Assembly (NCBI RefSeq): GCF_020520425.1 | Contig: NC_079487.1 | Span: 60,798,719-60,862,718 of the forward strand | DNA length: 64,000 bases | Source of the DNA: Spinacia oleracea | Lineage: Eukaryota; Streptophyta; Magnoliopsida; Caryophyllales; Amaranthaceae | Direction: 5' to 3' | Part shown: one piece after another, positions 1 to 64,000 of the stretch | Layout: every line of letters begins with the position of its first letter | Position numbering within the stretch: the first letter of the stretch is position 1 | Program-made: the position numbers and the translations under genes | Notes under the pieces: generated by a model | What the model was told of the DNA's origin: nothing | Database searches by the model: none | The model's input: the letters and a program-made list of their open reading frames with translations, nothing else

Positions 1-592
1 GAGATTGTGGCTTGATTATGTTGCATGATTAAGGATTTTAGTTCACTTAAAATCTAACCAACATAGTAAGAGCCTTAAGTTCCAAACTTTAAAATTGAGT
101 TAAAAGGTGCCATGCCAAAATAACACTTACTTAGATAACCTTTACATCAATCTTAATAATAGTTTTCCGCCATAGCGAGGTGTTACTTATTGATTCTAAA
201 GGGGTAAGGTACACAAATAATTGTGAGTACATGTTAGTTTTGGTGAAACTCAACTATATAAGTAAGGAGTCCTTTTAAGTCGTGGCAAATGCGATAGGTT
301 TACCTAATAAGTTCTTTGACGTACCTATCAACCAAGAGTAGTTTCTAGACTATTAGCAAAGGCTTTGCTTACCTAAAATATTTTAGAATTGAGTCTAAAT
401 ACATAATGTGCTTAATTCTTCAAAGATTTAAGGATCTTGGAATCATTTTATTCACCCCTGCCGGGAACACATAACTTGGATAAAATGCTTAATAAATGAT
501 AAATTATCCATGTATTCAAGAATTTAAGTTTATTAAGAGAAACTGTGAATGGTTATTTATTTGTTTATTCTTTTTCAATTGTAGTTTTAACT

Positions 593-1243
593 ATGGCAAG
601 CAACAATTCATTCAACATCCGATCAATTCTCGAAAAGGAGAAGTTGAATGGGAAAAACATCCGATTAATTCTCGAAAAGGAGAAGTTGAATATTCTGAAG
701 TACCTGAAAAGGCACAAAGATGATTTCCTGGTCTATGGTGGAGATGATGAATTAATTGTTAAAGGCTATACGGACACAAGTTTCTAAACCGACAAAGATG
801 ATTACAGATCACATTCTGGGTTTGTCTCCTGCCTCAACGGAGGTGCAATAAGCTGGAAAAGTGCTAAGCAAAGCACCATTGCGGATTCTACAACTGAAGC
901 GGAGTACATTGCTGCACATGAAGCAGCAAAGGAAGCTATTTGGCTAAGGAAGTTTATAGGTGAACATGGTGTAGTCCCCTCCATTAAAGGACCAATAGCT
1001 CTATATTGTGATAATAATGGAGCTATTTCACAAGCAAAGGAGCCTAGACACCACCAGAGAGTCAAGCATGTACTTCGTAGATTTCACCTTCTACGAGAGT
1101 TCGTTGATAGAAAAGAAGTCGAGATAAGCAAGATTGGAACTGATGACAACATCTCGGATCCATTAACTAAACCTCTGCCGCAGGCGAAGCACAACTCGCA
1201 CACTGCAGCTATGGGAATCAAGCATGTTGGAGAATGGCTTTGA
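593..1243 (+). pseudogene. Copia gag start fused in frame to RNase H
   Basis: Translation from the ATG at 593 starts MASNNSF and RSILEKEKLNG, which resembles the N terminus of Copia gag. After about 30 codons it passes directly into the sequence before RNase H (FLVYGGDDELIVKGYTDTSF). One in-frame TAA at 785-787 follows where Copia proteins usually have Gln (SFQTD). Beyond it the RNase H reads through to TGA at 1241. The acidic motifs YTD, TTEAEY, YCDNNG and TDDNISDP are visible. In the family, RNase H removes the RNA strand of the cDNA hybrid. Everything between gag and RNase H is missing, so this is a deletion product and probably not functional. Confidence 0.8.
615..698 (+). repeat. 42-bp in-frame tandem duplication at the gag/RNase H junction
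   Basis: Two adjacent units begin ACATCCGAT(C/T)AATTCTCG and continue AAAAGGAGAAGTTGAAT. Each is 42 bp, so the reading frame is kept and 14 codons are repeated. It lies at the point where gag switches to RNase H, which suggests the deletion and the duplication arose together. Confidence 0.85.
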
Positions 1244-2063
1244 TGTCCTTATTTAATGTTTTAAAGTTTTAGAGTTTAATCCTTTGTAAAACGTTATTGG
1301 TTAACCATGCACATAAATGAATAGAATTCATTTTTCCATTTAATTTGTGGTTTATTAAATGATGGGTCCCTTCAAATTGACGATATATTCAAGATAGACT
1401 GTCAGGACCAGTCCTGTGACTAAGAAATGTCTATCAAGTGAACTTGAATGCCAAAAGTTGAAAATGGTCCCTGGTCGGAGTTTTCTATAAAGATGGACGC
1501 ATAGAAAACGTTAGACGACTAGAATGCAAGATGACTAGTAGTTCTGTTTCTTGAACTATGTGGACATGGCAATGTCCCAATCATTTGCATAGATACTTAC
1601 TTTGGGAAGACTAGTATCGGACAGACCTATGAAACTTTACTGTAAGAGATGAAAATCTGTCATAAGTAAATTTCATTAAAATTATTAGACACTAATCCTC
1701 AATACTTGAGTGATTTGAGATTACTTGTTTGAGAACTGCTTACTTTGACGTTGTCAACCGTCGCACCGTAAAAGGAGGCTATAAAGGCAACACTCGGGTA
1801 ATCACCTATCAAACGAAGTCTAATCTCAAGATCGCAAGATTGGGATTGTCCTCCCATAAATCGGGATAAGATGCTGAAAGTTGTACAAGGCCACTCGGAG
1901 AGCTAGAAACTGTAAAATGCATGGCCGTGCTCAAATGAATCATAGACTATGATTATCTGTTTATTTGATCAGTTGAACTCTGAAACCGAGAAACACCTCT
2001 GGACATAATAAGGATGGCAACTCTTACCTTATGTTAAAGGAATTAGGAAATGCACACCTTAGG

Positions 2064-2076
2064 ACAAGTGGGAGAC
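2064..2076 (+). other. Polypurine tract of the plus-strand Copia element
   Basis: ACAAGTGGGAGAC lies immediately before the LTR start at 2077. In LTR retrotransposons this tract primes second-strand DNA synthesis. The same motif flanks the 3' LTRs at 4242 and 61,193 in reverse orientation. Confidence 0.75.
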
Positions 2077-2866
2077 TGAAGGAAATAATGCCCTTGGTCC
2101 AAGTATGCATTTAATGTTAAGTCTAATAAATGCGGTTTAGTGTTAATTATACAAGTTAATAATTCAGTGAGATCAAGTGAACTGTATGCCTAGCTAGAGG
2201 CCGCTTCAGTTCAAGTGGAATTAATAATATTAATCCACAGCTTACTCTTGACTGAACCCGTAGGGTCACACAAATAGTACGTGAACGGATCAAGTATTTA
2301 AAGGATTTAAATACTCCATTTATGAATATTCGGAATCGACGGATCTCGGTTCCAGTGGGAGCTGAAATCGTCAAAAGGCAAATTATGGATACTCCGGAAA
2401 CGATGATATTGCCGGAAACGGAAATATGGATCGTATCGGAAATATAAATATTATCCAAGTCGTAGATGTTGCCGGAAACGGAAACATGGTACGTATCGGA
2501 AAATATTATCGGAAACGGAAATATTGCCGGAATCGGAAATATTGCCGGAAACGGAAATATTGTCAGAATCGGAAATATTATCGGAATCGGAAAATAATTC
2601 CGGAATCGGAAACATTAAATATTTGTTCGAAACGGAAATTAATTCCGGAATCGGAAATGTTAAATATTGTTCGAATCCTAAATGAATTCTGGAATCGGAA
2701 AATTAATCGGAAGCGCGTCGTACGAAATAAGCATCGGACGAGCTTGCTAGACGAAGGCCCAGCGCGAAGCCAGGCCCACGCCTAGCAAGCCCAGTGCGCA
2801 CAACAGCAAGCCAAAGGCACGCCAGACCCAGCGCAAGGCCAGGCCCAGCGCGCCATGGCTGCGAGC
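2077..2866 (+). repeat. Copia 3' LTR, truncated
   Basis: It starts with TG after the polypurine tract and matches the reverse complement of the LTR at 2867-4241. It covers only about the first 790 bp of a roughly 1.38-kb LTR. From about 2393 to 2700 it contains many short units of the type CCGGAATCGGAAATATT. It ends abruptly at the terminal TGTTAGGTTATG of the next element. Confidence 0.85.
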
Positions 2867-4241
2867 TGTTAGGTTATGATACTATAACTTAATATAAATC
2901 ATGCGGAAAAACCATTAAATCCAGGAATCCAAATTAATTGCCACATAACAATTAGCATAATTAGGATGCATACTCTTTGTAGCGTGCCCTCCCTTGCTGC
3001 GCCCGAACCGAACAAGAACAAGTCTTTAGGACTCCAAGTGTCGTCCCTACGTAGAAAGTCCACAGCACGTCCGGATCTGCCCTAAGTTTGACTAACTAGA
3101 ATCGCCCTTAAGGTACTATTATTTTCGGCTGATTTGAGGGCAAATAAGTGACTGAATTTTTGCTTAAAATTCTCTCTTTTTGAATACTTAAAACTTGTTA
3201 TAAACTGTGAGACACATATTTATAGGCTATGGAAAAGGTGTTGGAATCCTTCTAGGAAACGAATTAATTAACTAGAATCTAATTAAAACTCTATTACTTA
3301 ATTTATCCATTAGGAATAGGAATTTAATCATTAAACGAATCCTACACAATATAGGTTTCATACGGAAGCACAAACACTCACACGAGCATGACCCGCATGC
3401 GCGCAGGCCATGCCCGTGCAAAGCCCACGGAGCCACGAATCCCACGCGAGCGCGCTGCAGCCTAGGCGCGCGCTGGGCCTGCCTTGAGGGGGGCATGGCG
3501 CAGCCTTAGGCTGTTTGTGTGGCGTGCCTTGCTTGCTAGACGTGGGCCTGGCTTCGCGCTGGGCCTTCGTCTAGCAAGCTCGTCCGATGCTAATTCGTAC
3601 GACGCGCTTCCGATTAATTTCCCGATTCCATAATTCATTTCCGATACGAACAATATTTAACATTTTCGATTCCGGAATTAATTTCCGTTTCGAACGAATA
3701 TTTAATATTCCATCTCCGAAATTATTTTCCGATTCCGATAATATTTCCGATTCCGACAATATTTCCGTTTCCGGCAATATTTCAGATTCCGGCAATATTT
3801 CCATTTCCGATAATATTTTCCGATACGTACCATGTTTCCGTTTCCAGCAACATCTACGACTTGGATAATATTTATATTTCCGATACGATCCATATTTCCA
3901 TTTCCGGCAATATCATTGTTTCCGGAGTATTCATTTATTTGCCTTTGACGATCTCAGCTCCCACGGAAACCAAGATCCATGGATTCTGAATATCCATAGA
4001 TGGAGTATTTAATGTCATTAAATACTTGATCCGTTTACGTACTATTTGTGTGACCCTACGGGTTCAGTCAAGAGTAAGCTGTGGATTAATATCATTAATC
4101 CACTTGAACTGAAGCGGCCTCTAGCTAGGCATACAGTTCACTTGATCTCACTGAATTATTAACTTGTATATTTAATACTGAACCGCATTTATTAGACTTA
4201 TTATTAAATGCATACTTGGACCAAGGGCATTATTTCCTTCA
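2867..4241 (-). repeat. Copia 3' LTR, complete (1375 bp)
   Basis: On the plus strand it runs from TGTTAGGTTATGATAC to ATTATTTCCTTCA, so it is TG...CA bounded. The reverse of the polypurine tract (TTTCCCACTTGTCC) follows at once, which makes it the 3' LTR of a minus-strand element. It is closely similar to the LTR at 59,811-61,192. The U3-side segment 3590-3910 is a run of short variants of TTCCGATTCCGGAATATT. Confidence 0.9.
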
Positions 4242-5029
4242 GTTTCCCACTTGTCCTTAGGAACAAGTGTGCATTTCCTAATTCCTTTGTCACTCGATGC
4301 TTGCTCTTGAACATAAGGTAAGAGTTGTCATCCTTATTATGTCCAGAGGTGTTTCTCGGTTTCAGAGTTCAACTGATCAAATAAACAGATAATCATAGCC
4401 TATGATTCATCTGAGCACGGCCATGCATTTTACAGTTTCTAGCTCTCTGAGTGGCCTTGTACAACTTTCAGCATCTCATCCCGATTTATGGGAGGACAAT
4501 CCCAATCTTGCGATCTTGAGATTAGACTTCGTTTGATAGGTGATTACCCGAGCGTTGCCTTTATAGCCTCCTTTTACGGTGCGACGGTTGACAACGTCAA
4601 AGTAAGCAGTTCTCAAACATGTAATCTCAAATCACTCAGGTATTTAGGATTAGTGTCTAATAATTTTAATGAAATTTACTTATGACAGATTTTCATCTCT
4701 TACAGTAAAGTTTCATAGGTCTGTCCGGTACTAGTCTTCCCAAAGTAAGTATCTATGCAAAAGATTGCGACATTGCCATGTCCACATAGTTCAAGAAACA
4801 AAACTACTAGTCATCTTGCATTCTAGTCGTCTAACGTTTTCTATGTGTCCATCTTTATAGAAAACTCCGACCAGGGACCATTTTCAACTTTTGACATTCA
4901 AGTTCACTTGATAGACATTTCTTAGTCACAGGACTGGTCCTGACAGTCTATCTTGAATATTTCGTCAAATTGAAAGGACTCATCATTTAATACTAAACCA
5001 AGATTAAATTGAATATGAAAATACATTTC

Positions 5030-8000
5030 ATATATGATAAATGTTCAACCCCAATGTTCTACAACCATGGGCCTCAAACCCATCTTTAAAATAGTTCATG
5101 GAATTCAAAGCTATGATTGATTTCCAGTGCTACAATGTGAGTGTTGCTTCTCACTTGTTGCATAGGTTTAGTTATCATGCTTTGCCAATCTTAATATCCT
5201 TTTCATCGAATGTTCTTCGAGATAGGATGATAAGATATTTTGAGTACGTTTATTTTGTGATCTAATCTTTCTTGCTACAATAGTGGTTCTACGCATTTCT
5301 CAGTGAAGAACCATCAAGTCAGCAGACGTCTTTCTTGCTTCAAGAGTGGTTCTACGCATTTTGCAATGAAGAACCATCAAGCCAGTAAACAGGTGATCTA
5401 CACAAGTTCAATGAAGAACTTTAAACAACCCTGTTTTATTGCTTCTTAGGCAATAATTACTTTTACTTCAACTGTTTAGGTTCTAGTGATGCTTTGTTTG
5501 GATTTACTTATCCAAGCAGTTCACGGATATGTGGAAGACTTTCCATCTGTATCTCAGAACATAGAAATTAATATTTAATTTCCCACGCAACAACTCATGG
5601 TCTCCAATCCATGTTGCCATTTCAAAATACAATGCTCTTTAGCTCGTCCTTGTCAATGGTTAACTACAAAGGAATCTTTCTTGATCCTTTGCCAGTGTTT
5701 ATGCGTGTAGCATCAATATTTAGCATATCTTTATTTCCTTGAATCAAGAACTACTCTTATGTACTTTTCAAGTACCATAAGTTTTTCTTGATCTCAATCT
5801 AGTTGATCTTTACTTAGATCAATAGAGATTGGTATATGTTCGTCATGCCTAAAGTCATACGATACGTTTTTGGCGATCCATATATTATATCATACATGAT
5901 AAATTCTTTTGCAGAATAATTCCCAATTGAATTCTATTCATGTAACTTTAGCTCATCTAGTTTCAGTAGATACTAAATCCAGCTAAATTCTTTGACATAT
6001 AATATAGGTTTAAGAATCTCATTTAGACTCTTTGATGTTTAACTTAGTAAATGCTTATACATAGTTCAAACATTCTTTACTTAGATTTATTCACATGGGT
6101 CGAATATCTCCAATGGAGTCTTTCGTGTTTGATTTAGTAAATGCCATTACTTAATCTAAAACAATATTATAAGATCTTTGTAAATAGATCTGAATACCCA
6201 GTATGTACTAAGTTTCGCCTTGGTCCATCATTGATGATTAATTTCAAATCTAAGTCATTAGCATTTGAATGTTATTTCACAATAGAGAGATATGTGCGTG
6301 ATACACATAGCACCAATTTAGTTTTATGTACTCCCACTAAACTTCTTATATATCTATAAGAATCATGTACATTTTATGAAACTAAAATACTTATTAGCTT
6401 CACTAAAATACAGTTCTGATTCCCAATTGCTTGCTTAAATCTGTACTTAGATTTCATAAGCTAGCTTTCCTTTTCAAGCATTTATTTGGATCCACAAATC
6501 CTATGACATGCCATGTACATAGTTTATTCCAACATTTGATTGAGGAATACGTTTTGTCATCCAATTGCCATATGTACCAATATGCAATCATTGCTTGATT
6601 TATAGACTTGAGCATTACGATTATGCATGAGGTTTCAACACAATCCATGCCATGAATTTGCTTGTAACCTGTAGCAACTAATCAAGCTTTGTGTGTGAAC
6701 ACAATTCCATGTTTGATGGTTTTTATCCTTAAAACCAATTCACAACCAATAGGTGTGAAACTATTCTTGCAAATCAACAAAATGTCAATTTTGTCATCAA
6801 AACATTAGTTATGTTTTATGGCCTTTAACCGTATAAAACATTTGAGTCTATATATGGCCTCTAACCATTTTAGGGAATCTAGGTTTCGTCATAGCTTTCT
6901 TACAAGTCACAAACTTATTAATCTACATGATAATAGTTTGACTGTAAGTTGTAGGTTTCTTCACTATCTAATAGAAGAATCTCATAGCTTTAGTGACCTG
7001 AACTCCATGTTTCTTCACTATCTAATAGAAGAATCTCATAGTTTCAGTGCCTTACTTGGGTATAGAACATCAAACAATAGAATATCTTTGAATATTCCGT
7101 TTCTCCTTTAAGCACTTGTAAAGTCTTCTAAGAGATGTCTATTCTTTAAAGCCACTTCTAAAGTTCTTAAAGAATAAGTGTTCGGATTTTCTGAAGAACT
7201 TCGAAAAGCCTCCGGAATGTCCGTTTATGTTTGTTGTTCGCCTCGAAGACTTTCGAAGTCTATTTTCTCCCACTTGTCATTTTGGAAACGAATCTCCAAA
7301 AGGACATTATTATTTCGAGCAAACAAACATTATGTTCTCAAAAATTCGTGGTAGAAACAATACCCTTGTGTCTCATTTGAATAAATCACAATGAAACATA
7401 TATCTATTCTTGGGCCTTAGTTTGTTGAATAACAAACGCTAAGCTCCCACTGAGTTTAGCAACTCTTTAGATATATATTATTGAAAAGATATTCTGAAAT
7501 TACTTTTCAATAGCTTTAACGAATTTGGTTTAGTTTGGTGGTAGTTGAGCATTTTGTTTTAGAAATTATAGGAAAAGTCTTTAGGATTCATCATTGATCG
7601 AATCAAATACTAATTGACTTCGATCATTCCAACTTAGATATGCCATATCTTATGGAGCTAGATCGTGAAATTACAACACACAATCATTGATGATCATTTT
7701 TGGTCTCAAGTAATCATCAACATGATATATCCTAGATCTTTATGATTTCTTTCCATGTTGATTTTATACTTCTGAATCTTTGAACTAGCCAAACAGATTC
7801 AAACTTATATCACTTTGAGTAAATAAACCAATATTCACTCAAATTTAGGTGAAATAATAAAGTCATAAAATCTTTCTTTAGCTTTGAACTCTATCGTCTA
7901 GGCGTTCTAACAATAGTTCATATCTTTTGTTACTTTCAACAAGTAAGACTAGCTTGTCTTGAATTGATCTAGAAATCAATCAACTTTCAAAAGTCCATCA

Positions 8001-8900
8001 AAACAGAGCTTATGAATGTTAACTTGTTGATATGGTCTAAGTAACAATGCCAAAGATTTGAGGAACTTAAATCAAGAGATTGATTTGAACCTAGTAAAGT
8101 TCTTATTGTTAAAGAGTTGTTTGTTTTAATCAAGCATATTGACACAGTCCGTAAATTACCATTTTCATTCAAATAAACAAACAAACAAGCATTGTTTTTG
8201 TTTTTCTGAATGTGAGTCTTTCTGTGTTTGAAAACAGAAATTTAGGTATGCTGATTATGGAACAAAAATAGCTATTAAGTTCCAGCCTTAAAAGGACTTA
8301 AAACAAACTAGATGACCCTACAACTAATGTAGCATTGCCATGCTTCATTTCCCACTTGTAGGCCATTAGTGTAGCCTAGCTTCCATTATTTGAGTTATTA
8401 CCGAAGTAAGAACCTCAAGCGGTATACGATACCAAGGAAGTTTGATTGCTAGGTCACTTCTCTTAAACATAAACTTATAGGTAGAAACGGAATCGTAAAT
8501 TCCTTTCATTTGTTCCTCGTTTTCCTATTTCTTGTACCCTTTCTTATAGTCTTAAGAATTGAATTCTTTAGTGTTGACTTTTATACTTTGTTAGACATGT
8601 CCAATGTCACTCCAACAAAGTTCTTACCATTTTATTTATGTTGAATATTCTTTTCAACTAGATGATCTTACCAGAAGCTTCTAAAGTTCTCTAAGCATCA
8701 ATCTATTCGAATGTCTAGGGACTAGACTCATTCAAGAATTAAATGGAAAAAGATATTAGGTTGTTAACCATTGGTAAAGCTGAGCGTTTAAACTCAATGC
8801 TTTATGATCTCAAAACTACATTGTATTTTGAATTCACAAGCACCAATCGGTTTGCCATTCGACTTTGATATTCGAAAACAACCATAAAAGTCGCTATAAG
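5030..8900 (-). pseudogene. Degenerate Copia pol
   Basis: Only short open stretches remain. Near 6454-6648 the minus strand reads the reverse-transcriptase segment around VMLKSI and YWYIWQLDDK, where the family has a WQMDVKTAFLNG-type motif. Near 7987-8070 it reads LWHCYLDHINKLT, corresponding to the GAG-pre-integrase motif LWHxRLGH. The stretch near 7240-7380 lines up with the integrase C-terminal region at 28,800-28,930. Stops and frameshifts are frequent throughout. A close copy with the same lesions lies at 61,193-64,000. No functional protein is expected. Confidence 0.65.
6950..7055. repeat. Short internal duplication within degenerate Copia
   Basis: TTTCTTCACTATCTAATAG plus AAGAATCTCATAG occurs twice in tandem, about 57 bp apart. 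The same duplication is present in the other copy near 63,834-63,925, so it arose before the two copies separated. Confidence 0.75.
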
Positions 8901-9129
8901 AAACGTACATTTAAATTGCTCATTTTCTCTCATTTCCGTGAATCGTTCTTGGATTCACTACCAGTCGAGGAAATTTACTGTTACCTTTCTAAAAGGATTT
9001 ACTGCAGTGCAAGATATTTAATTATAAACAATAATTAAAATATACATTGAAGCATGCAAAGTCTAACATTTATCATGAGTAATAACTTGAAAATTAAAGC
9101 AATCATGCAATTTAAACAAGTCATTTGCA

Positions 9130-9615
9130 TTTTATTCGATTTTATTGTTCCGGAAGGTGTGAATAAAATGATTCCAAGATCCTTAAATCATTGAAGAATT
9201 AAGCACATTATGTATTTAGACTCAATTCTAAAATATTTTAGGTAAGCAAAGCCTTTGCTAATAGTCTAGAAACTACTCTTGGTTGATAGGTACGTCTAAG
9301 AACTTATTAGGTAAACCTATCGCATTTGCCACGACATAAAAGGACTCCTTACTTATATAGTTGAGGTTCACCAAAACTAACATGTACTCACAATTATTTG
9401 TGTACCTTACCCCTTTAGAATCAATAAGTAACATCTCTCTATGGCGGAAAACTATTACTAAGATTGATGTAAAGGTTATCTAAGTAAGTGTTATTTTGGC
9501 ATGGCACCTTTTAACTCAATTTTAAAGTTTGGAACTTAAGGCTCTTACTATGTTGGTTAGATTTTAAGTGAACTAAAATCCTTAATCATGCAACATAATC
9601 AAGCCACAATCTCAT
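9130..9615. repeat. Inverted copy of window bases 1-480 (Copia leader)
   Basis: The end of this stretch, AACATAATCAAGCCACAATC, is the reverse complement of the window start, and similarity continues to about base 450 of the window. It represents the untranslated leader of the same Copia family in opposite orientation. Similarity ends where the plus-strand element moves into its gag start. Confidence 0.8.
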
Positions 9616-10839
9616 GCATAATTAAGACATATTTAAAGCAATAAATAACTTAAAACATGCATAAGATATAAATTTGATCTAGTATGGCCCGACTTCATCT
9701 TGAAGCTTCAACTTCAAAGTCCGTCTTGAAAATGGATTGGAAACTCCGTCTTGAATTCTCCATGGGAGGCGCCATTTTCTTCAAATAGGATCAGCTATAA
9801 TTAAACTAATTACAACTATTTGATGGTACGCAGACCATATTTAAATTGAAAAAACTTTGGTGCATTAGACCAATATTACATTCAAATTAATGGTACGCAA
9901 ACCATATTTTTTATCCTATTTGGGTCATACTAGTCACTTTCAATAACCTGCAAAACAGTACATATACAATATATATACCATTTACCCATTCATTATCATG
10001 AATGGCCCACATAGCTGGTTAGTAAAACATATTATGCATCACATAAACATTTGCAGCAATTAATCAAGGCTTCCAATAATCTACCAATTATTCAATCCTT
10101 ATTAATTCTAATCAAGTTGTTTTAACCTTAAAGGAATGTAGACCTAATCAAGAGTTTATGCCTATAACGCTCCCACTTAAACCAATAAATTTACATGCTT
10201 TACTAATTTTAAAAATAAAAATGTATTTCCTAGTCTAACCGGAAACATACAAATTTAATTAAAATTTAAAGCTCATATAAATTTATAATTGTATCCTTTT
10301 AATTTATTTTCAGTTGAATTAAATGAATGAATTTAAATTAATTCAAGGTTTTAATTTTAGTATAATAATTAGATTATTCAAAATTAAATTCCGAGAAAAC
10401 AATTTAAATTATGAATTTTAAAATTAATTAAAATCGTTTCCGAACTGAAAATTCAAAATTAAAATTAAAATGAACCAATCGGGTCAAGACAAGGCCATGG
10501 GCTTGCGCCCATGCCTCGTCAAGTCCAACAAGCAACAAACCCCTTGTCACTCGATTGATCGTAACGCAAAGCCCAAGCATCAATGCACCAATGCAGCAGG
10601 CCCAGCGAGCCACGCTTGCGCGCATCCCACTCGCCCATCGCATTGACACTCTGTTGTGCATGTTGTTGCCTTGGCTGCTTGCCTTGGCGTGCTTGCTGGG
10701 CGAGGCAACGCACGTTGTGGTGCAGCATCCATCGCTGCCCACACGTGCTTGCCTTGCTCGCTGCACTTGCCTTGCCCCTCGCCCACTCGCCCACGCTGCA
10801 CACAACATTCGACACAAGGCAGCGTGCACACCAACTGCT

Positions 10840-11400
10840 TTTGTACCTGGGGTTGCTGTTGGTCACCTTATGACATGCACTGGTTGAGTGTCTCGCACCC
10901 TTATAGATATCACATACCACATGTAGCCATTCATAGTCGATCTTCTAATCCACTATATGTCCCTTTTCATTATGGAATTGAATGGATTTAGGACAGATTT
11001 GACCTATGTTGACTTCAACCAGGACCCTAGCATCCATCAGTTTGTCTCGATTGAGTGTAGCCTGATCAACTTTAATTACAGGGCCTACAACTCTAACTAT
11101 CTTGTTGATACTTTTCTCCCCCCAATATTTTACATCTAGCCCAGGCATTTTGATCTAGATAGGTATGGTTTTGACTAGTCTTTGGCCAAATTCACATCAG
11201 GATCCCATGGTTGAGTGGTTTGGAATCAAAGAACTTAGGGCCACTTTTCAAGATTTTGTTACGGTTTTCCATTGTTGTGAACCTTACCAGGAACATCCCT
11301 TTCCCAGTTAGAGCAACTTTATCGATTCCCATCTTTCCCTAAATGCGATGAAAGAAACCTTCCATTACATTTTGGGGTGGGTTTGCCCCCAAAACATAAC
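10840..11400 (-). pseudogene. L1-type LINE ORF1 remnant (DUF4283-like and zinc knuckle)
   Basis: On the minus strand, frames between 11,400 and 10,840 give CYVLGANPPQN, GKGMFLVRFTT, MPGLDVKYWGEKS, VGPVIKVDQATLNRDKLM and ARVLVEVNIG. These resemble the DUF4283 region found in plant L1-type ORF1 proteins, which bind RNA. After the DUF4283 part the sequence reads YEWL, VVCDIYKGARHSTSAC, a CCHC knuckle in which the second Cys is Tyr. Several frameshifts and stops (for example just after GHIVD) break the frame. ORF2 (endonuclease and reverse transcriptase) is absent because the Copia element lies where it should continue. Confidence 0.65.
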
Positions 11401-11464
11401 AAGAAATCGAAGATTTTCAGTAAGTAACCTCATCTTCAATGTCTTCCAATTCAATATGTACCAA

Positions 11465-11499
11465 TTTTTTTTTTTTTTTGGGGGGGGGGGGGGGGGGGG
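11465..11499 (+). repeat. Homopolymer tract T15-G20
   Basis: Fifteen T are followed by twenty G. On the minus strand this is a C-run followed by an A-run. Such a tract is prone to slippage and to sequencing or assembly error, so its exact length should not be trusted. It sits between the DUF4283 part of the LINE remnant and the triplicated segment. Confidence 0.9.
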
Positions 11500-11506
11500 A
11501 CATTCA

Positions 11507-12533
11507 TTGCATCAAGATTATCATTTTTGTTAGCAATAGAGCGAGGTGTTTGTTCAACAGGTTCTTCAATTTTGTTCAAATCAAAACCCACCCCCTTCCC
11601 GCCAGAATTCGATTGAAATTGGGTTCAAATATCCTTACCATTAATTACTCCGTTAATCCAAGCATTGAACATGATACGAACATTTGATTTTTGTTGCAAA
11701 TCATTCAAAGCAGTTATAGGGGTCAAGATTTGTTCTCCATCAAATGTTCAATGTCTGGATGTTCCTCAGAGTGTTTTGAAATGACCTCATCATCAAGCAG
11801 TTCTACCTGAGGTTGTTCATTTGATTGAGCGCGAGTAAGTTTAGTCATGATCAAGATTATCATTATTATTAGCAATATAGCGAGGTGGTTGTTCAACAGG
11901 TTCTTCAATTTCATTCAAATCAAAACCCACCCCCATCCCGCCAGAATTCGGTTGAAAATGGGTTCAAATGTCCTTACCATTAATTACTCCGTTAATCCAA
12001 GCATTGAACATGATACGAACATTTGATTGTTGTTGCAAATCATTCAAAGCAATTCTAGGGGTCAAGATTTGTTCCTCCATCAATTGTTCAATGTCTGGAT
12101 GTTCCTCAGAGTGTTTTGAAATGACCTCATCATCAAGAAGTTCCACATGAGGTTGTTCATTTGATTGAGCGTGAGTAGGTTTAGTCATGATCAAGATTAT
12201 CATTATTATTAGCAATATAGCGAGGTGGTTGTTCAACAGGTTCTTCAATTTCATTCAAATCAAAACCCACCCCCTTCCCGCCAGAATTCGATTGAAAATG
12301 GGTTCAAATGTCCTTACCATTAATTACTCCGTTAATCCAAGCATTGAACATGGTACGAACATTTGATTGCTGTTGCAAATCATTCAAAGCAGTTCTAGGG
12401 GTCAAGATTTGTTCCTCAATCAATTGTTCAATGTCTGGATGTTCCTCAGAGTGTTTCGAAATGACCTCATCATCAAGCAGTTCTACCTGAGGTTGTTCAT
12501 TTGATTGAGCACGAGTGTTAGGTTTAGTCATTC
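11507..12533 (-). repeat. Three tandem copies of a 340-bp segment (LINE ORF1 N terminus)
   Basis: The unit recurs with a period of 340-342 bp (about 11,507-11,848, 11,849-12,188 and 12,189-12,533). On the minus strand each copy opens with MTK and continues AQSNEQPxVELLDDEV, SKHSEEHPDIE and NVRxMFNAWINGVINGK before a stop. The acidic, low-complexity character and the position before DUF4283 fit the N-terminal part of the adjacent LINE ORF1. The outer copies differ at few positions, so the duplication is fairly recent. A short separate host gene is an alternative, but no family is recognised. Confidence 0.7.
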
Positions 12534-12649
12534 AGATGCGCATTGTTCTTCCCTGATTTGGATTGCTGACCTTGTTTTAAGAGAACTTTTTATACTTATA
12601 TAGGCATTCAATGGATTAGCATGGTAGATATGCTTGTTAGAATGATCCC

Positions 12650-12717
12650 TAAAAGTAAACGAAAAAGTAAAAGAAAAAGTAAAAGAAAAAGTAAAAGAAA
12701 AAGTAAAAGAAAAAGTA
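12650..12717. repeat. 12-bp minisatellite next to the tRNA gene
   Basis: About five near-perfect units of AAAGTAAAAGAA lie in tandem, ending 3 bp before the tRNA. Because the tRNA is on the minus strand, the array lies at its 3' end and supplies T-runs there that could stop RNA polymerase III. Confidence 0.85.
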
Positions 12718-12719
12718 AT

Positions 12720-12792
12720 TGGAGATGCGGGGTATCGATCCCCGTACCTCTCGCATGCTAAGCGAGCGCTCTACCATCTGAGCTACATCCCC
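12720..12792 (-). tRNA. tRNA-Ala (anticodon AGC)
   Basis: The minus strand folds as a complete 73-base cloverleaf without an intron. The acceptor stem is GGGGATG paired with CATCTCC. It contains the G3:U70 wobble pair that is the main alanine identity element, and the discriminator base is A. The D-arm region is TAGCTCAGATGGTAGAGC (A box). The anticodon loop is TTAGCAT between CTCGC and GCGAG, giving AGC. The T arm contains GGGATCGATACCCC (B box). CCA is not encoded, as expected for a nuclear gene. T-runs follow within the adjoining minisatellite. The 5' end is 129 bp from the start codon of the divergent NDUFAF7 gene. Confidence 0.95.
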
Positions 12793-12827
12793 TTTTGAAT
12801 ATGCAATTATGGATTAATTATTAGACC

Positions 12828-12837
12828 TATAAAATAT
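12828..12837 (+). promoter_or_regulatory. Probable TATA box of the NDUFAF7 homologue
   Basis: TATAAAATAT lies 94 bp before the chosen ATG (12,922). Transcription starting 25-35 bp downstream would begin near 12,858. That leaves out the in-frame ATG at 12,853, which supports 12,922 as the start codon. Confidence 0.55.
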
Positions 12838-12921
12838 GTACAATAAAAGCTGATGTTTCCACCATTTTTATTCTGCACTTCGCAAACTCGCATTTCTTTC
12901 TGTTCTTCGAAGAGAGAGAAA

Positions 12922-20204
<7,283 letters not shown>

Positions 20205-20859
20205 TATAGTGAGTTAAAGTGATCGGTTTTCATTTCAAACAAGCTGCATTCTATTTTTTTTTCTCCCTGATGCAGGTTCAGATAATGGCGAGTCTGGTTC
20301 AACCAGCAAGTGTGGTACTTATTTTTTTTTGATGTAGCATTAATGGCACACTCTTTTTGGACAAAAAGTAGGAGTAAAACTGAGAAAAAAGAAATTCAGT
20401 AAAATTGTTGGTTATGAGAATATCGCGAATACATTACTGTATGCAACGACGGTAGAAGTATTGATAAGGTTCTGCCAAGGATCTTCAAATGAATTTAGTG
20501 AAGTGATTGAATCTGATAAAAGGTTTTATGCTGATACTACATTGATAGGGTTTTGATGTTAGAGGTGATCATTTGCGGACTTGAACCGGTAACGGACCAG
20601 GCGTAGGCTTTTTTTTTTTTGCCCAACGAGCTTAAAATGAAAAAACCGAGCCCTTCTCCGTGGGGCTTGACTTCTTGTCCATACCCGTCTATTATACAGG
20701 GTTGGGGTTGCCTGCGGGCTAACGGGCCTAAATTTTTTTTTTTTCTTTTTTTTACTAAATTTAATTAATTAATTTTCTAGTATTTATGGTTTAAAATATT
20801 ATTTTGCTTTTAGAAATTGAGATCTGAACTTAGAAAATCCTAGAATTAGCATCTAACTA
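20205..20859 (+). other. 3' flank of the NDUFAF7 gene, no further gene seen
   Basis: The first 150-200 bp are probably 3' UTR, although no single polyadenylation signal stands out. From about 20,570 to 20,740 there is a moderately GC-rich stretch interrupted by T-runs (ACGGACCAGGCGTAGGC, GCGGGCTAACGGGCC) that looks like eroded transposon sequence. I could not assign a family. Confidence 0.5.
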
Positions 20860-21961
20860 AAACTAAGAAATATAACTGAAATTTCTAAAATTATAACTAA
20901 AACTAAGAAAATCATAACTAAAACTTATAAAATCTTAACTGAAACTCGAAAATACATAACTAAAAACTCAAAAATCATAACTAAAAGTCTGAAAATCGTA
21001 ACTAAAGCTCATAAAATATTAACTAAAACTCAAAAATTCTTAACAAAAACTAAAAAGTCTTAACTAATATTCAGAAAATATTAATTAAATTTAAAAAAAC
21101 CATAACTAATCGAAATTATTTTTAACTAAAACAGATTTATTCTCAACTAAAACAAAATTATTCTTAATTAAAACGAATTCATTTTAAACTAAAACTCACA
21201 AAATCTTAATTGAAATCATAACCTAAAACTCATAAAATCTTAACTAAAAGTTCTTAAACTCATAAAATTTTAACTAAAACTTCTAAAATCATAATCAAAA
21301 CTCGAAAATATTAACTAAAACTTCTGAAATCTTAACTAATACTAAAAAACACGTAACTAAATTTTCTAAAATCATAACTAAAACTCAAAAATTCTTAACT
21401 AGAACTTTTGAAATCTTAACTAATACTCAAAAACGTGTAACTAATAAAACTCTTGAAATCATAACTAAAACCCGAAAATTCTTAACTAAAAATTCTAAAA
21501 TCATAACTAAAACTTAGAAAAACTTAACTTAAAATTCTAAAATCGTAACTAAAACTTCTTAAATTTTAACTAATACTCAAACATATAACTTAATCTTCTG
21601 AAACCATACCTAAAACTCATAAAATCTTAACTAAAACTTATGAAATCACAAGAAAACTCAAAAATCTTAACTAAAACTTCTAAAATCATAACTAAAACTA
21701 TAAAATCTTAACTAAACTTTCAAATTCATAAATGAACTTAGAAAATCATAACTTAAAATTTTGAAATCATAACTAAAACTCAATAATCTTAACTAATACT
21801 CACAAAATCATAACTGCATCTTAGAAATTTAATCTTAACTAAAATTATTAAATGTAATCATAACAAAAACTCAGAAGATCATTACTTTAGAAATCATAAC
21901 TCAGAAAATGAAACTCGGAAACACATAACTAAACTCAAAAAATCTTTACTAAAACGAAATA

Positions 21962-22829
21962 CTCCATCCGTCCCGGAATACTTGCACCGCTTTCCTTATA
22001 AAGTCGTACCGGATTCTATAAATGGTAAACTTTTATAAATAAGGTTGTCAGAATCGGGATCCTACCTTGGATCGATGAAGGGGGGTAGGATCGGATCGGT
22101 AGAATCGGATCGTAGGATCGTAAGATCCTACTAAATAGTAAAAGTAATGGTTATATTATTAAATTGAAATGTACAATCATGTATTCAAGTAATCTTAATA
22201 CTTAAATATCATTTTTTGTTTACGTAAGATTAATACTTGTGTAGATTCAAGAGCAATTAATAAGATATGCGCAAGGTTGTTGAAATTATATGAATTTTTG
22301 TACGTTTAAGTGAATAAGATGCTTTTTTATCACTAGTTTATTGATAGAAAAATATTATATTTCTAATGATATGTGATTACGAACTATTTAGTAATAAAAA
22401 AATTGTTATCTTGAAATACCGTATGTTGGATTGGATCGTTGGATCGGATCGTAGAATCGTAGGATCGTATTAAGATCCCACCACTCAAAATTTTTATCGA
22501 GGTAGAATCGTAAGATCCTACACACATTAAGATCCTACCTAAGATCCGGATCGGTGGCGTGTTTTTGGATCGTAGAATCGTAGGATCGTAAGATCCGAAT
22601 CGGGAGTTTAACAACATGATTATATCAACTACCCCCTTCACATGTCATTTTGTGGTCTCATGCACCCTCCCCCCTACCCCCTTACCCCCTTTAAAAAGTT
22701 GACACATATCCCTATCTATATTAAAAAATACCCCACTATCAACTACCATCTAATTAAATAATAAGTCAATTACATTGTATTAAACTTTGTGCCCGTCAAA
22801 CCGGTTTAAGTATTCCGGGACGGAGGGAG
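21962..22829. mobile_element. Stowaway-like MITE (868 bp) with TA duplication
   Basis: The left end CTCCATCCGTCCCGGAATAC and the right end GTATTCCGGGACGGAGGGAG are inverted repeats. TA sits directly outside both ends (21,960-21,961 and 22,830-22,831). CTCC(C/A)TCCGT and a TA target are hallmarks of Tc1/mariner-derived Stowaway MITEs. It inserted into the 20-bp repeat array. Its unusual length is explained by another element nested inside. Confidence 0.85.
22044..22615. mobile_element. Nested TIR element rich in GGATCGTAGGATCGTAAGATCC-type repeats
   Basis: The left end GTTGTCAGAATCGGGATCC and the right end GGATC...GAATCGGGAGTTTAACAAC pair imperfectly as inverted repeats. The subterminal zones carry many copies of GATCGTAGGATCG and GTAAGATCCTAC. 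The middle is A+T-rich without a coding region. It lies wholly inside the Stowaway-like MITE. I could not define a target duplication, so the superfamily is open. Confidence 0.55.
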
Positions 22830-23620
22830 TAATTTTTAACTAAAACGAATTTATTATTAACTAAAATGAATTTATTTTTAACTAAATCAAAATTATTCGA
22901 AAACTAAAACGAATTCATTATGACTAAAATTTCTCAAATATAACTAAAACTCACAAAATCTTAACTGGAACTCAAAAACACATAATTAAAAGTCATAAAT
23001 CTTAACTAAAACTAAGAAAATATTAATAAAACCTAACTAAAACTCTTAAAATCATAACTAAAACTTCTAAAATCATAACTAAACCTCATACATTCTTAAC
23101 TAAAACACATTCAGTCTTAACTAAAATAAATTTATTCATAACTAAAGAAATATTATTCTCAACTAAAACAAATATAACCTTAACTAAAACGAAATCTTTC
23201 CATCTAAAACGAAATTATTCTTAACTAAACATAATTATTTTGACTAAAACATAATTATTCTTTACTAAAAAAATAATTATTCCACACTAAACAAAAAGTT
23301 ACTTAAATGCAAAAGAAATTGTAACAAAAGGATAAAATTTAATAACTAAATATAACAAAAGTATAACTAAAACAAATTATTCTTAACTGGAATGAGTTGT
23401 TCATAACTAAGCGAATTGTTCTTAACTAAAGGAAAATGGATCATAACTAAAACGGAATGGATCCTAACGTTAACAAAATAACCAAAACATTTACATAGTC
23501 ATCAACTATAGAGGACTCCATTTTATTTCATAACTAAATATACCAAAAGTATAACTAAAACAGAATAATTCTGAACTAAAACCAATTTAATCATCGCTAA
23601 AATGAATAAAACAAAATTGT

Positions 23621-25189
23621 TTTACATTTACAATACAGATCCAAAATCATATCCGAGGCTTGTAAAGCATGAATTGGAGCACATCCATATCTAACTCACC
23701 AACTGGAGAAATCTAATCTGAAGCTTGTTTAGCTTTGCAAATCTCAACACCAGGCAATCAGGCACAACAACTCAAGAGCATGGAAGAATATTTTAACTTA
23801 AGATCCTATGTGAGCAGCATACATTGATATGTAAAGCAGATGCAGCAGTGATTTGCACAGCAGCAGTGTTGCTGCAATTATACCAGAACGTGATCTAACA
23901 GCAAACTACAGTTCACCCCAAACCATAGAAGTATGCTAGTACATTATGTAATATCAGCAAAAGGACATAATTATAGCCAAAACAAGGGGTATGTGTTCTT
24001 GAGAACCGCAATATAGCCAAAATTATATTGTAACATGCATTGTATTTTATTGCTTTCATCACCACTATAAATCTGCTCACATAATCTGCTTTACTAATCA
24101 TGCATAATAATATATTCTGGACAATTTGGATCTTGCTAGGTTCACTACAAGAAAATTTACATATAGAGGAAACACCTTGAGGCAATTATTTTTTTACGGC
24201 CTCTAAATGTGCATTTAAGCAATACCTAATTATGGTTGCCTCTAAAAGTTATTTTTAGCATCAATGAAAATTAGGTTGCCCCTAAAAACACTATTGACGT
24301 TCCTTAAATTAATCTAAGTCATCTATTGATGTTGCTTTAGTTAATACTTGTGCATTAAAATCAATCTAGAGTAGTAATGTAGATCTAATGCATGTCCCTT
24401 TCGCTATTCGTTACGATGCATTAAACTAGTAAGGGCCAACACATGGGCTAATGCTGGCACTCCCCATGTTAGTAAATGTCCCCCAAACCCCCAATCTCTA
24501 CTCTGCGGATGTATGTTGGGCGGTCTCAATTAAGGATCACAAGGGAATCTAAGGTCGTTATGGTCAAATACGTGAGCCTGAGCTTATGCTGCTACTCGCG
24601 TTCCACAATTACAGGGTTTTGTCAATTTTCTCCACAGTCATTGAAAACTGAATGGCGGCTCCACGATCTAGTAAAAATGCGGCAATGGCCACCTAGTTAG
24701 TCCCTCTTTACTTAATAAAGATTGCCACATATGAGGGATCATCGTTGAATCATCATGCCATTCTTCGACCCCCTCGCAGAACCTTTTGGTTTAATAGGTA
24801 CCCATAAAACAGAAGTTTAGATATAGGAACAACACTTGGTATCACAGTAACCTTTGCGAAAAAAAACCTGTATACTCCTATAAGCATGACATTTTACCAA
24901 CTTAATTTAACTAAAGTTTTAGCATAGCAAGTTTGTTTAGCATAATGAACCTGTTAATCATGCTAAAATACACAAAGGCATCAGAATTAAGATAACATTA
25001 TGCGGAAATATATATATTGACCATATTGTTTCACATAGTGACCCTTGAATAAACTAAACACTATTTTGGATAGAGCGGCCATTGCAATTACCAATTTATT
25101 ATCATTGTGAATTTCTGATCACCATTGTCATCTTGATTACATATGAATTTAGTAACTTACTCCTAGCCTGGAAACCTATTGGTAATTTC
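23621..25189. other. Intergenic stretch with a lone CACTA-like terminus at 24,143
   Basis: No gene is seen. At 24,143 CACTACAAGAAAA starts a stretch with repeated (T)TGCC(T/C)CTAAAA motifs, as in the subterminal region of CACTA (En/Spm) elements. No matching TTTTCTTGTAGTG end is visible to the right, so only one end remains. Around 24,440-24,700 is a moderately GC-rich piece of unknown origin. The right boundary is the Copia LTR at 25,190. Confidence 0.5.
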
Positions 25190-26179
25190 TGTTGGGATTT
25201 ACAGTTAATCTGATTAACAAAGCGTAAACAATCCCTATGTCAGGATCCATGTAAAAGTATAGATTAAGAATTACTTGTGTTTGATGCATGTACTCCCCTT
25301 TAAACTACGAACACGAACGAGAAATCCACTTGTAGTTCCTCTACAATCGTCCATCTACACGTGCAAATTTGCCTTGAATCCGATAGCTTAGATCTTCAAT
25401 CAAGGTTGTAGGTTTTTGTGAAAAACTCTGTTTGGAGCCGCAGAGAAAATCAGGGTTCTCTAGGTGTCTAGGGTAGTAGTGTGGGAAAACATAGGTACGC
25501 ATTAGGTTATTAAAATAACATAGGAAGGAAATTAGACCAAACGACCAAAAGGCACAAGGCCTTGTGATCGCCCAGCCTTGCGAGCAAGCCCACACACGCA
25601 CATCACCAAGGAGCTGGGCCATAGGCCGCGCTTGTGTGGCTGTTGTTGCTGCTACCCCGCGCGCAAACACAGCCGCAAGGCCATGGGCCTGCGTGCTGTT
25701 GTGTTGCCGCTGCTATGCCTCGCGCCCATGGGCCTTGAGTGCTACGTGCACTCGGCTCATGCCTCCTCGTATGCCTTCGATGACCTTTCGGCCAATGCTT
25801 TATCGTATAGTACTTGACGATCCAATGTTGTACGATACGATTATTCATTTCGCCTAGCTTACAAATATAGGCAATACGATATACAATTCCGATTCAACAT
25901 CTTATCGTATATTTATGTTTTCCGAACTAATTTCCCGAAAAGCCATTAAATGAATTTCTGATTCATTTAATCCAGTGATCTGTTTTATGCCATTGGTGTG
26001 ACCTTGTAGGTTCAGTCAAGAGTAACTTGTGAGGGTAATAAGGATTAGAACTCACTAATCGGAAACATTGCTCCACCTAGCTTTTCCGATCACTTGATCT
26101 TACTGAATTAATTATTTGTAATTAATCTGAACCTTGGTATTACACTAATGCACCTTGGGAGAAGGACACATTTCCTTCA
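25190..26179 (-). repeat. Copia 3' LTR (990 bp)
   Basis: Bounded by TGTTGGGATTTACAG and CACATTTCCTTCA. The reversed polypurine tract ATCTCCCACTTGTCC follows immediately. The sequence matches 37,150-38,041 and 45,457-45,559 joined. A GC-rich block lies around 25,560-25,760. Confidence 0.9.
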
Positions 26180-26180
26180 A

Positions 26181-26194
26181 TCTCCCACTTGTCC
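26181..26194 (-). other. Polypurine tract
   Basis: The minus strand reads GGACAAGTGGGAGA immediately upstream of the 3' LTR. It is the expected second-strand primer site of the Copia element. Confidence 0.75.
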
Positions 26195-27027
26195 TTTATA
26201 CAAGTGTTATTACCCATTCCTTTATCTCTTAGTGTTACTTGTTGAACATAAGGTAAGATCCAAGTCATCCTTAATAGGTCCAAAAGTGTTTCTTGGATTA
26301 CTAAGTTCAACTATTAAACTTTTACAGAAGGTTAAACCTTAACCATTCCTGAGCACGACCATGCTTTTTCACAATATCTAACTATCTGTGAGGCTTTGTT
26401 ACACAACAACACCATATCCTATCAAAGATAGGAGGACGATCCAATCTTATAATCTATGAAAGAATTTGATTCATAGTAAGCCTAAATACTGCTTTTATAG
26501 TCTCCTTTTACGGTGCGACATTTAACGACATAAAAGTGAACTAATCTTCAAATAAGAAATCATAACTACTCATGTTTTGAGGAATGGTTCTAATCACCAT
26601 TAATGAGAATGACTTTTGACATGACTTTAATCGCTTAAAGTGTTCTCATGGTCAATCCGATACGAACTCCAATAACTCAATAAGTATCTAAGCAAAAGAT
26701 TTTTGACATTCAAGTCTCATCTAGTCCAAGAAACTGAACTATAAATCTACTTGAAATATAATATTCATTAGTCATTGTTCGTCCAACCTTTCGATGACCT
26801 GGATTAGGGATCCTTTGTGACTTCAATATTCAAGTTCACTTATGGGTGTTTCTTTATCAAGGAATCCATCCTTAAAATCCCATTTGAATATTTTGAATCA
26901 CTTAGACTTTATCATTTAATGCTAAACCAAAATTAAAATGAATATGAAACATAGAATTTCATAAATATGAAATGGTTAAACCAATTGTCTTAAACACAAA
27001 TCCAACAAATTCTAATAAAAGCCATTC

Positions 27028-27640
27028 TCAAATATGCTTGATTCCCATTTTTTCTACTTGTCTGTTGTGCTTCACTTGTGGCAACAGGTTAGTCAATGGA
27101 TCTGCGATGTTGTCGTCAGTTACAACCTTGCAAATCTCGATTTCTTTCCGATCAATGATTTTCAAAGTATATATGTGAAATCGCCGCAGTACGTGTTTGA
27201 CCTTCTGGTGACTCCTAGGCTTCTTTTCCTGCACAATGGATCCACTATTATCGCAATATAAAGCCACTGGTCCCTTTATGGAGGGGACAACCTCAAGTTC
27301 TTATATGAACTTTCGAATCCAAATAGTTTCCTTTGCTGCTTCTGAGGCAACAATGTACTCAGCTTCAGTTGTAGAACCTACTATAGTGCTTTTCTTAGCA
27401 CTTTTCCAACTTACTGCTCCACCATTATATTGAGGCAGAACAATAAACCATACCGTGATGAGAAATCATTCATCTATGTCGGTTTGAAAGCTTGCGTCCT
27501 TATAACCTTTAACAATCAACTCATCTGTCCCACCATAGACTAGAAATTGATCCTTTGTCCTTTTCGGGTACTTTAGGATATTCTTGGCAATAGTCCAATG
27601 CGCCTCTCCTGGGTCTGGCCGGTACCTGCTAGTTGTACTA
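27028..27640 (-). pseudogene. Copia RNase H, broken
   Basis: The minus strand gives ALYCDNSGSIVQEKKPRS, VKHVLRRFHI, VTDDNIADPLTNLLPQ and MGIKHI, matching the RNase H tail at 1000-1240. Upstream pieces corresponding to TEAEY and the SWK motif lie in other frames around 27,340-27,430. Stops and frameshifts separate them. The domain would remove RNA from the cDNA hybrid but cannot be made from this copy. Confidence 0.75.
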
Positions 27641-27780
27641 AGTGCGAACTAAACATCCGGCCTTGTACAAATCATAGCATACATGATATATCCAATAGCC
27701 GAAGCATATGGAACCGTACCCATATTTCTAGGTTCATCAGATAATTTGGGACACTGAGTCTTGCTTAGATATATGCCATA

Positions 27781-28646
27781 TTACATGGGTATATGGCCTC
27801 TCTTGGCTTCCATCATATTCAATAGAGCTAGCACTTTATCAATGTAAGTACTTTGGCTTAGTCCAATCATCCTTTTAGATCTATCCTTATATATCTTGAT
27901 ACCCAAAATGTATTGTGCCTCTCCTAAGTCCTTCATTGCGAACCACTTTCCATGCCAAGTCTTTACAGACTCCAACATAGAAATGTCGTTTCCAGTAAGT
28001 AGTATGTCATCAACATACAATACTAGGAATGCAATTTTACTCCCACTAACTTTCTTGTATACACAAGATTCGTCAAGATTCTTGATGAAGCTAAATGCAC
28101 TGACTGCTTCATCAAATCGTATGTTCCAACTCCTGGATGCTTGCTTCAATCCATAAATGGATTTCTTAAGCTTGCATACCTTTCCTGCATTCTTTGGATC
28201 AACAAATCCCTCCGGTTTTGTCATGAACACAATCTCTTCAAGAATACCATTCAAGAAGGTGGTTTTGACATCCATTTTCCATATTTCATAGTCATGAAAT
28301 GTAGCAATTGCATGTAAATCTGAACAGACTTAAGCATCTGAACTAGAGAAAAGGTTTCATCGTAGTCAATTCCGTGAACTTGTATGTAACCTTTTGCTAC
28401 CAATCTAGCTTTATATACATATACATTTCCATCTTTGTCTTTCTTCAATTTGAAGACCCATTTGCTTTTGATAGGTGTAAACCCATCCGGAAAATCAACC
28501 AAATCCCAAATTTTATTTTCAGACATGGAGTGTATTTCATATTTCATGGCCTCTAACCATTTTACGGAGTTTAGGCTCTTCATAGCTTGCTTGTAGGACA
28601 TAGGTGCATCCTTATCCAATATGAGAACTTCTAAATTTTCAGTCAA
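27781..28646 (-). pseudogene. Copia reverse transcriptase, one frameshift
   Basis: Two overlapping open stretches cover most of the domain. The upstream one (28,646-28,251) reads WLEAMKYEIHSMSENKIWDLV, then KWVFKLKKDKDG, ARLVAKGYIQ and GIDYDETFS. The downstream one (28,275-27,781) reads MDVKTTFLNGILEE, CKLKKSIYGLKQASRSWN, the catalytic VLYVDDILLTGND and DLGEAQYILGIKI. The frame changes between the two, near 28,255-28,275. YVDD is intact. This is the best preserved part of the element. Confidence 0.85.
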
Positions 28647-28719
28647 GAGGACATCAGTCCATCTGTCCAGCTAAACCTTAGTTCATGTGATCTACGAGGG
28701 GCAACAACGTCCTGAGGAA

Positions 28720-29295
28720 CTACTCCCATTGCTCTTCCAAAGGCCTTGGAGTATATTCATCTTGAATTGTTTCTAAAGAGTTCTCGATTCGTTGTTCGTC
28801 TCGAATCTCTTCAAGGACTATTATTCTCCCACTTGTCAATTTAGAAATGTGATTTCTTTCCAAAAAGACACTATCACGAGCAACAAATACTTTGTTCTTT
28901 GACTTGTTGTAGAAGTAATACCCCTTAGTTTCTTTAGGATACCTAACAAAGAAACATTTGTCATATTTTGGTGCTAGCGTGTCCAAAATTAATCGCTTGA
29001 CATATGCTTCGTAACCCCAAATTTTCAGAAAAGGCAATTTTGGCAGTTTCCCGTTCATAATTCATATGGAGTCTTTTCAACAACTTTTGACGAAGCACGA
29101 TTCAGTGGCACTGCTGCTGTTTGCAACGCATATCCCAAAATTGTAAAGGAAGTTCAGCTTGACCCATCATTGACCTGACCATATCTAGTAAGGTCTTTTT
29201 TCTCTGTTCCGACACTCCATTCCATTGAGGTGTCGTCGGAGCAGTCAATTCAGAAAGAATACCGCATTCTTTCAGATGGTCATCAACCTCGTAGT
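28720..29295 (-). pseudogene. Copia integrase, C-terminal part
   Basis: The segment 29,287-29,102 reads GILSELTAPTTPQWNGVSEQR, where the E of the catalytic DDE set is expected a few residues later (here QRKKT instead of ERxNRT). The segment 29,058-28,720 reads LPFLKIWGYEAYVKR, KCFFVRYPKETKGYYFY and VFVARDSVFLE, the usual C-terminal integrase region. A frameshift lies between them. The hAT transposon at 29,296 separates this part from the N-terminal half. Confidence 0.8.
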
Positions 29296-32200
29296 CAGTG
29301 GCGTATCCAGGATTTTGAAACAGGGTAGACACTTTTAAAGGAAATAAAAACTACAAAATTTATTAAAAACCATACAGTAAAAATGACAATTTTATAGTTC
29401 AACCCATATAAAATAACTTAGAATAGATGCTATAAAAGTTCTTGTTCTTATCAAAATTACAGTTGTTCTCGCCGAGTCCTCATATTCTGGAAGCGATTCA
29501 ATATGTCATCGTCACTTATTTGTAGAAATACATCTTTCTCTATATAAGTAACTAGACAATCATTTAGCAATTGATCTCCCATACTATTCCTTAACTTACT
29601 CTTGACAATAGTCATTGCAGAGAATGCCCTTTCTACAGTTGCAGTTGCCACGGGAAGAATCAACACCATCTTTATAAGCAAGTAGATAAGACGATATGTC
29701 TCATGCTTCGTTGACTCAACAAGTTTCTTGGATAGTTCTCCAATATCTTTCAAACCCTCAAATCTCTCATCTCTTTGCATATCATGAATAAAATTATCAA
29801 GTTCATCCTCAAGACAAAGCAAATCAAAACTTGAAAACTCATTAGGATAAAATTCTGCAAGTCTAAGTAACTTTGACTTGTCAAAAGAAGAGAAGGAATT
29901 GGCAGGATTTAGACATGTCATACAAAGAAGAAGCTCCATACTTACTTCGTCAAACTGATGATTAAGTTCTTGAAGTTGTAGATCAATAATTGCCAAAAAT
30001 ACCTGAACTCGGAAATGATAAAGATTTGTAACGTGTTGTTGATTTCCGCGTTTTTTTCTTCCCAAATGAGCATACTCTTCATCCATATTAGGAACACTTA
30101 TGCCTCTTTTATCACAAAAGGAGATCACTGAAGTCAAAAGAGATTCCCATCCATCTTCTCTCATTTGTTGCAATCGTTCTTTAGTCAATTTTACAAGTGA
30201 TACTGCATTAACAATGTCTTGATCTTTTTTTTGCAGCGCAATATTCAATTGATTTGCCACCCCAAATATCGTCTTCATCAAATGTACCATGAAAATAAAG
30301 TCGAATGACATAAGTGCATCACCAACACGATCAGCTTTTGCACGATCATCCGAATTAGGGGGATTTTCAAAAATCATGTCTAGTACCTCACATATCGCCG
30401 GATGCAGGACAATTACATTCAACAATAACTTATAATGAGATCCCCAACGAGTATCACCCGGTCTTCCCAATCCAAGTTGTTGATTCAAACCTTTCCCACT
30501 TACAATTTCACCATCTTCAAATGCTTTTGGAACTAATTGAGTTTGAGATTCATTAAGCATTTCTTGACGCTTACAAGACCCTCCAACAACATTCAACATA
30601 GTAGATAGAAGTTCAAATAACCAACCACAATCAACTTTCTTTTTGGAAACTGCAACAAGTGTTAGCTGGAGTTGATGTGCAAAACAATGAATGTAATATG
30701 CAGATTTTGTTTCATTCATAATCAAAGTTTTAAGGCCATTGGAGTCTCCCTTCATATTGCTAGCCCCATCATAACCTTGCCCTCTAATTTTTGTTGGACT
30801 TAGTGCATACTCAACAAGTATAGAATAAATTGCATCCCGAAGAGATAGTGCAGTAGTATCCTTAACATGAACAACACAAATAAATCTTTCCACAACTGCT
30901 CCTTTTTTTATCGACATAACGCAGACAAAATGCCATTTGCTCTTTACATGACACATCACGAGATTCATCAACCAACATTCCAAAGTAATCATCACCTAAC
31001 TCCTCCATAATTACTCTAATTGTTTCTTTGGAGCAAGAATTAGCAAGGTCTTTTTGAATCAAAGGAGAAATCATTTGATTATTTCCCGGTGCATTTTTCA
31101 AAACAACTTTTCCTTTTAGCATACCATTTTAAAAGTTCACGAAAATTTCTCCGATTAAAAGAATTTTCACTCTCATCATGACCACGAATCTCCATACCTT
31201 GAAGTAAAAGGTATCTCAAACAGTCAAGTGAAGCAATCAAACATGTTCGGTAATCCTTTCTAGCTTGCGGAGTTACTGGAGATAAAACATTTTGAATAGA
31301 TGCTTGTGGATCAATTAAAGCATTGTATTTCTCCATACACTTATTATGAACACTATTAATAGTACCAACATGCTTAGAAAAAGCACGTGGTCTATTCCAA
31401 CCTTGAAAACCTTTTGTAACAAAAGCATCATGTCCATCGCCATCCACAACACCTATATCATCTCTAAACAGATAACAAACAAAGCAAAATGCAGCTTCTT
31501 TTGCAATACTATACTCAAGCCAAGTTTTGTAAGCATCATACCAGTCAGGATTAAAACGACGCATTCCACCTCTAACAAATCTTTGTTGAAAGTTATGATC
31601 ACGTGGCTGAATAACTTTTCTTTGAATATATGCTCTTCGAACTGCATCTTGATCATCAGGATGATAATCGGTAATTCTTTTCCTTTGTCCAGGATCATAT
31701 GAGATAGAGTTGATATCAAATTGATTTACTCTTTCTCTAGTTGGAGCAGTTGTATATGGAGCAGAAGGAGAAGCTTCATTCTCATTTTGATTTTGAGGAG
31801 CAATTGGAGATGTTGTGCTATCCTCTTGTGTTCTTTTTTTTTTTTTTAAATATGCATCTAATGTACTTTTTCCCTTGTTCTTCTTTTTTGATGTGTTATG
31901 GTCACTCATCTGTAATTTTAATCGGTTTCGAGTTTTGAACCTTGCATAATTAACAGAATAAAAAAACAAAGTTAACAATATGTCTAAAGTTATTCGACTT
32001 TGTATATATGTCTATATATAATTCTATATAGTAAACTATAATTATAAGTGTACAACAATAAAAGTATGAACTAAATTAATTTAATTACTAATTCTCTTTC
32101 TGTCACAAATCAATACGGAGCACGGTGTACAATGTTGACATAAAATTATAAAATTTTAACAATCTAACTGTTCACTGTATTTTATAAATTTTAAGATTTT

Positions 32201-32806
32201 AAACATTATATTAAATTATCAAGATAAATGTCTATAAACTATAGAATTAGAGTATTATAATATAAACAAGTAATAACAAATCTTTAAAATAAACGACTAC
32301 CGAACACGGAGTAGAAATTAAAATCAGATGAGATATTGAGAGTTATACCTATACGGCTATATTGCGCTTGTGTGACCGTTGGATTGTCGTCTACGGGAGT
32401 AGAATCTACTAATCTACTAAGTAATTAATACGGAGTACGAGTACCTCTGCAAGACTGCAAGTCTGCAATTCTGTATCAATATTTCTGCAAAAGTAATGCG
32501 GCTAATTGGCTAAACAATGACAATGCCGTTCTTTTTGTCAAAAAGAGGGTATTAAACCCTTAAAATAAGAAGGAAATCCTGAAAAAGTTTTTTAAAAAAA
32601 GCTGTATTTACTTTTTCCTAATTTACTTGATGTGGTCCCAGTTTTTAAAGGAGGATCTTTTATTCTATTTCCCAATCTCACGTGTGAGTCTTTGCAACCA
32701 ATTATGTACTTTTTTTTTTTTTTTACTCAGCCTAATAAACCGATTTTTTAATAAAAAAATTGGGTAGACATTTGCCTACCCAATGTGCATAGTGGGTCCG
32801 CCTCTG
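29296..32806 (-). mobile_element. hAT transposon (3511 bp) inserted in Copia integrase
   Basis: The ends are CAGTGGCGTATCCAGGATT and, read inward from the right, CAGAGGCGGACCCACTATG: imperfect terminal inverted repeats starting CAG(T/A)GGCG, as in hAT elements. CTCGTAGT occurs at 29,288-29,295 and again at 32,807-32,814, an exact 8-bp target duplication typical of the superfamily. One transposase gene is on the minus strand. Between the transposase start and the right end are about 830 bp of A+T-rich noncoding DNA. The perfect target duplication shows that this insertion is younger than the host Copia. Confidence 0.93.
29457..31978 (-). pseudogene. hAT transposase (zinc-finger MYM-type-like), two frameshifts
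   Basis: Three consecutive reading-frame pieces on the minus strand form one protein of about 800 residues. The first (31,978-31,100) has a Lys-rich start, then FNPDWYDAYKTWLEYS and AFCFVCYLF, a TTF-type zinc finger, and NVHNKCMEKY-like sequence. The second (31,122-30,910) has NNQMISPLIQKDLANSC and GMLVDESRDVS, the start of DUF4371. The third (30,930-29,457) has IRGQGYDGASNMKG, YYIHCFAHQLQLTLVAV and the C-terminal dimerisation motif PVATATVERAFSAM. Frame changes fall near 31,110 and in an A-run near 30,903-30,909. The protein would cut and paste hAT ends; this copy is broken but recent. Confidence 0.88.
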
Positions 32807-32814
32807 CTCGTAGT

Positions 32815-33250
32815 TAAGATATTCTCCTCCTCGATCTGATCTCAGAGCTTTGATTTTCTTGCCAAGCTGATTCTCTACTTCATTTTGAAATTCTCAGAAA
32901 TCTCAAATGATTTAGACTTGTGTTTCATTATGTAGATATAACCATATCTACTGAAATCGTTCGTAAACGTTATGAAGTAACTGAAATCACCTCTAGATTT
33001 CGAACTCATAGGCCTATGTATCCATATGTATTAGCCCTAGTAGTTCGCTTGCTCTTTCTCCCAATTTTGAGAAAGGTTGCTTTGTTATTTTTCCAAGTAA
33101 ACATGATCCACATTGATCAATTTTCTCTAAGTCGAATGATTCTAGAATTCCCTTCTTTTGAAGTCCTTCCATGCGCTTTATATTTATATGGCCTAATTGA
33201 AAATACCACAAATATGTGAGATCTGAATCACAAGTTTTAGCCTTTTTGGT
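32815..33250 (-). pseudogene. Copia integrase N-terminal half and GAG-pre-integrase
   Basis: The minus strand reads TYLWYFQLGHINIKRM, then CGSCLLGKITKQPF, the His and Cys ligands of the HHCC zinc site, and LLGLIHMDT at the first catalytic Asp. It continues to the hAT insertion point with stops. It is the upstream half of the integrase at 28,720-29,295. Confidence 0.75.
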
Positions 33251-34620
33251 ATTTATGTTAAATATTTGTTTGTTCGTATCAAGCACATATAGACCATTTT
33301 CTTGTTGTGCAGAACCATAAAACATGTCATTCAAGGAAAAAGAGAAACTATTGTCTTTAAATTGAATACTAAAACCTTTAGAATCCAAACTTGAAACATA
33401 AATAATGTTTTTGGTGATACTAGAAATATAGTAACCGTTTTCTAGTTCCAATACAAAACCACTAGGCAAATATATAAAATAAGATCCTATGGCTAATGCC
33501 ATAATCCATGCTCCGTTTCCCACGCGTAGATCCATCTCGCCTTTATCATACCTTCTAGTTCTCCTTAGTCCCTGTGAATTGGAACATACGTGTGAGCCAC
33601 AACCAATATCTAATACCCAAGAAGTAGAATTAGAAAGATCACAATGTATAATATACATACCTGAAAGAGAAGCAACGTTTTCTTCCTTCTCTTTTTCCTT
33701 TTTCTTAGGGAAATCTCTCTTGTAATGACCAATTTCATCACAATAGAAGCATTGTGCCGTAGAAGGAGAAGTATTTCTCTTCATCTGCTCTTGGAAGGCG
33801 CCCCTTTCCCTCCTGGAGTGGATGAAGACGCAACCTTGCCTTTCTTCCCCTTACTCACTTTCTTGAATTTTGTGCACTTCACATTCAATGGTTCATACTT
33901 AAGATTTTCAAGGAAAAGTTCGTATATTTCAAGCATTTCCAATATTTCACTAAATGTGCTCTCTTTCTGATTAAAGAGATAGTGCATCTTGAATCTCTCA
34001 TAGTCCTTATGAAGAGAGTTTAGCATAAAATCTATAGCTATTGGCTCTTTGATGGAAACACCAAGTGTTTAAATGCAATTGAACAGTCCAAACATCGTGT
34101 TCACATGATTCCGAATTGGCATATTCTTATCCCTCTTAGCCTTAATAATGCAATTTTGTGTCTCATGAATTTCATCCTCCAGGCATGAATCTTGTGAGGT
34201 AATGAGCCTTATATTGCTCATTGAACTAGCCAATTCATCAACCTTACTTCCAACTGCTTGGCCATTGGGTTGATACCTCACACGACATCTATCTCTTAGA
34301 TGCCTTAGGAGTAAATAAGCTAGGCTCATAAATAATGAACCTTTCTCTCTAATCTTCAGGGATAGAGTTTAGGATAAGTTCCCAGACAAGACACTTATGA
34401 AAGGCCCAACTTCTGTGCCTTTCTGGAGTCATATCCTTCGCATAATAGCTAGGGAAAGGTTGTTTGACAACATAGTCCATGTCGCTAGCTTTCAAAACTT
34501 TGATAAGTTTCCTTTCCTATTCAAGAAAGTTAGTCAAGTTCAACTCGACATCCAAACTTTTTGATCATTTGATTGTATTACTAGACATTCTACAATTGAA
34601 AAGAATTTGCGATAAATAAC
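33250..34620 (-). pseudogene. Copia gag and protease, broken
   Basis: The gag part (34,620-33,780) includes ELASSMSNIRLITSQDS, FEILEMLEIYELF-like and KYEPLNVKCTKFKK stretches in several frames. The zinc knuckle reads CFYCDEIGHYKRDF, in which the final Cys of CX2CX4HX4C is Phe. The protease site reads STSWVLDIGCGSHVC, where Copia proteases have D(S/T)G. Both replacements would disable the proteins. The open stretch 33,784-33,014 joins protease to pre-integrase. Confidence 0.75.
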
Positions 34621-37136
34621 CATTCCTAATCTTTTAATAACTTTGAAATAAAAGCAAACATGCGATCATTAAAGCTATAAAATATTTCATTCATGCGTAC
34701 AAAACATGGTCCATAATTGAATGCAGCGAATCCAAGCCCCTAAAGTTCTCTAAGTATTAAGCATATTTTGGCTTGTCTTAATCTTTTTAAGATTTTAGGT
34801 AAGCAAAAACCAATTGCTAGTAATATCCAAACTACTCTTGGTTAATAAATTAATGTCATGATTTATTCCATTGCCACAACATATGCCAATATTGTTTGAG
34901 TTATAACCACAATCAACGTGTTCATTTCGGATACATTACCATCTAGGAATACTAAAATAGCACCTTACTTTGGCGGAAACCTACTATCTTAGGTTCGAAA
35001 ATCTTTGTAAGTGCTTGATTTGGAATGCAATTATTTAACTCAATATTCTTTAGACCTAGTTGTTTCTATGTTGGTTTGATTATTTAGTGAACTAATTCCT
35101 TAATCAAAACATACAAACAACATACACATGCATAATATAGATATACTAATATACGAATATATAAAAGCATATGTAAATTTGGTGAACTAGTATGGCCCCA
35201 AAATGCTAGCTTCACCTTGTTAGCTTGGCACCGTCTTGAAAACCATTCAAAATGCTAATTTATTATTTTAAATAAGCTACCTAGAAGTACTTGAATTAAT
35301 AATCTAATTATTACAACAAAAATTCATGGTACGCAGACCATATTTAAAAACTTTACATTCGAAGATAAAACGGTACGGATGCCATATTTAAGTATCCTAG
35401 TTGGGGCATATTAGTCATCTGCATAACCTGCAATACATAATAATATAATATGCATTCACCCTTCGTTTCCTAAAAAAAATATCCCAAGTAAGCTTACACA
35501 TAATTACATGATTAATTAATTAAAACCATGTTCATGTAAAGGCGCCCTAAAATATTAATCAAGTCCAAATCATTATTCCTTAATTATATTTTAATCAAAT
35601 ATTTATTTAATTAAAAATGAATTTCCTACAAAAAAATAATTAAAATAATTAATTTCAAGAACTTCATTGAAAGGCTCCCACTTAAACCAATACCACATGA
35701 ACTTTTAATTTTAAATATTTAAAATCATGGCCCGGCCAAAGTTAAGTAAAATTAAAATATCGAAAAATTCAACTGTTAGTCCCTACGTGCAAAATTAAGC
35801 CGAAAGCCCAAAAGTTGGGCCTTGAATTAAATCCGAAGCAAAAACACACAAATCAATGCAACGTGGGCTTGGCTTGTGCTCAGCCCACCGATGACCAGTG
35901 CATTGTTCCCAACGCAGGCCGCAAGGCTCATGCCTCGCACAACACAACAACGCACATGCAGGCTATAACGCACTCGTGCACGAGCAGTTGCTCGTTGCTG
36001 CTCCTCGCTTCGCCCAGCAGTGCGCGATGGCTTGCTTCGCTTGGCTTGCCGCGTCGCTGCTTGGCACACAACGCCAGGCCCCTAGCTCGAAGGCTTCGCA
36101 CCGCGTGAAGCCTGCAAGCAGGGCGTTCCCGCGTGCTGCACCTAGCTAGCTGCCCCTTGTCTCGATGCATACGCGCGCCACAACCATGGCACGAGGCCAT
36201 GTTGTGTGCACTGCACACACACGAACATCATCCATCGCCCTCGTGCGAGTGGATTGCTCGTCCAATTGAACATCGAAAACCAATTCAATGTTACGAAACA
36301 AATTTTACACGATTTAATTTTTTCATAATTTCAACAATTCAAATTCTTTTTAATTACGAAATATAATTAAAGTGGGTGATTTATTAAAATTTCAAACAAT
36401 CCAATTTATGAAATTTATAAATCTAGGCTAACGATTATTTAAATTTAACGAAAGATTATTATCAACAAAAATTTTAATACTTTAGATAAACCAATCCAAA
36501 CATTTATATCGTTGTAAACATTTAAATTTCAGATTTTTATCAAATTTGGTTTAGGTGATCGATTAAAATTAACGAATCTAATCAAAATTTTGGTCCTTGA
36601 ATTTAAAATGAGCTATTTAAATATGAAAACATATTCCCCTAGCCTCCTTAACAAATTTTCAGATCTAACCAATTAATAAAATTAATTTTCGATCATAAAA
36701 ATCATTAATTTAGGGTTTTCGGAATTAGGGTTTAAAATTTAAATTTATGATTGAAATAAATTTTAAATCTTCATAATAATTATTAACATTCAGTAGGACT
36801 AGTTTCAATTAATTATAAGTCGAGTAGCAATTATAATTAATTTTTAAAGCCGTAATTATTCACGTTTTAATTGATTAAACACGGAAAACACCCAAAAACT
36901 CATACTTCGGAGCTGAAGTTCGTAAATCTGGGTTCATGTGTTCAACTTAGAACGTCGATTACGATCAATTTGGACTCAGAAAAAATCGAAAATTTGACAC
37001 TTTTCGAAAACAACAGTTTTTTCACGATTCATCCAATAATCCGAAAAAAAAATTGACAAGTACAAAAAAATTGACAGAAAATTCGACCAATATAAAAACA
37101 TGAATTTAATGTTAAAATATACTTTAGATACATGAA
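34621..37136 (-). other. Long Copia leader (about 2.5 kb)
   Basis: No open frame with recognisable product lies between gag and the primer-binding site. The stretch is A+T-rich apart from a GC-rich block at about 35,780-36,240 with many GCTTGC/GCACGC motifs. A similar arrangement is seen in the leader at 9130-10,850, including GGTACGCAGACCATATTTAAA near 35,330 and 9824. The GC block gives spurious open frames on both strands. Confidence 0.65.
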
Positions 37137-37148
37137 GTTCTGATACCA
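37137..37148 (-). other. Primer-binding site (initiator tRNA-Met type)
   Basis: The minus strand reads TGGTATCAGAAC one base inside the 5' LTR. Plant Copia elements use TGGTATCAGAGC, complementary to the 3' end of initiator tRNA-Met. One position differs. Confidence 0.85.
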
Positions 37149-38059
37149 CTGTTGGGATTTACAGTTAATCTGATTAACAAAGCGGAAACAATCCCTATGT
37201 AAGGATCCATGAAGATTAAGCATTACTTACGTTTGATGCATGTACTCCCCTTTAAAATACTAACACGGACGAAAACTCCACTTGTAGTTTCTCTACAATC
37301 GTCCACTGACACGTGCAGATCCGCCTTGAATCCGATAGATTAGATCATCAATCAAGGTTGTAGGTTTTTGGAAAAAACACAGTTTGGAGGCACCTAGAGA
37401 ATTACGGTTCTCTAGGTGTCTAAGGTTGAGTTTGTAATCAATTGTGTGGGTAAACATAGGTATTAGGTTATTAAAATAACCTATGAAGCATATTAGACCA
37501 ACCGACCAAAAGGCACAAGGCCTTGTTACTGGCCAGGCTTGCGAGCAAGCCCACACGCGGACAAAACCAAGGCGTTGGGCCATGGAATGCGCTTGTGTGG
37601 CTGCTGCTGCTGCTACCCCGCGCACACATACCGTCGTAAGTTCATGGGCATGCATGCTGCTACATTTCCACTACTATGCCTCGCGCCCATGGGCCTTGAG
37701 TGATACGTGCCCTCGGCTCGTGGGCTCCTCGTATGCGTCCGATGACCTTTCGGCCAATACTTTATCGTATAGTACTTGACGGTCCAATGTCGTGCGATAC
37801 AATTATTTGTTTCGCCCAGCTTACAAATATACGCAATATGATATACGATTCTGATCCAACGTCTTATCGTATATTTATGGTTTCTGAACTAATTTCCCCA
37901 AAAGCCATTAAATGAATTTCCGATTCATTTAATCCGACGATCTGTTTTATACCATTGGTGTGACCTTGTAGGTTCAGTCAAGAGTAAGTTGTGAGCGTAA
38001 TAAGGATTAGAACTCACTAATCGGAAACATTGCTCCAGCTACACTACTACAAAACGCGT

Positions 38060-38370
38060 TGTTTTTCGACGCTTTTTTTCCACATTTTCGACGACGAAGG
38101 GCGTCGAGAAATATTTTCTCGACGCTCAGTAGCAGCGTCGAGAATTTGGGCGTAGAGAACTTCTCGACGCTCCTTTTCGTCGAGAATCTCGACGGGTTTT
38201 GTTGTCTAAAATTAGATGTTGACGCATCCCTGCGTCGAGATTGTCGACGCTTTTTGTCGTAGTTAATGTATTTTCTCTACGCTATCCTGCGTCCTAAATA
38301 TTTTTGCGAGTTAAGTATAACATTTTGCGGGAAATAGTTTATGACGATTAAAAGCGTCGAGATTTTTGTT
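38060..38370. repeat. CACTA left subterminal repeats (GCGTCGAGA type)
   Basis: Short motifs TTCTCGACGC, GCGTCGAGAA and CGTCGAGAT occur at least eight times in both orientations. Matching motifs sit at the right end (45,316-45,435). In this superfamily such repeats bind the element's own regulatory protein. Confidence 0.75.
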
Positions 38371-41300
38371 TTCAATTTTTTTTTTTTTTTGCACGAAGCA
38401 AATACAGTCTTAAACTTCAAATCATACAAAACTATATAGCTAGCAAAATTGAAATGACGAGATGTCAATAACTTAAAGATATATATACTTATATTAAATT
38501 ATATAATAATACGTCATAAACATATCATCAAAGTTTACATATGATCCAAACTATTTACCTAGTATACCAAAACACAAGCGCATAACGTCTTCAATGTATA
38601 TTACAACTCCAATTGACCTATTATTCTAAAATATCATCTTCAAAAGAAAGGCAATTCAAAGCCTATAAATTCAAGAAGATGGGCTTCAATGTTGAAGGAG
38701 CTTTGATTCCTTTCTTCAACCACCATAATCTCCAAACGCATCACGGACCTTCAAAAAAAAATTAATAATGGTCAGGAATAGTTTCTCTCACGGTGTAAAA
38801 ATAAATTAGAAATATATGTCCACTGTAAAGAATGAACAATGACCAGCAACAAATATATGAACTTCATATAATTCATTACTCTGCATAAGTGAGAGGATTG
38901 TGTTTATACTTTGTTCTGTACTATAAAGTTCAGTTGAGTTGTGTTGCTCACGTTAGTGACTCTTAATCGTACCTAACTTATTTGTTTTTTGCTTGCTTTT
39001 GTTTATAAAGACGACCTGTTAGAGATGACTCGTTAAAATAAGAGCAAGTTAATGTTCCTGCTCTGTATAAAAAAAAACAAAGGGCTTAGTCTAAACTGAA
39101 AGAGTTTCAGTTTTAGCTGAGTTTTGACCGACCCCATAATCATCAATCATAACAATCAATCGAGTAGTATTACTAAGCATAAGTTGGACAACAAACATTT
39201 CCAAGAATCAACAATAATCAATATATACCAGGTTATATAGCAAGAATTTCCTTTTGTTATGATGTCGCAGAAAAGGGCTTGGTGCTGGTCTCTGCCAGTT
39301 TCTTCTTTTGAGTTTTTAGAATTAGCATAAGGCAGGCAGAAGTTCAGTTCAGTTCAGTTTAGTAAAGTTCGTTAGATCTTAACTAATTATAGTTAGTCCA
39401 TAGATCACAAACTTCACATAATCAGACATAGAAAGCAGTAGAAAATTCCAAGTGAAAGGGTTTAAATAATACCGGAGGGTTTGCCTAAAAGCTTGAACTA
39501 TAAACACACTAAAAGCTTGAAGTTAAAAGACTAATGATATGTTAAGTGGTTATCGGCAGAAAATCGCCCGGAGGTTGGAATAGAATGTTTGTGCCTAATC
39601 ACAAATTCAATCTGTGCTTGCAGTCAACGTACACTACAAAACCGAGATAGATTGGAAGCTATTGGTGTTGCAGACACTGATCTGTGTGTCCTATTTGTGT
39701 TTATAAGAATGAAAATCATAAACAACTACTCTTTGAGTGAATTTATAGCAAAACTGCTCTAGATAGAGTGTTAGAACAAGTGCATACCTACTGTTCTAGT
39801 TAAAATTGTTGCAGAAATACCATCTTAGTAGCTTTGCCTTTTGATAGTAAATTGAGTGAACTTCTGATGTTGATGGAGTGATCCTTATTTAAGAAAGCTT
39901 GGTATTTTCCGAACACAAGCCTACAAGTCTTCTCTCTGACACAAGCAGTTTTCTCTTCACTAGATTCTTCTGTTCGTTTGTTCCTTCAATTTGGTGCCCA
40001 ATGGCGATAATCAATTAGTAAATAACCGGTATAATTAACATCTCAAATCAAAGGCTATTCTAGGATTTTAGAGTGAATGCACCAGATAAAGATACAATGC
40101 AGATTTTCAGTTTTGATTTCTTTATACTAATCAACTCCTAGCAGTAATTATTAGTTACTTAAAACAAATAAAACCTAATTTATATGAGCAAGAAAATAAT
40201 TATCCTAAGAAAAAATACAGGTAGACTACAGAATAACCCAAGGTAAAGAACTACAAACAAGAAGGAACACTAGCTAGATAGTTCATGCACAAGCACTAAT
40301 GGGAAATATTAAGAGTGTTCACAGCCTCTGCCACTTAAAGTTAATCAACATCCCCAGACCAATGTAGGTAGTGTTTTCGTGTCTTCAGGTAGCTTGAACC
40401 TGACCCTGCAGCCCAAACCTGAACCTGACGTTAAAATCTAAATTTGAACTTGATCCTGCAGCCCATATCTGACCCATCAGCCCTGCAACCTCTGTCTTCA
40501 AACCCATCAACCCCTAACCCTCCAGTATTCTGTTCAGTTCTGTTTTGTTCTATTTCATAAAGTTCAGTCAAGTTCTATTTCGTAAAGTTCAGTTTTGTGT
40601 TACATACATTAATGACTAATACAGTTCAGTCAGTTGTTGCTTGTTAAAGACCCCCAAAAAACTAGAATTTCCACAATAATACTTTTTAAGGCACACCTGG
40701 AGATATTATAAGTCATATTACTAAGAAACACCAAGAAATTCAGTAAGTTTCTTTAGTATTCTAAGGTAATGCTAAACAAACCTTGCTAAATTAATCATAA
40801 CTCTAGGCAAAAATAACATAAAATCACAGCAACGATTTCCAATCAAAACAAATTTACCCAAAAAATCCCAAATTTACCTCAAAACTTATAATAATCCAAC
40901 ATATAACACGAAATTAAACCCATAATAATTGAAAATAAGCAAGTCAGAAACTCAACTGGTAAAAATAATCCCTTATTCAGCCTTAAAATTTAGATTCAAA
41001 CCCACCTTAACCCTATAGTTTCCATCAAATTATAACTTCTTTCGGTTATTTTTTTCGAAATTTCAATCAGAATCATTATCATCCATAAAAATAAGATATA
41101 TCAATTATCAACAGATTCACCATAACCAAACAGAAAACATTAAAAATCGATGGAAAAGAACATAGAACATACCTGGTGAAAGTGAGAAAGCTTGTAATCT
41201 TCCGCAATTCAGAGAGTACTGTGAGAATTTCGATTTCAATGGAGGGTTGAAGGTACCATGAGAATTTCGAAGGTACCAGACTAAGATCGAGCAACTTATC

Positions 41301-42150
41301 GACGAGAAGTGTTCGTTTTTCTTTTTCTTTTTTAGGGTTTTGGTGTCTGCGGTTTCCTGTTTAGACATTATAGATAAAGGAGCCATATGTTGCTGTACAA
41401 CCTGAATTTAATATCAGGGTAGAAAATTAAATGTAAACATCAGGGTCCTAGATTGTTTTGACTAGTTCTTTTTCCTCTACATCAGGCTTACTCTTTTGAC
41501 TGTTGAACAAGATAATTCATGAACACTACTCAAATGACATGTTCTATTCTGTTATGTTTCGTAAAGTTCAGTTTTATAAAGTTAAACAGAAACTGAAATG
41601 AAAGAATTCGGGATCATACCTTCATCCCGAGAGGGGATGTTGTAGGTGTGTATCACTCTACAACCTTGCCCTCTTTGTCCACCAAAAACTTCTCGTAATT
41701 CCAGTAGACCAAGTCACCAAAAACCCCCCATCACTGAACTTGAGGAACTGTAAACTATGTCTGTATTTGGACCATTCATGTCCAGTTGTTGCAGTCAGTA
41801 GCAGTAGCGGTCATGGTGTCAGTAACTAGGCAAGTATGGTTCTCTAACTATTTTAAGTTGGTGATTTCACTAACGAACCTTATAAAAAATGGGGTATTCA
41901 GCTTTGAATCTTGTACACACAAAATTCTTAATCTCGGGAATTGATCCAGGTACTTTGCCTCCAAATTGATTGAGCAAGAATGCTAGAATCTTAAATCCTG
42001 CACGTGGAAAACGGTTATCATCTAGATTACTCTGCTAAAAGTACACATGACATCATATAGCACTAATAGATTCATGAGGCTACAAAAAAGAATACTCAGA
42101 TGATTCTTGGCATTGCCAAAAGGTTTGGGAAAATAAGAACTGAACACAAT
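38371..42150. other. CACTA interior, left part, no gene recognised
   Basis: A+T-rich DNA without a supportable protein. At 41,386-41,170 on the minus strand a short open stretch begins MAPLSIMSKQETADTKTLK and ends before CCAGGTATG, a plausible splice donor. It could be the first exon of a captured host gene, but I do not recognise it. Confidence 0.35.
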
Positions 42151-42155
42151 AATAA

Positions 42156-42533
42156 CTAAAAAGCCCAACTAACCCTGAGTTTTATACTTCTCATACAGTT
42201 GTGAGAGTTCCGAATAGTTTTATGATTTCTTGATTCAACTTCTTTCACTTCTCTGATTTCCCTTTCTAGTTGAGGTGTGATATATCTGCCAGATTTCATA
42301 GTGTACATAGTCCAATTAATATCATTTTGACAGATACCAGGGTTCTGTTTGATTATCTTGCCTGAGGTCATTACAATTGCATTGATACCTCTAGTGAGAT
42401 TTCCGTCTAAGGCAGGTTTAGGGTCAGATATATGGAGCCATAGCGTTATATTATTAAATAGAGTAAAACTATGATATTCCTTGTTAATAGCTTTAATCAT
42501 GTACATAAAAGTACCATCAGGAATTCCATAATG
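42156..42533 (-). pseudogene. Unrecognised open stretch inside CACTA
   Basis: The minus strand is open for about 125 codons to a stop at 42,156, reading HYGIPDGTFMYMIKAINKEY, SDPKPALDGNLTRGINAIV and MTSGKIIKQNPGICQND among others. The composition is protein-like and unlike the surrounding A+T-rich sequence. No motif is familiar. It could be another captured exon or a chance open frame. There is no transposase signature. Confidence 0.3.
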
Positions 42534-43087
42534 CCCCTAATGAAACCAGAGCATCCTTCGATTTTAAGTACTAGTAGTAAGTGCTAATAGAGTGACAGTT
42601 ACCTCGGTAATTACTCATAAGATACAGTGGTAAATATGAATTAATGCAGATACAGTGATACACAAATAAATAAGTCAGCCTCGTGTATCAAGGAGTAAGC
42701 AAACTGACCCAGATCCTCGTTTGAAATTTGATGAGAAGGCATACGTAAAGAATTGCAAATTTTTATGACGCTGCTATACCCTTCCTACAGTATAGCTTGA
42801 AGCGAAGTTTAAATTGTGCTTACAGAGTTATGGTTGTATTAACTGCAACAACAGATGTGTGCAAATCTAGGGTCAGGGTGGTACACTAGGCCAGCATTGT
42901 CAAGAAAGTCACCTTGTTCATGTAGGAAACTAAACTACAGAAGATGAAAATACAATTATCCTTAAGCTCAAGTACAATTCATGACAGGAGATTTATTTCA
43001 CGCAGGAAAAAATTCAAGGAAGGAGTAGACAATGCATAAGTTGAAAATTACTCTGAATGAAAAAAAAACTAAAGAGTAAGGCATTAC

Positions 43088-43802
43088 CTGCAGCTTCCCG
43101 TTGCTTCAGCCATTCTTGTCCAACAGCATCATTTTCTGCCGGGTAAGTACACAAGAAAAACCGCTTTACCAGGCTCTATATTTCTTGAGCATTTCACAGA
43201 AAATCAGCTACTACGATACCTGAAGATCAACGATTCTTTTCAGTTGATCCTCTTCACCTCCCTCAACTAGTGGCAGGGCATTGACCAAGGCATCAAACTA
43301 TAAAAGAGCAAGTTAGATAAGAAATGAGTGTTGACACAAGTCCATTGAAAAGCAGAAGAAAAAATAGTTCTGGCAGTGCAACAGGGTAGTTATTGGGGTT
43401 GCACAAATCTCAAACTTACAACTACACAAGAATAAAAAGAAAAGTTCGTCATATCTGAAGCTGATCTGAAAAACTACGAGTAAAAAACAGCTCCTTCGAT
43501 AAATTCAATTAGAATACCATACTCAAGAAAAACACATGAACATCAAAATAATGAGCTTAAAATGGGCACAAATCCATTCATTACAGTTCAAATTTCATCA
43601 ACCAAAAGGCAATATTTCAGGTTAAGACGATCAATTCTAAACTTGCACATACATTTCACTAATAAACAAAGAAAAATTAATTGAAAAATACACAAAAAAG
43701 GGTTGAATAAAAAACAAAAACCCAGAAAAATTACATGCTTGGCAGCCTTAGCAAGAGAAGCACTAGCTGTTTTGGGTTCATCGGCAAAATTGGCAGTAAT
43801 CG
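43088..43802 (-). pseudogene. MED21: Captured MED21 (Mediator subunit 21) gene fragment
   Basis: Three exon-like pieces on the minus strand match the middle of plant MED21, a coiled-coil subunit of the Mediator middle module. Piece 1 (43,802-43,735) reads DEPKTASASLAKAAKH with a GT donor. Piece 2 (43,297-43,220, 26 codons, AG before and GT after) reads FDALVNALPLVEGGEEDQL then KRIVDLQ. Piece 3 (about 43,139-43,088) reads ENDAVGQEWLKQREAA with a GT donor. The conserved core is FDALVxALPLxEGGE. Pieces 1 and 2 splice in frame, but the acceptor of piece 3 does not give the MED21 frame. First and last exons are not found. The introns are kept, so the capture was from genomic DNA. Confidence 0.8.
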
Positions 43803-45315
43803 CTGCATTGTAGAATATGCAAGATGCAACATTAATTAGTGAACAATTTCCACTGAGAGACCCACAATTTCATACATAATCACAAATATCTATCCCAATG
43901 TTCCTACGATATAGAAGAGGTATACTCAACTGTAAGTTTTGCTTTAAATGGCCTAGATTCATAGTATAGTTAAGCTAAACCACAACAGCACTTTGCCACG
44001 TCAAAATACCCCCCCACCCCCACACACACACATAAATAATAAATAACAAATAAAAGAACAAGAAAGACTACTTTAATTTATCTAACTCGATCAAGAAATA
44101 TAAAGTTAATCTAAATTCAGCAGATGCTCAAACAATCATTATTATCTAGATTTGTGAAATAGAAACAAGTCTAGTACCAAACTCGTGAAAATGGGTATTC
44201 GCATTCCCCTCTTAGTCTGCCCAAGTAACCTTTATGCTTATAATGATTAAACCAAACATACATAGTGTGATAACCCATCATGTAACTTTGAAATTTGAAC
44301 ATACTTTGCTATGATCTTAACAAACTCTTATGTTAATAAAAGCTCCCAAAGTGACGCAGGGTCTACTGTTCAAATTCATCAAAAGCAAAGCCTGATATAA
44401 CTTATAAGCAATTATATTATATGCAATGAAAACCCAGAATTTTGAACACCATTCAATTGCAGCTATACGATCAACTTAGAACATGGAAACCTTAGAAATT
44501 TAATCTAATCCATATAATTTGTAGAATCATACATCAGATTATTTTTATTTCCTTTAAATAAAATTAAACGAGCTCAATAAGTTAGAGGGGGAACTAGCAA
44601 TGTAAGCAAACCCTTTTGTCAAAGAAAAACATTTAATACGTTAAGCAATTTTCAACTAAAAATAACTGCTATAATACAAGTATTCGATCATTCTAATTTC
44701 TAACCGAGTCGATATCATGAATCAGATTTGGATATAGCTTTCCTCATCCTATCTGCAGCCTAATTTCATATATTGAAATCCGAAATTTGAACAAACTGTA
44801 TGCAAATCAATAATCGAAATCTTCCTATCCAAATTTCTTGAGCCGCCAATTAAGCCCAGTGAAAACCTAAACCCCAAATTACACAAATATAGACCTAGAC
44901 TATTGAAGAATGAAAAAAAAATAGAGATTGATAAATTCAGATGGATAAATTACATTACCTTGAGCAAGACTTGCCTAAAATCAGATGGAAGAAGATGCAA
45001 ATTCCATTGATATGGTCGGATAATACCTCCAAGTTAAGAGAAAAGTAAAGTTAAAAAAATACGAGATTTGAGAGAGAAACAATTACAACCGGAAGGGAAA
45101 ACAAATGAGAAGGTGTAAGAGTCTGTAACTCCATTAAGATTTGAGAGTAGATCTGGGATAAAGGGAAGTTTCCTGCAATACTGTACAGTGATTCATTGAA
45201 GGAGGCGAGTTAGGTTTGAGAATGAAAAGATTAGTGCGAGCGGCGGATTTTGTTTTTCCTTGATGTCGCGGGCAGTACAGAAGAGACCACGTGCAGATCA
45301 TGTGAGTTTTTACTT
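43803..45315. other. CACTA interior, right part
   Basis: Mostly A+T-rich, intron-like DNA upstream of the captured MED21 pieces. Near 45,050-44,960 the minus strand has an exon-like stretch ending GCTCAAG before GTAATG, a possible leader exon. The MED21 start (MDIISQL-type sequence) is not seen. The right subterminal repeats begin at about 45,316. Confidence 0.4.
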
Positions 45316-45559
45316 ATTTCTCGACGGTTTTACAAGTCGAGGGATGCTTTAGACGCGGAAAACCGTCGACAAACCACGGAACCTAAAATTTCACTCCAGC
45401 GGTTACCCGCGGCGTCGAGGCAATATCGTCGAGATTCCACGCCTTTTGTAGTAGTGCTAGCTGTTCCGATCACTTGATCTTACTAAATTAATTATTCGTA
45501 ATTATTTTGAACCTTGGTATTAGACTAATGCACCTTGGGTGAATGACACATTTCCCTCA

Positions 45560-48500
45560 ATATCATGTAACACTTTATGTAATTGATTTCTATACAAATG
45601 AATTTCACCTCTGTGATCTGAAGTATAACATCGTCGGGACAAACAAACTTGCCAAACAAGTGGAGCGAGATCAAGAGAATCAATGGAGCAGAAATTGGAT
45701 TCTGAAATAACAAATTTAACCTAAATAATTAGCAAAAATATTACTAACACAACCTTCAGATTATATAAACTACTTGAAATTCAATAAAGACCAAAATCGA
45801 AACCCTAAACTAAAAAACCATACCTTAAAATCAACAAAATTTTCATAATCAAAGAGGAAAATAAGTACGTAGCGAAATTAACCTGGATTTCATGTTTGAT
45901 TAAGTTTTTCCAGAATTACATTATTACGTATAGAACAACAAATATTTGACAGAAAATGGAAAAAACGAAGATTGAGAAAGAAACAAGAGCAAAGAACAAA
46001 TAGAAAAGAGCGACATAATTGTTGCAAAGAACAAAAACAAGAACAATCACACGTGCTAGCCTATATTAAATTGACTAATTTGCATATCCACGATAAAATT
46101 AGTGAAATCATGTCCATTTAAAAATTTTACATGTTGAAATACTTGGACAGTTGGTAAACGAGGCTTACAAAGTCAAGTGTTATTGTTACTTTTTTTTTAA
46201 GTACTAGAAAACTTATCACCAGTCGTTAACAGTAGGATCTGGTAGATCATTTCTCAAAAGAACTGTAAATGGACCGAAACGCGGTATGAAGAAGCAATAA
46301 ATTGTACTCCTTATATATTATGTAACAAGTCCAAAACTTAGGCAGTATATACCACTTCAAATTTGAGATCTTAGTCTCCTAATCTATTTGATCCTACATG
46401 GAAGGTTATCAACAATTTATCAAAATTGCTGAAAGTCAAATCTTGAAAACCTTCCAACATTCTTCTTAGAATTAACAGGGAGCAAAATATAAATAGTTAG
46501 TACTACAATAGGAACAAAAAGATTCAAGTCAAGAGGGTAAATTAGAATATAAGCGATATAACTAAGTCCAACGAGCTCAATAAGCTCAGGATCAGGCATT
46601 CTCATTGCCTCTGGAATCAAGTTTATAAACAAGGTTCAAGTTTACATTCTTGGTCACACCTTTAGAACGAGATCTACTTCTCTTTAAATACCAACACCAT
46701 TTTTGTCCACCATTGCGATGAGAAAGAAAATTCAGTGTCAACCAATGTACGAAGTATAATTAAGAAGTGGAAAACACAATTTACAAGGAATGAGATTTGA
46801 CAGATAAGATAAGTCATAAAACTCATCTAATTTACTGTCAATAGTACAATATTAGTCGTCTAGATCCGGATTATAAAAAAGGATAGCCAATACATGAAGG
46901 TAAATATATTTAGGGAAAAAAGGTTTATATTCCCAAGTATATAAGAATAGTGAAGTCAATGAAATTCAAACAAGGTATATGAATCTCATCACAAAAATAG
47001 CGAGGTCAATGAAATTCAAAGAAGATATATGAATCTCATCACAAATATAGCAAGGAAAGAAATGGAGAAACTATCAAAAGATATTCCCAGTTCACTTAAA
47101 CCGGAAGACCAAGAGAACCAACCAAATCAAATATCCTCAATTACTCCAACCGCAAAAAGAATCACTACGACCTCCTAAATAATTTAGTACTATAATGAAT
47201 AATAAGTGAAACGCATTAAAGTAGCACCATTCATCATCATAACATTATCCAATCAAATGGTCACACGCCTAATATAATTGTTTCCTTTTAAAGGCAAGGA
47301 AACCCACCATTTACAAGATCATAGAAATCCCTGCAACCTACTACGAATAATATGTCCAACCTGCTTGCCCAAATTGAGATGGAAAATTTGCCACTCATTG
47401 CTCCTATTAGCTTGAGTATTGGTCAATAATAAAAGATAGGCTGAAGAAACAATATGCGGCATCCTACGTAACACAAATCGAATTACACGTCCACCCAATG
47501 CAAGGAATCAAACACTCGTAGCAACAACATAAAAAACATACGGAGTACGCAACATAAATAACTCATTTTTTAGAAAGTTGCGAATAAAACAAATAACAAA
47601 ATGATGTTGCAACAATAAGATAATTAGGAAGGACTTACCTGGAACATGCGAAAAATTGATGAACATATAATGAAGAATTGATGCGTCGTGGGATACCACT
47701 TTCCTTAAACACGATTCCGCACTACCTCCTGGTGCAGTAGAACAAAAGCGGTCACCCTCCAGGATTAACACAGCTCCGAATTTGTGTGCACTTACAAACC
47801 CAAATGGAGTCAGAATATATGCCCAAAACCAGAGCAATTTGAGAGAGGGAAGAATGTGTTTGATTTTTTCTGAAACTCTGTACGTATATTGTGTTTGTGT
47901 ATTTCAGTCCCTTATGGATGAAAAGAAAATTGATTAATATAATCATGAACTCTTTGAACTCCAACGGTAAAAAACGGTTAAAGAAATTAATTGAGAATAA
48001 TGCATATTAAGGCCCTAATTAAGCCAATAGAATAATGCACATTTAAGGCCTTAATTAATCTAATGGTTACATAATCAATAGATTCTTGTAACAATGATTT
48101 AGCCAAATAGGTACCAAAATGAATAGGTAGACCCACAACCCACCCGCGTATACCAAAACCCGAGCCCAAACCGGCCAACCTACATGCGCATGTGAGTATG
48201 TCCACCAAGACTCCCTACTGCTTTCTTAAACAAGAAGTATACTCATACCCAACTTGTAAATAAATGAGTTGTTTGATATTCTACCAATGAGGGACATTTC
48301 TCACTTTACACTTTTCACTCTTTTCTTTTGCATTTCCCAACAAGAACTTCTAACATAACCTACTATCATAATTATTCTCTAGCAAGTAATTATGAATTAC
48401 TAATTTAACATAATATTCTCCACAATATTTCCTATTTATATTTAATAATTGTCGGAAATGTCTTAGGACATAATTCCTTCAAGTTCATGTTCGAACATGA

Positions 48501-48958
48501 ACCTCCAACAAGTATCATGTTGGAGGAGAATTCACAACATGATTAGGCACCAAATTCAGTCAAGTGAGGGGGAACTCTACAATAAGCACGTACACCACTC
48601 AATATTAATTAAAACATGTTTATATTATTTAACAAATTATTCAAAATTCAATTTTATCCTATTTAGAACTCTGGAAATCTAATAATGAAAGTTGTTCGGA
48701 AAGAAACATTCATTGAATTCAATCAAACATTGGGTAGGCAGCAAGTACAATAACATTAGACCAACATGAAAAACATACCCATGTTAAACCTTGATATTTC
48801 CTTCTTATCGAAATATCAAAATTAAAAAGACCCAGATCATAAAAAGACACTTCCAACAAATTTGGTATACTTGCGAGAAGAAGAAAAAATCAATTTAATC
48901 AAAAAAATTGTATAATTATATTTGAATAAATATTTTACAACTATTCTCCTATCTTATT
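45560..48958. other. Unassigned stretch with possible minus-strand gene remnants
   Basis: No complete gene can be supported. The minus strand has exon-like pieces: 45,713-45,560 (NPISAPLILLISLHLFGK), preceded by a pyrimidine-rich leader and directly abutting the Copia insertion; 46,632-46,420 (ELVGLSYIAYILIYPLDL), hydrophobic; and about 47,840-47,640, ending in TTCCAG before GTAAGTCC. They may belong to one or two host genes broken by transposons, but I recognise none. Direct repeats near 46,935-47,050 (GAATCTCATCACAAA) are also present. The remainder is A+T-rich. Confidence 0.35.
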
Positions 48959-49700
48959 TGTTATGAATTCTAGAGTTATTAGAATTCTTGTAACATAATG
49001 TAACCTAAGAATTGAACTAAGACCTGATGTAGGAAATTGATGTAAGAATTAATGTTGTCCATTATGACTTCTCAAAATCTTAATTTGTTTATCAAAATTG
49101 AGTTTTTACCATTGCATAAAATTCACGAATTAAATTTCCAACCTCATATTTTCCACACATCAAAAATACCCACGTAGCACGGGAAAAATCATCAACAATA
49201 GTGAGGAAAAAACGTGCATCGCAACTAGAAAGCACCTTATTAGGTCCCCAAATATCACAATGGATTAACTCAAAAATACCAGATGCTTTATTCAAACTTA
49301 ACGGAAAAGAGTTTCGGGGTTGTTTGCCCATAAAACAAATCGGACAATTTAAATCACAACCATTAGGCCTTTTACCACTAACTACCCCAGGTAAAGAAGA
49401 AATAACTTTCATAGAAGGATGGCCTAAACGTCTATGCCATAGCATACTTGCATCTGAAACAACCACTTTATTTGCTTGCGGACGATCACGTGCACAAATT
49501 GTTATGAATTCTAGAGTTACTAGAATTCATAACATTATTCAAGATCATATAACCCATGAATTTTAAATTACACATAAAAATAAAAATTGAAGCACCTCAA
49601 ATGAAGAACACCATCCGAGTCTTCTCCTTTCTGTGCTATATCGAGGCTGTCTATTTATATTGAAGAATACTCCGTAGTGGGAAACAAACTATCTTTGATT
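48959..49700 (-). mobile_element. Copia fragment of a different lineage
   Basis: TGTTATGAATTCTAGAGTTA begins at about 48,959 and again at 49,500, followed both times by (T/C)TAGAATTC. They look like starts of two LTR pieces in minus orientation, enclosing a coding fragment (49,092-49,466). The piece after 49,500 has a TATTTATA-like stretch near 49,650. The coding part ends directly against the right repeat, so gag and protease are deleted. Boundaries are approximate. Confidence 0.5.
49092..49466 (-). pseudogene. Copia GAG-pre-integrase and integrase fragment
   Basis: About 124 codons are open without a stop. They read MLWHRRLGHPSMKV, CPICFMGKQPRNSFP (the HHCC zinc-binding set), FELIHCDIWGP (first catalytic Asp) and FFLTIVDDFSRATWVFLM (second Asp region). 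The C-terminal catalytic Glu is not reached. The lineage differs from the Copia elements at 2867 and 25,190, whose zinc region reads CGSCLLGK. Confidence 0.85.
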
Positions 49701-49936
49701 CTATGAATTCTTTCACGAATAAATTCAAAATCAAAATCAAAATCAATCACCATAAATCATAATAGTAAGTACCTACAACAAAATTAGCAAACTCAAATTG
49801 AAGTACCAAAACAATATAAAAAACTAACCTTAGATCTGAAAAACAAGTCAAATTAGATAATTTCGATTCAACCTTAAGTAATTTGTTAACCTAACAAAAT
49901 CAAGTACAACAATCGAAAAAATCGGCTTTTTTATAG

Positions 49937-50603
49937 GGTGAATATGGCAAATGAACCCCATTACTTAGGTCTCATGTGCAAATTAGTCCCTTAACTTTCG
50001 ACTGTAGCAAATCAACCCCACGATCATTTTGTAATGTGCAATTCACTCTAATTGTTAATTTTTCACACAAATGCCATCGGAAAGTATAAAATTTTTGCCG
50101 GACAAATTGACAATTGGAGATTCATCAACAAAATAACGAAATTTGTTATTGAGAAAGTGGTTTAAGAAATGTAGCAAGTCTCCCCAGTTGCAAGTTGCAA
50201 CACATGTAGTCGTTTGCCGCTCCCACAAGGCAAAGATTTAGTGACTGCCTTCTTTGATGCGGCCAATGTATCATTTTGTCTCCCCTCTTCCATTTGTTTA
50301 CAAATTTTTTGGTAATTCTCCGACGATTTGACCGAGTCTACTAAATTGATGATTGAATTTTGCCGTATTAATGTTTGAGTTTGAATCTGTACCAAATCCT
50401 TTCTCAAAATCTCGCTATGCTAGTACAATGATTCTATTCCGGTGAAAATTATATACTTTCCGGTGAAATTTGGTCGGCAAACTAACAATTAGTGTTAATT
50501 GCACACTACAAAATAGTTGTGGGATTGATTTGTTACAATTTAAAGTCAAGGAGCTAGTTTGCACACGAGACATAAGTTACGGGGCTAATTTGCCACATTC
50601 TAC
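49937..50603. mobile_element. Non-autonomous TIR element with inverted repeats of about 125 bp
   Basis: The left arm GGTGAATATGGCAAATGAAC and the reverse complement of the right arm, GTAGAATGTGGCAAATTAGC, stay alignable for about 125 bp (for example AACAAATCAATCCCAC against AGCAAATCAACCCCAC). Both flanks carry a T-run followed by ATAG or AATAG, possibly a 9-10-bp duplication of the Mutator kind, but low complexity makes this uncertain. The centre has an open stretch of 81 codons on the minus strand without a known motif. Confidence 0.7.
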
Positions 50604-50839
50604 TTTTTTTAATAGAGGTAAACAAACGATGATGCATTATTAGTTGTTGAACGGTTGTAATCATTTTACTAGATTAAACTAAAATAACAAACGACTTTGA
50701 ATATATTCCCAAAAAGCATTAAAAAAAATAGAATACATTCTTATACTTCCTTGTGTGCGACTGCGCAATTGTTCATCCGTCAAAGCTTAAACAAACCAAA
50801 TTACAGAAAGAGAAGCCCTCAAAGCTACTGAGAGAGAGA

Positions 50840-53080
50840 ATGGGAGCAATACTGTCATCATTATTTGGCACCGGTGAGGCATATGCGGCGGAAGGCCCGG
50901 CGGAGGGTTCGTCGGAATCTCGCGTACTCACTTTCCACTCAGCCAATCGCTGGCAGCTGCACTACAATTCCTTGAAAGATTCCAACCAATTGGTTCGACA
51001 ATTCTTTTCTCTAACCCTAATTTCTTCAATTTTTCAGTATTGAATGTTTAAAAAATTTGATCGGCGATTTGGAAAATTGCAGTTGGTTGTGGATTTTGCG
51101 GCGTCCTGGTGTGGGCCCTGCAAAGTCATTGAGCCGGCGGTGAAGGCCATTGCTAATAAGTTTCCCAGTGTCGAATTCGCCAAAATCGACGTCGATGAAC
51201 TGCCGGTAATCACCTATTGTTCAACCTTTCTTCATCGTTTTTTTTTTTTTGTCAAATGCGATTTTGTGTGAATTTATTTACCTGTGACGTGTAATTAGTT
51301 TTACGATTAAGAGCTAAAGTCTGAGTGTGATGAGAAATGGTTGCGTTCAACTTTCCGGAACAGTCCAGAATTATGTTAGCAATTAGCAGCCTCCTTTAGG
51401 AAATGAAACAATGGAATCGTAATGGACTCTATGTCTACTTTTATATGGATTGTTAGACTTCGAATTTCCATGTATGCATTTTCAGTAGCAGTAGCAGTAC
51501 CAGACGATTTTGTGAGTGGCAGTGGAAATTAACCCAGAGAAACAAATGTTTGTTACTTGAAATGCATTGTGTTCGACATTCATAAACTATTAAACTGCAC
51601 CTAAATATTATAGGTACAAATAATTGAATATGCTCTAAATTCATTGTGCTTCCTTGCATTTAAAGGACCAAGGATGTACCAATGATGTCTTGGCCTAGCG
51701 GTTAAGACTTATTAATTGGTCACAAGTTCAAATCCCTCTTCCCCCATTTATGACTTGTAATACATTATGGCTCATTCGCACCAAAAAGGACTGACAATGT
51801 AAGAGATTGTTTTGTGGAAGGATGAGCCTAATTGGTTCATAGAAATCCGAGTTATTTCTAGATACATCATCTTTTCAACCTTTCACCTCCTCAGTGCTAG
51901 TTGCGGGATCATGTTGTTGTAGTAGTCAAAGTATGTATGCTGGTTAACTAAATCATTTTTTAGGAGTATGTCTCCTGCATAAACTTTCTAAGGATTCAAA
52001 CTTTCAATTATTCTTGTAGCATATCAGAAGCTTAGTTTGAAGTGTTGCTTCTGTGAATTGTAAGTGATGATGGCATAAAGGAAATTGCATGTTTCTTGTT
52101 TGTGCAAACACACAATTCCATTGAGTTGAAAGGGACAGTTAATTAAACTAAATTATCAATTCATATTGTCCTGTTGCGTTGAATTGTATGTACGTGATCT
52201 TCATGGAATATGCTGTATTTTTGCAACTGAATGCTGACATGTTCCTGAAATAAAAGTTCGACTTGGATATACGTCTAACTCAGTTGTCCAATGTCTGAGT
52301 ATGCTGTTGTGGATGAGTGTGAAACTTTTGTGCTTCCTTTGACAAATTACTTGTTTTTGGAATCTGGATCATTGTTGAATAGTACTCCTTGCATTCAGAA
52401 TTATCTGTCACATCATCTTAACCACTCAAAATTAGGATATAGTATTGTTTTACAAAAAGATATTTTATAGTTGGGGTATTTCTATTCTATTCCCATAATT
52501 TAGTCAAGCTGGTGGCGTATTTGAAAATCTAATTATAACCCATTCGTATATCAAGGAGTGTTATGTTTTTCAATTCTGGATAGAGGGGGTAATATTTACA
52601 TTATCGCTTGAGAAAGAGAATTTGGGGAATATACAGTTATGAGAAATGAATGAAATTGATGGTAAGAAAAGAAGATTTTACCTTCCAGTTCGCTGCATCT
52701 TACACCTGGTAATGGCTTGGTAATGCATAGCATAGTGTCTACTTCATTTTGATTTAGCACCGTTGTAGAACGTTTACAATTTGCCAAAAATGAAACTGGA
52801 GGGATGCATGACCATTGTAATTGTGGAGATTTCGTGGACTTAAAGATTAACAAATGGGAATAACAATTTATAGTGAGTTATTCTCATGTTTTTCTTAATT
52901 GCAAAAGTGGTACTGAAGTCCAAAGTTTCTTTAAATGCACAATAGGACGTGGCGCGAGAATTTGAGGTGCAAGCAATGCCGACATTCATCTTTATTAAAC
53001 AGGGAAAGGTGGTGGACAAGGTGGTTGGTGCCAAAAAGGATGAACTTGAGAAGAAGATTGCAAATTACACATCATCGTAA
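50840..53080 (+). CDS. TRXh2-like: h-type thioredoxin (subgroup II, TRX h2-like), 3 exons
   Basis: Exons 50840-50992, 51083-51205 and 52946-53080 join to 411 bases, 136 residues plus stop, with GT-AG introns. The thioredoxin fold carries the active site WCGPC (in [16 protein letters not shown], about residues 59-63), the cis-Pro loop [12 protein letters not shown] and the end [12 protein letters not shown]. The N-terminal extension starts [10 protein letters not shown]; Gly2 suggests N-myristoylation, known in subgroup II h thioredoxins, which attach to endomembranes and also occur in mitochondria. The family reduces disulfides with electrons from NADPH-thioredoxin reductase. An in-frame ATG at 50,753 lies upstream; 50,840 is chosen because it matches family N termini. 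Intron 2 (1.7 kb) contains a SINE. No TATA box is obvious. Confidence 0.95.
51680..51935 (+). mobile_element. tRNA-derived SINE in intron 2 of the thioredoxin gene
   Basis: TTGGCCTAGCGGTTAAGAC matches an RNA polymerase III A box and GTCACAAGTTCAAATCCC matches a B box about 35 bp further on. A body of about 200 bp follows, ending near ATGTTGTTGTAGTAG, like the TTG-rich tails of plant SINEs. Sense orientation to the gene. No target duplication was resolved. Confidence 0.6.
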
Positions 53081-53493
53081 TCAATATCCTACTTTGGAGT
53101 AACAGGCAGTAGAAGCTGCCCCTAAGGCAATGTTCTTTGAATTGTGGCAAGATTATTATCTCTAGTTTGATGAAGACGTTGTTTATGAGCTTTTGTTATG
53201 CACATCTTGTCTATACGTTTACATCCTTGATATCGCAGCATGTTATTGATTATGCAACTGCTGTCTGTATGATAACAATGGCTGATATATTCTGTCATAC
53301 TCTCTTCTTCATCTTCCTGTTATGCTCGAATCTTTATTCATTTTGAACTTTACCTCGCACCAATGTGATGGATTTGATTAATTTGCTCGTCTTCTATGTG
53401 CTTGCCATTTTAGATGTGTTTGCATTTAATCATTCATGGGCCAGCTAGGAAATTTTGTTGGAGAAGGTTAAGGATAGCGCAAATTTTTGGCTA
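53081..53493 (+). other. 3' UTR and flank of the thioredoxin gene
   Basis: A+T-rich sequence after the stop codon. It contains no further gene and no single clear polyadenylation signal. It ends at the inverted repeat starting near 53,494. Confidence 0.5.
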
Positions 53494-53571
53494 TACCCGG
53501 GTACAACCAAAGTTGGCTGTACCCCATCCAAAACGATGTCGTTTTGTCTTGTTTAAAATGAACATTAATAT

Positions 53572-53765
53572 ACTGGTACAAAAATGAACATTTATTTATT
53601 TATTTGGAATGAATATTTACTATTTTGAAAATGAACATTTATTTATTTATTTGGAAATAAACTACAAAAATGAACATTTACTATTTCGGAAATGAACATT
53701 TATTTATTTATTTGGAATGAACATTTACTATTTTGGAAATGAACATTTATTTATTTATTTGGGAA
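53572..53765. repeat. Tandem 46-48-bp repeat, first array
   Basis: Four or so units alternate GAACATTTATTTATTTATTTGG with ATGAACATTTACTATTT(T/C)GG. The same array returns at about 54,360-54,570. The high A+T content and ordered spacing mark it as a minisatellite. Confidence 0.85.
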
Positions 53766-54018
53766 TAAACAACATAGGCGCTTGTAAAAACATAAAAGAC
53801 CAATGAAGTGAACAATTTCATTATGAACATTAACCATATATTTATTGTGAACAAACAAATAAACAAGAAAGAACAAATAATTCAACAAAAAAGAACAAAC
53901 AATATAAAAAAGAACATAAAATTCTAGAAAAAAGAACAACCAATACAAAAATTATGAATAATTTTATGATGAATTTTAAAGCCAGCATGAAATAACAACA
54001 CAAATTCTTATTTACAAT

Positions 54019-54303
54019 GGGTGTACGATAAATATTGTACACCAAAGTAAAAGTTAACCCAAAATGCTTAAAAGTTAAGCTTATATATGTAAAAGTTATC
54101 TATTTTTAAGTGATAAATTTTTTCATTTTAGTAAAACTTATTTCTTCAAAATCACTAATAATGTATAAAATTAATCATTTAACCATTTAAAATATTTATC
54201 TATCAATTTTTTTTTACTAATATAAAAGTTAATCAAAACTAGGTTAAAGTTACAAAGAAAAGGGTTAAAGTTATCTTGGTGTACAATAAATTTATTGTAC
54301 ACC
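54019..54303. mobile_element. MITE of 285 bp with palindromic ends
   Basis: The left end GGTGTACGATAAATATTG plus TACACC and the right end GGTGTACAATAAATTTATTG plus TACACC are each nearly self-complementary (26 bp) and also inverted relative to one another. The subterminal parts (AAGTTAACCC against GGGTTAAAGTT) extend the pairing to about 40 bp. The interior is A+T-rich and noncoding. It separates two copies of the host element's repeat block. Confidence 0.7.
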
Positions 54304-55760
54304 TTGTGCGCGCAAGACCTTTTGAAATAACAAACAATACAACAAGAAAGACCAAATACTGGTACAAAAATGAACATTTACTATTTCGAAAATGAATATT
54401 TATTTATTTATTTGGAATGAACATTTACTATTTTGGAAATGAACATTTATTTATTTATTTGGAAATAAACTACAAAAATGAACATTTACTATTTCGGAAA
54501 TGAACATTTATTTATTTATTTGGAATGAACATTTACTAATTTGGAAATGAACATTTATTTATTTATTTGGAAATAAACAATATAGGCGCTTGCAAAAACA
54601 TAAAAGACCAATGAAGTGAACAATTTCATTATGAACATTAACCATATTTTATTGTGAACAAACAAATAAACAAGAAAGAACAAATAATTCAACAAAAAAG
54701 AACAAACAATATAAAAAAAGAACATAAAATTCCAGAAAAAAGAACAAACAATACAACAATTATGAACAATTTTATGATGAATTTTAAAGCCAACATGAAA
54801 GAACAAACAATACAACAAGAAAGAACAAACAATAAAGCAGATAATTATTATGAACAAAAAAATAAACAAGAAAAAACAAATAATTCAACAAAAAAGAACA
54901 AACAATATAAAAAAGAACATAAAATTCCAGAAAAAAGAACAAACAGTACAACAATTATGAACAATTTTATGATGAATTTTAAAGCAATATGAAATAACAA
55001 ACAATACAACAATAAGTTTGATGAATGAATTTAAAAAACAACAAGAAAGAACAAACAATACAAAAAGAAAGAATAAAAGATTAATGAGAGTTTAATTATG
55101 AACATTAACCATATGATTATTATAAACAAACAAATAAACAAGAAAGAACAAACAATATAAAAAAGAGCATAAAATTCCAGAAGAAAGAACAAAAATACAA
55201 CAATTATGAAAATTTGATGATGAATTTAAAAAACAACATGAAATAACAAACAGTACAATAAGAATGAACAAACAGTACAATAAAAAAGAACAAACAGTCA
55301 ACAAGAATGAACAAACAATATGAGCGCGTCGTTTTTGGGGGTATAGCCAGAGCTGACTGTACCCGGGTACATCAATTAATGATAGCATTTTGAAGATTGG
55401 TATTGATTTATGTCTTCTACGAAGTACTTCATAATTTTACTTAGATTATTTGATCAAATTTTAATAAAATGTTTAATTGAAATATCTCCCCCCTAGAGCT
55501 ACTACATACTAATAAATCTTGAACATTCTTATTTAATCATCTAAATTGCAACTTTTTGTCCCATTACGTGTTACATATTTTATATACTTAATATGTTAAT
55601 TTGACCAAAATATTTGATATGACAAATATGTTAATTTGACAAAACCAGTTAGTAAATTTTTTTTATTTTTTTTAGATAATGTAGTAAATATATTTTTCAT
55701 TATAAATAAACTGATTAGACTAAAATATTTGGAGTGCCAAAGATTAATTTTAGCAAATTA

Positions 55761-56045
55761 CTCCCTCTGTCACAGATTACTTGTTACACTTTCCTTTTAT
55801 TTACGTTCCAGATTAGTTGTTACACTTCTAAATTAGGAATGACCCAACAATAATTATAGGGTCTCTCTCTTCCCCCTAAATTTATTTTTATGCCCACACC
55901 CTCTCTAATTCGATTAAAAAAATACCTCATTAACTCCTATCAGGTCTTCTTTTTCAATAAAATAACAATTGATAACCAAATAACCACTTATCATCTAAAA
56001 CTTTGTGCAAAAGTAAGTGTAACGAGTAATTTGGGACGAATGGAG
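55761..56045. mobile_element. Stowaway MITE (285 bp)
   Basis: The ends are CTCCCTCTGTCACAGATTAC and, read inward from the right, CTCCATTCGTCCCAAATTAC, both continuing with TTGTTACACTT or CGTTACACTT. TA flanks each end. No coding capacity. Confidence 0.85.
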
Positions 56046-56090
56046 TATTATTTTGTGGTATCTATTATTGCCATAATCTAAAAACCAATA

Positions 56091-56315
56091 CTCCCTCTGT
56101 TCTCGAATATTAATCTTTTTTGAAATCTTGACACTATTCGCAATTGAAGAGAATCTTCTAATTTCTTTCCAATACATACTTCAAAACATATTCACATGAG
56201 ATCTTATTTTGTTCGTCTTAATGCGTAGTTTAATAATATCAAATTTTATATTTTTTTAACATACGTATTTGGAGATATTTACGTTTAAATATTGAATTTA
56301 AACGAACAAAGGGAG
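56091..56315. mobile_element. Stowaway MITE (225 bp)
   Basis: The left end CTCCCTCTGTTCTCGAATAT and the right end, read inward, CTCCCTTTGTTCGTTTAAAT are imperfect inverted repeats flanked by TA. It lies 45 bp from the preceding MITE but has different ends, so it is a separate insertion. Confidence 0.75.
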
Positions 56316-58535
56316 TATTTTTTACCGTACATAAACATTTTATTGCAAAGAATATACATTAAAAAAAATTGAAGTAGATTTTTGTAAAGGGTTTTGTCAT
56401 AAAAATTTTAAACTTGGAATTGACACGACTCACGAGTCATTCCTGGTGCCTATTTTTTTAACGTAAACTAGATTAGGTTCCGTTTATGCACAAATATTCA
56501 AAAATTATCCACTTGGATGTGATATTTTTTAATAAAATATTAAACTAATGTTTATCCCCTAAAGCTAACGTATATATAATTGAAAAATGTTGAATGTACT
56601 CATTTAATTATCTAATATGCTATTTTCGTCCTACTACATATTATATATTTTACATGCTTATTGTGATAATTTGACCAAAACATTCGATATTCTTATATAC
56701 TAAGTTGACCAAAATATTGAGTGAACTAGATTAGGTCCCTTGCATGTACAATATTTTAAAATTATTTGAACAAATTTTATATAATATATTATATTAACAT
56801 ATTTCTTTCTTTAGAGGTACTACATAATAATAAATCTTGAACATTCTCAATTATTCATGTATACGGAGTATGCAATTTCCATCCTAATACGAACATGAAA
56901 ATTTACTATCTCGCAACGTTGGTCACTTTCACGCATGCTAATGTACAACTTTGATCATTAATATCTTTAATCCTCTTTAAGAAGAATTATAAAAAGTTGA
57001 TATTTTGAAAATACACATTAAGAGGAATCTAATAAAATCCTACATTATGTTTTTATCTTACATCTAAATCACCAATAATAATTAAATTAGAATACGTGAA
57101 TAGTGTAAAAAGCTCAAACGTTGTGAGTATTAAAAAAACGAAGAAGTGTTAAACATTTTATATGCTTGATACGCTAATTTGACTAAAATATTCGATAAAA
57201 ATGATATATTTTTTTGTAAAAAAACTTGTAAATTTGCAGGATTTTTTTTTTTGGACGGGAAATGCACCAAAAAATAACACGTACGTGTCACTCCTGGTGT
57301 CTGATTTAGTAAAATGTAATAGATTTGTATTCTATTATTGATATGACGATTAGACTAAAATATTACCAAAATCGTCTAATATGTCATATTCTATAATCCA
57401 ATATTTATTTTCATACATAAAAAATTTACTACCTACGTTTCAAAATGTTCTTTACGGTTACTATTTGCAACAAATATTAAGACAAATAGGGAAATTGTGT
57501 AAAAATGTGGGTGAATATAATAAAAATACGAACAGAGTAAGGCAGATGTGTAAAATAGTGGATTGCTGAAAGAACAAATGAATAAAGTAAGAGAAAGTGA
57601 GTGAAAATTTGTAAATGTTATAAAGTAAAATGGGTAAGATAGTAAATTTTATGTCCAAAGATAGAATAAATCACAATGTAAAGAACATTCTAAAACGAAC
57701 TAAAACGAAAAGTGTTTATATGATTTTGAAACAGAGGTAGTATAAAAAAGGAGAGAAACAAAAAACTAACACAAAGCGATATGTTTTTTGGGAAAGAGGT
57801 TTTTGGCGGCTAAATTTTGCAATAGGAAATGACATGTATCATTGTTGTTCTCTGTTTAATATGAAGTTACTAGTTTTGCATGCACGCAATACATGTTTGT
57901 AATTAAAAATGCATACACAATAATACTTATTTAGTTAATTAATTACTAATGAATTTTTTTTAGTTTAATATTTGGTGATTTTAGTTAATATCTTTTAAAT
58001 TGATTCCCTTTTATAATGTACAGTATTATAAAATGTTTTTGTGTATAATTTCTAATTTAATTTACTAAATTTAGTAAAAGGTAAAATATATAGGCAATCA
58101 TTATTTGCGCCGTCTCGGTCGTTCCCTTATATAGTAGCGATCGACAATTATAAATACTTTTTGCTAGTATATTTTAAGGAGTAAAGCATACAGTTGGCGG
58201 CTAAAGTTTTGAAATTTTCACCTTTAGAGAGTCACATGTTTTTGCACCTTTACAGAGTTACATGTTTTTTTCACCTTTTATGACCTCAATCCACTTTCCT
58301 TTTGTAAGTTAACCACACATTGAACTCAAGTTAACTTTTTAAACCAACCAACCTCCAAATATTAGGAGCTTTACAATGGTTGCAATAAAAAAGGAAAACA
58401 AAAAATATAACAATTTCTCAACTAAAACACAATCGTGAAGTCAAATAAAGAACTCCAATTGAAAAACTGTTATCCCACTTTTTGTACTAACGACGTAACT
58501 ACTTTGTCGTTTGATCATATCGTGTCGCCGGGTAT
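56316..58535. other. A+T-rich intergenic DNA around the third MITE
   Basis: No gene is seen. Short related passages (ACTAAAATATT(C/T)GATA, CATATTATATATTTTACAT) recur at about 55,560-55,620, 56,630-56,700 and 57,160-57,200, suggesting old duplicated or transposon-derived sequence. GGCGGCTAAA occurs near 57,806 and 58,196. Confidence 0.4.
57429..57740. mobile_element. Stowaway MITE (312 bp)
   Basis: The left end CTACCTACGTTTCAAAATGT and the right end, read inward, CTACCTCTGTTTCAAAATCA match at most positions and are flanked by TA. Internally ACATTCTAAAACGAAC-type motifs pair with the left side. Noncoding; the open frames across it are by chance. Confidence 0.8.
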
Positions 58536-59137
58536 TGTCATGTCCACAAGTTGTGACGTGTCGGCTGAACGTGTCGAGAGCAAGTGTAGGCGACAAAAGA
58601 CAGTTTAGAGGCGACCAAAAATTAAGTCAAGATCGTGGGCCGCAGCCTTAGGCCCAACGCCATCAAGGCCGTTAATGGAGTTAACAAGGCGATGAGAGAT
58701 CCGTTGAGTGGTTACACATAAGCAGGAAACCTGAAAAGACTGAGGGCAACAATCTCCTAGCTCTCCAGGATCTTCCTAACTGACTCGACCGTTTGACGTG
58801 GATTATAAAAGACAAAGCAGGGCGAAGCCATAAGCATGTTCACTCAAGCTCTCAAGCCATATAGCATTACAAGCATTATTATTAGCCGATTTTAGCCATT
58901 ATCAAGCAATCATTGTACTTATATTTACTATCGCAAAACACTTTCTTTTACATAGATTATTAGGGATATTAGTGGATTGGTAGCCTCATAGCTACCCGCG
59001 GTTTTTCTCCCTATTCCCAGATTTTCCGCGTCAACATCTCAGTGTGTCGTCTCTCCTTTATTGCTTTCCGTACTTATTCACTTAGTTAGTGTCGACCCAA
59101 GCCAAGTGTCCCCCTTAGACGAAATTTAGCATAAACA
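58536..59137 (+). repeat. Gypsy 5' LTR
   Basis: It probably runs from TGTCATGTCCAC to TTAGCATAAACA. It contains a TATA box (TATAAAAG, 58,804-58,811), consistent with a promoter starting transcripts near 58,835. The 3' limit is fixed by the primer-binding site three bases later; the 5' limit is inferred. Confidence 0.6.
58804..58811 (+). promoter_or_regulatory. TATA box of the Gypsy LTR
   Basis: TATAAAAG in a GC-balanced LTR, about 330 bp before its end. The spacing suits the U3/R boundary of plant Gypsy LTRs. Confidence 0.55.
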
Positions 59138-59140
59138 GTT

Positions 59141-59158
59141 TGGCGCTGTCTGTGGGGA
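59141..59158 (+). other. Gypsy primer-binding site
   Basis: TGGCGCTGTCTGTGGGGA lies three bases after the LTR. TGGCGCCGTCTGTGGGGA-like sites are usual in plant Gypsy elements. The exact tRNA primer is not assigned here. Confidence 0.75.
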
Positions 59159-59210
59159 CATTAACTAGGTTTCCTGTAGAAAAATTCCTTCAAAAAACAC
59201 CCCTCTCAAA

Positions 59211-59804
59211 ATGTCTTCCGGAGATATGAGACTCGCCGAGATCCAGGCGGCCTATGCTAAGGCCCAAGTAGAGCTAGCCCGCCAGAAGGCTGAAAGCGCC
59301 AGTTTCACCGCCTAGAACGAGCAACTTGCATCAGAAAATGTGTCCTCCAAGGCTTATATGGAAACCCTCTAGAAGGAGCTAGAGTTTGCAAAAATCTGCA
59401 AGTACCAGTCGCATCTCAAAACCGGTGGAAAGGCCAAGCATCTGACTTTCGAGCTCCATGACAAGGAAGAGTTGGTCCTATCCGAAGAAGAAGAAGGTGA
59501 AGGCCAAGATGGTGCGGCACCCGACTCCCTGGCCCGACGCCTGAAACTCCTAGAGAGACAGAGCTCGTTGATGCTGAAGCTACCCGGAGCACCTACGCTG
59601 GTGGAGACCGAGCCGACCAACGGTTATGCAGCATCACCTTTCTGCGAAGAGATCGCCAGAGTGACAGTCCCGCACCAGCTAAGGCTCCCCATCTGGACCA
59701 CCCTTTATGACGGAACATCTGACCCCTACCGGCATATCAACGTCTACAAGCAGCAGATGTGGCAGATCGACATTCCATGGGACCTTGCAGAACCTGTCAT
59801 GTGA
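59211..59804 (+). pseudogene. Gypsy gag N-terminal part with in-frame stops
   Basis: From the ATG at 59,211 the frame reads MSSGDMRLAEIQAAY, then an Ala/Lys/Glu-rich helical stretch with TAG at 59,313 and another at 59,370. The frame then stays open to 59,804. PFCEEIARVTVPHQLRLP and LYDGTSDPYRHINVYKQQM match the start of the Gypsy gag domain (IxxYDGxxDPxxHLxxY). A TGA at 59,802 and the Copia junction at 59,811 end it. Gag would form the particle core; this copy cannot. Confidence 0.8.
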
Positions 59805-59810
59805 AAATCC

Positions 59811-61192
59811 TGTTAGGTTATGATACATATGACAAAACATAAATCATGCGGAAAACCTTAATGCCAGGAAACATATTATTTACACATAATCATATAGCAT
59901 AAATTAGATGCATACACTTTGTAGCGTGCCTCCCTAGCTGCGCCCGAACCGAACAAGAACAAGTCTTTAGGACTCCAAGTGTCGTCCCTCCGTAGAAAGT
60001 CCACAGCATATCCGGATCCGCCTTAAGCTTGACCAACTAGAATCGCCCTTTAGGTTCCTAGGAATTTTCGGCTAAAATGGTTGCAAGTGTTTGGCTGATT
60101 TTTGCTTCAAAATCTTACCTTTGAATACTTCAATGTTGTGTATAAATTTGTGACCCTAGGCACCTATTTAGAGTTATGGAAAAGGACTTATAATCCTATT
60201 AGAATACAAATTTAGTTTAATTAGAATCCTGCTAGGACTCTATTAAATAAACTTTATCTATTAGGATTAGGATTTAATCATATGACGAATCCCGATAGCT
60301 TTAGGATTCGTGTAACACGCACACGAGCAGCGCACAAGCACCGCACGCCCATGCGCAAGCCTTGCGGCCCACGCACATCCCACAGCGCTGAGGCCTACTT
60401 GCTCGCAGCCTGCATGATCCGTGCGCGCGCCCAAGCCTTGGTTAGGCCTGGTCGAGGCTTGGCGTGTTATTGGATGCGTTGGCTTGCTGGGCGATGGCCT
60501 GGCTTCGTGCTGGGCCTTCGTCTAGCAAGCCTTGTCCGATGCTAATTCGTACGATACGCTTTCCGATTAAATTTCCAATTCCGGAATTCATTTCCGATAC
60601 GAACAATATTTAATATTTCTGATTCCGGAATTAATTTCCGTTTCAAACAAATATTTAATATTTCCGTTTCCGGAATTATTTTCCGATTTTGATAACATTT
60701 CCGATTCTGACAATATTTCCGTTTCCGAGAATATTTCCGATTCCGGTAATATTTCCATTTCCGATAATATTTTCCGATACGTACCATGTTTCCGTTTCCG
60801 GCAACATCTACGACTTGGATAATATTTATATTTCCGATACGATCCATATTTCCGTTTCCGGCAATATATCGTTTCGGAGTATTTATTTCTTGCTTTTGAC
60901 GATCTCAGCTCCCACTGAAACCAAGATCCGTCGATTCCGAATATCCATAGATGGAGTATTTAATGCCATTAAATACTTGATCCGTTTACGTACTATTTGT
61001 GTGACCCTACGGGTTCAGTCAAGAGTAAGCTGTGGATTAATTTCATTAATTCCACTTGAACTGAAGCGGCCTCTAGCTAGGCATTCAGCTCACTTGATCT
61101 CACTGAATTATTAACTTGTTAATTAATACTGAACCGCATTTATTAGACTTAACATTAAATGCATACTTGGACCAAGGGCATTATTTCCTTCA
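59811..61192 (-). repeat. Copia 3' LTR, complete (1382 bp)
   Basis: It runs from TGTTAGGTTATGATAC to TTATTTCCTTCA and is followed by the reversed polypurine tract GTCTCCCACTTGTCC. A GC-rich R/U5-side block lies at 60,300-60,530. The segment 60,545-60,870 carries the same 12-17-bp TTCCGATTCCGG(A/T)AATATT variants as the other LTRs. Confidence 0.9.
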
Positions 61193-63359
61193 GTCTCCCA
61201 CTTGTCCTTAGGGACAAGTGTGCATTTCCAAATTCCTTTGTCGCTCGATGCTTGCTCTTGAACATAAGGTAAGAGTTGTCATCTTTATTATGTCCAGAGG
61301 TGTTTCTCGGTTTCCGAGTTCAACTGATCAAATAAACAGATAATCATAGCCTATGATTCATCTAAGCACGGCCATGCATTTTACAGTTTCTAGCTCTCCG
61401 AGTGGCCTTGTACAACTTTCAGCATCTCATCCCGATTTATGGGAGGACAATCCCATCTTGCGATCTTGAGATTAGACTTCGTTTGATAGGTGATTACCTG
61501 AGCGTTGCCTTTATAGTCTCGTTTTACGGTGCGACGGTTGGTCAACGTCAAAGTAAGTAGTTCTCAAACAAGTAATCTCAAATCACTCAGGTATTGAGGA
61601 TTAGTGTCTAATAATTTTGATGAAATTTACTTATGACAGATTTTCATCTCTTACAGTAAAGTTTCATTGGTCTGTCCGATACTAGTCTTCCCAAAGTAAG
61701 TATCTATGCAAATGATTACGACATTGCCATGTCCACATTGTTCAAGAAACAGAACTACTAGTCATCTTGCATTCTAGTCGTCTAACGTTTTCTATGCGTC
61801 CATCTTTATAGAAAACTCCGACCAGGGACCATTTTCAATCTTTTGACATTCAAGTTCACTTGATAGACATTTCTTAGTCACAAGACTGGTCCTGACAGTC
61901 TATCTTGAATATATCGTCAAATTTAAGGGACTCATCATTTAATACTAAACCAAGATTAAATGGAATATGAAAATACATTTCATATATGATAAATGTTCAA
62001 CCCCTACGTTTTACAACCATGGGTCTCTAACCCATCTTTAAAACAGTTCATGGATTTCAAACCTATGCTTGATTTCCAGTGCCACAATGTGAGTGTTGCT
62101 TCTCACTTGTTGCATAGGTTTAGTTGTCATGCTTTACCAATCTTAATAACCCTTCCATCGAATGTTTTTCGAGATAGGGTGATAAGATCTTTTGAGTTTG
62201 TTTATTATGTGATCTAGTCTTTCTTACTTAAATAGTGGTTCTACGCATTTTGCAATGAAGAACTATTAAGTCAACAAACATGTGATCTACCCAAGTTCAA
62301 TGAAGAACTCTTTAACATAAACAACCCTGTTTTATTGCTTCTTAGGCGATAAGTACTTTTACTTCAACTGTATAGGTTGCTAGTGATGCTTTGGTTGGAT
62401 TTACTTATCCAAGCAGTTCACAGATATGTGGAAGACTTTCCAGCTGTATCTTAGAACATAGAAATTAATATTTAATTTCCCACGCAACAACTCATGGTCT
62501 CCAATCCATGTTGCCATTTCAAAACACGATGCTCTTTAGCTCGTCCTTGTCAATGGTTAACTCCAAAGGAATCTTGCTTGATCCTTTGCCAGTGTTTATG
62601 CGTATCTTTATTTCCTTGAATCAAGAACTACTCTTATGTACCTTTTCAAGTACCATAAGTTTTTCTTGATCTCAATCTAGTTGATCTTCACTTAGATCAA
62701 TAGAGTTTGGTATGTGTTCGTCATGCCTAAAGTCATACGATACGTTTTTGGCGATCCTCATATTATATCATACATGATAAATTCTTTTCCAGAATAATTC
62801 CCAATTGAATTCTATTCATGTAACTTTAGCTCATCTAGTTTCAGTAGATACTAAAACCAGCTAAATTCTTTGACATATAATATAGGTTAAGAATCTCATT
62901 TTGACTCTTGGATGTTTAACTTAATAAATGCTTATACATAGTTCAAACATCCTTTACTTAGATTTATTCATATGGGTCGAATGTCTCCAATGGAGTCTTT
63001 CGTGTTTGATTTAGTAAATGACACTACTTAATTCAAAACAATATCATAAGATCTTTGTAAATAGATTTTAATACCCAGTATGTACTAAGTTTCGCCTTGG
63101 TCCATCATCGATGAATAATTTCAAACCTAAGTTATTAGCATTTGAACGTTATTTCACAATAGAGAGATATGTGTGTGATACACATAGGACCAATTAAGTT
63201 TTACATACTCCCACTAAACTTCTTATATATCTATAAGAATCATGTACATTTTATGAAACTAAAATACTTATTAGCTTCACTAAAATACAGTTTTAATTCC
63301 CAATTTGCTTGCTTAAATCTGTACTTAGATTTCATAAGCTAGCTTTCCTTTTCAAGTAT

Positions 63360-63700
63360 TTATTTGGATCCACAAATCCTATGACATATCATGTACATAG
63401 TTTCTTCCAACATTTTATTGAGGAATTCGTTTTTGTCATCCAATTGCCATATGTACCAATATGCAATCATTGCTTGAATTATAGACTTAAGCATTACGAT
63501 TATGCATGAGGTTTCAACGCAATCCACGCCGTGAATTTGCTTGTAACCTTTAGCAACTAATCTAGCTTTGTGTGTGAACACGATTCCATGTTTGATGGTT
63601 TTTATCCTTAAAACCAATTTGCAACCAATAGGTGTTAACCCATTCTTGCAAATCAACAAAATTTCAAATTTGTCATCAAAACATTGGTTATGTTTTATGG
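63360..63700 (-). pseudogene. Degenerate Copia reverse transcriptase fragment
   Basis: The minus strand reads NGLTPIGCKLVLRIKTIKH, FTHKARLVAKGYKQIHGVD, VETSCIIVMLKSIIQAMIA and YWYIWQLDDKNEFLNKMLEE. These follow the Copia RT series KWVFKxK, ARLVAKGYxQ, GxDYxETFSPVV and MDVKTAFLNG. Key residues such as ETFSPV are already altered here, and altered in the same way at 6454-6648. The catalytic YVDD part is not intact. Confidence 0.75.
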
Positions 63701-64000
63701 CCTTTAACCATCTAAAACATTTGAGTCTATATATGGCCTTTAACCATTTTAGGGAATCTAGGTTTCGTCATAGCTTTCTTACAAGTCACAAACTTATTAA
63801 TTTACATGATAATAGTTTGACTGCAAGTTGTAGGTTTCTTCACTATCTAATAGAAGAATCGCATAGCTTCAGTGACCTGAACTCCATGATTCTTCACTAT
63901 CTAATAGAAGAATCTCATAGTTTCAGTGACTTGAACTCTATGCCTACATGGGTATAGAACATCGATCAAACAATAGAATATCAATAGCCACTTGAAAGTC

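Follow-up and report, generated by a model that had tools for sequence, protein, structure and literature searches.

CACTA transposons that carry pieces of host genes have been described in several plants. In the available part of the maize work, Pack-TYPE elements are reported often to hold more than one locus, Pack-CACTA elements most of all, and these elements combine CACTA ends and a short target duplication with coding DNA from multiple loci, the lack of a transposase, and the presence of several copies (PMC8903248). A published capture model, as set out in the accessible portion of its source, invokes hybrids between neighbouring elements (PMC13317346). Tgm-Express1 of soybean, a CACTA-type element of 5.7 kb, holds fragments of several unrelated host genes that keep their exons and introns, according to the excerpted account (PMC1947982). 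In Chenopodium, which belongs to a plant group close to spinach, the partial text describes CACTA-like Jozin elements with host gene fragments (PMC8978399).

We analysed a stretch of 64,000 nucleotides from Spinacia oleracea (contig NC_079487.1, positions 60,798,719 to 60,862,718), referred to here as the window, in which the initial annotation had described a CACTA transposon with captured exons of the Mediator subunit gene MED21. Our analysis points to an element that shares the Pack-CACTA features listed above. It is very probably a non-autonomous Pack-CACTA that carries pseudogenic cargo and is presumably mobilised by a transposase supplied in trans; a MED21 block would have joined a backbone bearing a glutathione peroxidase (GPX) fragment.

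Results

A bounded CACTA element with six copies lies in an old LTR

The element occupies 38042..45456 (7415 bp). Its ends begin CACTACTACAAAA and form terminal inverted repeats at 38042..38059 (plus strand) and 45439..45456 (minus strand) that match at 17 of 18 bp, as in the CACTA (En/Spm) superfamily. The motif TCGACG/CGTCGA, counted in both orientations over 37001-46500 as a raw count with no shuffle control, occurs 11 times in the first 320 bp of the element (subterminal repeats at 38066..38360), 4 times in the last 140 bp (45321..45432), and once elsewhere. A target-site duplication, CTA, flanks the element on the left (38039..38041) and on the right (45457..45459). The interrupted sequence is one LTR of an old LTR retrotransposon (37150..45559, minus strand); the sister LTR (25190-26179) is uninterrupted and holds a single CTA at 26077-26079, which represents the empty site. 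The borders of both LTRs were set by eye, and the outer flanks, ATTTC and ATATC, agree at 4 of 5 bases. These observations bear out the clean bounds that had been claimed for the element.

Genome searches covered the host assembly (894,210,420 bases in 242 contigs), with a subset of the candidates scored, such as 40 of 55 for the third fragment described below. A 31-bp terminal pattern occurred 120 times at up to 3 mismatches, versus 0 times for the reversed control. Six copies of the element were found, the window copy and five others (L009-L013) that are 98.7 to 99.1% identical to it; we call these group A. In one of them (L010), no 3' end was recognised and about 350 bp are missing; another (L011) lacks 47 bp. 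All five group A copies with both ends found have 3-bp target-site duplications (CTA, ATA, CCT, ATT, and TAT), all different and of no fixed sequence, as in the CACTA superfamily. With five copies at five different duplications, the LTR looks to be an incidental landing site. PIF/Harbinger elements duplicate targets of the TTA/TAA type, and membership in that superfamily was rejected, as none of the five duplications is of this type. The two LTRs are 86.5% identical, compared with about 1% divergence among the element copies; the retrotransposon is therefore probably older than the spread of the element.

MED21 sequence was captured with its introns

A minus-strand segment at 42456..43802 extends from part of exon 1 of MED21 to intron 3 and resembles the parental gene over 42496-43798. 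Three exon remnants separated by introns were recovered at the place given by the initial annotation, 43,088-43,802: the 3' part of exon 1, whose N-terminal part is missing (43735..43802), exon 2 (43220..43297), and a remnant of exon 3 (43088..43139), all on the minus strand. When the three remnants were spliced, together with two residues beyond the last exon, the translation matched Pfam family PF11221 (Med21) with an E value of 1.7e-10 and 41.8 bits (cut-off, 37.3). The same query also matched PDDEXK_6 with an E value of 0.0047, below that family's cut-off.

MED21 is an essential gene. The sole intact copy found in the genome, which we take as the parent (L021), lies at C6:5.78 Mb; its four exons are separated by GT-AG introns and give an open frame of 168 residues. 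The alignment to the genomic gene that the initial annotation had proposed gave 88-93% identity in matched pieces across both exons and introns. The retention of intron sequence indicates that MED21 was captured as DNA. Compared with the parent, the element is missing about 250 bp of intron 3; by eye, the ends of this stretch are short inverted sequences and GTGTACC is repeated. Chance does not account for the element and its MED21 likeness, given an intact gene in the genome that matches in exons and introns and the 120-to-0 count of the terminal pattern. All six copies carry MED21. Neither result that the initial annotation had named as a refutation was therefore obtained, as the similarity to the genomic gene is real and MED21 is present in the other copies. 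The window copy contains neither exon 4 nor the beginning of exon 1, and the exon 3 acceptor, CCAG in the parent, reads CCCG in 6/6 copies; no MED21 protein is therefore expected.

The element also carries glutathione peroxidase and a third fragment

In describing CACTA ends with captured MED21, the initial annotation was supported but incomplete: it overlooked two further fragments, the six copies, and 11 other MED21 loci. The first fragment, at 41587..42225 on the minus strand, comprises parts of three GPX exons with intron sequence and contains a stop codon. It matched PDB entry 2p5q with an E value of 2.5e-12 and was also found by tblastn with a GPX protein as the query. Its Pfam match had an E value of 1.8e-5 and 24.7 bits, under the cut-off of 27; a second Pfam search gave 29.5 bits, over the cut-off. 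A donor-like GPX gene (L036, C1:85.898 Mb) matches the fragment, introns included, with main pieces 84-90% identical.

Searched as DNA, the GPX fragment matched 54 times at 34 places, the six group A copies among them. Sixteen of the 28 other places, donor-like gene included, lie within 20 kb inward of a CACTA end, 13 of these within 4 kb, as measured from 100 of the 120 ends found. The adjoining stretch (42226..42461) accompanies GPX at other loci: outside the six copies, its matches adjoin a GPX place at 15 of 18 places. An open frame at about 42,230-42,460 had no Pfam match, and PDB returned nothing better than an E value of 0.83.

The second overlooked fragment, at 43804..44046, is probably non-coding and lies next to an open frame from which its minus strand assignment derives. 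With 40 of 55 candidates scored, its sole match besides group A is at C6:147.019 Mb (C6:147018977-147019204, L037; 84% identity). The neighbouring open frame had no Pfam match and nothing better than an E value of 0.47 in PDB. At the border with MED21, the two donors share TGC (by eye), which is short enough to have arisen by chance.

Relatives suggest that a GPX-bearing backbone gained a MED21 block

One GPX-bearing element (L038) resembles the window element on either side of the MED21 block; structure was compared in this relative, and the other GPX-bearing relatives were placed by the positions of their matches. The GPX part and the 3' part, the latter at 44699..45456 (95%), are 91.6-95.1% identical between the two, and about 180 bp of other sequence in L038 takes the place of 2.4 kb that contains MED21 and the third fragment in the window. 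The part at 44047..44698 is absent from L038; within it, 44089-44195 is similar to core sequence of further CACTA elements (84%, L030-L032). Outside group A, GPX and MED21 were matched at separate places: compared by eye, 0/28 GPX places coincide with a MED21 place, and the 11 other MED21 loci likewise include no GPX place. Because L038 lacks the block and the two sets of places are separate, the simplest reading is a GPX backbone that then gained the MED21 block. L038 is not a clean representative of the earlier state, since it also lacks 42323-42461, a stretch found near GPX in 15 other places, and so has been altered there. Alternatively, L038 could have lost MED21.

The block itself may have come from another MED21-bearing element. 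This origin is suggested by the CACTA-core-like sequence at 44089-44195 and by about 40 bp at the left edge of the block (42456-42496) that are shared solely with another MED21 locus (L014) and absent from the parent. It would suit the hybrid model, as that model appears in the available part of PMC13317346.

MED21 cargo occurs in four groups, three of which may trace to one capture

The MED21 search returned 19 matches, counted as 18 loci because the parent was found in two pieces; the other 17 are cargo copies. In addition to group A, 11 loci hold MED21 pieces and fall into three groups that also show CACTA features: six loci of a shorter element (L015-L020, group B), three of another element (L023-L025, group C), and L014 with L022. 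L014 was grouped by one-sided core similarity and L022 by its likeness to L014; no recognised CACTA ends were found at either. Target duplications flank three of the four group B loci for which both ends were found, the exception being L017, and the sole group C copy with both ends found (L025) has none.

Repeated, independent capture of MED21 by related CACTA groups is possible, although less likely than a shared origin. The groups retain different parts of the gene with different borders, and the trees come close to a star, with low inner support where the parent is placed (60 for its grouping with L014 and 66 for that with group C). Few sites are informative, and these conflict: among groups A and B, L014, and the parent (348 sites), 2 join A and B, 1 joins A and L014, and 0 join A and the parent; with group C in place of B (339 sites), 3 join A and L014, 2 join A and the parent, and 1 joins A and C. 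Group C, as read in L023, also lacks the exon 2 changes of other groups, with EEA and IT in place. Against repeated capture, an identical gap of about 750 bp interrupts intron 1 in groups A and B and in L014, the gaps being unpolarised with no outgroup, and the parental 750-bp stretch has no other match except a 141-bp repeat. Exon 2 encodes EED and IV in group A, L014, and L022 versus EEA and IA in the parent, the latter being the state of the Arabidopsis MED21 protein as well. Moreover, an intron 3 stretch missing from the parent is common to group A and L014. From these sequence comparisons, we favour one capture for groups A and B, L014, and L022, with group C left open.

The cargo has the marks of pseudogene sequence

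The initial annotation had raised the possibility of antisense or small RNA directed against the parental gene. Such action in trans, by which RNA from the copies would lower or silence parental MED21, seems improbable. The prevalence of cargo copies among MED21-like loci is in its favour, as are perfect 21-mer matches to the coding sequence of the parent (487 positions), which number 6 to 44 in the window copy and each of the 16 other cargo loci, a raw count over whole loci. However, such matches are expected of any recent gene fragment, and 43 matched positions out of 487, also a raw count, amount only to sequence compatibility with small RNA. The parental gene is intact with GT-AG introns, and a search of 37000-46500 against Rfam at gathering scores gave no match. 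Less probable still is a broader proposal in which one CACTA clan repeatedly took up MED21 pieces, and the rise of these to 17 cargo loci across four groups would be favoured because RNA made from them, or the likeness itself, shields the elements from silencing or modulates MED21.

No transposase was recognised in the element or its relatives

The claim that the element has no recognised transposase held: no such Pfam domain was present in any of its six frames. None of four Transposase_21 pieces from this genome had a tblastn match at an E value of 1e-3 in the window or in L009-L038, in a search run with no positive control. Pfam searches of related elements for a transposase gave chance-level rows only in the frames covered (five of six in L035, six of six in L017, three of six each in L025 and L028, and two of six in L029). 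A weak cyclin row in L025 (E value of 0.012) was rejected, as it had no PDB support. Although the element is 7.4 kb long and CACTA transposases are many in the genome, it is therefore very improbable that it is a degraded autonomous CACTA with an overlooked transposase.

The abundance of Transposase_21 in the genome (1375 candidates, of which 150 were scored) makes a helper transposase possible. A helper with matching ends was sought among 149 typed transposase places from these 150, one on a small contig (C84) having been left out; 0 of 149 lay within 20 kb inward of the 100 ends compared, out of 120.

Finally, two further origins of the MED21 sequence can be dismissed almost entirely: a processed pseudogene made from mRNA, and a later insertion, unrelated to the element, into one copy. 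Nothing was found in favour of either, the introns are kept, and 6/6 copies carry MED21.

Discussion

The evidence is best explained by a Pack-CACTA whose cargo was assembled in layers. On the simplest reading of its relatives, a GPX-bearing CACTA backbone would have acquired MED21 and the third fragment in a single block. This gain probably took place at the DNA level, perhaps through aberrant excision of neighbouring elements, because the block holds CACTA-core-like sequence and a stretch common to another MED21-bearing locus. A CACTA transposase encoded elsewhere would then move the element by cut-and-paste. Judged by its truncated MED21 exons, altered acceptor, and GPX stop codon, the cargo is predicted to be inert, pseudogenic DNA that moves along with the ends.

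Literature searches for spinach with CACTA listed, by title, no match on this element; the word MED21 was absent among the listed matches for MED21, transposable elements, and gene capture, and the sole match for MED21 with CACTA was a rice Mediator paper. A plasmid collection search gave no match.

Annotators should note that transposon cargo accounts for many of the MED21 and GPX pieces in this genome. A single genome holds donor-like genes, GPX-only and MED21-only relatives, and the combined element, and this makes it a handy case for the study of how Pack-CACTA elements gain and join cargo.

Host coding DNA with a donor in the same genome (MED21 from L021 and GPX from the donor-like L036) and several copies with the same cargo (n = 6) place the element with the Pack-CACTA elements, from which it differs, as far as the available part of PMC8903248 describes them, in its host and captured genes. 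Tgm-Express1, in the portion of its report at hand, sits in a gene intron and has its fragments spliced into transcripts, whereas the window copy sits in an LTR and is known from sequence alone (PMC1947982). The Jozin elements, unlike the window element, carry transposase domains; their quinoa ends (CACTAGTAGAAAAA...) also differ, and their fragments come from Neprosin and AP2 genes, in the partial text of PMC8978399. The spinach element is real and well preserved, a Pack-CACTA-type transposon whose cargo is layered; it belongs to a known kind and is no new phenomenon.

A possible insertion in the parent gene, and two related elements

Intron 3 of the intact parent MED21 gene (locus L021, C6:5774000-5783900) contains approximately 250 bp that the captured copy in the CACTA element lacks. 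This stretch has inverted ends (TAAAGATGG/CCATCTTTA) and is flanked on both sides by GTGTACC. It looks like a small insertion, of the hAT type, that would postdate the capture.

Both ends were found for two other MED21-bearing CACTA elements, at positions 5403-8496 of locus L017 and 2950-9196 of locus L025. Neither has a matching 3-bp duplication at its borders, and both elements have perhaps been rearranged or recombined.

Repeats in the window

Direct copies lie 57 kb apart at 3708-6851 and 60662-63730 (94 to 97% identity in the pieces shown), and a 687-nt inverted pair, 97% identical, occupies 1353-2039 and 4306-4992. At least three copies of an approximately 340-bp unit form a tandem repeat at 11396-12516, and a long A+T-rich array at 20854-23617 comprises numerous diverged copies of an approximately 21-bp unit (AACTAAAACT...).

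The old LTR retrotransposon hosting the element, probably on the minus strand, has LTRs at 25190-26179 and 37150-45559 that are 86.5% identical. Between them, near 28,422-28,484, lies a candidate reverse transcriptase motif with a chance-level tblastn match, which we presume to be Copia-like.
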